Shown one piece after another: positions 1-64,000 of a DNA stretch of 64,000 nt. Position 1 is the first letter of the stretch; each line of letters opens with the position of its first letter. Both the position numbers and the translations under genes were made by a program. The stretch is from positions 1-64,000 of the forward strand of contig QUOL01000028.1 in NCBI GenBank assembly GCA_009761415.1, in the 5' to 3' direction. The stretch is from Sarcomyxa edulis. Taxonomy: Eukaryota > Basidiomycota > Agaricomycetes > Agaricales > Mycenaceae. The notes beneath the pieces are model-generated. The model was not told where the DNA came from and did no database searches. It saw nothing but the letters and a program-made list of their open reading frames with translations.

Positions 1-3000
1 GTGAGATTACCAAAGGAATCTTGGGATAAGATGGAGAATCCTGGGGCATTTGACATTCCTCTGTGGTGAAGAACTTGATCAGATAAGTAAAATAACAGTG
101 GAAACACAACAAACAAACCTTCGGACCACTTTTCGAACCTGAGCTGAGCAGGATCTCCAGCCTGTCCAGTCAAAGCAGCAGCCAAGAAGCCTAACTCAAT
201 GACCGTCAACTTATGGACGGCAAATCCAGGTCCGATGGGTTGAACGTCATTGGGCCAATTCATGGCCCTGACATGATGGGTGGTGGCATCTCTAAGGAAC
301 ATGGAAGGTTGGCATTTTCCTTTGCTAGGGACCCAAAGAGCTTAAACGCTGGTAAGAAGAATAGCTCAAAGACTCATTTGATTGTTGACTTACTGAGTTG
401 TTCACGAAGTCTCAAAGACACCTGTCTTCGAACCTCATCACGTTTGGGCTTTTTCTTAGGGTCTGCCATAAGTGGCAATATCATTTCCCCCGAATTGTTG
501 GCAGCCTGAACTCTGCATTCAAGACAAATATCAGCAGTGTCCGAAAAATAGGAAGTTTCAGTACTAACCGGATTCCGGCTGCAAAGAGGGTCAGCAGGTT
601 ACGGATTGGAACTTTGTTCTTCTCCAGTATATCTTTCGCTTCTGGAGAGCCCGAGAACATAGCGCTAGCAAGGTCAGCCTCAGGGTCAGCACCCCTGGAG
701 ACAACACCTCCCCACATCTCAACACCATACTTCCGACTGTAGGATTTAGCCTATAATCATGTAGATATCAGCAAAAAGGCAGAATGAGCAATTAGAAAGC
801 AAGAATAGCTTACGAGACTTGTCAACTGGCGAACACAGGTGTTCACAGTCTTAGCAGTGGATGTGGAGTCATCATGATCTCTGCAAGCTCCAGGTCCATC
901 ATAAGTTCCTGGCGTTTGGCATCCCGTGCTACTTTGTCCTTGAGACTGATGCCCTGCATATATTTGGTGTAAGCTGCAGAAGCAGCCTGATTCCACTGTC
1001 GGAGAGCAACAACTGGCAACTCGATCAGCATTTACATCACCAAGGTGTATATTCAAGAGACTCACTGTTGTTCTTGTCCGCCGGCGGTGGATGATCCAGA
1101 GCAAAGAAACGCTCATACAAATTCCACAAGTTTCCAGCACGTGAGGGAGTGATTTTGAGACCCGGTGTACTTCTTGACTTGTTCCGGGGACCTTCGGAGA
1201 GTTGTCGCAAGGTTGGTGATGAGTTTGTCAACTTGAGAGCCAAGTGCATCAATTTGCGCAAGTTCCTTCTTGGAGAAAGACCTTTCTTAAACTCCCCCTG
1301 ATCAGCGGTGGTGGTTTCCTCAGTGTCAGAGTCAGAACCATCCTCAGACTCATCTACATATACTTCTTTTGCTTTCCCTTTGCCTTTACGATCCACTCGC
1401 TCCGGACTCTGCACAACATCCTCCGCAAGTTCCAAGTCTTCCGCCTCATCTTCCTCCTCAGTACCTGGCTCTTCGTACCCTAATTTACGCCGGAAATTCA
1501 ACTTCACTTCCTGCTCCTGGCGATCTTGGCTCCAGTCACTGCCAGAGGGCGAAGACTCCACAATCGGAGCCTCATCATCTTCTCCATCCTCTTCTTCATT
1601 CCCCTTTAACTCAGAAACATCGACAACGTCACCCATTTCCGGGTCACAAACATAGTCGCTGTTGATTTCCATGAGCAAGTCATTGTCAGGATTCTGACCA
1701 ATGACTTGGAATGGCGAGCTAGGACGTTCGCGCGGACTTGGGACTTGACTCGCGCGTCTCGGGTGGACTGGGAGTGGGCTCGTGCGTCTCTGGTGGAGCC
1801 TTCAGGACTGCAAACCAGGGACCAGCACCGGCGTCTCGCTGCTGAACAGTAGGCTGCCTCTTCTCAAGCCATCGATCGTATCCATCCGCGAGCTGGGCAG
1901 GATCCATAAGGCTGTTGGAAGTGCAGGGAGGGGATCGAATTCCTCCGTCGCGTACACCTGGATCTTGGTCTTGCGAAGTCGGTTCGCCTCTTCGACATCC
2001 TTGGGAGTGCCCAGGAAAGGCGCTTCTCCAAGATATTGGACATACTGGATTTTTCTGAGCCTTGCATGGTAGAAAGCATAATTATAAGCAAAGTTTCCTT
2101 TCGGTCGCCTATAAGGCTGCAGGGCGGCGGACGGTGGGAATGTGACCTTGTATAGCTTGGGATCAACAGGTGGGTGGGGCGAGGCATGCGTTGCAATGGA
2201 TGCAGACCGATCGATCCCCCGTGTCTTACGAACACGGGAGACAGATGGTGTGGGAGGCGGGTTGGCTGGGTTGGCGTACGCGACAGAGGAGTAGCCGCAA
2301 CCTGGAGACTCAATGGATTTGCTGCAGAAGTTCCCTTCTGCGATGCTGATGGAGTCTCCGGAGGAGGTCTCTTCTGCGATGTTGAGGGTGTTGCAGGGGG
2401 AGGTCTGTGTTGTGAAGCTGATGGTGTTGCAGGGGGTCTTCTTTGTGAAGCGATGGTGTTGCAGGTGGGACACGCGACTGAGTTTGCGGTTGCGATGGTG
2501 GTGGAGGCGACGGTACAAACCGCGCGAGTGAGGCGGAGTAAGCGGGGCCCAGATCCTCAACATGACCCTTTTGCTGATAAGAAGCAGTGGGACGAGGGTC
2601 GCTTCCTGGTCAGTATCGTCAATGCCCCGTGAGGCTCTCGCTTGTGCAACCATAGCTGCCGCCCGAGAGAAGTACCGGACCGTAAGACTGGAGCCCAATG
2701 CAGAACCGTCCAACGGCAGACGGTCCTTGATGCCTGGGACGAGAGTGGAAGCTGGCCCCGGAAATACCCTACTCAATTGTAAGTAAGATGAATAGGACAG
2801 ATAGGTGTCAACGACTTACCCTTGACCAGCAGGATCCTTTCGGCCTGTCGCTCGACTCTCGAGGGATTGCCGTCCAGAGATCGACTCCGAGAGCGACGGT
2901 ACCTTGACATAGAATGATCTATACAATACGTAGTTAGTCAAGTACTAGAATTCAGTGCAGGAACGAAAAAAAGCTTACTTTGAGGGCACCGTGGACCTTG

Positions 3001-3549
3001 CACTTGTGCCAATGTCTTGCTTTTTGGTCTTTCCAGCGGTTGAGGCGGATGACATCGTTGACGCCGTCGAAATGCTGGAATTACTTGGAACTGCAGGACT
3101 GGGTGCAGCTGTCACAGGGCCTTTGTTTTCCTTTCATAGCAGCCGTTCGTTTCTACGAATTATTGTAACTACCAACTCAATAATAATAATGATAATAATA
3201 ATACTTACAGTCCCAGGAGGCGGACGTCCAACCTTCCGTTTGGTCTTCCTTTCAGGCTCAGTTGGCATAGATTCATGGCCTGAGGAGCCGGGTTCGTCGT
3301 CTGACAAAGCAGGCTCGTGGTCCAAAGACGATGGCAGCGCTTTGTGGGTAGGCTGTGATTTCTTCTTCCCTTTAGCCGCCCGCTTTCCTCGATTCCCCTT
3401 CGCAAGAACATTGTTAATAAGAAGGCGGGTGCTGCATATACAATATTGCTTACCTGGTTTTCCGCAGAAGGCTGCGATTGCGGAGCGTCTTGCACAAGAC
3501 GTGTCGCGGAACGCGTTACACGACTCTGAGTTGGAGGGGCCATAGACAA
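1..3549 (-). pseudogene. Decayed multi-exon repetitive-family gene, family 1 copy 1 (runs off window start)
   Basis: I do not know its function. Reading the minus strand, it starts at the ATG near 3543-3549 (MAPPTQSRVTRSATRL). Next come a Lys-rich exon ending KRKVGRPPPGT (about 3418-3210), a Ser/Thr/Ala exon (about 3130-2960), a Pro/Ser/Gln-rich stretch, and a conserved core at 2300-1700 (ALQPYRRPKGNFAYNYAFYH, then GYDRWLEKRQ). An acidic region follows (INSDYVCDPEMGDVVDV, 1678-1300), then exons toward position 1 (NLWNLYERFFALDHPPP, AAYTKYMQGISLKDK, KKKPKRDEVRRQV). Splice sites such as CAG/GTAAGC separate the early exons. Compared with the paralog at 33.6-34.7 kb, the core is spread over different frames: breaks lie near 2250, 1905 and 1720, with no plausible intron there. 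I therefore call it a pseudogene. A (AAT)n run at about 3178-3205 lies in an intron. Its first 5' intron carries the triple-hairpin element described next. Confidence 0.55.
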
Positions 3550-3557
3550 AATCGAGC

Positions 3558-3776
3558 ACTGCGTGAGAACGAACCGTCAGAAAATTCAGACACGACAGAA
3601 TAAGGAATGGGTGGTGATCCAACCCCGAAACAGACGAAAGAGTCAATGTATCGGGGACCACGATGGACAGCAGAGTCAACATCGTGGTCAGCGAGGAAGT
3701 GGACAAAGGAGTCAACTCTCCCTTGCTTGGATATACCGCCGAGAAAATATGCTACCATGACATGAGAAAATTGACT
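3558..3776 (-). repeat. Triple-hairpin leader intron, copy 1
   Basis: This is an apparent 5' UTR intron of the gene starting at about 3549. On the minus strand a GTAAGTCAA donor lies near 3776 and a TTCTCACGCAG acceptor near 3558, a few bases before the ATG. Inside are three consecutive stem-loops. They are 3623-3656 (arms CCCCGA and TCGGGG), 3657-3688 (perfect 9-bp arms ACCACGATG and CATCGTGGT), and about 3690-3727 (AGCGAGGAAG pairing imperfectly with CTCCCTTGCT). Read on the plus strand, every loop matches GACARNNGAGTCAA (the 3' half is also GACGAAAGAGTCAA in the first). The 3' end of the unit on the minus strand is GGTTGGATCACC, as in the other copies. Confidence 0.75.
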
Positions 3777-3999
3777 TACGAGGCACTGGAATACCGTGAA
3801 CGGTACAGCAAAGCTGAGGAGGCAGAAAAGCTGCGTGAAATATATTAGTTGTCATGCCACGGTCCAAAAGAACAATATCGAACTAACCTGTTGGCGTCAA
3901 CAACAAATCCTGACAATGAGCGGGGTGGGTAAGGGTGTGTGTGGAAGTAATCGGAATGGGAGAAAATTTTGGAGCCAGTATGTATTGAGGGGAGCCTGA

Positions 4000-4240
4000 A
4001 TTGATACACATCAGCAAGTTGGACCAAGAAGATAGTCAAAGCAACGAAGGTGGTGATCCAATCCCAAGACAGACAATGGAGTCAATGTCTTGGGAACCAC
4101 GACGGACAGCAGAGTCAATGTCGCGGTGATTGAGGGAGTGGACAGAAGAGTCAACTCTCCCTCAATTGGATAGACCACGGAAGAAAAAAGTGGGGGAAGA
4201 CGACGAGAACAGCGCGAAGGAAAAAAACAATTACCTGGCG
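4000..4240 (-). repeat. Triple-hairpin leader intron, copy 2
   Basis: On the minus strand a CGCCAG/GTAATT donor lies near 4232-4240 and an ATTCAG acceptor near 4000. Hairpins are 4063-4094 (9-bp arms CCCAAGACA and TGTCTTGGG, perfect), 4096-4127 (ACCACGAC with GTCGCGGT, one mismatch) and 4131-4164 (TGAGGGAG with CTCCCTCA). The loops are GACAATGGAGTCAA, GACAGCAGAGTCAA and GACAGAAGAGTCAA. The stems differ from copy 1 while the loops stay the same. Confidence 0.75.
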
Positions 4241-4400
4241 ACTTTATTTTGAGAGCGAGCGAATGAGTGCGAGAGTGAGAGTGAAGGAGAGGGCGAGAGC
4301 GAGGGTGAGAGCGTGGGCGAGGGCAAGAGCAAGAGCGAGAGAGAGAGAGAGACGGAGGGAAAGAGAGAGCAAGGGAAAAAACGATGAGAAGAAACAATGG
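4241..4400 (-). CDS. Short hydrophobic frame ending at the donor of leader intron copy 2
   Basis: A CT-rich stretch on the minus strand reads, in one frame, as alternating Leu/Ala/Ser/Thr (LALALALAHALTLALAL) and ends in TAA 10 nt before the splice donor. Equivalent hydrophobic frames ending just before the same donor are seen at 5.9, 6.3-6.5 and 31.5-31.7 kb, so it may be a conserved short membrane peptide or upstream ORF. All frames here are low complexity and I see no clear start codon, so the coding claim is weak. Confidence 0.25.
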
Positions 4401-4449
4401 AAAAAAAAAGAGGGAGCCCGCAAGCAGTGCAGTTTGTTTGTTTGGTCAC

Positions 4450-5200
4450 GTGCTTGAGTTAGTCACGAGAAGCCAGACGCGTCCTTGTGCAGTGACGCGT
4501 CCGTCTGTAATAGGGTATCCTGATGTAGATAAGAAGGTTAAAATATAAGCTAAGAATGAGTTGTACAAATTACTTACTAGCTACTGTTTAGTTGCATTAG
4601 TATCAACGTTCCGATTCAATTCAGCTCCATATTGTTCGAAGGATCGAGGCACAATACTGTAAATGCTGAGATACACGCATATGTTGCTTGAATATCTTGA
4701 CAGGTCCGTGCAATGGAAGATAAAATCAGGAAAAGCTGTAGAATTTGGATGCGGCGAGACGTATACAGACTCCGTAAGTCCAAACGTCAAACTCCAATGA
4801 ACCTACGAGGAAAAGCAAAAGCGTGCAGACAACCTACACATCGAGATCGCTGCAAAAACAAGAGCATGGAAAGGTGACTATCTAAAGATCCCAGCACTTC
4901 AAGGAAGCACTGGTATTCTAGCATAGAGTGAACGAGTGCATGAGCGATATTGATACCATGGGATTCTGGAAGAGGAGTTTGCTTGCAAATATCATGCGAC
5001 CGTGGTCAGTCTTTGGACAAGCTGAAATTGTGTGATGTTAGGTCAGAAGGGAGAATCAATGCAGTAAAATATATACCTTGAAATGATGTTACGATCAATG
5101 GTAGCAAAGCAAACTATCTAGAACGTTGGAGCGAGATCGAACACAAGAACCTGCAAGGTGAACGGAGTTAGTGGTAGTCGAGGTCAGACAGTCGAGGTAA
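4450..5200. other. Intergenic, no gene recognised
   Basis: I see no convincing coding region or structured repeat here. The stretch is AT-richer than its neighbours and separates leader-module copies. Only short frames without family resemblance are present. Confidence 0.4.
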
Positions 5201-5204
5201 AGTC

Positions 5205-5275
5205 TGAAACAACGGTGATACAACCCCACAACAGACATAAGAGGCGATATCTTGGGGCACCAACAGAAGATGGAC
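5205..5275 (-). repeat. Degenerate fragment of the triple-hairpin leader intron
   Basis: The plus-strand string GTGATACAACCCCACAACAGACATAAG... followed by ATATCTTGGGGCACC aligns with the GTGATCCAACCCC...CTTGGGG block of copies 1-3. It has lost the GAGTCAA loop and the other two hairpins, so it reads as an old copy. Confidence 0.5.
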
Positions 5276-5426
5276 CAGAGAAGAAAAACATAGATAGGCA
5301 AAATAAATTCGAATCAGAACTGACTCACAAGGGATTAGACTCTCGGAGAAACACAGAGCAAAAAACAAGCAACATTGCGAGTTTGAATCTGCGCTAGCGT
5401 TAGTATCCGTGGAGCTAGGCATTGAG

Positions 5427-5660
5427 TTACCACGTACGATTCAACCTGGTTCTGAAGGGAGACTGACACAGCTGAAAGACGACAAGATCGAGGACGTGCA
5501 CGAGAACGAGATTGAGAGCGAGAACACAAGAGAGTAAGGAAATCAAGGCTGTAATGATGATCAATGTCAGCATATATTGAGCTACAAGACAACAAGATTG
5601 AGAACGTACAAAGGGTTTGAAACAAGAGTGAGACAAAGAACACGACAGAGTGAGCAACAA
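5427..5660 (-). CDS. Hydrophobic short frame beside the degenerate leader copy
   Basis: A 77-codon minus frame contains a long hydrophobic segment (YMLTLIIITALISLLSCVLA followed by more Leu/Val) that could span a membrane. It occupies the position that the short hydrophobic frames hold relative to better-preserved leader introns. This supports a recurring exon type, but no function can be assigned and the copy may be dead. Confidence 0.25.
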   Translation of the reverse strand: MLLTLSCSLSHSCFKPFVRSQSCCLVAQYMLTLIIITALISLLSCVLALNLVLVHVLDLVVFQLCQSPFRTRLNRTW

Positions 5661-5674
5661 AGACTCGGAATCTA

Positions 5675-5895
5675 TATTACAGTGATGATTGTTAGATGCT
5701 GAACTTCAGAGAGTTTGAGAAAAGATGGGTGGGTGATCCAACCCCAAGACAGACAACGGAGTCAATGTCTTGGAGGCTACAACGGACAATGGAGTCAACG
5801 TTGTAGCGATCGAGGGAGTGGACAGAAGAGTCAACTCTCCCTCGATAGGATTGACCGCGAGAGGGGGGAGGAGGAGAGAAAAGACAATATAAATT
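5675..5895 (-). repeat. Triple-hairpin leader intron, copy 3
   Basis: On the minus strand an ACAG/GTAAGTAAA donor lies at about 5890-5905 and a GAAGTTCAG acceptor near 5700. Hairpins are 5743-5773 (CCAAGACA with TGTCTTGG), 5776-5807 (perfect 9-bp arms GCTACAACG and CGTTGTAGC) and 5811-5844 (CGAGGGAG with CTCCCTCG). The middle stem has changed at several positions on both arms relative to copies 1 and 2 and still pairs perfectly, while the loop GACAATGGAGTCAA is retained. Confidence 0.78.
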
Positions 5896-6070
5896 TACTT
5901 ACCTGTGCTTCAGACATAAATACCAATCGACTTGAGAACGGCGACAATGAAGACGGCGACGAGAGAGGGCGACGACGACCACAGAAGGTGATGGTGATGG
6001 TGATGAAGGAAAAAGATGAAGTGGCGTTACGGCGGTTCGAAGTTCAAACTTCAAACTTCGAACGCATGCC
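5896..6070 (-). CDS. Hydrophobic short exon of leader module copy 3
   Basis: The minus strand reads a His-rich stretch (from a CAC/CAT repeat) and then SPSLVAVFIVAVLKSIGIYV followed by TGA, 7 nt before the CAG/GTAAGT donor. Upstream lies a short palindromic motif, GAAGTTTGAAGTTTGAACTTC, at about 6036-6062. It resembles motifs upstream of the copies near 31.96 kb and 32.16 kb. A single membrane helix is plausible. No start codon is obvious, so the exon may be spliced to an upstream one. Confidence 0.35.
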
Positions 6071-6302
6071 TAATTGGGTTGGAAATGTTGACACGGCCTA
6101 GTTGATAGTTTCTGGGTCATTTGAGCCAGAGTGTAAACCCAAGAAATAAAATGAGTATTATTCCTGAATTTAATGAAGAGAACATACCTGTGTTTGTGTT
6201 CTTGGTATTGTTGAGGACGCGACACTTGGTGCAAGATTGACAGGACGCGACCAGTCATGTGCCGGCAAGTTCTGACTCCGCTTTGACTCCGCTTCGGAGC
6301 TC

Positions 6303-6509
6303 TTGTTTGTGTCGCCAAGTCCCTCCCACGTCTTTATCACCACCACCACCACCACCATCACCACCATCACCATTGATCCCTCTATCCTCCTCACCTCCCT
6401 CATCGTCGTCCCTCTTGCCGTCCTCCTTGTCCTTATTCTCGCTGCCACTCTTTACGTCGTTCTCGTCACGTTGGGTTTCACTACTCTGCCGGTTATCTTG
6501 ACATTGTAA
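6303..6509 (+). CDS. Hydrophobic short exon of leader module copy 4
   Basis: A (CAC)n run encodes poly-Thr and is followed by ITIDPSILLTSLIVVPLAVL and further Leu/Val, ending TAA just before AAAG/GTATGT. It aligns by eye with the minus-strand frame at 31,530-31,660 (FTIDTTVVLAWVFVSLLAVL). Both have TID near the start, a 25-30 residue hydrophobic core, a GF...P motif and a stop just before the donor. Such conservation between distant copies argues for selection on the peptide, or for recent duplication. The first codon of the open frame is not ATG, so the true start is unresolved. Confidence 0.45.
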   Translation: MFVSPSPSHVFITTTTTTITTITIDPSILLTSLIVVPLAVLLVLILAATLYVVLVTLGFTTLPVILTL

Positions 6510-6513
6510 AAAG

Positions 6514-6700
6514 GTATGTCTTTTTTTTCTTGTCTTTTTTTCTCTTTCCCCTCCCTTTCGTCGCTAGTTCATCCAAGCTAGGAGGAGTTGACTCTGCTGT
6601 CCACCTCCTGGCTTACCACAAAGTTGACTCTACTGTCCATTGTGGTCCCTGAGACATTGACTCCTTCGTCTGTCTCGGGGTTGGATCCACTTCAGTCAAC
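6514..6700 (+). repeat. Triple-hairpin leader intron, copy 4 (plus orientation)
   Basis: An AAAG/GTATGT donor near 6514 is followed by a T/C-rich run and then three hairpins in reverse order relative to copies 1-3, as expected for the opposite strand. They are 6575-6614 (AAGCTAGGAGG with CCTCCTGGCTT, 11 bp with one G-T), 6615-6646 (ACCACAA with TTGTGGT) and 6647-6680 (CCCTGAGACA with TGTCTCGGGG). The loops read TTGACTCTGCTGTC, TTGACTCTACTGTC and TTGACTCCTTCGTC. A CTTCAG possible acceptor lies near 6695. Confidence 0.75.
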
Positions 6701-6749
6701 CCCCCCCTCCCAACCTCTTAGGTTGACAAAATTGACAGAATACATAACC

Positions 6750-6965
6750 TAAGAGGTATGAGTGCCCATGGGCACGTGGTTAATCCCAAGATATCTTGGG
6801 CTTCCCCAAAATTCCTATGGGACTGTCTGTGGGTGCGGGATCTTGGGAACGTCCCATCTTTGGGTATGTCCTAGAAGGGCTGCCCATGTCCCACGTACCC
6901 ATGGGACAGCCCATGGCTGCTGGGCTTCCCCAGAATGTCACAGGGTGTCTGGGGTCACTTTTCCA
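6750..6965. repeat. Cluster of CCCATGGG / TGGGCTTCCCC palindromic repeats
   Basis: The motif TGGGCTTCCCC occurs twice (about 6788-6798 and 6920-6931), and CCCATGGG-type palindromes recur (6764-6772, 6899-6905, 6911-6916). TGGGCTTCCCTAA reappears at 8141-8153 inside a hairpin. These look like terminal or subterminal repeats of a DNA transposon or MITE, possibly of the element carrying the KDZ transposase. I could not define the ends. Confidence 0.45.
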
Positions 6966-7004
6966 TTTTTTTCTAGCATTTGCGTTTAGCACCAGGTATC
7001 ATTG

Positions 7005-7830
7005 TTATGGTTCATTAGCATCCGAGAATGATGCAGTACAAGGCCTGTCATTGTATATAAGAAAAAGGATATTATGCAAGGTGTTCATAGCAGGTATAAC
7101 ATAAGGGGGACAGGTAGGCATCACAGAAGGAGTGTTGACCTCTCTATTGATGTCAACATCCAGATCCAACTGATATGGGTTGTAGTCCCCAACCTCTGTC
7201 ATGTCATTGCAGATAGGGAAATTGGTGGAGGAAGCAGAAGAGGTGAAGGATTGCTTGAGAGTGGTTATGGGCCAAAAACAGGGCCGACAAAGGTGAATGG
7301 GCATTTACAAGGGAGCACGGTGTGATCTAGAGATAGTGCTGTTCAGACTGGTGTAGTTGTTATTGTGATTGGTGTTAGCGTTGGTGTTGTTGGTGTGGAG
7401 GATGGTATTGGAAACAGATACGGCTAGACTGGGCATTGGAGAGACAGTGTTGTTGAAGAGGGGCTGACAAACAATGATTGGCAAGTTTACCAGAAGGTTG
7501 GAAGGTGAGAGATGGTGCTGCTCGCAAGGGTTTGGGAGTTGTGTCTAGAAATGGGTTGTTTAGGTGATTGAGAGAGTCTCTGCCTGAGTGCAGACAGAAG
7601 GGGATGGCGAGCTCTGTGTCCTTATTGGGTGATGAGGCAATGATCAAAAATTTGTCAGAGATATCTGTTGACGGCTCTGCGTGTGTTGCGTGAGGAGAGC
7701 GATGACCTGCTAGTGGTAATACTGCTGAATTGGACTTTGGGATAATCCCCTGTTGTTGATGCATGCTAAGTGGATGACTACCTTTATGATTCGAACTCTC
7801 AATAAGGCTTATTATACCTTCAATCAACAT
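7005..7830 (-). CDS. Unrecognised Ser/Pro/His-rich minus-strand frames
   Basis: Two minus frames (7375-7830, 151 codons; 7005-7304, 99 codons) are rich in Ser, Pro, His and Gln and could be exons of one gene. I recognise no domain. They lie 3' of the KDZ transposase on the same strand, inside the repeat cluster, so they may belong to the same mobile element or be chance frames. Confidence 0.2.
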
Positions 7831-7837
7831 GTCTTAT

Positions 7838-8110
7838 ATGTACCATATCACTCTTCCCAGGGAAGGCATCACTCTTCCCGGGGAAGGCATCACTCTACCC
7901 AGGGATAAACTATCTCTACCCGGGGACAGACTATCTCTACCCGGGGACAAACTATCTCTACCCGGGGACAAACTATCACTATCCAGTTATGATTTTAGTC
8001 CATTGGGAAGATATATGTTTTACCCGGGGAAAACATATGTCTACCCGGGGAACAACCATCCCTATTCGGGGAACATGTATATCTTCCCAGGGAAGATACA
8101 CCTCTTTCAG
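7838..8110. repeat. CCCGGGGA-type tandem repeat array
   Basis: About 20-bp units of the form CTACCCGGGGACAAACTATCT are repeated, most regularly at 7894-7976, with degenerate units on both sides (CTTCCCGGGGAAGGCATCA at 7850-7895; TACCCGGGGAAAACATATGT at 8020-8100). Each unit centres on the palindrome CCCGGG or CCCAGGG. The array lies 3' of the KDZ transposase and could be transposase-binding subterminal repeats. Confidence 0.8.
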
Positions 8111-8134
8111 GGATGTTCCCAACTACTTCCACAC

Positions 8135-8201
8135 ACTACGTGGGCTTCCCTAATATCATGTGGGACCTGACCATTAATTTAGGGAAGTCCCACGCAGTAG
8201 T
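8135..8201. repeat. Imperfect inverted repeat (hairpin)
   Basis: The left arm 8135-8153 (ACTACGTGGGCTTCCCTAA) pairs with 8179-8201 (TTAGGGAAGTCCCACGCAGTAGT read as its complement) with small bulges. The loop is about 25 nt. It shares TGGGCTTCCC with the cluster at 6.8-6.95 kb. Confidence 0.7.
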
Positions 8202-8298
8202 AGAGAAATTGCCTCACTTGCTACAACATAATATCACTTATGCATCACTTTCTAACAACTTGATATATTTGTTAGCCAAAACAATACTAACTAACTAT

Positions 8299-8412
8299 GT
8301 AGTCCATGGCAATCATGTGGGTTACACGGGTATGGGCCAATAGATAAATAAATACCAACTAAGGAGGTAGTCCATGGCAATCATGTGGGTAACACGGGTA
8401 TAAGCCAATAAA
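8299..8412. repeat. About 40-bp direct duplication
   Basis: TAGTCCATGGCAATCATGTGGGT, a base, then ACACGGGTAT occurs at about 8302 and again at about 8371, followed both times by GCCAATA. The spacing is about 69 bp. It is a local tandem duplication just downstream of the transposase stop. Confidence 0.8.
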
Positions 8413-8456
8413 TATCCACCAACCAACCAGTCGAGAACAATACAATCACATATACA

Positions 8457-11400
8457 TCAGAATTCCTCTTCGTCTTGCATCCTGTTACGTTTTCTTGGTG
8501 ATCCTTCTCGGTTTGGTGTTCCTTTAATAGGTGACACGTTTCTGCTGTGAATTGGAGTTTGAAACACCATAGAGGTACGTGGGATGTCAAGTCCTGTTGT
8601 AGTATACGCAGATTGCAATGCATCTGTGAATGTGAACTGTTCAATGGCTTCAATAAGTTCTTCTTCCATTTCGTAATCCGCTTGTTCCTGTTCTTCTTCC
8701 TCCTCTGAGTCGTCATTGTCATTCCCACTCCCAGCACCCAAACTCATCGCCTTATCAATCTCCTGTTGTGATGGACCCCATGAATTGGGCATGTCACGAA
8801 AACACCTAACCACCATCACTTTGGCCTTCCAGATTCCAGATAGCTTACAAAGAGATTGTGCCCTCAAATTGAGCTGATATTCAAGATGACCATCGTTGCA
8901 TTCATTCATAAGAATGGTGATGCATGCCCACTCCTCCATCATCCAGTCCTGCATGGCACATCTCTCCTTTGACAATCGAATCTCCTCTTCCTCGCAACGA
9001 TCCAACTCCAAAAGACTTTTGATGGCTTGTCGAACATATTCATCGTCAAGCCACAATGGAACAGCATTGGCATCGTCTGTAGCTTCATCTAACCCAATGT
9101 CTTGCCAGATATCATCATCAACATCCAAGTCAAAAAGCTTTTCTCGGTTGATCTGGGGGGGTATGATTGCGCCTCGTGGTGCTTGTTTTCCAGCTTTCAG
9201 AGTCGCCATTTCAGTACACAGTTTGTTGTACTTGGCAGCCAATTGAACAATGCCAGGCTCTTTTCTCTTGACCTGACTAGCCGTGTGACTGTGAAGCTTT
9301 TTTTCTGAACAGGATACAATCAAGACATGCACCACAGTCATTTGAGTCAATCAGACTTACCATTGCTAGTCTTGCAGTATGCGCGTTCTAGACGGTCCAA
9401 TTCAAACTTCCTCTGTCTGAGACGGTCACGAATGCGAGACTTTAATGCACGTGCGTTCATGCGTAGCCTGAGGAACTGGTTTCCAACCAACGAAGCTAAA
9501 CGTGCTTTGCCAGTAACCCCAAGTGCCAATCTCTTCCGTTTCAGAGTCTCAGCTAGACTCTTGATTCTATCTTGAACCTCGTCCCGTTGACTGCTTGCCT
9601 CCACAGCATCCATATCATCCTCATACACACCAATAGCCAACATCTTTTCAATGTCCACCAGTTCCTTCTTGTACGCTTTCTGGCAATCTTCCAGTGTCAT
9701 TATCTCTTCGATAATCTTGTCTGCCTTGTCTTTCGATTGACCTTGAGTCAAAGACGCGTCAAGAAATCATGTCTGTCATGAAAATACAAAATACTCACGT
9801 TGCAAAGGCTTGGTTTGTTCGATGACCTGTGCCTTCCATTCTGCCCTGATCAAAAGCTCCCAATCATCTCTGGAGACCCTCTCGTCCGTATTGGCGTTAC
9901 AAAACTCTGTTTCTGCAGCCAACTTCCGCTTCTGACAAGTCTCCCACTTCCGCTTCAGCCAATCACCAAGACTGTTCAGCGACTTGCCATCCAGATACCT
10001 GACTTGGGTATCAAGCACGTAGAGTCTGTGGTGATATCCAGAAACCCGCAAAGATGGGATAAGCAACTTCAGCGCGCTCCAAAACCTTTCACAACCTTCC
10101 CTATCTGACCATCCAAAGCCTTTACACTTGCGTGGATGATAAATCAATTGGCAGGGCCATTGATGCCCGTACGCATGAAAGACGGATATTCCAAATGTGA
10201 TCCGATCCATATATTCATCCAGAAAACCCCACTTTGTGCAGCTCCTGTGTATCTGACATCCGATGTCATAAAGCCAGCCCACAGTCATATCAGAAGGTAG
10301 GTTTTCAAAAAGCTTTTGGATCAAAGCCAAAGAATAATGCTGCTTCTCTCCTGCTGAAGTCATATTGGCCAACCATAGGACCCGATCATGTCTGCAAAGC
10401 AAAGCCATGACACCTGTGTCGGCAAAGAATTGAGTGCTGGCCTTCTTTCTTCTTTCGTCAGCAGCTGTGAAGGATTCATTACATTCCTCCAGAACAGATG
10501 TTGGAACCTTCATAGAAGGCTCATAACCATCTTCTCTGTCAGCATTGGCTTTACCAGCTTTTTTTCTCTGTGAAGATCGAGAGGGTCTCTGCTCAGAAAC
10601 CTTGGCCTCCATGGCCTTGACTTCCTCTTCTGTGAGAAAAACAGTGTTGGGATGGAAATATGGAGGGTCGCGATAGCTGCCTTTGCTGGTTTTCCGTCTC
10701 AACTGAGTGAAACAAGCATCAGAGCTTACTATCACGTCAGCGCTGCATCAAGTCAATAAATCAAGATGCAAGAACTTTAAGCTCAAATATTACTTACATT
10801 GCATCTGGATCATGCACCAAGTCACCCCCAAAACACAGTGGGCACCGCTGCCTCAAGTACTCACTTGGTCTTTTCAGATTATTTGGTGCACTCGAAGAAT
10901 TGGCTGTGGACAGTCTAAGTTGAAATTTCACCCTCAAAATGATCAAGTAAAGCTTACAAGAATTATCCTCATCCTGCAACTCTTTGTCCTCTTCACCTCT
11001 GTCCTGAATCAATTTTGCTCGAACATTATCGATCTTTTCATCCACCATCTTAACGGTCTCATTGATCAAATAAGAATACCATAACAAGGCATTCCCAAAT
11101 CTCCTACGGAGAGTATTCTGTACAGTAACCTTTATCAGAACATGGTATCGTAGAAATGCAATCAAGTGCTCACTCGAGCTTGTAGAGTATAATTACGGTT
11201 GGAGAGAAAGGTCTCCACCGTATCACTCCAAGCTGTAACATTGGGAGCAGTCCGAACAAAGAGATGATTGACAAAATCAAGCATGATGTTAGCGGCAAGG
11301 GATGGCTCAAGTGGAGCACAAGGAAATAAGCCACGTGATAGAAGAAGGTGGGCGGGAGCACATGTACAGATGGTTAAAGTCTTGATTTCTGCATTTATGT

Positions 11401-11908
11401 CAATTCTCAGATCAAAGCTGCAGCCACTACTTTACTCACTGTCAAAATAAACACAAGTCACCATGATTTTCCTTCTTGTGAAACCACATTGACAGTGGAA
11501 AGCTTCGCATTGCTCCATGGAACGCAATGAATGAGACTCTGAAAGAACACGAAGATAGGGAAGCAAAAGTTGTGGAATGACTTCACTCTTCCATGTATTC
11601 CACTGCTTCAGTTTCTTTTTGCTCGTAGAACTTGTCTGTGGCTTAGACACAGTAGCAGCGTGCATTTCGAGCTCATTGGCCTCATTGCCAAAGTCCGATA
11701 GATATTCCGAGCTTCTACTGGGACTTCGAGTTACAGGCTGAATAAAACGGCCTTCTGGAGTATGCAGGTCCGTCCTGGGAAAGAGTGTAACTTCTTGAAT
11801 ACGATGCCGTCCACGTTCGCCAATAGAGACAATAGCAAATGGTTCTGTTTTGTCGGGTGAAGTAGAAGCAGTAGCGCGTCGTCTGAAATTTGGAGCTCGA
11901 AAGGACAT
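8457..11908 (-). CDS. KDZ-superfamily (Kyakuja-Dileera-Zisupton) transposase with N-terminal Cys cluster
   Basis: This is a DNA transposase encoded by about seven exons. Exon 1 (11908-11436) holds CEAFHCQCGFTRRKIMVTC. Exon 2 (11388-11174) continues TLTICTCAPAHLLLSRGLF, then PCAP. Together they form a CxC1-like cysteine cluster of the kind known next to KDZ transposases. After RRRFGNALLWYSYLI and a CPLCFGGD motif, the 10735-9776 exon carries the catalytic core: CRHDRVLWLANM, then YDIGCQIHRSC, then HAYGHQWPCQLIYHPRK and CERFWSALK. The D/D/E residues are probably those of CRHD, YDIG and CERFW (my inference). The 3' exons (9751-9347, 9350-8457) are coiled-coil and acidic, ending QDEEEF. I followed the first splice junction (donor GTAAAG, acceptor ATGCAG) and it restores frame. 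No internal stop was found in the core, so the gene may be intact. Confidence 0.88.
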
Positions 11909-11989
11909 AGTTCTGTAGCACGGAATTGGGGGGAGGAAAGTAGACAGGGAATCTGATGTTGCCCGCGCACCCCACTATATATATGTGCA

Positions 11990-12200
11990 GAAAAGAACTT
12001 GTATTATTTTGGACCATCACCATGTGATGTCCCATATTATTGTTACATAGCATGCTATTGGATCCGTAGATCAACAGCATGCAGACAGATTGCTGTCAAT
12101 TTGCGGATTGACAACAAGATAAGTCGCCGATCCGCAAATCGACAACAACGAAGACATGTCGTCGATCCGCAGATCGACGACGACAAAGGCTATCCTAAAA
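11990..12200. repeat. Near-palindromic GATCCGCAGATCGACGAC repeats upstream of the KDZ gene
   Basis: Four related 18-20 bp units lie at about 12,060-12,185: GGATCCGTAGATCAACAG, GTCAATTTGCGGATTGAC, CGATCCGCAAATCGACAAC and CGATCCGCAGATCGACGAC. Each is close to palindromic around a GCNNAT core. Their position just 5' of the transposase suggests subterminal binding sites, in contrast to the different array on the 3' side. A TATATATA stretch (about 11,975) lies about 65 bp upstream of the transposase ATG and may be its core promoter. Confidence 0.6.
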
Positions 12201-12388
12201 ATGTGTATATGTGAAAAAAAAATGTTTGACACCAGCCCGACTCCCCAAGAAAGGACCCTACGACATGCTACCAAGATATAGATATAGAACATGCACGATA
12301 TTTGTGTATAGAATTGTGCATGTTAACTAACTACAACTACTATGCATATCAAATGTCTTGTCTTGTCCAGTCCAGCCCAAATGTCCAT

Positions 12389-12919
12389 CTAAGTCGACTC
12401 GGCCATATGAACGGGTATCCAGCGAGGGCAGGTAGGAGCGCGACCAAACTTGTTGAAGAAAGTTTGGCAGTACACCGTCGCTAACATCCTCTCAACGCCG
12501 TTGATCTGCTTGGTCAAATTTTGCCTAGCTATCTCCGCGAGCGAAGGAAGACGAACACAAGTGAAAAAAGCCATGGTTGAGGGTGACATCGGCCAGTCCT
12601 TCATGAGATTTTGGAGAGCCTCTAAGTACGGAACCTTTTCGTTAGGCTGGATAGCCACCAGGCCACAATTTCTATGGGGTATTGGGCCCACCGTGTACCC
12701 GGAATCACCAAAAAAGACAGCCCGAACATCCTGATCGCGCGTCCCAGCGTTGTCGTCCTCCCACAAATCAGGCCTGAGTTTACGGTCCAAAGCAAGTAGT
12801 TCAAACCGGAAATTCAACTCGCACAACTCCCATAAAATCTCAGACTCGATCTCGGGAGTAAGACCTTGGTTCATGGCGTTCTCGTCGAGGGTATTGATGG
12901 TGGTGCCATTCCAAATCAC
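12389..12919 (-). CDS. Exon of an unclassified agaricomycete repetitive-family gene
   Basis: The frame reads GTTINTLDENAMNQGLTPEI, then ESEILWELCELNFRFELLAL, then VRAVFFGDSGYTVG, and ends at a stop near 12,389. I recognise this style of sequence as recurrent in agaricomycete genomes next to transposase genes, but I know no function. The MITE-like element starting at 12,936 sits directly upstream of the first residues, so the 5' part of the gene is separated from this exon. It may be a 3' exon of the same transcription unit as the Plavaka-like transposase or a separate accessory gene. Length is about 176 codons, which looks partial. Confidence 0.45.
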   Translation of the reverse strand: MIWNGTTINTLDENAMNQGLTPEIESEILWELCELNFRFELLALDRKLRPDLWEDDNAGTRDQDVRAVFFGDSGYTVGPIPHRNCGLVAIQPNEKVPYLEALQNLMKDWPMSPSTMAFFTCVRLPSLAEIARQNLTKQINGVERMLATVYCQTFFNKFGRAPTCPRWIPVHMAEST

Positions 12920-12929
12920 TTCACACTGT

Positions 12930-13085
12930 GCGCCTCAGACGGGGTGAAAACCTACCGGTAAAGGGTGATATTCCCCGTTCACCCAGACCCGGGTGAAAAA
13001 AGGGTGACTAAGAACAACGAATTCAGAGGGTGAAAGCAGGAGTTTTTTTCACCCCAGACATTCACCCGTTTTCCAGGGAGGTTCC
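12930..13085. mobile_element. MITE-like element with GGGTGAAA / TTCACCC repeats, copy 1
   Basis: It begins CTCAGACGGGGTGAAAACC (12,936) and contains many GGGTGA or TCACCC motifs, ending near TTCACCCGTTTTCC (about 13,070). The same terminal sequence, read inversely (TTTCACCCGGTCTGAG), ends the larger element at 28,945. It is probably a short non-autonomous DNA transposon. It interrupts the region between two coding segments on the minus strand. Confidence 0.6.
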
Positions 13086-13792
13086 GCCATGAGCGATGAG
13101 GGACTTAGAGCTTTCTGTCATCTGAATGAAACGACAAAATTCGCCCGGTCGACGGGTTGTATTCACTCGTGTTCTGGGCATAATTTGCTCAACTTCAGGA
13201 GACGAATCCAACTAATGATCAACATTGTCAGTGGCAAATACAGCTCGTACTAATTTTCCACTGCGATCAATGAGAGTCCAACCACGGTTTTCCATGTTAC
13301 GGACACGACCTACTACACATTGCACACAGGTCATATCGACCACCTCCAACCTACCCAGACGTTGAAATTGGTGCATGTCGAGAGGCTCGTCACTGGTGAC
13401 GATACAAGTTCGGATTGCCGCAAGAATTAGAGTGGACGGCGACTTAAGCTTGAACTTGCGAGAAGCTGGGAGGTGGACAACGAAGATATGTTGTAATTGC
13501 CCGTAGAATGTTTGTAGTTCAAACTCGGGTTCGGCGTGTCGATCATTAGCGTGTACATCGACCAGCATTTCGTACTGTATATGATCAGAGTTAGTTATAC
13601 AAGAGGATGAGAAGAATGATAAGTGAGATGTACCCGAACAAAGGTTGTGTCACGGCAATCCTCGATATCTGTTAACAGTGCTGAAGCAGTCATGGTATCC
13701 CCGCCATCCAACCGTTGTACCTTTCCCCATTGGTCCACTGAGGTGTTCTTCATCAACTGTCGAACTGCCGCCATGGTTTGATCAAACCGCGT
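13081..13792 (-). CDS. 3' part of Plavaka-like transposase gene, cut off by the Ty3 insertion
   Basis: The minus-strand frame continues from the LTR edge as TRFDQTMAAVRQLMKNTSVD, then VQRLDGGDTMTASALL and DCRDTTFVR. After an intron comes the 13,568-13,212 exon (YEMLVDVHANDRHAEPEFEL, then GQLQHIFVVHLP). This matches the C-terminal style of Tnp2/Plavaka-type transposases. Removing the retrotransposon and one 4-bp target copy puts this frame directly in phase with the frame ending at 23,753. Downstream (13,200-13,081) TRVNTTRRPGEFCRFIQM may be a further exon. Confidence 0.6.
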
Positions 13793-15294
13793 TGTGGTAG
13801 AGAATATGATCTAGGGGAGGAAGTAATACGGTCGCCTGAAGCTGAATGTGGTCCGAGTGATAGAGTACCTAGAAAACCGAATAGTCAGCAATATAGGACT
13901 TTTAATGAAACCAAACCTCTTCGATCCACAAGCGAGTGGAGCTAGAGAGTCTGTCTGGAGTTTAGGAAAGGCAGTCGAGATGTCGGTGTCGAGACGCGAT
14001 GCGTGTGCCTGTTCTCGATCAGAGTTCCCAAAAAGGGAAATTCCGCGTCGGCCGTGGTTGGAATGAATGCGAATCAGGAATTGGGGAGAAATGAGACTAG
14101 GATAATATGGGGGAAGGCCCTTCGATGCTGCTGTCGACCAACGAGCGAGTGATTGTCGTGGTGGGAAGAGAAAAGAAGGCGCAAAGCTTGATTCTTGAGG
14201 CTGTGTAGCCAAGCTCGTAAGTCCGCGGAGAGTGGATTTATGCGGTTCCTACAACCGTAGATAGTTAGCGTATCGACGAAGGGGGATAGTGCTCAATGTA
14301 TGCTAGTTGTGGCGCTTTTCGTGGCTCTGAATGTTGTTGCTCGGGGATGTGGCTCAAGACTTCTGAAGTCAACTGTGAAATCCAGGATAAAGGAGATGAT
14401 TTCTTCGAAAGGCCAAATCGAGCCTATGAGTCCGAGCAGATAGGAGTAAGGGATATTGCCCGCGTGCTCTCGCGTCAACAGGGCCCAGAAACGATGAAAC
14501 AAAAAGGAAATTCGAAATTATAAGAAAAATGGTGAGATATTGGGATTTTAATATTTCGTGATGATATCAAGGGTAGATTGAGTGGTGGAGCGTTTTCAGT
14601 AGGTGATAGTGTATCATATAACGTTTGAATCGATGCCGCGGAATGGTGAGTTCACCGAGAATCCACCAGGAAGAGGGAGTCAGTGACGAGGAAACACAAC
14701 CCAAAACTGGTGCACGAATCACTGCCCCCGTCAGTGCGGCGACTCAGTAGGGTGTGGACTGGGCTCTCCTAGGTCTCATCTCGGCTGCGTCGTTCGTCGT
14801 TGGCACGTTTGAAGGGAGAATCGAGTGGATGAAGGTAAAATAGTATGTAAAAGTCTGGAACATGACAAATTTAGTAAAAGTAAATGAGCAGAAAGCGTAC
14901 TAGATCCTTGTATAACCCAGAACCATGCCCAAAGGCTCCATATAGCGTATCGCGTATGATGAACGAGGCGAGAGTGTGTGTCGACGGATGGTGGGGGTAA
15001 ATGGTCAAGACCGCGGCGGACTTTGTCGATGTTTGGCTACGGCTTCTGGACTGTATGGGGACTTGGGCATTTCGCCGAGTTCGAGCTCTGTGGTGTTTTC
15101 TATATATTTTGCTGAGTATGTTAGTAGAGGAGTGGAGTGGAGAACCAAGGAATTCGAAGGAAAATTTAAAGACCACATGATTTTGAATTTCTGTGGTAAA
15201 ATGAAAATAAGGCATTAAATCCGTAAGATTTAGATCAAGCGCGAATTCTTCTCATGTGGAGGGATCGACGAGTAGGCCGTCTTTCCCTTCCACA
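13793..15294 (-). repeat. 3' LTR of the Ty3 element
   Basis: It starts TGTGGTAGAG and ends CTTCCACA (plus-strand reading), 1,502 bp, matching the copy at 22,251-23,752. Because the genes run on the minus strand, this is the 3' LTR. Open frames inside (for example 13,811-14,212) occur identically in both LTRs and show no domain. Confidence 0.95.
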
Positions 15295-15305
15295 GAGGGG
15301 GGGAG
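15295..15305 (+). other. Purine tract GAGGGGGGGAG next to the 3' LTR
   Basis: This tract abuts the inner edge of the 3' LTR, where a polypurine tract is expected. However, it is purine-rich on the plus strand, opposite to the coding strand of the element; on the sense strand it reads CTCCCCCCCTC. Either priming differs from the usual scheme or the true purine tract is elsewhere. A dyad, GATGTTGTCCTCAACATC, follows at about 15,311-15,328. Confidence 0.5.
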
Positions 15306-15410
15306 TTGTGATGTTGTCCTCAACATCAAGTAAAAGAAATGGAATGAGAAGAATTGATAAAGAAAAAGAACGAGAGACAAGCGAAATGTTTTGACGTTAC
15401 TGTTGTAACT

Positions 15411-18400
15411 TCAAGTCGGACGAATGAATCCTAGCCAAAATCGATTGCGGTTGGCGTCGTCTGGAAAGTACCCCCCTCGTTCTGCAATGTACACGTCGTG
15501 TTCCGCACAAGCAGCCACATCATTGGATGAGTCATAGAAATGCTCGATGTCTGGATGTTCGCGTATAGATCCATTCCAGAGACGCTCGGATCGTAGGGAT
15601 ATGTTTTCGAAACGATATACCCGTCCGAAAACATGCTTGATTTCGAAATCCACTGGGTAGAGGGTGATGTTGTTGGGGAATGTGATGTTGCGTGCGGTGT
15701 GGGTGTAGAAAGGTATTCGGCTGTACGGAGTGATGTTGGAAAGTGGATGTGGAGTGTGCGGATCAACGTATCGAATGACGCGCTCGTATTGTTGAATCTT
15801 CTCGAACAGTGATGCGCTGAGTACGGTGCGTAGAGTCTGGTGGTCCTTCCGATAGTAAAACAGTTTGAGTCGGTGGACGTTGACGTGACCTCGAAGAACG
15901 ACACCGTTGAGTTCACGGAGTACGTAGGCGTTGTTGGGACGTTTCTCGTGGATGATGTAGGGTCCTGACCATCGATCCTTGCCTTTGTTACCATGCTGGT
16001 TGTCGAGCCAAGTCTCGTGTCGGAGAACCCACATGCCTTCTTCAAAATCAGCAAAGTCTGAGCGTAGATTGTGCTTCTTGTTGAAATCGTCTATGGAGCG
16101 TTTACGAGTGTCAGCGATGAGCTTCATGGCGTCCTGAACCTTCTGGTCTCGACGAGATATTTGAACGGCGCGAAGGGCGATGAGGGAAGCGGTGTCTTGA
16201 ATTGTATGCCAGTCGAGAGTCTGCCAAGTTGCATCGTCAATATCAAAAGCAAAAACTGGATGAATACCGTATATCATGAAGTATGGGGTGTACCCTGAGA
16301 CCCGGCTGACGGTGACTCGAATTGCGAGAAGAACAGCGTAGACGTAGAGCGGCCAGTGTGACTTTTTGCTTCCCGCAGCCTTGATGACGCCGGCTTCGAG
16401 TACCTGATGAGAACGTTCAGCAGAACCATTGCCTTGAGGGTGATAAGCAGTGGAAACAATAACGGTCACACCGTATTGAGCATATACTTCCTTCGCTATG
16501 CCTTTGAACTCGGTTCCTCCGTCGATGGTGAAGTACGGTACGCAAGAGAACCTGCATATGATTGACTCGTACATAAATTTGGCAATTTGTCGAGAGGTGA
16601 TGTTCTTGACAGCGCGTGCTTCGGGCCATTGGGAAAGCGCGTCGACGGCAGTGATGAGGTACTCGTTACCTCCGTAACCTGTTGGCATGTGAATGCAGTC
16701 GAGGTGGAAGTGTCGAAGGATGGTAGATTGCCATGATGGATTGTATGGAATGATTGGCTTCGTCTTTGAGTTGAGTTGGCATTGAAGGCAGGAACGTATG
16801 AAGTAGGCGACGTCGTCGTACATGTTCGGCCAGATGTATCGCTCCTGTAAACGTTGGTAAGTAGCATCGCGGCCGCGATGGCCGCACTCGTTATGAGCTT
16901 GCGCCAGAATCTCTTGTCTGCGCTCTAAGTTCTCCACCACCAGACGCGGTAGGGAAGTTCCCTTCTTGTTAGGAATGAGCCAAAGACGATTGTCATGGAT
17001 GAAATAGCGCTTTGCGCGTTTGATAAACCTCTCTCGAGCTTTCATGTCCTTGAGACAATTAGCTGGCAAGCCCCTCGAAGACAAGTAACGCCGAATATCA
17101 GCCCACATCTCAGGACTATCGTGGTCTTTAATGCCGAAAGCATGATTGATGCACGCTATTGTCTCTCGCGTACACGGAATGGGTAAATAATCCCATCTGT
17201 GGTCTACGCGTTCCGCACCACAAGTCCAACCAGAGGATACAAAATCAGTCAAAGCAGGAGAAGGCGCACCTGGGGCCAATTCGGACATAAAGGACCAAAC
17301 ATAATGAACGAAGGGTAGGGTAACCACTTCGTCACCGAGTAGACAAGCTCCTGAGCTTTCTACACGTGTATGACGGTTGAAAAATTCGTGACCGACGTAG
17401 GAAAGTTCATCCGTAGTGCGCAGAAGAGATTCTTGTAGTAAAGAGCCGTCATACTCGTTGTCGTAGCAGGGTTCGTAGTTCTGAGCTGGTCCAGGGACGT
17501 GAGTATCGAGTTGCGGTTGAGCATCGAGTAGTGGCGAGATATCTGCAATAGAGGTGCTAAAGAAATGGTTTTGAGGCGAAGCAGCATGGTCAAACCAGCC
17601 AACAAAGGGTGCGCGGTACACCGAGTTCCCTTGACGGATAAACATGATGAGATCGAGCAGCGAAGACACAGAAGTCGGGGATAGGAGAAGGGACTCAGCG
17701 GTATTTATATTCTTGATGATCTTGAGGGGTTCTAGCCATCGCGTTCTAGTTTCTGAATCCGCCGGGTCAATCACATTCACATTTCCAATGAACTTATCTA
17801 GAAATTCCTCCGCATCTTCGTCGTCACTGTCCTCGGCTGATTTTGGACGTCGAGAAAGCCCGTCGGCGGCGGCATGTTTCTCCGCTTTGATATGTTGCAT
17901 CTCGAAATCGAAGAGCTGAATATATGAGATCCAACGAGTCATTGGAGCATTTGGTAAGTCAGGGGAATAGATCATTTCTTTGAGAAACTTAGCGTCGAAT
18001 TCCAGTCTGAACCGTATTCCCCATATGCGATGGCGAAGGTCCTTGAAGGCGCGAAAGACACCGTATAGTTCCGCTTTAGGCTGTGAGTATCGAGACTCGC
18101 GTTCATTGTAAGTGCAGGATCCAAAGATCGAAGGTTTCTTGTTTTCAAGGAGTTGCTGGTAAACGACCCATCCCGATCCCCATTTCGACGAATCCACTGC
18201 AACTGAAACTAAACCGTGGTCAGATTCACGAGGTAACTGAGTGATAGACTTAGCTAGTGTATAGTCGATTGCAATGAGCACCGGAACCGACGTAACCAGT
18301 TGTTTGAGAGTATCTTGTGCTTGTCTCGCTGCTTCGGTAAACTCAAAATCGTAATCAGTTCCACGTAAGAGAACGGTAAGAGGCTTAGCTATCAGAGAAT

Positions 18401-19805
18401 AATTCTTGATCCACTTGCGTCCACAACCGGTGGTTCCGAGAAACCCACGCACCTCCGAGACGTTTCGAGGTTCAGGCCAGTTGAGGATCTTCGTGATGAG
18501 TCCATGGTCAAGATGCCATCCTTCGAGCGAAACCATAGTGCCAACAATGTGTAGTGTTGGTGTAGCTAGCGTAGTTTTGAGTCCGGATGCAGTAATTCCT
18601 GCCGCAATGAATCTGGCAAAAACGCGGTCAAGAGTCTCAGCATATTCAAAAACGTACCGTCGAATATTGGGGTTATCTTGCAAAGGCTCGTTGTTGTACG
18701 TTGAAGTTGGGCCTTTGATGCCAGTGTCGTCTAAAAACGGTTGGCACGCATGGGGAATTTCTTCCACCAAGGCATGACCGACATCGCGCTGAAACTCTTG
18801 CATGGCGTTGGTGTAACCCATAGGTAACGTTTTCTGTTGCTTGGGACCGCATATCAAATGGAAACCGGTGAGAGGGCGAGAGATTTTGGCTAGAATTCGC
18901 GCATCGAAACCTGAATAAAGATCCGCAATTCCATATATGGCACGTCCGATGAATCCTTCCGCAAACGTGTCGACTTGTGGAGGTAGGGAAGCGTCTCTGA
19001 TAACAACAGAATTCAGATCTTGAAGGTCAAGAACAAGACGTACCGAGCCGTTTTTCTTCATGACTGCAAAGAGAGCGCTGCGGTAGCTTGAAGTCATTGG
19101 CTCGAAGCGTCCGGCTTGTTCTTGGTCCATAATTTCGTTCCGAACCGTGTCTTCGAGTGCTTTTGGGACTTTGATAGGTGGCCGTTGCCAGGGCGTGTGT
19201 TCTATGGTCGGAATTTCGTAATCTGGATAGTATTCTCTGGAAAAGGTTCCCTTTTCAGCGAACGTGAAGGCGAAGGCCTTTTCGCGGCGAGCGATAACAA
19301 AAGAAATTAAATCCAATTCCTCAGGAGACAAAAACCCTTCAGGTATTGTGTTCATGAGCAGCTCGTATCGCTCTTTGGTCAGTTTAGCGGTTGGAACAAA
19401 TGTTGAACGAGATGGAGGGAAATGAGGTAAAGACTCAATGGGAGGTAACGGAATAGGCTTGAAAGCCTGAGCGCTGGGATTTGGCATGTAAGTTGGGACT
19501 GGTCGGACTTTCCGATCGACGGGCTTGTATTTCTTGCGGGCTACCGCCGACGAGTTGAGAGTTTTGGTATCTGTTTGAGAAAGGGCTCGAAGAGTCCATG
19601 GTGTTAGTACAGGTTCAAAGAAGGGAAGGGCGTAGCTTGAATATCGAAGTAAATGATCGAAGGAATCTGGAGGAGAAAGAGTAGTAAGAGAATTAAAAGT
19701 AGAAAAAGTTGGATCACCTAATAGTCCGTGAATTGATCGGCCTAGCGTTGCACAGGACACACTTCGTTCAAAAGGCCGGGGCAGTGTGCCCTTCTTCAAA
19801 AACCC
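15411..19805 (-). CDS. pol: Ty3 pol: reverse transcriptase, RNase H, integrase
   Basis: The polyprotein of about 1,460 codons copies and integrates the element. Visible in order are RT (RLVLDLQDLNSVVI near residue 250; active site QPFLDDTGIKG, with FLDD in place of the common Y-x-DD), RNase H (VSVAVDSSKWGSG; PKAELYGVFRAFKDL), an integrase zinc site (HNECGHRGRD ... CLQCQ) and the integrase core (FHLDCIHMPTGYGG, then YFTIDGGTEFKG and HPQGNGSAERSHQ). No chromodomain is evident in the long C-terminal tail. The pol frame is open in the -1 frame relative to gag and its first listed codon is TTG, so I expect expression as a Gag-Pol fusion by frameshifting rather than from its own start. No stops or frameshifts interrupt it. 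Confidence 0.95.
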   Translation of the reverse strand, partial: GFLKKGTLPRPFERSVSCATLGRSIHGLLGDPTFSTFNSLTTLSPPDSFDHLLRYSSYALPFFEPVLTPWTLRALSQTDTKTLNSSAVARKKYKPVDRKVRPVPTYMPNPSAQAFKPIPLPPIESLPHFPPSRSTFVPTAKLTKERYELLMNTIPEGFLSPEELDLISFVIARREKAFAFTFAEKGTFSREYYPDYEIPTIEHTPWQRPPIKVPKALEDTVRNEIMDQEQAGRFEPMTSSYRSALFAVMKKNGSVRLVLDLQDLNSVVIRDASLPPQVDTFAEGFIGRAIYGIADLYSGFDARILAKISRPLTGFHLICGPKQQKTLPMGYTNAMQEFQRDVGHALVEEIPHACQPFLDDTGIKGPTSTYNNEPLQDNPNIRRYVFEYAETLDRVFARFIAAGITASGLKTTLATPTLHIVGTMVSLEGWHLDHGLITKILNWPEPRNVSEVRGFLGTTGCGRKWIKNYSLIAKPLTVLLRGTDYDFEFTEAARQAQDTLKQLVTSVPVLIAIDYTLAKSITQLPRESDHGLVSVAVDSSKWGSGWVVYQQLLENKKPSIFGSCTYNERESRYSQPKAELYGVFRAFKDLRHRIWGIRFRLEFDAKFLKEMIYSPDLPNAPMTRWISYIQLFDFEMQHIKAEKHAAADGLSRRPKSAEDSDDEDAEEFLDKFIGNVNVIDPADSETRTRWLEPLKIIKNINTAESLLLSPTSVSSLLDLIMFIRQGNSVYRAPFVGWFDHAASPQNHFFSTSIADISPLLDAQPQLDTHVPGPAQNYEPCYDNEYDGSLLQESLLRTTDELSYVGHEFFNRHTRVESSGACLLGDEVVTLPFVHYVWSFMSELAPGAPSPALTDFVSSGWTCGAERVDHRWDYLPIPCTRETIACINHAFGIKDHDSPEMWADIRRYLSSRGLPANCLKDMKARERFIKRAKRYFIHDNRLWLIPNKKGTSLPRLVVENLERRQEILAQAHNECGHRGRDATYQRLQERYIWPNMYDDVAYFIRSCLQCQLNSKTKPIIPYNPSWQSTILRHFHLDCIHMPTGYGGNEYLITAVDALSQWPEARAVKNITSRQIAKFMYESIICRFSCVPYFTIDGGTEFKGIAKEVYAQYGVTVIVSTAYHPQGNGSAERSHQVLEAGVIKAAGSKKSHWPLYVYAVLLAIRVTVSRVSGYTPYFMIYGIHPVFAFDIDDATWQTLDWHTIQDTASLIALRAVQISRRDQKVQDAMKLIADTRKRSIDDFNKKHNLRSDFADFEEGMWVLRHETWLDNQHGNKGKDRWSGPYIIHEKRPNNAYVLRELNGVVLRGHVNVHRLKLFYYRKDHQTLRTVLSASLFEKIQQYERVIRYVDPHTPHPLSNITPYSRIPFYTHTARNITFPNNITLYPVDFEIKHVFGRVYRFENISLRSERLWNGSIREHPDIEHFYDSSNDVAACAEHDVYIAERGGYFPDDANRNRFWLGFIRPT
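19755..19805 (-). promoter_or_regulatory. -1 ribosomal frameshift signal between gag and pol
   Basis: On the minus strand the gag frame reads GAG GGT TTT TGA. The heptamer GGGTTTT (19,805-19,799) fits X XXY YYZ exactly in the gag frame and is directly followed by the gag stop. Seven nucleotides later GGGCACACT (19,791-19,783) can pair with AGTGTGTCC (19,763-19,755), giving a 9-bp stem with one G-U. Pol lies in the -1 frame. This is the classical layout of slippery site, 5-9 nt spacer and stem. A smaller alternative stem, GGGCA with TGCCC, overlaps it. Confidence 0.8.
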
Positions 19806-22120
19806 TCCTGGTCGTCAGGGATTTCCTCGATGGAGGAGCGCATCACCAAACGGTCAGTGTTACGTTCGTTGGTAGGCGAAGTGAGACTTAGAGAAATGGT
19901 TGGAGGAACAGAACGGTCGCCGTCCTTCCAAAGGAGCATAGACATGGTACCAGCTCTGTCGTAGTCGATACGCGCCGCAAACCATTGGATCCAAGGTTGT
20001 CCGAGTATGACGTCTTGCTTACCCGTTTCTCCTTGTGAGACGAAGAAGTGGTGATCGAATCGGTAACCACCGATGGCAATGGGAACGTCCTTGCAGCAGC
20101 CGCGTAGTTGAACAGGATCACCGTTGATGCCTTTGAGAGACCATCGAGATCCTTCGAAGTCGAGAGCAAGGCCAGAAGTAGATAGTAAGCGTTCGGGAAT
20201 GAGGTTGAGTTCGGAACCAGTATCGACCATGAAGGAAACTTCACGTCCAGCTAGAGTAGCGGTGAACGAACCCGTGGCCATAGCAAAGAAACGAGAGGGG
20301 CGGAGTTGAATTGCGTTGGAGTATCGTACCATGAATGCGCGAAGCTCTGAGATGTCATCGATGAAGAGTGACTTCTTGCTGTTGGGAAAGCCTGATTCCG
20401 ACTGTAGGGAAAGTGTTGCCAATTGTTCTTCAGCCTGGGCAGTATAAAGATCGTACTCGCCTGATTTCGTTACATATTCTCGCCGTGTCTTCGTCATTTC
20501 CATGACGCGTTTTTGCAAGCCGGGAGATGCCCCGATCAGATCCCTAAGGCTGATAGTAATTAGCTGATCTAGAATTAAATTCTGTACCTTGTCCATCGAG
20601 ACCGATTCTTGAATGTCCGACGTGAAGTGGAACTGCGGACCGCGCCTAGTGTCGTCCTTCATTTCTACGTCTTGGTCTGGCTTCGGAGTCTTCTTGGTTT
20701 TAGCCGCTTTCCAGCCAGGTTCCGTGTTGATTGCATGGGGCTGTTGCTCGACCGGTGGAACGATGTTCTGCTGTTGAATAGGAGGTGGATTAGTCCGTTT
20801 CGCTGGTGGCATAGGAGGTAAAGTAGGAGGAATGGGCTTCTCTTTGTTTGGCCTCTTGATAGGATCCATCCGTGCTGAAGTATCCTTTCCTGTACGCGTT
20901 ACTGGTGTAGCATCAAATTCGTAATCGTAGTCGTGTGCCGAAATCGCGTAGACGTCGCCTTGTAAGATGTTGGCGTCCCCGAGCATCAATCCGACGGTCG
21001 ATGTTGAAGCTGCCATGTGTGGCGGCGTTTCACGTTGCTTTCCTTTGGCTGCTCGAACGGATTCTCTGAGGAAATTAGCAACTCCTCCGCTCGAAAACGG
21101 TACTATGGGAAGGTCAGATCCATCCACGAGAGTGTACTTGCCAAGTGTGGGGTTGTGGATTATAAGATTTTCGTCGATGAGTTTCGAAGTCTCGGGGCAA
21201 AACCTAGGATGTAAACGGTGCGTTCCGGTCTGCCCACAAATGAAGCACCGTTTTTCAAAAGAATTATTTGCTATGGAATTGTGTTGAGCGACATTACCAA
21301 GATTTTGGAGCAAGCTCCGAATTTCGGCCTGGTTGATTGAGAGTTGTTCAAGACGCTGGGCAAGGAGATCGACGTCGTTCGGTTCGCGCCCGTGTTGATG
21401 CGTAGGAAGTCGAATTGGCTCCGTTGGTTTTGCAGCAGGAAGCACGGTAGGCTGGAACTTCACGGTTTTCTTCGGAATGGCTATTGGCACTGCCTCGGGT
21501 TCTTCATCGTCGTTGTCGTCGTACGCTTCGATGCTGTTTGGGTCAAACTTACGACATATAAGCTCTAGGACTGTCTTGATTTCGGGCGGGGCTGAAACTT
21601 TGAGGTTAGCGTCAGGTAATTTGGTGATAACAAAAGAACGAGTGGTTTCGGGCAAGCCCACGAAAAACTTCAATTTCATTTCGTTCTCGTCAATCAGCTT
21701 CTTCGCTTTCAGCTGCGCAGCCAGGGAAAGAAAGCCTCTGTAGTACGCATCCACCTCTGCGCGCGTAGCAAATCTCAACTTCTTCCCAGCTTCTCGAACA
21801 TAAGCTCGCAACCCATCAACTGTTGCCTTGACTGGTTCGTCGCTCGATCCGTACAACGTGAGTAGGAATTCTTTCGCCTTGTCCCAGTCTTTGTTTTTCG
21901 CCTGCACTTCTTCACAAAAACGTATCACGTTTTTCACTTCGTCCGTGCAGTACTGCACAATGTATCCGGGCAAGTCCGAGTCCGTCAGACCGGCAGCCGC
22001 TCCGTGACGCACCAACACGTCCAAGAAATCATTAACATAATTCCCGTCGAAAACAGGAGCTCCAGAGGTCCTTGGAATGGGCATGGGCTTGATCTGAGTG
22101 ACCCAAGTAGGTACACTCAT
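19796..22120 (-). CDS. gag: Ty3 Gag with zinc knuckle and aspartic protease
   Basis: 774 codons from the ATG at 22,120 (MSVPTWVTQIKPMPIPRTSG). The N-terminal half is capsid-like (FDGNYVNDFLDVLVRHG; YRGFLSLAAQLKAKK). A zinc knuckle variant, CFICGQTGTHRLHPRFC, lies near residue 290, with more spacing than the usual CX2CX4HX4C. The C-terminal protease has the active-site motif FMVDTGSELNLIPERLL near residue 645, followed by GQPWIQW. A Pro/Lys-rich linker separates them. The frame ends TGA at 19,796, at the frameshift site. The ORF is complete and uninterrupted. Confidence 0.93.
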   Translation of the reverse strand: MSVPTWVTQIKPMPIPRTSGAPVFDGNYVNDFLDVLVRHGAAAGLTDSDLPGYIVQYCTDEVKNVIRFCEEVQAKNKDWDKAKEFLLTLYGSSDEPVKATVDGLRAYVREAGKKLRFATRAEVDAYYRGFLSLAAQLKAKKLIDENEMKLKFFVGLPETTRSFVITKLPDANLKVSAPPEIKTVLELICRKFDPNSIEAYDDNDDEEPEAVPIAIPKKTVKFQPTVLPAAKPTEPIRLPTHQHGREPNDVDLLAQRLEQLSINQAEIRSLLQNLGNVAQHNSIANNSFEKRCFICGQTGTHRLHPRFCPETSKLIDENLIIHNPTLGKYTLVDGSDLPIVPFSSGGVANFLRESVRAAKGKQRETPPHMAASTSTVGLMLGDANILQGDVYAISAHDYDYEFDATPVTRTGKDTSARMDPIKRPNKEKPIPPTLPPMPPAKRTNPPPIQQQNIVPPVEQQPHAINTEPGWKAAKTKKTPKPDQDVEMKDDTRRGPQFHFTSDIQESVSMDKVQNLILDQLITISLRDLIGASPGLQKRVMEMTKTRREYVTKSGEYDLYTAQAEEQLATLSLQSESGFPNSKKSLFIDDISELRAFMVRYSNAIQLRPSRFFAMATGSFTATLAGREVSFMVDTGSELNLIPERLLSTSGLALDFEGSRWSLKGINGDPVQLRGCCKDVPIAIGGYRFDHHFFVSQGETGKQDVILGQPWIQWFAARIDYDRAGTMSMLLWKDGDRSVPPTISLSLTSPTNERNTDRLVMRSSIEEIPDDQEGF

Positions 22121-22231
22121 GTTGGAAACCGAGAAAAAGAATGGAATAGAGAAAAAGGGGTTTGAAAGTGAGAAAGGAAAACTCAGCGAAGTTTGAGTCG
22201 ATAGACCAAGGCTTGAGATCGGAATACCGTT

Positions 22232-22250
22232 GACCTGCCCCGGTCACCAC
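22232..22250 (-). other. Putative primer binding site
   Basis: One base inside the 5' LTR, the sense strand reads TGGTGACCGGGGCAGGTC. A start with TGG, complementary to the tRNA CCA end, one base from the LTR fits a primer binding site. I could not identify the matching tRNA. Confidence 0.55.
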
Positions 22251-23752
22251 TGTGGTAGAGAATATGATCTAGGGGAGGAAGTAATACGGTCGCCTGAAGC
22301 TGAATGTGGTCCGAGTGATAGAGTACCTAGAAAACCGAATAGTCAGCAATATAGGACTTTTAATGAAACCAAACCTCTTCGATCCACAAGCGAGTGGAGC
22401 TAGAGAGTCTGTCTGGAGTTTAGGAAAGGCAGTCGAGATGTCGGTGTCGAGACGCGATGCGTGTGCCTGTTCTCGATCAGAGTTCCCAAAAAGGGAAATT
22501 CCGCGTCGGCCGTGGTTGGAATGAATGCGAATCAGGAATTGGGGAGAAATGAGACTAGGATAATATGGGGGAAGGCCCTTCGATGCTGCTGTCGACCAAC
22601 GAGCGAGTGATTGTCGTGGTGGGAAGAGAAAAGAAGGCGCAAAGCTTGATTCTTGAGGCTGTGTAGCCAAGCTCGTAAGTCCGCGGAGAGTGGATTTATG
22701 CGGTTCCTACAACCGTAGATAGTTAGCGTATCGACGAAGGGGGATAGTGCTCAATGTATGCTAGTTGTGGCGCTTTTCGTGGCTCTGAATGTTGTTGCTC
22801 GGGGATGTGGCTCAAGACTTCTGAAGTCAACTGTGAAATCCAGGATAAAGGAGATGATTTCTTCGAAAGGCCAAATCGAGCCTATGAGTCCGAGCAGATA
22901 GGAGTAAGGGATATTGCCCGCGTGCTCTCGCGTCAACAGGGCCCAGAAACGATGAAACAAAAAGGAAATTCGAAATTATAAGAAAAATGGTGAGATATTG
23001 GGATTTTAATATTTCGTGATGATATCAAGGGTAGATTGAGTGGTGGAGCGTTTTCAGTAGGTGATAGTGTATCATATAACGTTTGAATCGATGCCGCGGA
23101 ATGGTGAGTTCACCGAGAATCCACCAGGAAGAGGGAGTCAGTGACGAGGAAACACAACCCAAAACTGGTGCACGAATCACTGCCCCCGTCAGTGCGGCGA
23201 CTCATTAGGGTGTGGACTGGGCTCTCCTAGGTCTCATCTCGGCTGCGTCGTTCGTCGTTGGCACGTTTGAAGGGAGAATCGAGTGGATGAAGGTAAAATA
23301 GTATGTAAAAGTCTGGAACATGACAAATTTAGTAAAAGTAAATGAGCAGAAAGCGTACTAGATCCTTGTATAACCCAGAACCATGCCCAAAGGCTCCATA
23401 TAGCGTATCGCGTATGATGAACGAGGCGAGAGTGTGTGTCGACGGATGGTGGGGGTAAATGGTCAAGACCGCGGCGGACTTTGTCGATGTTTGGCTACGG
23501 CTTCTGGACTGTATGGGGACTTGGGCATTTCGCCGAGTTCGAGCTCTGTGGTGTTTTCTATATATTTTGCTGAGTATGTTAGTAGAGGAGTGGAGTGGAG
23601 AACCAAGGAATTCGAAGGAAAATTTAAAGACCACATGATTTTGAATTTCTGTGGTAAAATGAAAATAAGGCATTAAATCCGTAAGATTTAGATCAAGCGC
23701 GAATTCTTCTCATGTGGAGGGATCGACGAGTAGGCCGTCTTTCCCTTCCACA
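22251..23752 (-). repeat. 5' LTR of the Ty3 element
   Basis: 1,502 bp with the same termini as the LTR at 13,793-15,294. The one difference I found is at 23,205 (T, against G at 14,747). It lies upstream of gag in the element's own orientation. Confidence 0.95.
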
Positions 23753-26503
23753 GTGTAGATAGCGAGATGATGATTTTCTCGAACAATGGTGCTTCAATTG
23801 GTTCACTGCAACGAGGTGGCAGCAAAGCACATGTGGGATCTGTATATAAGATGTCAGAGAATACCTACAAGCAGAAGCCTTCGATATACGCACATGCCGG
23901 ATCCGTAAACCGTCCTCGGATAGGTCCTGTTGCAAGATCAAGTGACAGTTCTTCCGTGAGACTATATCGTAGCTTGATTTGCGTTAGTTGAGCTATTTCG
24001 GTGATACGTCTATCAATGCTAGCCCACGGGAAACATCGACTCTTGACTGCTGACGAGATCGTCCCGCAATACCGCTCAATGGGAAATGCCCAGGCTGCCC
24101 ATACCGGACCAGTTGCCTCAATGCTATCAGCAATATGAAGGAGTGCATGAATTGTGAGAGGGCAGGCAGAAAGACGGTCGTTCGAGTGTTGGTAATAGAT
24201 TCTGGGTAGAGGGGATGGAGATCAGAGTATGGTCCGGATAGCTGCCTCGTTATCGTACCTTTCATAGTCTTTTACCCACTTTATGAACCCGTTTCGTATG
24301 TATTGAATTTCGTCGGAGGTGATCTCGAATTGGAGACATATGTTGAGAAGTTTAACGAGGCGAATGAAGTGGTCGTAGTATTTCTGATGTCTGAATTGCT
24401 GTCGAAGAAGAACAGGTCCGATGTACTGTGTCCAAAATGAACGGACCTCGGCAGAGCAATTACTGACTTTCGCGATATTGGGAGGACGCGCACCAAAGAC
24501 GTACGGAACAGTAGATCCCGTTTTTGCTGTTGCAGCACCAATGGCATCCCAAACAGTCTTGGAGAGGTGGTATTCCTCAACCCCCTCGTTGAGACCTTTA
24601 TATGTACCAGTCCAAAGCTTGATTAGATTTGGGATGAGGTTTTCCCAAATGAGATGCATAAAGTCGTACGGAAACGAGAGTGGGAACGAGAGAGACGGCA
24701 GATAGCTGAGGATTGGAATTCCTTTGATCCCATAGGACTTTGAAAGACGCTCGGATGCGGCCTGCGATGATGCAAATTGAACTTCACGGGCTTGTTTTAT
24801 GAATTCGTCATGTAATCGGAGAGGGAGATTGGCTGGGTTGTATTTCGGAATAGCGGAAGGGTTTTGGAGAACATCTGGGTGGTTGGAGCGATCAAGGGGT
24901 ACATAAAGTGTTGGTCTCGATCCCGGGATACGCAAAGGGACCGCCAAAATTCTACACATGCGACACGGACATAGTCCGTTGTGGCCCTTCATACGCATGA
25001 TCAACGATACTGCCGGAATATCTCCGAATGCAAGGATGAAGTATGCTCGAAGGGCGAATAACTCCGATTTGAGTCCATCGAAAGCACGTACCCCATACAT
25101 CAGCTTGAGAGCCTCCTGCACAAAAAGCCAGAGGAAAGAGTCCATGTCGATGGGCTTTTTCGGCCCAGGAACAACACCTAGAGAAAGAATATATTCGATG
25201 TGGAAGCGGATGGTGGGGTCGAAATTGTAGTTGAACACGAGCAGAGGCCATGCAGTACTTTTACGGTGCTTGAAGGGGCAAACCCCATCGGTAGCGAGTC
25301 CTAACGCGACATCTCGAGGGTCCGAGAAATACTTATGGGGTAGCGTCTTGTTGTCCACAACTACGTGCTGATCCAAAAGGTTCTGATAAACAGACCCGTC
25401 GAAAACATCGGTCACCTTCCCTGCTTCGTATGTATACTCGGAAGCACGATATTGCATCTTCTCAGCAATGTCAGGGTTTTCATACATTGCAATGAGACGG
25501 GGAATCAGTGGCAGATAAGTGAATACTTTGCGAGGCTTGCCATTGGCACGATATCGAGCTTCGCCGCAGTATGGGCATTCATCGAGATCTTCGTGGGGAC
25601 CAACAAACAAGCAGCATGAATTGTAGCAACAATCATGTTTCTCAGGCTTGAAACCTGAGAGAAACGCTACTCGAGTTTGCGCAGACTTGACACTGGGGAT
25701 TGGCTCGGATGGGAACACCCGGGGAAGTTTTGAGAATGCTTCGTCGGTGAGATCCTGGTCGACTTTGTAATTGTACGCACGTAGAAGTGGGAGATCGTGA
25801 GCGTTGAGTTTAGCATCTGTAAAAACGAGAGATTAGCAAGGCCTTTTCGGCACCGTCATATTAGATGCAACATACCGGCAAAGTCACGTTCGAAAGCTTC
25901 CCCTAGGAGGTCCTCGGGTGAGAGACCACTAGTACCCACAACATCGAAATCAATATCCCACTCGCTACCATCCGAGTCATCCTCCAGCTCATCATCTGAA
26001 TCCTCGTGGTCTGAATCTTCCCCTACCTTGCGATAGTTCCGCGAGTCCCACAGGTCATGCGAAACGGATGCCAGAGCATCATCGAGATCCGTAGGATTGA
26101 GACCAAAATCCTCGTCGGAGCCCGAAAGGTTATCATTTGCAATGGCGTCGTCGCCGTCGTCGATGTCATCGATTGGCATTGGAGAGTGTAGAGTGCGGCT
26201 GGTACTTGGGATGGGGGACAATGCGGTATCAGATGAATCGGACTCTGAGTCAAGTTCCATGAGAGTAGGAAGAGGCGAAGGACTCTTTTTGCGTTGTTGT
26301 TTGCGAAGTGGGCCGGTCACTGACATGACCCGGTATTTATTTGCTGCTGCTGCTGCTGCTGTATTGTAGGGAGTTGTCTTTCCCTGGAGGTGGTTTCGGG
26401 CAGTGCGTTTGGTGACGGTTTGCCCACAGCACGAGCAGACGATAGTGTTGGTTTTCGGCCTCGATTTCGGTGTGGATTTCTTTTTTGTGGATTTCGGAGC
26501 CAT
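23753..26503 (-). CDS. Plavaka/CACTA-like (Tnp2-type) transposase, 5' part
   Basis: A DNA transposase gene starts with MAPKSTKKKSTPK at 26,503. Exon 1 has a CSCCGQTVTKRTARNH zinc-type motif and a long acidic Asp/Ser stretch. A short intron (25,875-25,817) leads to the main exon, with CCYNSCCLFVGPHEDLDECP and CGEARY zinc ribbons, VFDGSVYQNL, DPTIRFHIEYILSLGVVPGP, GHNGLCPCRMC, and FPYDFMHLIWENLIPNLIKL typical of the Tnp2 catalytic region. An intron at about 24,250-24,192 joins KDYER to IYYQHSNDRLSACPLTIHAL, and the frame continues through GPVWAAWAFPIERYCG. After another intron it reaches EPIEAPLFEKIIISLST at the LTR edge. The remainder of the protein lies at 13,792-13,200. Apart from the insertion the frame looks intact. 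Confidence 0.8.
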
Positions 26504-26697
26504 CTGTGAACATGTTCTTAGAGTAAGCAAATGCCTATACCATGAATAGGGATGGAAATCGCACTGGAACTGATAGTCCGAGTGCTTGCCATGAATATTG
26601 AAAGTGGTCACCTACGTTGGAAGAACTAAGCGAGGCGCCAGCAAGCGCGACCCCACCCCCTCTTGACCAGCTTGCACCTTATCTTCCAACCACAACT

Positions 26698-26715
26698 CTA
26701 TATATCTATATCCTC
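26698..26715 (+). promoter_or_regulatory. TATA-like core promoter of the 26,742 gene
   Basis: TATATATCTATATCC lies 27-42 nt before the ATG at 26,742, in an AT-rich stretch after CT-rich sequence. The short distance implies a short leader. Confidence 0.45.
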
Positions 26716-26741
26716 ATATAAACAATCTAATCTCTACAATA

Positions 26742-28318
26742 ATGGCTCGCATTGGAAAAGCAGGCGTACCTTCTACGCGCGTCACTCGCTCCTCCGCCAT
26801 GGCCAGGTCATCAGCCATCAACCCCACCACCCACGAGGACTCCACAAATAGGTCCACTACTCCTGAACCACCGAAAGACAAAGACTCGCAGTCAGCAACC
26901 CATGTTTCTGGAAGAACAAATGGTGGACAAGGGAAAAAACTAGACTTACGGAAATTGGGAAATTCCAAGAAGACAACGAAAGCCTCGAGTAAGATAGGTT
27001 GACCACTACTGGATTAGAACTGATTTCTTCCGTAGGATCAAAGACCAAACCAGCGACGCCGGATCTAGCAGAACCTGCAACTACACAGTCATCAGGCTTA
27101 TCTTCTCCTCCTGCTAGTCTCAATGGGACCGAAAATTCACACTCACCTAATCGCAGTCAACCTGTGACTTCCGTCGAACTCACAAGTCAGCAGAAAACCA
27201 CAGAGAAGCCTGCCTCAGTGGACCACAATGAAGATGACGACGATGACAGTGTCGAATACAGGCATCCGCCAAAGCCCAGAAAGAAAACGGCTCCGATATA
27301 CAATGCGAGCACCGACGTTGACGACGAGAACGAGAACGAGAACGAGAATGCAGGAGAGAGAAGATATGTGGTGGGAAAGGAGAACCCTGCGAAAAGGCGG
27401 GCTTCGGGGATTGAAGACGAAAACGTGGTTAGGTTGAAAAAACCTGGTAAAGATGCACAAAAGGCCGCGGAGTTAGCGAAAGAAAATGCTGCCCTTCAGA
27501 AGCAATTGGAGAAGTTAAACGGTGAGCTGTCAATTTCGATGTGAGATTTTCTGATACACACCTAATTTGACTTTCTCCTGGTAGCGGAATTGAACAAGGT
27601 TCGTGCACAGGGGGAGGAGGACGAAGAGGAAGAAGAGCGTATTCCTAAGCCAAAGGGAACTGCGGGAGACGGGTTCAACCTTAGAGAAGAGATGCAGCTT
27701 GATGGTGATGAGGACGAACTTCAGTACCGTGCGATTCAGGTACGTACGTTATCGATCTATAATCGTCGACGTCGATCAAAGATTGATATCTCATGTTACG
27801 GCATCTTATCAGCGGTGCGTTTGCGATCTGGTCGTCCAGGCGGGTTTGGACTGCACGAAAGGTTATAAACAACAACCACTCGAAATGCTTGGTAGGATTT
27901 TTGCCGTGGTGAGTATCCACAAGAGTGGAAAAGGGTAGACCTGACACTCTCCTTGAATTAGGCTCGAAAGCGACATCCATATCTTGCCCGATTTGAGAAC
28001 GATTGGGCCACCGCGGAGTTCCTCAAGCAGTTTCTAAAAAATCGGCGAAAATATTCAATCAGTCGCGGCTATATCGCTGTTGACAAGAGTAAGCGTAAGG
28101 ATGACATCCGCAGGAAAGCGACTGGAAAGCGAGCAGCACGTACGGGCATCAAGAAGAAGTCAAAGTCGAAAGCACCAGTCGCGGGCAGTTCGACCGGACA
28201 AGTTAACAAAGGCAAACAACCCCAGACCAACGACGATGACGACTCGGACGACGACGACAGCAACATGGAGTCCAGTGATGTCGACGAGGAAAACGGGTTG
28301 GGTATGGATGAGGAGTAG
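26742..28318 (+). CDS. Intact five-exon unknown gene with coiled coil and basic C-terminal domain
   Basis: I could splice it cleanly: exons 26,742-26,988, 27,036-27,521, 27,585-27,739, 27,813-27,908 and 27,962-28,318. All introns are GT-AG and keep frame. The protein (about 445 residues) begins MARIGKAGVPSTRVTRSSAM, with a Ser/Thr/Pro-rich N-terminal region, acidic repeats (DENENENENAGE) and a coiled coil near residue 230 (AAELAKENAALQKQLEKL). It then has CVCDLVVQAGLDCTKGYKQQ, PLEMLGRIFAV and ARKRHPYLARFENDWATAEF, a Lys/Arg-rich segment and an acidic tail. It is probably nuclear. I recall similar proteins in many agaricomycetes but no assigned role. The distance to the Plavaka-like transposase (divergent, about 240 bp between starts) suggests they could share a promoter region. 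Confidence 0.8.
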
Positions 28319-28365
28319 TCAAGGAGTAGTGAGCGGAAAATCATCAATTTTGGGTTGAATCTTAT

Positions 28366-28945
28366 CCTACACTCTGGTCGACAGTCACCCTAAATTCGGG
28401 TGATTGTCTCTAATACATTGTGAAATAAAGTCCCTCTAAATTCGTAGATTTCACTCTACAACAGTCTCTATTTAATTCGAAGTCTGTGTGATTTTCACCC
28501 TTGACATCTCGCATCTTCGGGGTGATATTACCCTACATTTCGAGTGAAAAAAAGGACCTCTATATGTGTGTAAGTGACCCTCAAACAGCGCTAAACATAC
28601 TCAAGTTGAGGTGCAATTTCACCCAGCTGGGGAGGAAAACATGGGTGACAATTGACCAATAGATAGGTGAATATCACCCTTGGAAACTGTCATAACTTAG
28701 ACCCAAAACAGGTCGAAACCCACCCTCAAGGACAACAGAAGACCACCCAAAAAAAGTCGAAAATCACCCGAGGAGACACGCAGAACACAGGGTGAAAGGG
28801 AAATCCAACGGGCGGTACCCACCCGTTCCTCATGACCCTCTCGATGGTTGACAATAGCCCTTGGCGGGGGATTTTCACCCGTAATGGGGTTGCAAAACAC
28901 TTTGTTTTCGAGTGATTCTTTGGGTGAATTTCACCCGGTCTGAGC
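28366..28945. mobile_element. MITE-like element, copy 2, with GGGTGAAA / TTCACCC repeats
   Basis: The stretch is packed with TCACCC and GGGTGA motifs and ends TTTCACCCGGTCTGAG at 28,945, the inverse of the start of the 12.9-kb element. The left end is less clear (near CTCTGGTCGACAGTCACCC, about 28,368). No transposase is inside, so it would be non-autonomous. The minus-strand gene to its right stays open well into the element (to 28,726). Confidence 0.6.
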
Positions 28946-31277
28946 GCCTCAGAGTCAGGTGGGACTGAGGTTTTGTGTCCGAACACCTGTTGGATACGAG
29001 CAACTCTTAGAGCATTAGGGGTCTTGCGGCGCGTGATGGAGGTGAGGGGCTGGAAGTCATTGTTTTCGGGCTCGTCGGGCTCGTCGGGCTCGTCGTCATT
29101 GTTGGTCAACCCAGAGTCCTGCAGACGTCGCAGAATAGGAGCTGCAACTGAATCAGGCGTAAGATGCAAAAACTGTCCTAAGAAAGCCCTCCAATCTTGA
29201 TTGCAGATTGCTCGCGGAACAAACTCCTCCGACCACATTGAGAACAAGACGACGGTGCGCGCTGCAATCCAATTGATGAAGAACCGAGCTCTGTTCTTTG
29301 TCTTGAGGAAAAGGCCGTACTCAGGGAAGAGATATCCCGACGTCTTTGTCAACTGAGTGTCCGCAGCGCTTGGACAATATCTCCGATTGACGCTGGAGAG
29401 AGCTATGACCCACAGAGGGATTGGCGGGGGCAGCGCTTCATCCATCGGTTCCTGGAATTTGTCTCTGTTAGGGGGAGGAGGCTCGGTGTCGCTAGCTGGC
29501 TCTTTCCCTCTAGTCTTCCTCTTCTTCCTTGGACGGCGTGAACTCGAGTCTGCATCAGTAGATGCAGACGCAGTGGAGGGACCAGAGTGAGAGACATCAA
29601 TGCCAACTGCCTTTGACATGGACTTCGACATGGAGGAGCTAGACACAGAGTTCCTAGTGGAAGTCGACGTTGTGCCCAAACCGGATTGAGTGAACGACAC
29701 AGACATGGATTTTGAAACGTTGGAACTGGAAGACGAGGACTTTAAGACGTTTGAACCGGGAGCGGCAGTTGACCTGGACATTGTCATCGATTTCGACGTT
29801 GTAGTTGATTTCGACTGAGACACGCTCGACCGAGCTGTCGTTGATTTTGACGCAACTTGCGGAGGACCCTGACTACGCAAAGTAGACTTGTTTTGACGAG
29901 GAGCATCTTCATCCTGATCGAGCAAATTGACAAAGTCGGGAGCGTCATTGTCGATAACAGCATTCAATCCAGCAGGCCTAACAGGAGCACCTGTAGGAGG
30001 CTCGGAAGAAAACAACAAAGGCGGAGCAAGCACTAGATAGAAGAAAATCATGGGATATTTAGATCTTATATGTATATTGAGGATCTCGAAAGAAACATAC
30101 CTGGCTTAATTGGTCTTGCTTCCCCAGTCCACAATTCATACGCAAAAGAATCCCAGTGCAATGGATCACCATCGAGACGAGCTGGGGCCTCTCTGATGCT
30201 CTGCCCGACTGGAATCATTCCAGCTGGTGCTGGCTCGTCATCCTGGATTGTCAGCCCCGGATATTTCCTCCCGTTCCTGCGAATCGCCTTCCCCAGACTT
30301 TCTGTTGCATCGCCAAAATAAATGATATCGAAGAGCGCCAGTTTGCCAGCTGCATCGCGGAAATGTGCACCAACGACGTCGACAGGAGCGAGCTCCTCAA
30401 CGACAGCGTTGATGTTCATCTGAGGGGGGAGCTTGTGCTTGCGACGTGAAAGCCACACCGGAACCCTCATTTTCATCATGTTTGCGACGACGTATGGATT
30501 GCTGGTGATGCAGCCCATTAGATTGGGCTCAGCGAGAGGACAGTCCTGTTCATTATACGGCTCGTTCAACCGGGGGGTGTAGACCGAATAAAACTGAACA
30601 AAAGACACGATATCTAAATACAGTCTTTGAAATTTGGCGATCTGGAGAACAAGCTCCGCCAGACTCATGGGGGCGTACATGAGTTTCGTCCAAAGAAACT
30701 GGATGGCGTTGTGAGGATGGTACAGATAGCTGATGTTGGCATTCTGAGTTGCATGCCACTCCTTGAATTTTGAGCAGGCTTTGTCGAACAGGGGCTTCAA
30801 TTGCTCCCGTCGTGATTTTCTCAACACACCAATTACGAGGCTGAACGCACTATTGGGACCGAGATGGAGATTGTCGAGCGTAGGAGTCCAGTAAGCCATA
30901 AATAATGGATCTTTCGGATCCTTTGTGGGAGGGAGGATGCATGTGTGTTGATAGGTCCAAGTCCACCACTGTGGCCACTGCGAAAATTCATATTGAGCAA
31001 ACCGGCCATCGGCACGAGCTTGCAGAATAGCAGGGCCATAGAAGACCAGGGGAACGGTCTCTGCGTTTGGCGAGGTGATGATGTGCCATTCGCAAATAAT
31101 CGAACCTGGTTGTACAGGGTCCGAGAGCCATCGAGTGCGTTGTAATGACCTGAGTGCGAAGATATTAATGTTACAGTGGACTCCAAACGCGCAAACGCAG
31201 GACTTACGTTTCTCGCCTGACCGATGAAAACGCTTGAACGTGGGCCGTTGAGGGTTGTACCAGTTCTGAGAGTCCAT
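28726..31277 (-). CDS. Repetitive-family gene, unknown function; C-terminus contributed by the MITE
   Basis: The first part (31,277-30,066, 403 codons) starts MDSQNWYNPQRPTFKRFHRS and contains TRWLSDPVQPGSIICEWHI, FAQYEFSQWPQWWTWTYQHT and ELAPVDVVGAHFRDAAGK. A possible 58-nt intron at about 31,205-31,148 has good splice sites but would shift the frame. After a short gap a second part (30,051-28,726) has a Ser/Thr/Lys-rich stretch (SSSNVSKSMSVSFTQSGLG), a basic PRKKRKTRGKEP, then VIALSSVNRRYCPSAADTQL and ALRVARIQQVFGHKTSVPPD. From about 28,945 onward the codons are in MITE sequence. I know no function. The Trp-rich N-terminal region is the best conserved in style. It carries the triple-hairpin intron in its 5' leader. 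Confidence 0.6.
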
Positions 31278-31326
31278 CGTAGGCAGAAAGGTGTGTGCGC
31301 GTGTTGGGGGGGGGAGAAAAACAAAT

Positions 31327-31526
31327 GCTGAAAAATTGAACAGTTAGATATAATTTAAAGCCATTCCAATGAAAGTGAAGTGGTGATCCGACCCCGAGAC
31401 AGACAGAAGAGTCAACGTCGCGATAGACGAGGACGCGGACAGCAGAGTCAACGCATTCTCGTTGGATGGACCAGGGGGGGGGAGAAGAGGGGAGCAAAAA
31501 AAAGGCAAAGAGAAACTTACCTGGTT
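31327..31526 (-). repeat. Triple-hairpin leader intron, copy 5 (one hairpin lost)
   Basis: On the minus strand a CCAG/GTAAGTTTC donor lies at about 31,525 and a TTTTTCAG acceptor at about 31,327, 50 bp before the ATG at 31,277. One good hairpin remains at 31,428-31,461 (CGAGGACGCG with CGCATTCTCG, loop GACAGCAGAGTCAA). The other block (31,391-31,422) joins the left arm CCCCGAGACA of one hairpin to a right arm CGTCGCG like that of another, as if a deletion ran between two identical loops. It ends GGTCGGATCACC like the others. Confidence 0.7.
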
Positions 31527-31529
31527 AAG

Positions 31530-31700
31530 ACAATAAAGGGACCGGTGGGGCGAAACCAAAAACGAAGACCAAGGAAATGTAAAGAATGAGGGAGAGGATG
31601 AGAGTGAGGAGGACGGCGAGAAGTGAGACGAAGACCCAGGCAAGGACGACGGTGGTATCAATGGTGAAGTTGTCTTGAGTGATGATTGAGATTGAGTGAT
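31530..31700 (-). CDS. Hydrophobic short exon of leader module copy 5
   Basis: The minus strand reads NFTIDTTVVLAWVFVSLLAV, then LLTLILSLILYISLVFVFGF, then APPVPLLS and TAA, 4 nt before the CAG/GTAAGT donor. One long membrane-spanning segment is evident. It aligns with the exon at 6,303-6,509, including the TID motif and the position of the stop. No ATG lies close by, so an upstream exon is likely. Confidence 0.45.
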
Positions 31701-32290
31701 GATGAGAAAGATTGACGAAAGTCCAGACGGTCGAAGCGGAGTTGGGCTGAGTCCGAAACTCTAATCACATGACTGAACACATCTTACAATTCTCGCGTCC
31801 AGTGTCAATTCTTCGGTTGTGCTGACAGATCAAAGACCGGTACGTTCAATCTATAAGCCTTTTACATATTATTAACCATATTTCTTAGTTTTTAATTCCC
31901 TCCTAAACCTCACAGAAACTTTGGTCTCAACCATGAAAGATCTTCCGCCCAATTAGGCAACACTTCAAACTTCCAAGTTCGAACTTCTAAAGCCGCCTTA
32001 TCTTTTTTTTGCATCGCCATCATCTTCAATCATTGTTCTCGCCATCGTCGTTGTCCTCGTCGTTGTTGTCCTCTTTGTCGCTTTCTTCTACGTCGCTGTC
32101 TTCAAGAAGTTCCTCGTATGATTATCGACTTGACCGTGCAAGATCTTAGCAAGAATTCGATCGTCAAGTTGCAAACTTCCACAGCCGCCTTATCTTTTCT
32201 CTCATCGCCATCTTCACTCGTTTTTCTCGCCGTCTTCGTCACTGTCTTTTTCTTCATCATCATCGACGGCCTCTGTTTTCACTTCTCAAG
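31700..32290 (+). repeat. Duplicated leader-module 5' part
   Basis: Two tandem blocks (about 31,965-32,110 and 32,155-32,290) share CAAACTTCCA, GCCGCCTTATCTTTT and CATCGCCATC, followed by sequence encoding hydrophobic residues (IIVLAIVVVLVVVVLFVAFF in the first, LVFLAVFVTVFFFIIIDGL in the second). The second block runs to the ACAG/GTAAGC donor of copy 6. This is the same layout as at 5.9-6.06 kb. Confidence 0.5.
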
Positions 32291-32294
32291 AACA

Positions 32295-32502
32295 GGTAAG
32301 CCCCTCACTTTTTTATCTATCCCATTCCCATCCCACCTTTCCTCTTGGTCTATCCAAGCAAGGGGGAGTTGACTCTTCTGTCCACCCCCTTGCTTTCCGC
32401 GACGTTGACTCTCCTGTCCGTCGTGGGACCCCGAGACATTGACTCTTCTGTCTGTCTTTGGGCTGGGTCACCAACTCATCTCGATTTTTGATTCCATTTT
32501 CT
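32295..32502 (+). repeat. Triple-hairpin leader intron, copy 6 (plus orientation)
   Basis: An ACAG/GTAAGC donor near 32,295 and a TTTCTTAG acceptor near 32,501 bound three hairpins: 32,356-32,395 (perfect 11-bp arms AAGCAAGGGGG and CCCCCTTGCTT), about 32,396-32,428 (GCGACG with CGTCGT) and 32,429-32,462 (CCCCGAGACA with TGTCTTTGGG, imperfect). The loops are TTGACTCTTCTGTC, TTGACTCTCCTGTC and TTGACTCTTCTGTC. It lies upstream of the family-1 paralog at 33.6 kb. Confidence 0.75.
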
Positions 32503-32504
32503 TA

Positions 32505-33600
32505 GTTCAAGATGTACTGACTTGCATGATTACAGGCAAAACTTGCTGTCTAGCACTCATTTTCATTCATGCTGTCGTACTCGTCTCGTACTCGTCTGCT
32601 TTCCGTGTGCATTCTCGTTGTTTCAACATCTACTTGGTTCAATCCATACCGTACGTGAAAGTTGGTCGTTTAGCTCCTTCAAAACTGACATCCCCTAGCA
32701 CAGATCCAGACTAGCAATCTCGCTCGTATGATGGCTTTGATTGACATCGACATTTTCCTGACACATTGTAGGTCTAATTTATGCATATTTCTCGATTCTT
32801 TCCGGCCTATCTCAATCAGGAGGCCTTGCATTTTTTTTTACCTCCGTTATTTCGGGCTTATACTGACATACGTTCTCACCCAGTCTCGTTCTTGTTAATT
32901 GTTTTGGAGAATATTGCCGTTGTTTCGCGTGATTGCCGGTCTGCTTAAAGGATATCGTTGTCGCATCTCGTTGTGAGTTTTCTCGGAGGATACACTCGTC
33001 GCTTCTCGTTCTTGGAGGATATTGCCGTCCGCTTGCAACATTAAGTATACATATCATACCGTTCTGTGTTTGTGTCCTGTATTGACTCCTCCCACTTTTA
33101 GCCCTCTCCATCATCTGATTGTGAACCAGTATAATATTCCCGAGCAAAACCCCTCTTCCTAATCCCCATGGTATCATTCCCCTTTCCATGCAGTCAATTA
33201 CTTCAGACTTTCCTGTCAGTGATTCTTTGCCGTGCTCAGATTTCTAGATAGTAGTCCTGCTGTTTCTTCCTTTTTGGACCAATAATGATGTGTAGGCTCT
33301 ACACACATTCTATTCTCTTTTCGTCACTGCATGGGCTTTGACACTCAAACTGATGAAATCTGCAGTCACGCCGAGTCCATATCGCGCATTGGTGTTTGTT
33401 TTGGGTCAAACAGCTCACCAAACTCAAACTCAAACTAACTCCCTGCAAGAGGGTGCCCTTGTCTATGGCTGGGGCCCGGGATATTCAAGTCGTTCACAAC
33501 ATTTTGCCCTCACGCCAAAATGCTGCGTACCTACATCAATGTCATTTCCGTACTAGTACTACACACGCAAATGCAGGAGTAAGTTGTTTCCTTGTCTACA
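32505..33600 (+). other. Region between leader copy 6 and the family-1 paralog, no clear gene
   Basis: By analogy with copy 1 the 5' exons of the gene should lie here, but I see no counterpart of the MAPPTQSRVTRSATRL exon. Short frames are present without family resemblance. Repeated TCTCGTT and GAGGATAT(T/A)GCCGT-like phrases occur at 32,900-33,030. Confidence 0.35.
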
Positions 33601-33619
33601 ATGTATTTGGTATATACTT

Positions 33620-34690
33620 ATTGACATTTTTGCCATCGTCGTCAGATCATGACTCTCCGTCTTCGGAGGAAGAAGCTGGCTCTTCGGGCCATGAAACCAT
33701 GCCGTCCGAAGATTCCAACCAGGTGGAACGCAAAGTTGGCCGTCCGCCACCAGGAGCAGTAAGGAGTGTAATCCTTTGACGTCTCAGCGCCAATCTCCTC
33801 CAACTCCCTCCGTGCCTCAGCACCAACCTCCTCCAATTCCATCCGCGTCTCAGCACCAAGCCCCTCCGCCTTCTGCAATTACACAACTCGCCGTGTCGAC
33901 ACCTTCTCCTGCTACGCCATTGCGTACGCCGACATTGCCAGATCCACCTCCCACCCCATCTGTCCAACGTGTCCGGACAAAAAGGAGGAGGACAGATAAA
34001 GCTGCCTCTAGGGCAATGTACCCCGCTTCCGTAGACATGAGCACCGTCAAGTATCCGTCAGCCTCTTCTCTGCAGCCTTATGAGCGAAATAGTGGATGGT
34101 TTGCGTACCGGTACGCCTTTTGGCATGCAACAAGGAAGATAATATGTCACGTTCAATATATTGGTGACACGCCAATTCTCGGTATTCCCGAGAATGAAGA
34201 AGAGGCTGAGAGACTTGTCAAGACCAACATCCAAGTCTTCGAGACTGGCGCGTTTCACCCACTTCCCAAGGGCTGGATTGTTCCTGCCCACCATCTCACA
34301 ACTTCTCGACAGTTTGCAGACGACTACGATGATTGGCTTGCATCCAAAGATTGGAGTCCTGAGGATCTGGAGACGGGACCTTGGCTGTCAGTGCCACTAG
34401 AGGAGCCCGAGACTCCGGAAGGGCCTGTTGGTGAGCAAGCGTTCTGTATAGACAGCTCGCCATCGGAAGTCATCGGTTGCAACATCGATGATGACTTACT
34501 CCCACAAATCAACAGTGATTTTGTGTGTGACCAAAGACTGGCCGGGTTGTGGATGTCGCGGATTTGGATGATGATCAAGATGAAGATGGACTTGCGGAAG
34601 CGGGCCATTGCAAGCATGGCATACACGAGTCCTGCTTTTGGTGGAAAATTTATCGGAAAAGCTACTTTTGTCTACCATATCAGTAGTTAG
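33620..34690 (+). pseudogene. Family 1, copy 2: truncated paralog of the gene at 1-3.5 kb
   Basis: An exon at about 33,640-33,765 encodes EEEAGSSGHETMPS, then VERKVGRPPPGA, matching the GHESMPT...KVGRPPPGT exon of copy 1. The next open stretch (33,776-34,690) has a Pro/Gln-rich part, RRTDKAASRAMYPASVDM, SLQPYERNSGWFAYRYAFWH and FADDYDDWLASKDWSPEDL, and SSPSEVIG then LLPQINSDFVCD. All are counterparts of copy 1 motifs. After CDQ the homologous acidic sequence (VVDVADLDDDQDEDG) is in another frame at about 34,548, so the frame is broken. The conserved second half of copy 1 is absent. Function is unknown. Confidence 0.6.
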
Positions 34691-34821
34691 TTTGTTCAAC
34701 AAGTTTTCTTTCTTCGTAGACTTTTTGTTTGATTTACATACACTTTTCTACGATGATAGATAGATAGTACTAAATAGAAACTATTGCATTAGGTATATGT
34801 TGTTAGCCATCTATTGTATAG

Positions 34822-34905
34822 TGCCGTAGTGTAGCGGTAACACGTTACGTTTTTTTTTTTACTTTTAAGAAATTTACAATTTCAGGCTCAAGGTTCGACT
34901 CTTCA
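34822..34905 (+). repeat. tRNA-derived remnant (SINE head or tRNA pseudogene)
   Basis: GCCGTAGTGTAGCGGTAACACG matches the D-arm/A-box style of tRNA genes, and GGTTCGACTC (34,892-34,901) matches the T-arm/B-box. Between them lie a T-run and AT-rich sequence instead of an anticodon arm, so it is not a functional tRNA. Confidence 0.5.
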
Positions 34906-35424
34906 ACAAGTCATTTTATTTCCATCCATATGCTTGGCTTTTTGTTTGTCAACACCAGAATATGCCCAATTCCATATGATATTGAATAACTTATATTCTC
35001 AGATGTCCGAAAATATATAATATGTCTGATGGGCGGACAGCAAAGTTGAGAAAACACCAAGAAAACACCGAGAAAACCCTGAGAAAGCTCGGATAAATTG
35101 GGAGAAAACACCAAGAAAACATCCAAGAAAACCTGGAGCAGACGCTGAGAAACACCGAGAACACAGAAAACACCAAGACGTAGGGCATGTTTATTGCCAT
35201 TTCCACTTCCAATCCACGTTCATTCACATCATTTTACATTTACCTGCATTTTTGCTGCATTTGTTGTCAAATAAATTCCTTTCCAATCCAGGGCATGAAT
35301 TTTGACACTACAAAGTAGTACTTCATGTTTGATAAACCGTACAGCAGTCGCGCTCGATTCGAACTCGATTCGAGCGCAACTGTGATGGAAAAGGGTGTCT
35401 GCAAAAACATCATAAAATATATGC

Positions 35425-35534
35425 ATGGTCGGTATTCGAACCTGAGTAAAGGCGCGCGCTTGATCCAATCACGTGACTCGATGACGTGTGAACGAGTGTA
35501 TGTTTTGTGGAGTACACTCGTTCGCACGTCATCG
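35425..35534 (-). repeat. Hairpin element with TGTTTTGTGGAG loop, copy 1, beside a tRNA-like B-box
   Basis: The arms 35,479-35,500 and 35,513-35,534 pair over 22 bp with one mismatch; the loop is TGTTTTGTGGAG. On the minus strand the arm is followed by GTGATTGGATCAAGCGCGC and CAGGTTCGAATACC (A-box and B-box like). Two more hairpins with the same loop lie at 57.5 and 57.8 kb. Confidence 0.7.
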
Positions 35535-35544
35535 ATCACCTGAT

Positions 35545-35790
35545 TAGTCCGAGACACATTATCGATTTGAGGCACAAGCTCGATTCGAGACACACGCTCG
35601 ATTCGAGACACACGCTCAATTCGAGACACACGCTCAATTCGAGACACACGCTCGATTCGAACTTGTGCGTGGATCTAGCATCGTGTTCGAATTGAAGTAG
35701 CGAAATATTCGAGGCACAGGCTCGATTCGAACCAGGATAAAAAAACATTTGACTTGCACTATTAGAGGCATGAGTCCAATTTGAGGCACG
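35545..35790. repeat. CTCGATTCGAGACACACG tandem repeat
   Basis: An 18-bp unit is repeated about five times at 35,578-35,668, with degenerate units (GAGGCACAAGCTCGATTCG and similar) before and after, to about 35,790. The inner CTCGATTCGAG is palindromic and also pervades 57.2-58.1 kb. Confidence 0.85.
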
Positions 35791-35941
35791 AGCTCAATTA
35801 GAACCGCTGTGCCCAAGATAAAATACATATATATACGACTCACTATGGTGCGCTTCAATAGCAAGCTTGATCCACATGGTTTAATTTTTTTTATACTCCA
35901 AGTATTCAAATACATCTGAACAATTCTGATTACAAGCAAAT

Positions 35942-37634
35942 TCAGGTATAGAGAGGGTACATGTCCTTGTGACGTTCGTACGTAGATCTTATGGATTCTA
36001 GTACGGTATTGGCAACCTTGACAGTCATGGAATCCTCGCTGATAGATTCCGTGAGGGCTGATTGATCCAGTCCTGCTGCTAAACCACGCTCGATGTTACC
36101 CACTGTGAACCCTATTCCATCTTGTTGTCTCATTACCGTTACTTCCATTCGTGCAAACCCCAAAAGAGAAGATGGATACGAACATCGGGGTTGTTCTACG
36201 TGGACCAATTCTTCGAGAATGATGCGGCAGAACGATTGGAGTTCTGTCATTCCATCGCGATGAGGGACAGCACGGTCCCAGAGACTCCCGTCTCTGAAAG
36301 TGTCCCTGAGGTGTATGTGAGAAATTTTGGGTTGGACATGACCATGATATACGTTACCCTGCTTTTAGAGAAGACACGCATACGATATTCTCCACAATTT
36401 TTGCATCACGGCCTGGTAACATGCCCAGCACAAATACTATATCTCCTCCTGCTAAACACACCCGAAGCATTCCTGCCAGCGGAATTAACGGTAGAGCGTC
36501 TTCGAGAAAATACTCCTGTACCGGGTGCGACGGAAACGGAGTTTGTACTCTGAGCGTTGTGGTCGTAGGGAAAGTACTACATTTTTATCTGAGTAAATAC
36601 TCATATGTGTTGTGCATACCAAAACGCTCACCTCATCATTCGAACTTCCCACTGTGTATGGCCAAGAGGTGCACGATAAACACCTTGACGTAGAGGAACA
36701 TTTTGAGAGTGGGTCAAATCCAAGCTGGTCCTCAGCTTGTGCTCTCCCATCATAATCTCCTCCACTGAGGGCCATATCGCTTTTTTGGTGTTGAGCCTTC
36801 TGAGATCGTCCCAAAAGCTCAAGGTGTCGGTGAGTCTAATAAATGATCATCAGTACGTCATAACCAAAATTTGGTTTATCCTTACCTGTTTCCTTTCTCA
36901 AACATATTTTCGTCCTTGTTAAGCCCAACCACAACGATGTTCCAGTCGCTCAATATGTTTGGATCTTTTCCCTTCCGAATGACATCTTTGAACTTGTTAT
37001 GCGGCATCATCCCAACTTTTGGGTGTGCCTCCGGATCGAAGTCGACCCGGACAGGATTACCACCGGCCATATGGTACGCAACAAAAGTCTGCAAATACAT
37101 TCAATTGCATGTAATAGATCGCAATCTTACCACTTACCCAACAGTGACTCCAAAGTCTGTTCTTGCTGCCACTCAAACGCATGCATTCCGAAATCCCCTT
37201 AATGTGGGTGCGAAGGCTTGCCATCCACTGCTTATCCAAACGACTGTCGCTTTTATAGTCGCACTGAGCCCGGAATGTTTTGAACATCGGGTCAGGGTTG
37301 TCGATATCTGGAATGACAAACAGTATCTTGAGGTCTGTTGTGCGTGCTTTCGAGGGTGTTGCGATGGTTATAGTCGAAAGGCCATGTGATACGTAGGACA
37401 CCATAGATCCAGTTGACCCTTTTTTCCGTATTGCTTGTGGGATTGATCTTCCTGAATCTGTGGGATCAGCGTCGCCTACAAGCAATGAAAATCCGGGACA
37501 CCGGCTGGAACAATTCGGGTGGAGTTTTTTGTTCCTCCGATGTTCGTACAACCCTCCTGACTTGGGTGTATAACCCTCCTTGCAACGTCGGTTTGGGCAT
37601 GAATGAGGACACGGCTGTTGACGATGTCAATTGA
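35942..37634 (-). CDS. Unclassified multi-exon gene, family 2, copy A
   Basis: Minus-strand exons in order: a Cys/His-rich start near 37,600 (CPHSCPNRRCKEGY, then SGGLYEHRRNKKLHPNCSSR and CPG), SKARTTDLKILFVIPDIDNP and LDKQWMASLRTHIKGI. An exon at 37,100-36,882 reads VAYHMAGGNPVRVDFDPEAH and DWNIVVVGLNKDENMFEKG. The next, at 36,822-36,628, reads FWDDLRRLNTKKAIWPSVEE. The terminal exon at 36,250-35,942 reads LQSFCRIILEELVHVEQPR and SLLGFARMEVTVMRQQ. Copies B and C share this order, so the exon set is credible. The N-terminal C..C..GGL..H..H..C pattern suggests a zinc finger. I do not know the function. The first exon (ATG) was not located. Confidence 0.6.
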
Positions 37635-37980
37635 TAACAAAAAATGTACAGTTTGTCAACACTTCACTATCATCTGTTGGGATGCCTGTAGCAGGCTTCA
37701 GTCTTTGATAGCAGACACACACGAACAAAATATATACTCGCCATATTGGTCAACGTGAAATTCTGCCTAGCAAATGTCGAGCACCAGGTATTTGACGCCC
37801 GATTCACTTGATATATGTGTTCCATAATTAATAAGGCTATAAATATTCCAACCAATCCACTTAATTTTTCCTTTTCTTTTGAATCCACAATACCCTGGCT
37901 TATAGACTGCAACGGATGAATTGATATGGTAGTAATACAAAGTAACAAAAATCAAAAGAAGTAACACAAACAATCCACTA

Positions 37981-39786
37981 CACCGAAGAATTAATTGGAG
38001 TGGGACGACCTGGGTATGCACGTTTCACGTAGTCCATACCTTTGTTGAGCGAGCTTCTCAAGTGACGAGCAATGGTAGACGCGGTACTCCCCCCTGCCAA
38101 TGACGACTCCTCAAATAAGAACAATCCACAATACGGGAGCCTGGTTATCTCGTTGACATAATAGTGCAACCTGTTTCCTTTCCGCACCAGCGATACGTCG
38201 AAGCGGGCAATGTCCTGAATAGATACTGGAGCAGACTGCCGTTGTTCTTCCAATTTTACCATCGTACGCCATGTATCCAGCACAAATTTTTTGAGTTCTT
38301 GTTCGGCTCGAGCAGTTTCTTCGACACTGGAATCGGAATCCGGAATAAGATGCGGAGTACGCCCGGCTGCCAATCTAAAATGTTCGTATATAAACAGATG
38401 AACGAGAACTCCAAGGGGGAGGGGGGAAGGGTGATTGAAAGGAACAAAAACTCACCGTTGTTCCATGCGCTGGAGTGTTTTGGTGGGCAATCCTTTATAG
38501 TAGGATGAAGTGTCGGGATATGATTTGCATACTCCAATATAAGATAATACAATATCGCCTCCTGCCACGATCAATCACATTTCACCAGATTTCTGAATCA
38601 GAGGATTGTACTCTTGAAGAAACCAGTCAGCAATTGGATGTGTTTTGGGCGGAGTATTGCTTGTCATTTTGAATGTGTGTTCAGAGTTTGACGAAAACTG
38701 TCTAAATCATAGATAATTAGACACTAAAGTTGTATAACTTGATTGGAAAAATATACCGTTTGAAGAACCAATCTCCATCATAATGCGTGTTCGGTACATA
38801 TTCTTCACATTTGGGTCGAGGTGTGTGTGTGACCGTGCTAGCGATGTAGTCGAGATCATACTCCACCATCATCTTCTCGTCATATCGATATGATTCGTTG
38901 AAAGACGGCCATAGCATTACGTGTTGCTCCAAGGCTCTCATCTTTTGCCACATAACCATTATTTCTTCCTTGGGGCTGATAATTGATGTGAGGACGGAGC
39001 ATATACTTCTAGAACCCCAACAGCTTACCATGATTCGAAAAATTCGTCACCTCTTCCAATGCCCGTGATGACAACGTTCCAAGCAGAGAACCTTGCAAAC
39101 AGGTTGGATACTTTCAACATCCTACGAAATTCCGCGTATGTCACAACTTCCACGCTTATCTGTTGAGAGGAACGATCGATGGTTGAATCATCTTCTGACG
39201 AGCCGCTTTCAGAAGATTCCGAGGACGTGGATGTCCATCCTTTGTCTCCTCCAATAAGATGATACAGAACCATAAACTAAATCGTAGACGTCAATGACAG
39301 CAACATATGGAACACATATGAACCAGCTCACTATTGAAAAAGTCCACAATTTTTTTGTTGCACTGTCGATACAGTACTGATTCTGAAACCCCTTGATCTT
39401 CTTTTCCATACCCCTCAACCACTGTCGATCACCCTGGTCCGAGTCGTCGTACTCAACAAATGTCAGCCATGGGCTCCACCCCGCCGGAGGTTCGATGGGA
39501 GGTTCGTACGTAGGCTCTAGAACAAACAAAATTGACAGCGGTGTCAATTCTATTGAGGCATGTTTGATCATCCCTATCTGCGATCGAGAAGATGACATCG
39601 TTGTATGTGATCCTGAAGTCAACGGCGGATTTTTCTTGATTTGAGACGATGGAACGTAATCCAATTTCAAAAGGGAGTAGCCAGGGCACCGCTTGTGACA
39701 ATTTGGATGGAGTCGGGGGTTGATCTGGTGAGTTTTGAGTGCACCTCCGCTCGCGGTGAGGTCACGGCATTCTTTACAGGAATGAG
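37981..39786 (-). CDS. Unclassified multi-exon gene, family 2, copy B
   Basis: Minus strand. The zinc-finger-like start at about 39,780-39,680 reads CPHSCKECRDLTASGGALKT, then HPNCHKRCPGYSLLK. Then come AGWSPWLTFVEYDDSDQG and GMEKKIKGFQNQYCIDSA, the 39,273-39,025 exon (MVLYHLIGGDKGW; AWNVVITGIGRGDEFFES), and the 39,000-38,750 exon (MWQKMRALEQHVMLWPSFNE; TVTHTPRPKCEEYVP). A middle exon lies at about 38,550-38,460, and the terminal exon 38,373-37,981 reads KKFVLDTWRTMVKLEEQRQS, IARFDVSLVRKGNRLHYYVN and EITRLPYCGLF. The terminal exon has a weak resemblance to the RxD...NE pattern of ATP-grasp or kinase-like folds (speculative). It is adjacent to and co-oriented with copy A, so a tandem duplication is likely. 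Confidence 0.65.
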
Positions 39787-39789
39787 GAC

Positions 39790-40405
39790 ACTTCTAGGAA
39801 AATGAGATACATGAGTTTATATTGATTTGGTTCAAAAGGAGGGAGCACAACTGACTGCTTTCTTATTGTTGGTCCAGCAAGTACATTAGATCATGAACAA
39901 CAATCCATAGATATTGCAAAAAATATGGCCACGTACCTTAACTGAGGACATTCACAATCAAACGTTTTAGACAACAAATTACAACGATATAGAAGAAGCT
40001 CTTGATATATGTGTGCGATGCGGAAGAAAATGGAAGTGCTCCCACGTGCGACCTGTTCAAATTTGTAAATTTTAAAACTCATGCTCTAAAATTGGACGAT
40101 TTCTAAATTTATCCATTATTTCGGATCAGCACGTGTGTTCAATGTTAGGCTAGCGCTGTATCTGAATGCATTTGTGCTCATGGAGAACTTGAAAAAATGG
40201 TACACATCATAATCAAATTATCTCTGATGAGTTTCCACACAATATCACCTTCACTCAAAAACCAAATGTCATTATTACGCATACTAAACAGAAAACATCT
40301 CCCACTGAATTTTAGGGCAATGTGTTAGTTATTTACGAACACACACATATAGTATTGAGAAATTATCTTACCGTTGCACAATCAGCTGATACCAACCATA
40401 AAACC
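39790..40405. other. AT-rich intergenic stretch
   Basis: No convincing gene. It contains AT-rich sequence between family-2 copy B and the next small gene. Possible promoter sequence for copy B lies at 39,850-40,100 but no clear motif stands out. Confidence 0.4.
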
Positions 40406-40411
40406 ACCACA

Positions 40412-41057
40412 TCAATAGGCATACCCTTCGAAATACCACTCTGGTGACTTCTCGACGCCCAGAAATGTTTGTATGATTGCAATGAGCATTTGTTCGTCGT
40501 TGTTGAGGGGAGCGGTTGGAGTTGGGTCGTAGTTGCTAAATATAGTGAATGCGTAGGTCGCGTGTCCACTGGCAACCCACCGGCACTTGATAGGGTGCCG
40601 GCATATCTTCGATAAAACGGTGGCAATGTTTTGGCCCGTCAACAGGGCCATGTGCCAGCTAGTGACTGTGCTGGTGGAATCGATGTGGGCAATCCTGACG
40701 TTCATACGTGAAGCGGTCCGTATGATGGTTTCGGCAGTCACGCCTACCCCAAAATAAAGTGCACGTATATAGGTCGCATGTCCTAGTTCCCGACCAAAAG
40801 GATTGAATTCAGCAGGGAGAACGGCATAACTGCGTAGGCAAGGGGGATCCTAGTATACGTCACAAATCATGCTCATATCTCGAAGACGGAGGAAAACTTA
40901 CTCCAACTCCACGTTTCCGAGTTGCGTCATCGATTTCAATAAAGCGTTGGAGTTGCTCGGGAGTTGTTTTGTCAGTCGTGGCTAAGTAGTCTCGTTGGAT
41001 ACACTGAATATCATGTCTGTGAGTCCATTTGTCAAGAAGACGACCAGGGGTGGACAT
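40412..41057 (-). CDS. Two-exon unknown small gene
   Basis: Exon 1 starts at the ATG at 41,057 (MSTPGRLLDKWTHRHDIQCI) and ends TRKRGVG at a GTAAGT donor near 40,902. After an intron with a TATACTAG acceptor near 40,851 the frame resumes as DPPCLRSYAVLPAEFNPFGR, then ELGHATYIRALYFGVGVTAE, TIIRTASRMNVRIAHIDSTS and VEKSPEWYFEGYAY, with a stop near 40,412. The splice is phase 0 and keeps one frame. The product is about 190 residues, soluble, with no domain I recognise. It is on the same strand as family-2 copies A and B. Confidence 0.6.
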
Positions 41058-41299
41058 GACGAGTGGGGAGTGAAATATGAAACCAGAAGCTTCTTATTTA
41101 TATACAGTTTTTTGACAATGCGACACATGATGTGTCACATGACATATGTTGGTTATTTATAAATTCAAAAACAAAAAAGAGAACACGCGTTACAATAGTA
41201 CAACGGAGAATTCAGCATTGTTCTTGTAGCCATATGGTGCTAATTGTATGAACAATGAACACAATACAAGTACTACACCATATACTTCAATTCCGCAGT

Positions 41300-41425
41300 C
41301 ACAGTAGTGTTGCCACGGTTCGGCTTAAAACCGCGAACCAGCCGCGCCGAGCCGCACGGCTTGACTCCGGCTCGACTCGTGGCTTAAGCCGCAAGAGCTA
41401 CGGCTTCAGGGGTCAATTATTAATT
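41300..41425. repeat. GGCTT/CGGCT-rich repeat
   Basis: The segment CGGCTTAAAACCGCGAACCAG through GTGGCTTAAGCCGCAAGAGC is built of CGGCTT, AAGCCG and GCCGCG units in both orientations. It is GC-rich in an AT-rich surrounding, so it is probably the end of a mobile element. No gene is inside. The stretch 41,430-42,300 contains a short palindrome (TTTTGGCCAAAATTGGCCAA, about 41,539) and no gene. Confidence 0.55.
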
Positions 41426-42304
41426 TTATCAACGTATCTTCAAGCATTCAAATACATGTTTTTCTGCACAATATGAATTCAATATGCCTGTATCTATGCT
41501 ACACGAGTGATTTGGTGCTGAACAGATGAATTCGTGTAATTTTGGCCAAAATTGGCCAAGTCTTGAGGCGTGGCTGTGCCCTGGCTGCATGTCGACCGGT
41601 AAATTTGAGAGAGTCTTTTGCACATTGACAGCGAGAGAAATTTATTTTCCAATGGGGTTTTATGGAATAAATATACCCTCTGGCATTACTTTTGGGCCGC
41701 TGAAGGTGTACAAGCGACTGCTTGGGTCTATTTTGGCATTGGTCAACCCATTTTAAAACAGAAGAAAAATTAGTCATGTCACGGGGCACGTGCCGGTGCT
41801 AAAAATATTTGTGATATTATGTGACTCTTGAACGTCAAATTTGACCAGAATAAACAGATTCTATCCTGACTCTGTAGAGGAGTGTATGGAGACAACTGTG
41901 AGATGATCAATTGTGCCAAACGTCATGGTCACATGGGCGTGCCAAATTGAAGAAAATGGTACATATGATACAGCGTCGTGAGAATGACATGGCAAAAGAT
42001 TGAATAAGTTTTGTAGTGCGTTATTTTTATCGAGGGAAATACCAAGAGACTCGGTAGAATACAATAAAATGGTGTGCTACAGACATACAAATATTTCACA
42101 CAACATTGTTCGACAACAAGCATCACGAGAACAACATCGGAAAAATTGTACAGCGTATCGTTCTCTTCCGAAAAAAAGTTTGAGAGACTCCATGGAATAC
42201 AACACAAGTTGGTATGATGAGGGATCTATTAATACCAAATACTTGAGGTTATATAAATTGTGACTGCGCAAAAACCACACTGACCGACATACTGACCATA
42301 TTCC

Positions 42305-43723
42305 ATGAGCAACACACCTGTTTACGACAAAAATGCTCTCCTACTGAGAGGATCCAAACGTGTAAGTTGCACAGCCTGGTTTGCTTATAGTGTTACTGAT
42401 TATTATGTGTAGTATATTCTAATAGACCGGAAGACATACCAGAGCGATGTGCTGACCATACTTGATCGAGTCAAGTATTACGGTAACAGAGAAGGAAATG
42501 GATACGGTTGGGACAATATAATACTTGGTCCGTTATGCGCCACCGCAACATGTCGTAATGGTGCATCTATCGCTGCTTACCCGCAGGATATTCTCCACGG
42601 ACGAACAACATATCGGATACCCGATTTCACAGTTCTTAAATGGGAGCGGTCTCCATCCGGCAGTGGATCGGCCCCTCGGGCCCGACTTTTCTTTCTATGG
42701 GAGAAGAAAACACTTGACAATAATGGATGGAACAACCATTTCGATTACGACATGTATTCGAAGCTCTTTTATAACAGTTTGGAACAAGTCGGAATGCAGG
42801 CATTTCACGCGTGTTGGCAGTACAGCATCAAGAAGGTGTACGTTTTTCTGGTAATCGGAACATATTTCAATCTTATACGATATTCCGCCCCTTCCAATCT
42901 CAAAGCATGGCACGACCTGCGGCTCACACCGATATACATTGACGTACCCATTTTGATTGGCGTCTCTGGAGAATTCAACCCGGTATTTCTCACAGCTCTC
43001 CGCTTGCCATTTCTTGATGATCCTGATATCATCTTCCAACCATCATGGTTTGATCCACCAAAAGTCGGTGTGAAACACTATATACCGAAGGTGAGCCTCC
43101 GCATTTTTCTACGGTATGACAGAATTCAGAAACCATTGTTACAGGACACCGTCACAAATATTAACGGATACTACATTATAAAGGGATATGCAAGTGTTGC
43201 GGCGGAAGAAACCACCGATGAAGAAACCACCGACGGAGATTCCACAGACGAAGAATCCATGGACGAAGAATTCACGGAAGAAGAATCCACGGACAAAGAA
43301 TACACGGAAGAAGAATCCACGGACAAAGAATACACGGAAGAAGAATCCACAGACGAAGAATCCACGGACGAAGAAACAGCGGAAGAAACAGCGGAAGAAA
43401 CAGCGGAAGAAACGGCGGAAGAATCAGCGGAAGACTCAACGGAAGAAACGGCGGAAGAATCAGCGGAAGAATCAGCGGAAGACTCAACGGAAGAAACAGC
43501 GGAAGAAACAGCGGAAGACTCAACGGAAGAAACAGCGGAAGAAACAGCGGAAGAAACAGCGGAAGACTCAACGGAAGAAACAGCGGAAGAAACGGCGGAA
43601 GAATCAGCCACAAACCTGGACAGCGAACTGTCGTCATTAGATTCCCATTCATTTGAAGGCTGGGCAAGGATTATTTCTAGCTCGCCACCTGTAACAAGGA
43701 CGGTAAAGGACGATTGCGACTAA
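42305..43723 (+). CDS. PD-(D/E)XK nuclease-like protein with Thr/Ala/Glu repeat tail
   Basis: Exon 1 (42,305-42,361) encodes MSNTPVYDKNALLLRGSKR. A 51-nt intron (42,362-42,412) precedes YILIDRKTYQSDVLTILDRV, and the frame then runs open to 43,723. Near residue 80 the motif RIPDFTVLKW ... RLFFLWEKKTL fits the PD...(D/E)XK signature of restriction-endonuclease-fold proteins, and QVGMQAFHACWQYS with VYVFLVIGTYFNLIRY fits the following helix and strand. The C-terminal third (43,197-43,611) is a repeat of TAEETAEESAEDSTEE units, highly acidic, arising from a 12-bp DNA repeat. The protein could be a nuclease or a degenerate relative. It lies head-on to the Helitron gene, 105 bp away, and may be Helitron cargo. 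Confidence 0.65.
43171..43620. repeat. 12-bp GAAACAGCGGAA-type coding tandem repeat
   Basis: Units of GAA(ACA/TCA/ACG)GCGGAA alternate with GACTCAACG, keeping frame in the host gene. The opposite strand shows long Ser/Val and Leu/Pro frames over the same bases, which are shadows of the repeat. Confidence 0.85.
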
Positions 43724-43828
43724 TGGTTCACATAGGTCAGAATATACTCAATATCTGTGTTGTTGCTTACCATATATCCTCTGTTTTACAGTTACATCAC
43801 GGTCGACAGAAACGTAGTATTTGTATTA

Positions 43829-46800
43829 TCATTTTTTTGCATATACATATGCTACGGCTTGTTTACCTTTGCACGTCATTAGGTCAATCATAGTTATATC
43901 TGATAGGCTACCGTCAGAAATTACAGAATCCTTAGTTGTAATGCCATCATGAAACAAGATTTGACCATCGGGCGTAACAATTCTCGAAGTAAAATGAAAG
44001 TCTCCAAAATACACGACCCCTCTCAGTGTTAGCACATTATATGTGTCCTTAACATTAACCCTTATGGTTCTACACGGTTTAGTTGTATTATTGATTACAG
44101 AAAATATTAACATTTTAGGAGAAACATCGTATCGCAAGGTGACAGATGTACTGCTATGACAGCTCAAACATATTTCAGCATGACCAAATATTTTTTTCTT
44201 CAACCATTGTCCAATGTCCGTATAAAGTGAATGATCTACATAGATATGTGACTTAAATCCTCTAGAAATGCATTGTTCAATACCACACGTTTTACACGTT
44301 CGAACAAAAGAACTCATTTCATCGCTCCTGAACATCTCTTCTATTAGTTCTGACATGTCTGTACCACGTTTCCCATTTGGAAAAGTGTCACTATCTGTTG
44401 CATGTAGCATTTTTCGGATTTTATCACGGGTCAATTCCAAGGAGCATAATCCTTTAAGAACTTTGTCAAACCCGCTAGACAATCTAGTTGTGTATTTTGT
44501 TAGTCCACCAAAATACACGTCCCATCGAGTGGGATTATAGATCCAAACACTGTGTAATACGGTAAAAAGTGCGTCATATGCACAACTATAATTCTTGTTG
44601 TCCCAAATCAAACCAACATGTAACGCGGAATCTTTGTGGTTAGATCGACGTTTGGCTCGTTTGATCTTTTCTGAACCTGCACTGGTTTCAGCAATTTTGC
44701 GTTTGCGAGATGCACCAATGTTGTCACTTATTGCAGACACATAAATGTTAGACTGCACAGCATTTGAAGCCGTTGAATTCTTGCTTTTTTTCATAGCAAT
44801 ATCAGTGTTATACACAATCTTCCAAGGAGTGTCGGTAACAGGTTCCAAAACGTCAAACGGACTTTGAGGAGACCATGCCAATGGCATTGGCGTATTACTA
44901 GGTACATGAGAGGAACCTTTTAGATTTTGATACTGTCTTATAAGCGGATTTCGTACATTACCCATAACTTCTTTGGGTAGGTTCTTTTCGTACGCTAACG
45001 TGGTAATTTCATCTAACAACTCTTGCTCTCGAAATTCTTGTCGCAAATACCCAGAGATTCCTTTCATTATCAGATGCGGATTGAAGCTTTGTATAATGAC
45101 AGTTCCTTGAGCGGTTGAACTTCTGGATAGACAGGTATAATAGGATTGATGATTTCGACAATGACTCAGATCAACAACATTAAATGGCCGAGTCTTTCCC
45201 TGGGAAGCATAGTCCGTCATTGCAAAGTTTGGTAACACAGGAACCTGGGACCGGCTGATAGACAATTTCACACCACTTGGACATACACATTGAACACGCT
45301 TAGATATTCTAGTAAGTGGCACTACATTTTCAGGTAATCCGTCAAACTTGATATTTTTTGATGGGCTCTGCAATTCGATAAAAAGAGTGTCCAAGATATT
45401 TTTTCCATCTGGACCTGTTTCCGAGACCCATCCTGCTACTCGACCCTCTTGTCCTTTTGTTATGCAAAGTTCAGTAGCATCATTATTTCTGATCATAATG
45501 GGCATACCTAAGCACAACGTCAATTTACCAGGTACGTGATCTGTACATTGTGGTTTTAAATCCCACAAAATTTGATGCAGTTTTGGCGAAATATCATACT
45601 GTATCTTATTTTTGGTTCTGCGTCTGCCTCTATTACGTTGAACAGCAGGATCAGGCTCTGTCCCCCATGTATCTACAGAATAAAAGTCTGTAAGACTCTG
45701 CAATGTATCAGATGCAAACCGAGTACATCCCAATTCATTGATTCGGTCTTTATATACATTCCAGGCTGTGATGATCGATACGTTTCTAAATTCTGTTGTA
45801 TTTAACTTAGGTTGATCAGGTCTTTTACCAGCAATTCGAGTTTTTAGAAACGCAATGTCTTCATCCGTACAAGCTGCATATCTCATATTTTCTAAAGCAG
45901 TACGTAGTTTTGCATCTTCAACAGACTGAGTTTTTTGTCTCATATTTTGTCTTAATATCACCACAGTAGTTACTTGATGCCATAAAGCTTTTCCTATAGC
46001 AGATTGTTGACCTCGTAGCGTCTGAGAAGCTTCTACAGACGTTCCAACAGTCTGACTATACAGAGGAGATCCTTTGACAGGAGGTAATTGGGCAAAATCA
46101 CCTGCAAATATCATGTTAAGTCCGCCAAAGGGCACATCGAGCACATTTCTTGCTTTTGCCAATTGTGCGCTAATAGTGTACAACTCATGACAAGCAACCA
46201 TGGAGATTTCGTCGATAAATATGTAGTCAACACCATCAAGTCGTGACTGGACTTGCGCCATGGACTGGAAATTGTTTTTTGAAGGATCCATCTGGTCTAT
46301 ACCAACACCCAGTACAGAGTGATAAGTGGATCCATTTAATAGAGCTGCTGCCGTTCCTGTAGGTGCTAGAATCATTATACGATAGGACTCTTGACGTGCT
46401 TCAAATAAGGCCGTTAGCGCTTTGATAACCTGTGATTTTCCTGTCCCACCCATTCCACCAAGAAACATTTTCAGTTGCTGATTTGTTCTTGAAGTGACAT
46501 GATTAGCAACAATACGAAAAGCACGTTCTTGTTCTTTGTTTAGCTTGAAATGTAATACAACATTGTTTACAATGTTCTGTTCCTGCTCAATTTTGGCACA
46601 AAAATTTCTATCTAAGTAAGACCCGTCTGCAACAACGACTTCATCGGGTCTTGTATTTGTAAATATATTGGATTTTGGATGGTCTGGCATATTTGCAATT
46701 TTTCTATCCAGTTCTCTTTGCTTATAGCTTTGAACCAACGTCTTCCATGCATTTCCGGACATTTCATTTAGATGCTGGATAACCGGAAGATTACTGAGTT

Positions 46801-49800
46801 TCATCAAAGTGTTGCAGCTGTCTAGCCATCCAGCACGTCTCACAATACCTTCTATGGTTTTCATATGCTGCAATTGAATATTGTGTCCTTCACCAATAGC
46901 CGTATAAAAATCGTCTTCATGTTCAGGTTCTAAATATTCGTCACTATCATCGTAATCTCTAAAAGTATCAAGTTCCCTCAATTCTTCTTTAGAGGCCCAC
47001 GAAGCAAATAAACCATGCTCAGAATCTTTGAGCTTAGCAGAATAATCGTCGCGTGCATCATTACATTCATATCTCAAGTTGAAAAACTTCATCAATTCTG
47101 CTTGTCGGTCTTTGAAAGGATGACGCACAAAAGTTTCGTCCCAAGTAGTATCTACAGATTTCAAGTCTTTCCCAGACCTCCAGGGCTTAAATAGCGTCAA
47201 CATTGTGCAACAATAATATTCTCGGTCACCCTGATCGCATCTTGGCAATGTGCCACCAACAAAATTGATAACATCGTCTTGTTTTTCATAATTACAAACA
47301 ACTTGATGGCTTTCGTACTGCGGATGATCGGGTTTGAAAGGATAACCTCTGCAATCTTCTTCAATAATTCCCTCTGCGTAATCCATGTCTAATTCATCTA
47401 ACATGTCATCCGTTGGATCTGATTCAATGAGACCTGCACGGTTATTCAGAGTATTTACATCAACTTGGTTGTTGTCCCGATTGTAGCAACCCAAGAAATC
47501 AAGTTCATCGAGACTGTTATTGTCTAACTGGCCAGCAGCCTCTAATGCCTCGTCTCGTGCAACTATGGACGCCTTGAACTGTTCAAATTCGGGTTTTGTT
47601 CGTTTCATTTTTTTGTATTTTTGTATCCAGTCATATAAATTCATATCTTCGTACTTGGTCGGACGGAAAATGTAATCATGGACATTGGATAAACCAACAT
47701 AAGATCCCATATTGTTGTTCAATACAACTTTTTCGGATCCGCTTGCAATATCATCGTCTTCTTCCCATGCTTTCCGAACAACGCGAACAAAACTTTTCCA
47801 GTAGAAAACTTTGAATGTCATATTTGTGTAATGGTCAGGATGACCTAACATATATAAGGATGCCATGGGACTACCAAGCTCCATTTTGGATGTAAGTCTG
47901 TTCACAATTTTGACCATCAACGATCGAGCTGTTGTTTTTTTGTCGCTACCATTATTCAAGAGCTCGCTGTTATCTTTGAACACGTCCCGAATCGCATTGA
48001 ATATTGTATAAGTTTTCAATCCTGGTTTTGATACATAATCTGAAATGTAAGCAACTACAGCTTTGACTGCTGTTCCCGATAACAGACTTGTCACATCCGT
48101 GTTTGATCGTACAAGATAGCTAACAGTCGGGGTATACGTATTGATCCACCCTTCTGTTTTCTTAATCTTCAATGCACCAGTCAAAGGGTCTACCATTGTT
48201 TCTTCGACAATTTCACGGGGAAATCTTGCCCTGCATTGTCCTTTGGAGTTTAAACAACCTTTCTTCTTGACAGTTCCATCTTCTGAAGTACTAGGAATAC
48301 TACATGTATGAAAATTAGATCGAGATACTAAATCATCAACAACTGTTCGAAATTTTGTCCACCAGTCTTTGAGTGTTCTACATCGGATACAACCCGCACA
48401 CACAGACTTCTTGCATCTAGGAGGTGGTGGGACAGGCAGCGTCCGCGTAGGGTCCATGTATTTTGCATTGGAATTACTCTCGTTCCGTACTTTGTCTCTC
48501 ACTTCAGACAAAGACCCATTGAACAGCTCGCCTTTATGAACACTTTCCAAATATTCAACCATACATGTTCGGAAGTTTGACGACTCATCCATTATTTTGT
48601 CTCGAATTTCCTGAGGGGTTAATGCATTTTTGATCCACAACAAAAGGTGCAAATGCAACGTCAATCTCCCTTGTTGTTCCACAGTGCCATAATATGCCGC
48701 TGTATCTCCATATAAACCACGATGATCCGAACCTACACCTAATACGTGTTTTATAAACGCATTACACATGACATTGAAAAATCGCGCAGCTGCAACTGGA
48801 TTCTGAGAAATCAAACGGTAAGCATCGTCAGGTAAAACAACATCTGGCCTGAACTCCTCCTTTGTATCCGCAAAATAAAGACATAGAGGATGTTTGTTGT
48901 CTGCTGGAGATAATGTTATGAACCACGAAGGCGAACCTACGTGTGATATGAGGGACCATATCTCGTTTCTCATATGTTTCTTTGACGTGATGGATCCTTT
49001 TACATTGCTTCCAACAACATCCAAATCACTGATTAGCTTATAACAGTCAATCTCGGCTTTGGTACAAGGTTTAACTCTTTCTCCTTTCAACAATCGCCCG
49101 CTAATATCCTTCAACACGTCGGTGTTGACGTTAAGAATACGCTCTGCAGTATCGTTAAAATTTGCCTTTTCTGTTGTCAAGTACCCGCCTCTAACGCTGT
49201 CTTGTATCTGTTCGTGATTAAAAGCTATTAGAGCAAAATCCGGATCCAATTGGAAGCGTTTATCAAAATACATTAGAAGATGCCTCTTGTGAGCCATACT
49301 GGACAGTTTACTGGTATTCAAATAGTTTCCAATACCACCTAAACCATAAGGAAACAACCACGGAAACATACTAGGAAAAAGTTGTGGATTCTGATAGATA
49401 GACTGTACACGATCTGAATGTCCAACATATAGAATTTTTTCGCCACTCATTAAGTGTTGTAAAGCCACAGCTTTGATTGCATGAAGACGCATGTTTGAAA
49501 ATTCTTCACCTGTTAAACCATGAACAACAAAGGGACAGTCTCCTGACTCAACACCTTCCTCTTCCTCATTATCATGTACGCTTGTTGCTTCTGGCAATTT
49601 GTTTGTATCCATCTTACGATAATCAATAGTGACAGGAACATCACAATCAGGATATTCATTTAAGTTATGCTCAGATATGATTACATCAGCGTAGTCTACA
49701 TGGTTAAGATGCAGCCAACGCAATGCTTGACCTACATTCCTTCTCCTTACCAACAAAGGACATCTATCTAACTCTCGTTTTGTTGGTAAACAAGGACCGG

Positions 49801-51877
49801 TAAACACAAAAGCTAGAACATCATCTAATTCGTCCAAAGGCGGAGGTAGGATATTATAGATCTTGGGTGTTGGGTTTGAGAATGTAACTGCATTGGCACG
49901 CATTTTTTTACGACCAGATGCAACGGTGACAACACAACGGTTGTGCCTAACCCTGGCAACAAGTAATTTTTCTACATATGTAAGGGTTTGAAGCACAAGA
50001 GGGACTTCTCCTAACCACAGACCATTAGCAAGAGCTGTAGGGGGTATTGCACCTTTAACAATCTGTGAATAGCAGGAGCTACATATCATACGGCAGCCCG
50101 GAGCAACTATTGGATCCGTAAAAGATTCAATCGGATCTTCAATTGTAAATCGTTCCTTCCGACTCACCCCAAAATTCTGAAGGACATCTAAATTGACTTC
50201 TGCAGCATCCAAACTGACCATTGACTGGGTAATATGCAGTTCACCACATACAGCGCAGCCACTTTCGCACAGCCGGTTAGGATCAGTATCCGTACAAAAA
50301 CCTTTGATTATGCTATGTTTAGTCTTGTCACTAGGTGGTTTCGGAGGAAAGGATATTGTCTCGGAGCTAACAGTCACCTTACGGTGCGGACGTCTTTGAG
50401 CACGGTGCTTATTTCTGTGTTTTTTTTGTCTCTCCGCACCTGACTTACTTTCATTGAGCTTAAACCGCGATACAATATTGCAGGGCTGATTTCGACTGTA
50501 CAATCTGATTGTATCTCTCATATTAGATTTCAATGTCCTTGCCGATACATAGATATTGCAGAAATCGGCAACACGGCGTAATTGAGCATGGGTAAGCTGG
50601 TCGATGATAAGATTCAAGGGAATACAACAAACAATACAATCCGCATCACTATATTTATAGTGCGTTAAATAATTATCAGTCTTTATATCCACTAGCTTGA
50701 ACAACGTGTCAGAACTGTGAGTTGCACTGATGGGATTTGAGGTAAAGGGCCTTAAGTCGGAGTATCTCAAGTATTTGGAAGATCCTCCAACATGGGCGTC
50801 GGAAGCCACATATACATACTTATAGTAATTGTACCATCGAGCAATAGAACTGAAATGGAGATGAATTATACTCTTGAATTCAGTAAAAGGAGTGGCCGTT
50901 ATGATGTATACCGTAAACCAATCTGTACAAACGGTGAAATTGTCTATATATACAACAAACATATCATTAAAAAACAACCGAACCAATTGAAACGAAACAA
51001 AAATGCCATCAGCAATCAACGGATGGGCATAACATAAAAACAAATAACGGTCAACTGCTTTGCGTTGTGATAAAGCACGTAGATAGTATGCAATATAATC
51101 GTGTTTCCGTGTCAAATGTCGCAACAATATTAACCTGGTTGTCACAATTGCATGTAGAGGTCCGCCAACAGAACCATCATACAGATACGCAAGTTGTGTC
51201 AACACATTTGAGTATATTCCAAGAAGATATTCACAACTCAGCAAATTTGTATACGACAACGCTTTGAGACAAGCATCAACAAAGTCGATGCCATAACACA
51301 CACACAACTGACATATGCGAAAGAGCGGACGACAGATTCTCTTATACATGGAAGGAGGGTCGTAAAGCACAAAACTGTGCTCAAGTACACGTATACCTTC
51401 AATGTTCATTTGGGTCATACCACATCCATCCAAAGAACCCAGAGACGGTGATAAGGTACTGGATGGTCCACTGACACCGACACAGCAAACACCAATGCAC
51501 TCTACACGTACACCCATAGAGTTCGACACCATCAAGCTCGAATATAATTCAAACCTTGGACATGACAGTCCAAGGGGCATATCAGCAAAGTCAAATTTGA
51601 TCGGCACCCTCAGGCCCGGTTGAAATATATGGTCATCGCTGAGCACAGCACTATGACCTGCACCAACGCAACATGCCACATCAACAGCTACTGCACAAAA
51701 TACAACTTTCAACATGGGCAACAACGTGGGCAACAGATACAATAAACCCTTACCATCCTGAATGACAGCATTATTAGACAATGCTACCGTCATTCCGTGG
51801 AGGTTGCTGTAGAGACAACTTGTATATCCAATACAATAGTAATTCAGTATACGTTCAGTCTTATGTACGTGTAACAC
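43829..51877 (-). CDS. Helitron replicase-helicase with C-terminal peptidase-like domain
   Basis: One open frame of 2,682 codons. Residues 1 to about 470 are Cys/Tyr/hydrophobic-rich, with no recognised domain. A Cys pair region near 540 (CAVCGELHITQSM ... CRMICSSCYSQI) leads the typical Helitron N-terminal region. The Rep-type motif is near 1,075 (GRLTLHLHLLLWI, the HxH metal site), and AYISDYVSK near 1,277 corresponds to the Tyr motif. A Pif1-type helicase follows: Walker A GGMGGTGKSQ near 1,805, Walker B YIFIDEISM near 1,890, GDFAQLPPVKG, and DYASQGKTRPFNVVDLSHCR. From about 2,425 WDNKNYSCAYDALFTVLHS, CKTCGIEQC, CLSCHS and a final DGQILFHDG suggest a ubiquitin-protease-like cysteine peptidase with a zinc ribbon. 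No stop interrupts the frame, so the element may be active or recent. The start codon is uncertain; an internal Met near residue 465 (MRDTIRLYSRNQP) is an alternative. Confidence 0.9.
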   Translation of the reverse strand: MLHVHKTERILNYYCIGYTSCLYSNLHGMTVALSNNAVIQDGKGLLYLLPTLLPMLKVVFCAVAVDVACCVGAGHSAVLSDDHIFQPGLRVPIKFDFADMPLGLSCPRFELYSSLMVSNSMGVRVECIGVCCVGVSGPSSTLSPSLGSLDGCGMTQMNIEGIRVLEHSFVLYDPPSMYKRICRPLFRICQLCVCYGIDFVDACLKALSYTNLLSCEYLLGIYSNVLTQLAYLYDGSVGGPLHAIVTTRLILLRHLTRKHDYIAYYLRALSQRKAVDRYLFLCYAHPLIADGIFVSFQLVRLFFNDMFVVYIDNFTVCTDWFTVYIITATPFTEFKSIIHLHFSSIARWYNYYKYVYVASDAHVGGSSKYLRYSDLRPFTSNPISATHSSDTLFKLVDIKTDNYLTHYKYSDADCIVCCIPLNLIIDQLTHAQLRRVADFCNIYVSARTLKSNMRDTIRLYSRNQPCNIVSRFKLNESKSGAERQKKHRNKHRAQRRPHRKVTVSSETISFPPKPPSDKTKHSIIKGFCTDTDPNRLCESGCAVCGELHITQSMVSLDAAEVNLDVLQNFGVSRKERFTIEDPIESFTDPIVAPGCRMICSSCYSQIVKGAIPPTALANGLWLGEVPLVLQTLTYVEKLLVARVRHNRCVVTVASGRKKMRANAVTFSNPTPKIYNILPPPLDELDDVLAFVFTGPCLPTKRELDRCPLLVRRRNVGQALRWLHLNHVDYADVIISEHNLNEYPDCDVPVTIDYRKMDTNKLPEATSVHDNEEEEGVESGDCPFVVHGLTGEEFSNMRLHAIKAVALQHLMSGEKILYVGHSDRVQSIYQNPQLFPSMFPWLFPYGLGGIGNYLNTSKLSSMAHKRHLLMYFDKRFQLDPDFALIAFNHEQIQDSVRGGYLTTEKANFNDTAERILNVNTDVLKDISGRLLKGERVKPCTKAEIDCYKLISDLDVVGSNVKGSITSKKHMRNEIWSLISHVGSPSWFITLSPADNKHPLCLYFADTKEEFRPDVVLPDDAYRLISQNPVAAARFFNVMCNAFIKHVLGVGSDHRGLYGDTAAYYGTVEQQGRLTLHLHLLLWIKNALTPQEIRDKIMDESSNFRTCMVEYLESVHKGELFNGSLSEVRDKVRNESNSNAKYMDPTRTLPVPPPPRCKKSVCAGCIRCRTLKDWWTKFRTVVDDLVSRSNFHTCSIPSTSEDGTVKKKGCLNSKGQCRARFPREIVEETMVDPLTGALKIKKTEGWINTYTPTVSYLVRSNTDVTSLLSGTAVKAVVAYISDYVSKPGLKTYTIFNAIRDVFKDNSELLNNGSDKKTTARSLMVKIVNRLTSKMELGSPMASLYMLGHPDHYTNMTFKVFYWKSFVRVVRKAWEEDDDIASGSEKVVLNNNMGSYVGLSNVHDYIFRPTKYEDMNLYDWIQKYKKMKRTKPEFEQFKASIVARDEALEAAGQLDNNSLDELDFLGCYNRDNNQVDVNTLNNRAGLIESDPTDDMLDELDMDYAEGIIEEDCRGYPFKPDHPQYESHQVVCNYEKQDDVINFVGGTLPRCDQGDREYYCCTMLTLFKPWRSGKDLKSVDTTWDETFVRHPFKDRQAELMKFFNLRYECNDARDDYSAKLKDSEHGLFASWASKEELRELDTFRDYDDSDEYLEPEHEDDFYTAIGEGHNIQLQHMKTIEGIVRRAGWLDSCNTLMKLSNLPVIQHLNEMSGNAWKTLVQSYKQRELDRKIANMPDHPKSNIFTNTRPDEVVVADGSYLDRNFCAKIEQEQNIVNNVVLHFKLNKEQERAFRIVANHVTSRTNQQLKMFLGGMGGTGKSQVIKALTALFEARQESYRIMILAPTGTAAALLNGSTYHSVLGVGIDQMDPSKNNFQSMAQVQSRLDGVDYIFIDEISMVACHELYTISAQLAKARNVLDVPFGGLNMIFAGDFAQLPPVKGSPLYSQTVGTSVEASQTLRGQQSAIGKALWHQVTTVVILRQNMRQKTQSVEDAKLRTALENMRYAACTDEDIAFLKTRIAGKRPDQPKLNTTEFRNVSIITAWNVYKDRINELGCTRFASDTLQSLTDFYSVDTWGTEPDPAVQRNRGRRRTKNKIQYDISPKLHQILWDLKPQCTDHVPGKLTLCLGMPIMIRNNDATELCITKGQEGRVAGWVSETGPDGKNILDTLFIELQSPSKNIKFDGLPENVVPLTRISKRVQCVCPSGVKLSISRSQVPVLPNFAMTDYASQGKTRPFNVVDLSHCRNHQSYYTCLSRSSTAQGTVIIQSFNPHLIMKGISGYLRQEFREQELLDEITTLAYEKNLPKEVMGNVRNPLIRQYQNLKGSSHVPSNTPMPLAWSPQSPFDVLEPVTDTPWKIVYNTDIAMKKSKNSTASNAVQSNIYVSAISDNIGASRKRKIAETSAGSEKIKRAKRRSNHKDSALHVGLIWDNKNYSCAYDALFTVLHSVWIYNPTRWDVYFGGLTKYTTRLSSGFDKVLKGLCSLELTRDKIRKMLHATDSDTFPNGKRGTDMSELIEEMFRSDEMSSFVRTCKTCGIEQCISRGFKSHIYVDHSLYTDIGQWLKKKIFGHAEICLSCHSSTSVTLRYDVSPKMLIFSVINNTTKPCRTIRVNVKDTYNVLTLRGVVYFGDFHFTSRIVTPDGQILFHDGITTKDSVISDGSLSDITMIDLMTCKGKQAVAYVYAKK

Positions 51878-51879
51878 GC

Positions 51880-52255
51880 TTACCGGTCAGTGTGTGATCT
51901 GTTACAATCCTCGATATATGACACCAATTTAGCATCAGCATGCCTGGACTGCAACAGGACCGTAGGGTCATCTGTTGTGCAACAGGTCGATAACGCATTG
52001 GTCCCAAGGGCAATGGAAACAAAACAAAGCAAATTGAGGGAGAAAATCATGACTATATGGTAAAGTCAAAATGAAAGAATCTGGTCGTGACACGTCTCAG
52101 AGGCCACCAACGCTAACACGTGCAAATAGGTTCAGCCACATACAATCGATAGCCACAAACAATTTGATACAAGGACACAATAGCTCAACAATAAGATCGG
52201 AAAGCAACCTGACGTATATGTTCTATTTGACAGGTACAAACCACACGTAAAGTAG
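51880..52255. other. Gap between Helitron frame and next gene
   Basis: No gene seen. The 5' terminus of the Helitron should lie in or beyond this stretch, but I could not recognise the TC dinucleotide start with confidence. Confidence 0.3.
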
Positions 52256-52257
52256 TG

Positions 52258-55200
52258 TTAAGCAGCAACCTTCTCAAAACGCCCGAGTTTACATGTACCA
52301 TGTTCCACCATGAAATAATTGTAGCCCATTACCTCCTTTGTGGCAGTGTCATATTTTTCCGACCCATATTCGTATAAATCGATAAACGCACGCTTTCTTT
52401 GATAAGAGGTTGCCTTGTCATCAAAAAGCCCTAAGGAACACATCCCTCTAGTTGAACCTCTGTCGATTTCAACAACAAGATCCGCAACTTCCTCGACCGT
52501 GGTTGAAAACAACCCACACAAGTAGCAGTCCCCACATATCAAAAAAGCCGTGAGAGGACCGATTGAATATATTGTGAGAAGATGTCGGTAGAGACCATCG
52601 AGGTTGGGTCCTTTGGCTAGAAAGTTTTCCCAACCGTTGCTCGCGTCCCAAAATCCAGGAATGCGTTCAAGACAACGGAGGGAGTTTGAGGTACCGTAAG
52701 CTCTCTTGTTTTCGAAATAATCGTCGGGTTGACCAGAGTTGATACGATAGTTGTCGAAGGCGGTAGGGTCTACAAAGTAGCCATTGTGGTCGTAGGAAAA
52801 TTTGGAACGGTAGAATACACCACGCCAACAAAGCATACTGAAAAAACCGCTCCTGGTACGGCAATTGTCAGAGTGATAGGGACCAGAAAGACTTTTAATT
52901 CGCAGTGGCGCCTTGTCACGAAATGGCAGGTAATAATCCAAGTCTTCCGCGATTTTATTCAAACGAATATCGGTGAACGTTCTTGGGACAGTAGACGGGC
53001 CCGAAAGCAAAGGGAAAAGATAGTCCAGATAATCCGTAAACACGTCCATGAGAGAATTTGAAGATGGAGTGGGAGTAGGCATAGCAACGTTTGGGTCAGG
53101 GACAGACTTGACCAGCTGAGAGCGAACTGTAGACTCCGGATTTGCCTTGACCTTCGACTCTATTTCCCATAACATATGCACAGCACCCAACTCCGATAGT
53201 GCGTTGCGTTCCGGACTAGATGGATCCGACAGAGGATGTTTGAGGAGGTTGGCCTCAAAGTCGAGCAAGCACTGTTCGTTCGTGCATTGAATACGCCGTT
53301 GGGGCGAATGTTCGGACAGCGTCCGGAATGGGCTCTGATACAACCGCCATATGTTGTCCAACATAAGCCCCGATAATCCCACGTGCTTCAAGATGAGATC
53401 CACAACAACATACTTTGCGATGGATGACAAAGCGGTGGAAAACCCAAGCCATGATCCGACGATGTTTGTTACAGCACTGAGCACGGTGCTGACCCTCTTG
53501 TCTGTACTATATTGCAGACGAGGGAGTTTATAGGTGAAAGTTTGATCTGGCATGCCGTGAATATAATCCCGAGAGTGTAAAATGCACGAAGGGGTCGATG
53601 TCCGATTGACGTCTAACGTCAGATAGATTTGTCGCATAAGTCTCAACAACCAATGTTCTGTGGACAGAGCATCCGAAGAGACGGTCGGAGTGATCAAAGA
53701 GGCGCTGAAAGAATCGAAGCATAGATTGATCCAGTTCCAGGGATTCCACAGAGCAAGCATGATCATAACATGATTCATCTTGTTTTCTACAACAGAAATA
53801 TTGTTATAACGTTCCAAGGCCTGCACGTGTCTGGGCAGCTCTCGTATGAGGTCCACAGTGCTTTCAGCCAGAGGCTCAAGTCGCATCGCGTCGCAAGCGT
53901 TATGGATGAACTGAACAGTCGCCAACGTGGCGGAAGTTGTCGAACGATGAGAACGGATCGACGATATAGCGTTCGAGAAATCAGTAACAGCAGAAGTAAC
54001 AACTTCGCAGGTTATTGAACCAAGGAATTTGATGATTCCTGTATTGTGAGCTGAAAAATAGTAAGACAAGAATCTACAACACGGATATAAGCACATACCT
54101 GATCCTTCTGTGACGATTGCCACAGGAACAATCGGTGAGACCTCCTCCGATTCAATGAGCATCTCAACATCAGAATCTACGTCGACACACATGGGATCTT
54201 CTTCGAAATCCGAGTCATCGGAGTCTCGGTCTTCATCATCAGCATCCGCGTCTTGGAAAACGTGAGACGATGCTGCTGACTGTTGTCGAGCACAAATCAA
54301 ATTGATAGAAGTTGCAGTAGAGCGTTCAGGCGTTCCACGATCAGAATGGCAATCAGTGGAACCAGGATTGTCTGAATAATAAGATCGTAAGCACAAAGCA
54401 CAAAACAAAAACACTGCACAATTCATGAACACTATTACAACATACATGAGTCCGTACCAAGATCCTTATTGTATCGCCGCCTTTTCGACGTCGATTGACC
54501 GTCGTTTCTAATCCTCGCCGAGCGTCTTACCGTCAACGATGCCACGGTTGACGACGAAGAACCGGAGGAGACAGCATTGCCTAACGCGGCGCGGGAACGA
54601 GTACGAGGTCCATCTGTGTTATCATTTCTGAAGCGTGATTGGGCCACGTCAGACTGACCGACGGACGCGATTCGAGACTCGATTCGAGATGCGATTCGAG
54701 ACGCGATTCGAGTACGTCGCTGAGGCATGTCTTTGGACCCGCCAGGAGATGCCGCTTGAGAAGCGGTTCGAGTCAGAGAAGACGAAACGCCTAAGCAACG
54801 AGAAATGAGCATAAAGAATAAATATACCACAACGGCCAGCGTACCAGGATGTGACGAGTAAACGCCAACAGAAGGCAATGATTCCGACGCAACAGGATGT
54901 TCGACAAAAGACACTCGGAGGTTATCAACTACAACAGCGAATTAGAAATGCAAACATATAATGATTGAGATTGCACACCTTTAGCCTTGGTTTTTTTGGC
55001 ACGAGTTGCCTTTGTCACCGCTATGAAAAGATGTCAGAATACATTGGCCGAAGAAGATCGACGAATACCGACATTTCTTCTGTAACCTGGTTCGACCTCC
55101 AGTTCCTTCAACAACTTCGATCGCGTTAAAATCGACAAGACAGAGGTATGGGACGAATATACTCCTATGCCGTCGATATTCTTGCCATGATTGTAATGCC

Positions 55201-57081
55201 TCCATACGAGCGGTTTGAGACGGCGACAACGCAGGAGAATCCGACTCCTCTGTTAAAGTGCTTCCTTTCGTCCAATACAAGACACCAGAGCCGTCTGGAG
55301 CCAGCGGCCACGGATGCGGATTAACTCTCGTGACGTTCACAGACGATGATTCGGTCTGCTCGGTCTGCTCGGCCTGTTCCATTGAGAATGCCGATAAGAA
55401 GATGGCCGGATCGATATGGACGTTCATAGCCCTGGGAAGTTGAAGACAAAAGTACAAACACAACTGAAGCAAACATCGCACGAAGAAGTTGAATAACGAA
55501 AAATGGCTCATCAACAACTCGCCGTCGTTAGCCCAATTAGACTCGTTCGTGTATCCTCGATTGCGCCATGATTGAGAACTGACAGAAAAACGGTAAATTG
55601 ATGTTGATTTTATCATAGACAGAAAACAAAAAAACACAAGTACAAAATCGATGGTAGACTCACACCAAACCGGTCATCTCTGGACGCAAAGTAAACAGAG
55701 TTCTATCAGGAAGAGCTGCCAACCCGTGTACCGATTCTCCTCCTGTCAAGATTGACTCGGGGGGATAGCAAACCGCCATGCAACGTATAGCACGAGGAGA
55801 CGGATCTTCGCCGGCAGGAGCTAGAGGTGGAGTTCCGCCGTGGTTTCGCAATCCGACAAACATACTGAAGACGTTTGGGCCGAGTTTGATGTAACAGCCC
55901 AACGCCAACAGATGGATCCTCCCAGGTTCGTAGTTGTCTGGGAGACGAGAATTCGCAATCATGCAGGTCAACCCTCCTACATCGTCATGACCGTCTATAT
56001 GACTGATACCAAATTCGCCCATGCCTTTCAAACCGTCGCCTGAATAATGTTAGCAAATTTTAAACAAGCATGAGATATATACGCACTAGAGGAACGACGG
56101 TCTGCCGGCGCAAGATTCAGCTGCATGGTCGGGAACGCCACGTTATCGGAACACCCAACTCGGGGCAAATTGATCAATTCCGCATGATTTTCCAACTCTG
56201 TTAAGACGTTTTGTGGTGCGCAGCGCCGCAGCGCTTTCATAGCAAACGACGTATAGTTCTAGAAATACAACCGGCGGGTAAGCATGGGGCGATAAGAAGA
56301 ACAGCAGAAAAAGCAACGTGTCACCTTGATCAAACGCTGTCGGATAACGAGATGCTCGGGAAGTTCTCGAGTGGCGTCAGGTATCTTTCCCGAGGCGGTA
56401 GGAGAGATCAATGAACGCTGAGCTTGACGAGACAAAGCCACCGTGTAACACCTAGTACCCTTAACTCCAACCAGATCGTCATTTCTTTCGAACTGCGACG
56501 CTCCAGTCCATACACCATCCACCTTCTTAGCAGGTTCACTGGTGACCAGCTCATCGGGACCAAGAATAAGATCACGCAACACGAGAAGTTCCTCGAGCTC
56601 TGCAGGTGTAAGGAATTGGGAACTGTAATCCAATCATTACACACGATCAGCATTGTATTCGATATATAACACGTCAAAAGAACGTACCCGGATAGAGCCG
56701 CACCCTGAAAAACATCGTCCTCGGGATCGAGACTCCCATTCTTATCCCTCGAAAATACAACGTCACCGCATCGCAACTCGAAGAGACCTGACCCATGGAG
56801 CCCGATGAGGATAGCCGAGAGTGCAAAAAGACAAGACGCTCACCTAGGTCATCCGCCACAGAATCAGGGCCAAGAGGAATCTGAAGACTCTTCTCGAATT
56901 CGAGCATCGCTTCGCGAATCGAGGGATCGTTATCTTGGATATGCACCAAGATTCGTCCGCCATTGCAAAGATTAGATACCAATGGATGACTATCAACCTG
57001 ATACATGTTAGGAAGACGAGGATCCCGGTTTTCATGATGGAGCAGAGTACCCTCAGAGACAACAAGAGAAGGATCGACCAT
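52258..57081 (-). CDS. Multi-exon gene: predicted 2OG-Fe(II) dioxygenase (TET/JBP-like?) plus C-terminal HhH-like domain
   Basis: I read about 12 exons on the minus strand, starting MVDPSLVVSEGTLLHHENRD (57,081). After a short intron comes LFELRCGDVVFSRDKNG; then AELEELLVLRDLILGPDELV and ALRRCAPQNVLTELENHAEL. The exon 56,031-55,660 has SHIDGHDD (HxD), GRIHLLALGCYIKLGPNVFS, LRNHGGTPP (distal His) and RAIRCMAVCYPP (Arg). This is the order of a 2-oxoglutarate/Fe(II) dioxygenase. Next come NPHPWPLAPDGSGVLYW, basic linkers (RAKKTKAK; RSARIRNDGQSTSKRRR), an Arg-rich stretch from CGATTCGAG repeats (54,660-54,720) and an acidic stretch. A long terminal exon has LLTIYSIGPLTAFLICGDCY, IDRGSTRGMCSLGL and FMVEHGTCKLGRF, resembling helix-hairpin-helix DNA glycosylase-like or hydroxymethyl-base-processing domains. 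A nuclear DNA-base oxidase is my inference. It could also be two genes, divided near 55,000. Confidence 0.55.
54655..54725. repeat. CGATTCGAG repeat inside an exon
   Basis: GACGCGATTCGAGACTCGATTCGAGATGCGATTCG... repeats a 14-15 bp unit four times in the exon, giving RIASRIASRIESRIAS. The same CTCGATTCGAG palindrome builds the intergenic repeats at 35.6 and 57.2-58.1 kb. Confidence 0.8.
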
Positions 57082-57244
57082 AGATGCAGAGTTGTGGGTA
57101 AGAGAATAAAACCCTCAACCCAAACGCCAAAAAAGTGCTGTGTCACAACAGAAACAAACGAAATCGTGGCTCATCTGCACCAATGCAAATGCACAAAACA
57201 TCTCACAAAAGAAACAGGCCTTCAGTATCCTAACTACTATCTCG

Positions 57245-57500
57245 AATCGAGTGCAAAACTCGAATCGAGTTCGAACTCGATTCGAGCTCTAAATTTCTTT
57301 TTGTCTCGAGCAAGACTCGAACCCAAGTCTGACGTGGCATTGCACTGCCACATCACGCGTCGATGACGTCCATCTTCTGCAAAACTCGAATCGAGTTCGA
57401 ACTCGATTCGAGCTCTAAATTTCTTTTTGTCCCGAGCAAGACTCGAACCCAAGTCTGACGTGGCATTGCACTGCCACATCACGCGTCGATGACGTGCGAA
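57245..57500. repeat. Tandem duplication of a 126-bp tRNA-like repeat unit
   Basis: The unit AAACTCGAATCGAGTTCGAA ... CTAAATTTCTTTTTGTC, then CGAGCAAGACTCGAACCCAA ... CACATCACGCGTCGATGACGT, occurs at about 57,252-57,368 and 57,378-57,497, with a few differences. Diverged units follow at 57,580-57,690 and 57,700-57,815. On the minus strand the core reads GGGTTCGAGTCTTGC, a tRNA B-box-like sequence, preceded by TGGCAGTGCAATGCC. A tRNA-derived SINE family is the best guess. Confidence 0.7.
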
Positions 57501-57562
57501 CGAGTGTACTCCACAAAACATACACTCGTTCGCACGTCATCGACGCGTGATGTGGCAGTGCA
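57467..57562. repeat. Perfect 42-bp inverted repeat, hairpin copy 2
   Basis: The arms 57,467-57,508 and 57,521-57,562 are perfect reverse complements (TGCACTGCCACATC...GAGTGTA) with the 12-nt loop CTCCACAAAACA, the complement of the loop of copies 1 and 3. The left arm is part of the 126-bp unit, so the right arm is an inverted copy of it. Confidence 0.9.
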
Positions 57563-57800
57563 TCGATGACGTCCATCTTCGAACTCGAATCGCGTTCAAA
57601 CTCTTGATTTTCTTTTTTGTCCCAAGGCAAGATTCGAACTCAAGTCCGACACCGCCGTGCATCCAAAACGTGCAAAGTCAACCTCGAATAGTGTCTAAGA
57701 CTCGAATCGAGTCTTGCACTCGATTCGAAGTTGAATATATTTTTGTCCCAAAGCAAGATTCGAACCCAAGTCTGACATAGCAGTCTACCACATCACGTGT

Positions 57801-57860
57801 GTCGATGACGTGCGAACGAGTGTATGTTTTGTGGAGTACACTCGTTCGCACGTCATCGAC
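57801..57860. repeat. Perfect 24-bp inverted repeat, hairpin copy 3
   Basis: The arms GTCGATGACGTGCGAACGAG+TGTA (57,801-57,824) and their complement (57,837-57,860) flank the loop TGTTTTGTGGAG. Same hairpin as at 35,479-35,534, in the same orientation. Confidence 0.9.
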
Positions 57861-58299
57861 GCGTGACGTGCCAGCGCAGTTGTGCACCGCCACATCGCAA
57901 GTTTTCAACGCAAGTGATGACCAGGGACACATCATCAACATATTCGAATCGAGTTCTACCTCGAATCGAGCATAAGTTTCAAATATAATCACACATTTTC
58001 CATCATTTCTTATGTTGTTGCCCATTGACGAAGACATTTGCTAAAATAACTAAGATTGTTTGGTCCTATACCATCAAAACGCTACATATATTACATAATA
58101 ATGTTCCCTTCGAATCGAGTCACCAACTCGAATTGAACAGACCTTCCTTACATTCTCAGTCCTATACTTTCTTTCAATCGTAACACATACAATACCGTTG
58201 TTGGCGAATCGAACAGCATAGAGCATAAATACATGCACAACACACGCACAGTGAAACAGAAGGTAAGTGTCACAAACATCCGATGGTTGCTCCGTGATT

Positions 58300-59943
58300 T
58301 CTTATCGATCAAGTCAATGCTCTTCTCCACATGCCCTCTGTACTATGGACAAAACAGAGAAAATTGTGTACTCACAAATGCGGCTGCACAAAGACGCTGA
58401 CCGCGACAGGTGGGGCGATGAAGGCTCACATCAAAAACAAAGCACTACATATCGATTGCAATGATCGATGCCCAGAATGGGAAGCCGCAGATACCACACA
58501 GCGCGTAGAACCATCTCTGCGCATCTTATACGTACTTCCGTCCGAATTCTCTGTACCAGAATCGGAGCCCATCGGATGCGTGTGGTTTACAAGCATACCA
58601 TTCAACGACATCGAAGACAAGGAGTGGTTAACCCAGACCAAGCACCACATTCCAGGGTTCGACGGAAAATACTTCATCGACAGAAAAGATAAGAAGATGT
58701 GGATACAGGATTGGGTGAGCACTTAACCTGATTTACGCGTTTTACTACAATCATATGTTGACCGTTAGCACAGATATATATAATGTACCACATAGCGGGA
58801 GGTGATCCCTTATCACCTGGATTCGATGCGATGCAACATCCCAGAGTGACCATCACAACTTTTGAAATGTTTAAAGAAGACGTGATGAAAGAGAATTGGA
58901 ACATATCATTCCAGAACATCGACATCATTGTGACTGGATTGGGAAAGGGACAGCTATTCGAAGACTCGTAAGCAATTTACCTTGCACATTAGGGAAGTAT
59001 CTGATCTGAGTCGAATTAGAACCAAACTTGAAACGATGGACTGGTGGAACAGTCTCCGCCGCCTGGAGCGGAAATGTCCTCTGTGGCCATCGTTTGAAGA
59101 GTTATACCGATACGACGAAAAGACAGAGACTGAAAAGGACCTGCAATACGTCGCAGAATCAGTAACCCACACGTCCCGTCCTAAAACCATATTCGAACCA
59201 CCTCAAGAAGGACAGTGGGTGGCGAAACGGTGATACATTATTGAATGCTACATCGACAGAAGTACTAATAAAATCGCAGTCAGCATTCGTCAAACTCGTC
59301 TCACGTGGTATCGTACGAAGATCACCGTTCAATTCAGAAACAACACCCAATAGCACGCTGGTTCTATCAAGAGAACAACAGTCACATTCTAACTGCCGGC
59401 GAGATCAAGATGATATTCATCGGTTCGGTTCTGTTCTACGGATGGTGGACATGTCCAAACACAGAGCCAAGCGAAGAAAACGGAGAAATTGAAACGGAGT
59501 ATATGTCGTTGTATCCAGATCCGACCAAGTTGAAGTAAGTTACTCGTACACCGTAATTGGTCTCATACTGATCACCTCAAAGAAACGAATCACAGTTAAG
59601 CCTGAAATCACCCACTGGAAATCCACGAATGCACCAAAAAGGAAGAGACATATTCGAATCCTTCTGTATCAAAACTCTCAAAGCGATCGTGAAGCTGGAG
59701 AAAGGACGCCAAACAAGTCCAATATCGATGGAAGAATTTGTACGAATTGATGCTTCCATTGTCGAGAACACTAACGGCTACGACTTATACGTCAACGAAT
59801 TGACCAGGGCACCAGAAAGCGGATTATTTATGCACAAAGATACGGACGACTCGCACGCAAAGGGGATTGCCGACAGTGTCAAGGTATCCCTTTACAAGAT
59901 GTGGAATTTCCATAGGAAAACATACCCGTACGAATATAAATAA
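58300..59943 (+). CDS. Unclassified multi-exon gene, family 2, copy C
   Basis: Plus strand. The start is near 58,331. The Cys/His-rich region CGCTKTLTATGGAMKAHIKN, then CNDRCPEW, parallels the finger of copies A and B. Then come PIGCVWFTSIPFNDIEDKEW and HIPGFDGKYFIDRKDKKMW; after an intron, MYHIAGGDPLSPGFDAMQHP and IDIIVTGLGKGQLFEDS; next MDWWNSLRRLERKCPLWPSF, EELYRYDEK and VTHTSRPKTIFEPP. A further exon reads YEDHRSIQKQHPIARWFYQE and LFYGWWTCPN. The last exon (59,629-59,943) reads FCIKTLKAIVKLEKGRQTSP, FVRIDASIVEN, LYVNELTRAPESGLF and ends FHRKTYPYEYK at a TAA. It is full-length in layout and lies 20 kb from copies A and B, in the opposite orientation. Function is unknown; a zinc-finger N-terminus and a weak ATP-grasp/kinase-like C-terminus are possibilities. 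Confidence 0.65.
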
Positions 59944-60081
59944 CAGCATGTACAAGTATTAGAACGCCCAAATCCACATGCCATATAATCTAAATACTTC
60001 AATGTGTCTGTTCATCACATAAGTACCAAGACACCGAGTAAACATTGATGTCCAGTACATATTTACAATACAATATCAGTC

Positions 60082-61311
60082 TTAAATCTTAACGGACCAC
60101 ACGATGCATATCTCACAAAAAAATCCTAGTACAACAAACTTGCAATTCCACACCCATACACCGTTCGACTTGACAGCAAACACAGCCTCACGCAATTTGG
60201 AGACGGAAACATATATGCAATTATGAGTCTGAGATAAAAACGAATACAACGCCGGAAGGTATAAAGCCAAGGATGTTGAATCCTCCGCATCGACGCTAGT
60301 TGAATAGCAACCGGCTGCTGGTTGAACAGCAGCAACGGCACCAACGTACGAGATGCACATAACAATTCAAACCGTATCGCCCATCATAATAAAAAGCGGA
60401 TCATCATGAAACAGATTGTAGAAAGACCTGCTACCTACAGTCACAAAAGCATCATGTCAGTAGTCGATGCAAAGCATGTTAAAAGACAACTGACTTTCCA
60501 GATAGCTTCTTATCCCCAGTACGACCGTGTAAAACAGCAGCCCAAAGAATGTTGAGACTGACGCTGGTATCATCCGGATACTTCTTTGAATGATAACTGC
60601 TGACGGTGTACGCAACAAGAACCATACTCCCGGCGCGTGGTGATTCCGGGTACAGCGGAAGAACACTATCAATCTTGCGAAGATCGCCAGGCAAATCAAA
60701 TGGTTTGCGAGCACCCGAACGAGCATCGTACACAGGAACTAAAGAGAAATTTGGTCAAAATCAAAAGACTGTATACAAACCAATCACATACCCCGATCAG
60801 TTACGTCGAGACTACCGACCACACTGAAGTTCGTAGGTTTTTTGGACGCAGGACTGGAAACACTTGCGAAGATGTCTTTATTAGTCTGAGTAGACTTGGA
60901 AGGACCAGGCGCTGCATCTAGGCACCAAACAACACATTAAAACTCAAAAATATAAAAATATAAATAAATAAAAAACGAACCAATGTTTCCAGCACGAGTG
61001 GCAAAGGTCATTAACCTTCCATCTAACTGGCTCCTAATAAAACTGGTGCCTGCTATAACACAGACACACGACACCCAACGTTCATACTCGAGCGTATGAA
61101 ATATCCCTGTGATCATCTTTTGGTATTTGCCCAAATTGACGATCAAATGAGGCTCATCCAAGAAAGCGTCCTGCAGATTGACCACAGACAAGCAGACAGC
61201 TGGAACATTATTTCCTCGGAAGAAGATGGAAGGAGATGAACCACCTTGTACACTTTTCATGCACAAAATGGTGGGGTCGACACGAGAGAGATTAACAAAG
61301 TTTCCGGCCAT
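60082..61311 (-). CDS. Unknown multi-exon gene starting MAGNFVNLSRV
   Basis: From the ATG at 61,311 the first exon reads MAGNFVNLSRVDPTILCMKS, IFFRGNNVPAVCLSVVNLQD, IVNLGKYQKMITGIFHTLEY and LDGRLMTFATRAGNI. A linker exon at about 60,918-60,800 reads PGPSKSTQTNKDIFASVSSP. The next, at 60,733-60,480, reads YDARSGARKPFDLPGDLRKI, SVLPLYPESPRAGSMVLVAY and LNILWAAVLHG. A last exon near 60,360-60,082 is less certain. I recognise no domain. The beta-rich pattern and the VLPLYPESPRAGSMVLVAYT segment look like one globular domain interrupted by a Ser/Lys linker. It could be the 3' half of a longer gene that includes the acidic exons at 61.9-62.8 kb. Confidence 0.5.
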
Positions 61312-61892
61312 AGAGAACAGCAAACATTTTTTGGCGAAACTATAAATAAAATATTCAGTCAAAGTGGACCAAACAAACGGGGAAGGCAACCGACGAGAAA
61401 TTATCCTTGGGAAACAAAGTGGACCAACCGGACCACAGCATCATTCCTTGATTCTCTGAATCCTGAGATCCGCGGGAATCACGCCAACCAATATTGGTGC
61501 AATGCCTGTATCAGGTGGGATATTCATCTACACAAACGTATCACAGGAAAGAAACAACTAACCCTGGAAGAGGAATCAACCTCTTGTATGACCCTTTCAA
61601 CGCCTTGTCCGCTAACTGCAGATTGAAAACACCACAACGTAATAGCTTCGGAAGACTTAGGAAACCAAAAGTCAATCATAGCTTACAGAACGAAAGAAGG
61701 AAAGGAATACCGACACTGGCAAAGGGTCAAGATCTCCCAAAAACACCGGACCAGCACTGATACAAGATAAGAGATGCGACAACGAGCACATTGATGACAA
61801 ACAAGACGCACCCTTTGGAAGACGAATCATCCGAATTGCTGGGGAAAAAAAAGATATATATATCCATTTAAAAAAAAACACGTATACAAGGG

Positions 61893-62790
61893 TTAAAATA
61901 CACACCGATCGTCTTCTTCTTCCTCACTATCAGTCACAGGTTTTTTATCCCTCAAAGCAACAATCAGCAAATACAGAACCAAAAAAAAAGGTTGAATAGT
62001 TATCGACACACTTGATCTTGGTAAGAGGGGCTTTGGACTTGGCCTTTTCCTGGGAACGCTCTGAAACAGAGACTTTACCCTTCTTCTTAGCCAACTTTCT
62101 AACAGCGTATAGATGTTGTCAGAAAGGTCTATTTGAGAAGAATCTATTGCTCTCACATTGCATTATCCAGTACCTTCTGTCGACGCTTGTTAATTTTGAT
62201 CAAAGAAGTATCGTCATCGTCCGACACGCTAGCATCACAAGCAGGTATCAACAGTCAAAAGTCAACCTCGTAAAACATAGGGAAGCTATGCACCTGACGT
62301 CGGAACCAGTATCCTCATCGCTTCCGTCAACACTTTCGCTTTCATCGTCTTCTTTGTCGGACTGGTCATCTCCATCCATTGATTGATCTTCTGCCTCAGC
62401 ATCGGCAGACTCGTCGGACCTGTTGTGGACGTCGTCGGATTCGCTAACAAATTTAAGGTATGTGAATTACAATATCACAGCACAAATTACACGCACTAAT
62501 TACCTTGCAGAGACGTCCACAAATGCCTTGCTTTTGACAACACGAGGTTTTCTGAACGGAAGACGGCATAAAATTGACCATATATCAAGAAAGGTATACG
62601 TCTGCACATACTTTATTCTGCTGGATTTAGACGGTGTTCCTATCTTCAGTGCATCCAATTTCACTTTGGAAGGGGATGTGTCATTGACAACCTTGGTCTT
62701 CTTGGGACTAAGCAGAACATGATACAAATTAGCAACACACGTTGTGAGGATGCCAGCATCCCCAGCCAAGGAATCGACAACTATACAACA
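61893..62790 (-). CDS. Low-complexity acidic/basic exons (probable nuclear protein part)
   Basis: Minus-strand segments read PKKTKVVNDTSPSKVKLDAL, KPRVVKSKAFVDVSA, SADAEAEDQSMDGDDQSDKE, DDDDTSLIKINKRRQK, KLAKKKGKVSVSERSQEKAK and KPVTDSEEEEDD. Short introns separate them. Alternating Lys-rich and Asp/Glu-rich blocks indicate a disordered nuclear linker rather than an enzyme. The next coding region on this strand starts at 61,311, so these may be its upstream exons. Exon limits are approximate. Confidence 0.4.
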
Positions 62791-62949
62791 ACCTACTCTT
62801 ATGCGACTCCTCAGACATAGCTAACTACAGAGATACTGGTGGCATCACCACAAACGACTTACTTTTCGAATGACCGGACACTGAAAGACACCAAGTACCC
62901 GCTACTTGACGGTTTCTCCCCGAAAGCGGCCTCTTCATCCACTCACCAA

Positions 62950-64000
62950 ACGCTAACCCGCCTTCGGTCACGTCTCAGAACGTTTCGGAATACTTGAAAT
63001 CACACACGAACAACTTCTCCGAAGGAAATCTACCGCCAGAACCCAATTCCCTATCGTTGTTTCACCTGACCGAAGGCCCAATGTACTCGATCACCTCTCC
63101 GCAGCCCCCTAGATCCTTCGGACAGATCCCAAATCGTTTCAGCAGGCTCCCTTTCACCTCTAGAAGACCTCATCGAGAGATACTTCACCGACAAAACATC
63201 GCCACCAGTCGACATACCGCCAACGTGATGCTTGCTGCCCTGAGCTGTTCTTCCTATCAAATCGGACATATTCCCTTTACATTGCGATCTCAATTCACAC
63301 CTTTCCATGCATCTGGACGCCTCGTTAAGACCTCCGTCCACCCTGACCAAGTGGTGCTACGGAATATTCTTCCCTCTGTGTTTATCACATGACACAGCAC
63401 TTGTAAGCGAGGTATCGCCCGCTAACAAAGACACTACAGGTCTCCGCCTAGCAACCCACATCAAATTCACTCCTCTCGGACAACTTTGGCCGTCGCATCT
63501 TGGAAAAATCTATCGGAAGCTCCCTATCATCCTGCTCACTCGGACATGTTTCATCCCTTCACAAATTCACCTTGCAATACTTTCAGAAAACACCTCAGGC
63601 CCTAACCTTTCACACTGAGCGAGGTTCGGACACATCAAAATCAATACCGGATCTGTTTCATCATTAGAGATCTCGGGGACCTTGGGACGGCACTCGGGGT
63701 GAAGAATTAGGCAAGGACAGGGAAGGAATTCATATATAAAGTAGGATAGGACATGGAGAACGGTAGATAGAACCAGTGTGGACGAGAACCAGAGGAACAT
63801 ACCCGAATCGACCAACTACCCAGTTACTCTCTATAGGAATTCTATCTCTTTCTCATACTTCTGAAACCGAGACAAGGAACGATTACAGGAGTCGGTCAAA
63901 ACAAGAGAAAAAGGACTTGATTCAGTCGGCAGTACCACTCCCGGAACAAAGGAAGCTCTCCGGAATCAGTCCAGAGCTGTCCGAAACCCTCGAAGCTCTC
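62950..64000. other. No supported gene at the right end
   Basis: Several 80-130 codon frames exist on both strands but none shows a recognisable motif or splice pattern. The composition is more GC-balanced than the preceding genes, and CTCCGGAAT or CTCTCCGAAG-like phrases recur near the end, so this could be LTR-type or other repeat sequence cut by the window edge. Confidence 0.3.

Follow-up and report, generated by a model that had tools for sequence, protein, structure and literature searches.

Covarying three-hairpin units in apparent introns of a KDZ transposon lineage of Sarcomyxa edulis

In the CsrB/RsmZ-type RNAs and in MS2-type hairpin arrays, hairpins are repeated whose stems vary but whose recognised tip stays constant. 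The units described here, from the mushroom Sarcomyxa edulis, share this organisation, but the known arrays are bacterial or phage-encoded, non-intronic and carry an unrelated tip.

The closest relatives of the elements that carry these units are other KDZ transposons. KDZ1 of Cryptococcus (PMC12810828) has in common with them the KDZ domain PF18758 and possibly inverted termini and an 8-bp target duplication (seen here for one element). It is about 11 kb long with 241-bp terminal inverted repeats (TIRs), whereas the elements examined here are roughly 17-19 kb and encode a gene A and a gene B, and the available text on KDZ1 mentions no intronic hairpin arrays. The TET+ Kyakuja of mushrooms (PMC12730594) are likewise multi-gene KDZ elements. 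According to the accessible part of that paper, however, Kyakuja-1_LB and -2_LB lack TIRs, show CA..TG termini and 7-bp target site duplications, and carry TET/JBP, while no Tet_JBP was detected in the retrieved unit-bearing elements (six weak genome matches, none over the cut-off); the words 'hairpin' and 'stem' do not occur in its main text. Covarying RNA structures in fungal mRNA introns or UTRs were described from five ascomycete genomes (PMC8216456), but these lie beside host genes and none of those in the available text appears as a three-hairpin transposon unit. A literature search with partial journal coverage returned no report of such units, which is weak evidence of novelty.

Units of the window and their fold

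The window analysed is a 64-kb stretch of contig QUOL01000028.1. An earlier note had listed in it six copies of a GACAG-NN-GAGTCAA motif and a degenerate seventh at 5.2 kb. All seven are real. With at most two mismatches, GACAGNNGAGTCAA occurs 22 times in the window, whereas shuffled sequence gives 7.3 +/- 2.7 and never as many in 100 shuffles. The copies and the putative introns around them, the latter read by eye, are the following:

3611-3740 (-): three-hairpin cloverleaf unit, covariance-model score 144 bits
3559-3780 (-): putative intron around it, GTAAG ... CTGAC ... CAG
4050-4179 (-): three-hairpin cloverleaf unit, 152 bits
3996-4234 (-): putative intron around it, GTAATT ... CTGAT ... 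CAG
5212-5303 (-): degenerate unit, 23.8 bits, E 6.5e-05
5730-5859 (-): three-hairpin cloverleaf unit, 144.2 bits
5672-5902 (-): putative intron around it, GTAAG ... CTAAC ... TAG
6563-6687 (+): three-hairpin unit of element 1; the insertion of a second KDZ element at 6688 interrupts its 3' outer stem
31380-31475 (-): two-hairpin deletion version of the unit, in putative intron 31328-31520 (-)
32344-32474 (+): three-hairpin cloverleaf unit, 143.7 bits
32296-32535 (+): putative intron around it, GTAAG ... CTGAC ... CAG

Three hairpins in a row are thus present in the full units at 3.6, 4.1, 5.75 and 32.4 kb and in the cut 6.6-kb copy, but not in the 31.4-kb copy, whose sister at C28:22187-22317 has all three. 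The three consecutive stem-loops are moreover only part of the structure: a full copy is a cloverleaf of about 125 nt in which a fourth, outer stem (consensus about GGU..AUCCA / UGGAU.ACC) encloses the three hairpins. The strand that would be transcribed is not the one quoted earlier but its opposite, which carries the complement of the motif (TTGACTC...GTC). What had been described as a conserved loop is a tip composed of three parts, namely a UU bulge on the 5' side, the invariant GAC/GUC and the hexaloop UCYNYY; the bulge is present in 147 of 149 hairpins having at least 6 stem pairs.

The stems were said to differ between copies while staying paired, and a test for covariation above background had been proposed. 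In alignment A1, which takes 30 of the 36 distinct three-hairpin copies (six near-identical copies were left out), 25 of 49 pairs have changed on both sides versus 11.3 in shuffles (0/500), and 6-9 do so when the partner is slid. Alignment A2, whose 50 matches (44 distinct rows, including a diverged element) were fitted to the covariance model and which thus leans towards the structure, gives 25 of 39 pairs versus 11.8 (0/500). The UU and GAC/GUC remain constant while the hairpin stems covary strongly; support is weak for the outer stem (2 of 9 pairs). For one unit, the minimum free energy of the sense strand is -64.3 kcal/mol (z -7.9), with the cloverleaf as predicted fold. Together, covariation and folding z-score support the earlier claim that a folded nucleic acid is under selection; at the level of these alignments selection on the fold is shown. 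Folding energy does not separate RNA from DNA since the antisense strand folds equally well (-67.4 kcal/mol, z -7.9).

Such antisense folding, and the direct repeats spaced mostly 33-36 bp apart in a promoter-proximal region, would also fit a reading of the 14-mer as a transposase or repressor site on double-stranded DNA or on an extruded cruciform. A double-stranded DNA site alone is rejected because the stems covary. In addition, the motif keeps to one strand with respect to the apparent introns in 9/9 clusters having both orientations, the units are central rather than terminal, and G.U pairs exceed A.C pairs on the sense strand (46 versus 29 in A1; 63 versus 18 in the model-fitted A2), which lends modest support to RNA on that strand. 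A DNA site in either form appears very improbable.

Apparent introns of KDZ elements

The exact GACAGNNGAGTCAA occurs at 103 places in the whole genome versus 3 for the reversed pattern. In the retrieved loci, 52 units with exact tips were counted, 48 of them triplets; to be counted, a unit had to show an exact TTGACTC-N4-GTC tip on a stem at least once. This leaves out six matches of the covariance model that lack an exact tip and score 17-90 bits (L014:7422, L009:9847, L021:7705, window:5212, L019:8187 and L023:9533). The units belong to a single lineage of KDZ DNA transposons, in which they occupy a central block of divergent orientation. In the window, two elements are represented by the following features:

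1040-3545 (-): gene B of element 1 (ORF pieces), with the units at 3.6, 4.1 and 5.75 kb upstream of it
6688-6740 (strand not assigned): terminus CACTTCAG... of element 2, the second KDZ element, inserted in a unit of element 1
8457-11974 (-): KDZ transposase gene of element 2 (ORF pieces), with the KDZ domain in ORF 9776-10747 (PF18758, E 5.4e-64 in a profile search)
12392-12934 (-): 3' part of gene A of element 2, split from the rest by inserted transposons
28729-31343 (-): gene A of element 2 (ORF pieces), its exon 2 start differing from other copies
33357-34687 (+): gene B of element 2 (ORF pieces, partial)

Genome-wide, ten long-type KDZ matches exceed 210 bits; nine were judged, and all nine elements bear units. 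Two of the more distant KDZ genes were sampled over 8 kb upstream each and no units were found there. The element termini appear to be CACTTCAG...CTGAAGTG, and a function of the units as a transposon terminus, one of three that the earlier note had left open, is rejected since the units are central. At C21:112158/129569, a locus that carries a local inverted duplication, CACTTCAGG...CCTGAAGTG is flanked by TCCGGAAT; for the elements of C34, C40, C12 and the window, no partner end turned up within the DNA that was searched. A Pfam search with gene B and other ORFs, and a look at a peroxidase ORF, gave no result. When viral and prokaryotic DNA collections were scanned with the motif, five stretches came up, none of them a unit by the covariance model (best score 10.5 bits, E 0.09; none at E<=1 in L044).

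A donor on one side and a branch point plus AG on the other were found for 42 of 50 units, versus 0/50 on the antisense strand and 2.4/50 at random positions; in the remaining 8 one or both signals are absent. These signals support the location of the units in apparent introns, as placed by the earlier note. The 6.6-kb copy has a donor GTATG at 6514 and has lost its native acceptor to the KDZ insertion. No donor lies near two short-stemmed units at 66.2 and 66.6 kb of the diverged element on contig C16. 'Leader' introns is an apt term for most units, although one unit of the C16 element, read by eye, appears to lie inside a coding intron.

Units of intron size, repeated and bearing splice signals, could suggest introner-like introns inserting independently of the transposon. 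The clustered units found nevertheless lie in KDZ elements or their fragments, and they multiply with this lineage or when an exon and its intron are duplicated in tandem, as in the 302-bp blocks at C40:1086247-1087282. The introner reading, also raised earlier, is thus not supported and mobile introns are rejected; we hold it the least probable of the explanations.

Among the 48 triplets, both signals were found in 41, giving intron lengths of 214-245 nt and a donor-to-branch distance that, minus the approximate unit span, is about 85 nt. The units might then merely compact over-long introns, an intron of about 231 nt being handled by the fungal spliceosome as one of about 85 nt. This would leave the constant tips, the exactly three hairpins and the tip switch described below unexplained, and we consider it improbable.

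Another explanation is that the introns host a trans-acting small RNA, in analogy to snoRNA host genes, whose introns release snoRNAs: the debranched intron would yield a stable three-hairpin RNA serving as protein sponge or scaffold. The arrangement of one unit per intron with several introns per leader would fit, as would the tandem exon-intron blocks and the DNA-level conservation, which is higher in the units than in their surroundings. Against it, no known snoRNA was recognised, nor a self-splicing intron or any other Rfam family: there was no match at E<=5 in window positions 3001-7000 and none at gathering score in 40 kb elsewhere (L021, L023, L009 and L014), and the three hits below threshold in L036 all fall outside the units. 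Cis and trans action would leave the same trace in sequence. A trans-acting product seems unlikely, if less so than mere compaction.

Tip types and candidate readers

The C16 element, whose gene A is about 50% identical, carries a second type of tip: all 18 tips found read UCUYAU. Loop position 5 is C or U in 132/132 hairpins outside C16 and A in 15/15 in C16 (UU-bulged hairpins with at least 6 stem pairs). The type II loop has 30 genome occurrences in 10 groups of three, versus 0 for the reversed control. Element-type specificity of the tips (type I versus the C16/C4 type) is shown at this level. In three of the six C16 units the stems keep their H1/H2/H3 identity, 9/9 hairpins best matching the type I arms of the same position. 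Because all tips differ while the stems kept positional identity, the tips appear to have changed in concert; short conversion tracts between tips, or an altered host factor, could alternatively account for this change. The result is an RNA family without match in Rfam 15 and with a clear two-type tip code in one genome.

Among the functions left open by the earlier note, a protein-binding RNA fits best, and we infer, tentatively but as the explanation we favor, that the units are an RNA platform read by a co-evolving factor, most plausibly element-encoded, which controls splicing or expression of the element. The three tips per unit would be repeated binding sites for a single factor. Since the tips switched in concert and the stems of orthologous units can still be assigned to their positions, this factor probably co-evolves with the element and is for that reason most likely encoded by it. 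Binding would control removal of the unit-bearing introns. In an unspliced leader, the start codon would be preceded by several such folds, each of about -55 to -64 kcal/mol; these should block scanning, so that splicing would switch element expression on and off or serve as feedback on it. Private RNA-protein self-regulation of a DNA transposon thereby becomes directly testable and, if true, would add an RNA layer to expression control and relative-recognition of large DNA transposons.

Gene A is the first candidate reader because the gene A places found equal the elements with units found (nine copies, 9/9 in unit-bearing elements). RNA binding by its product is a guess. Given the physical linkage between gene A and the units, their co-distribution alone does not show interaction, and the KDZ transposase and gene B are linked to them as closely. 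Searches of Pfam and the PDB with gene A gave no convincing relative, and 0/29 pattern hits in viral contigs were confirmed as relatives. A single-sequence structure model of its product (pLDDT 33) was useless and was set aside.

A more speculative extension, which we find rather doubtful, is that the lineage possesses its own RNA code: the matching element protein would have to read the triplet hairpins before transcripts mature, and sub-lineages would have switched all their tips, and with them the reader, by a change at loop position 5 between pyrimidine and A in one direction or the other. If true, this would be self/non-self discrimination at the RNA level, parallel to transposase-terminus specificity on DNA.

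The tips might instead be read by a host RNA-binding protein or silencing factor, for instance where promoter-proximal introns enhance expression or where poorly spliced transposon RNA escapes surveillance. In Cryptococcus, introns raise expression cumulatively, as stated in the available text of PMC3744415. Two tip types within one genome are however harder to explain by one host factor, and we judge such a reader quite unlikely. Beyond the KDZ elements, among the five of eight single motif places examined, the tip hairpin was seen once, as a lone hairpin on contig C39.

Anatomy and covariation of the folded unit

The motif of an earlier note on this DNA, GACAG-NN-GAGTCAA loops closed by variable stems, is real, with 22 window matches at two or fewer mismatches against 7.3 expected (0 of 100 shuffles as high). 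Read on the complement of the motif strand quoted there, the copies are units of ~125 nt, putative intronic RNAs, of which the three-hairpin forms (42 copies, 36 distinct; 127-131 nt as cut) can be aligned with few gaps. The predicted fold of one copy is a cloverleaf, in which an outer stem encloses three hairpins (-64.3 kcal/mol, z -7.9, 0/200 shuffles as low). Each hairpin carries on a stem of ~8-10 bp a tip formed by a 5'-side UU bulge, GAC/GUC and a hexaloop UCYNYY, its last base mostly U (type I). When GAC-N6-GTC alone was fixed in a scan of 294 kb, 149 of 518 sites had a stem of at least six pairs, counting G.U and tolerating one mismatch, and the UU bulge was present in 147 of them; a single mononucleotide shuffle of this DNA yielded no site with both stem and bulge.

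In an alignment of 30 distinct three-hairpin copies, every hairpin keeps UUGACUC and GUC unchanged in 30/30 rows. Selection on a folded nucleic acid, proposed earlier from the compensating stems, is upheld by covariation above both shuffled and slid-partner controls. Both sides changed in 25 of the 49 pairs of the drawn structure (11.3 by shuffling) and in 113 cells (32.3 by shuffling), with a covariation score of 0.244 (0.129 by shuffling); 0/500 shuffles reached the real value of any measure, counts that are not probabilities since the rows are related by duplication. Slid-partner versions gave 6-9 pairs and scores of 0.05-0.09. With a diverged element from contig C16 added, in an alignment fitted to the model, 25 of 39 pairs and 166 cells (against 44.0) were counted. 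One position (26/43) lacks pairing in 25 of the 30 rows, evidence against a continuous stem. Of the helices, the outer stem is the least certain, because 89.6% of its cells are paired and just two of its nine pairs covary.

Splice signals and carrier elements

Among the 52 units of the fetched DNA with at least one exact tip (six more degenerate matches left out), 48 have exactly three hairpins, two have two and two have one. As the earlier note held, apparent introns contain the units: 42 of the 50 units with two or more hairpins are preceded by a donor-like site and followed by a branch point with AG, against 0/50 on the antisense strand and 2.4/50 at random positions; the 3' signals are missing in four units, the donor in three and both in one. 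Donors are mostly GTAAG, at times GTATG, GTGAG or GTAAT, and branch points CTRAY. In the 41 of 48 triplets with both signals, the putative introns range from 214 to 245 nt (median 231), and once the approximate unit span is subtracted, ~85 nt remain between donor and branch point. Tandem 302-bp blocks at C40:1086247-1087282 repeat exon and intron together. The antisense strand of the folded copy folds equally well (-67.4 kcal/mol, z -7.9), so that energy alone cannot pick the strand; this counts slightly for a motif acting as a site on DNA, which we hold to be very improbable, and slightly against the best explanation given below.

The exact motif was sought genome-wide (35.6 Mb, 40 contigs, the window being C21:1-64000) and occurs 103 times, against 3 for the reversed control; of the 100 places listed, 92 belong to or adjoin clusters on C12, C21, C27, C28, C34 and C40, and eight are single. 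The covariance-model search covered fetched loci, so that diverged units elsewhere may have escaped it; at five of the eight single places (L001, L025-L028) its sole yield was a partial match of 15 bits, on C39. L025 contains a lone hairpin (C39:534193-534206, sense strand minus) whose tip is of type I and whose stem has eight pairs; no KDZ match is listed in its vicinity, and it may be a relic or have arisen by chance.

All-against-all comparison places the clusters at the center of repeated elements of roughly 17-19 kb, in which gene B flanks the center on one side while the opposite side carries a KDZ transposase and an uncharacterized companion gene, gene A. Units point outward from the center in 9/9 clusters having both orientations. 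The elements end in CACTTCAG...CTGAAGTG. One is flanked on both sides by TCCGGAAT, at a locus that also has a local inverted duplication; for other elements, the DNA searched yielded no partner end. Ten long-type KDZ matches comprise nine judgeable elements, all with units, and one too near a contig end (C28:2955). More distant KDZ genes are numerous in the genome, and the 8 kb upstream of each of two sampled ones held no such units. Gene A was found in nine places, a lower bound, and all nine lie within these unit-bearing elements. In the window, KDZ element 2 was inserted at 6688 within a unit of element 1; a search of the fetched DNA as far as C21:80000 did not reveal the other end of element 2.

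Features of element 2 (window coordinates)
6680-6696: insertion point of this second KDZ element, which starts CACTTCAGTC...; the preceding 8 bp are GTTGGATC
12923-28955: stretch in which element 2 is split by a Ty3/gypsy-like element (labeled by eye) with 1.5-kb repeats at 13793-15295 and 22251-23753, 99.9% identical, and by the ORF of the next line
24222-25832: tnp2-type transposase ORF (PF02992), also splitting element 2

Elsewhere in the window, a 2685-aa ORF resembling a Helitron helicase by eye (43829-51886) adjoins repetitive coding sequence at 43.2-43.7 kb, and palindromic and inverted repeats with 78-nt arms, 96% complementary, lie at 57252-57878 and also at 35.5 kb (35468-35535).

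A diverged element with a second tip type

The C16 element is diverged, its gene A having 47-51% protein identity, and in the fetched 8 kb (L036) it shows no DNA-level match to the other elements outside the units and the KDZ region. The C16 units score 96, 90, 74, 31, 27 and 23 bits, the 31-bit unit being truncated where the fetched stretch ends. The six C16 triplets yielded 18 tips, all of them UCUYAU (type II); under the stem criterion with a free loop, loop position 5 is A in 15/15 C16 hairpins against C or U in 132/132 elsewhere. Type II tips number 30 genome-wide (reversed control 0); they form ten groups of three and are confined to C16 (18) and C4 (12). At C4:187130-198104, four type II triplets form two mirror-image groups separated by ~10 kb. 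Their spacing resembles that of one side of the C16 element, and the KDZ matches listed include none close by.

The nine hairpins of three C16 units all have the type I hairpins of the same position as their nearest match. The ancestral unit thus probably had three different stems already, with a concerted tip change at all three sites; alternatively, short conversion tracts may have produced the shared change. The other three C16 units have unrelated stems and identical tips. One of these lies within gene B, apparently in a coding intron, between GTTAGT and CTGAC...ACAG (by eye); no obvious donor was seen at two short-stemmed C16 units. A tRNA-like Rfam match within the element, at L036:6268-6351, is weak at 26.6 bits against a cut-off of 47.

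A putative platform for an element-encoded factor

The best explanation, which we put forward tentatively at somewhat under even chances, is an intron-borne RNA platform controlling intron removal. The tips of each unit would be recurrent sites at which a single specific factor binds, since tips are constant, stems variable, units in threes and the tip switch lineage-wide. Regulated removal of the unit-bearing introns would be the simplest consequence, because units occupy apparent introns and most of them precede the start codon. Control of splicing, the identity of the protein and the direction of the effect are all our inferences. In Cryptococcus, introns boost expression cumulatively (PMC3744415).

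The coexistence of two tip types in one host makes an element-encoded factor more likely than a host-encoded one. Gene A is the candidate, solely by its distribution; no domain or structure supporting RNA binding was found for it with Pfam, PDB or a single-sequence model. Gene B and the KDZ transposase are linked to the units as closely as gene A.
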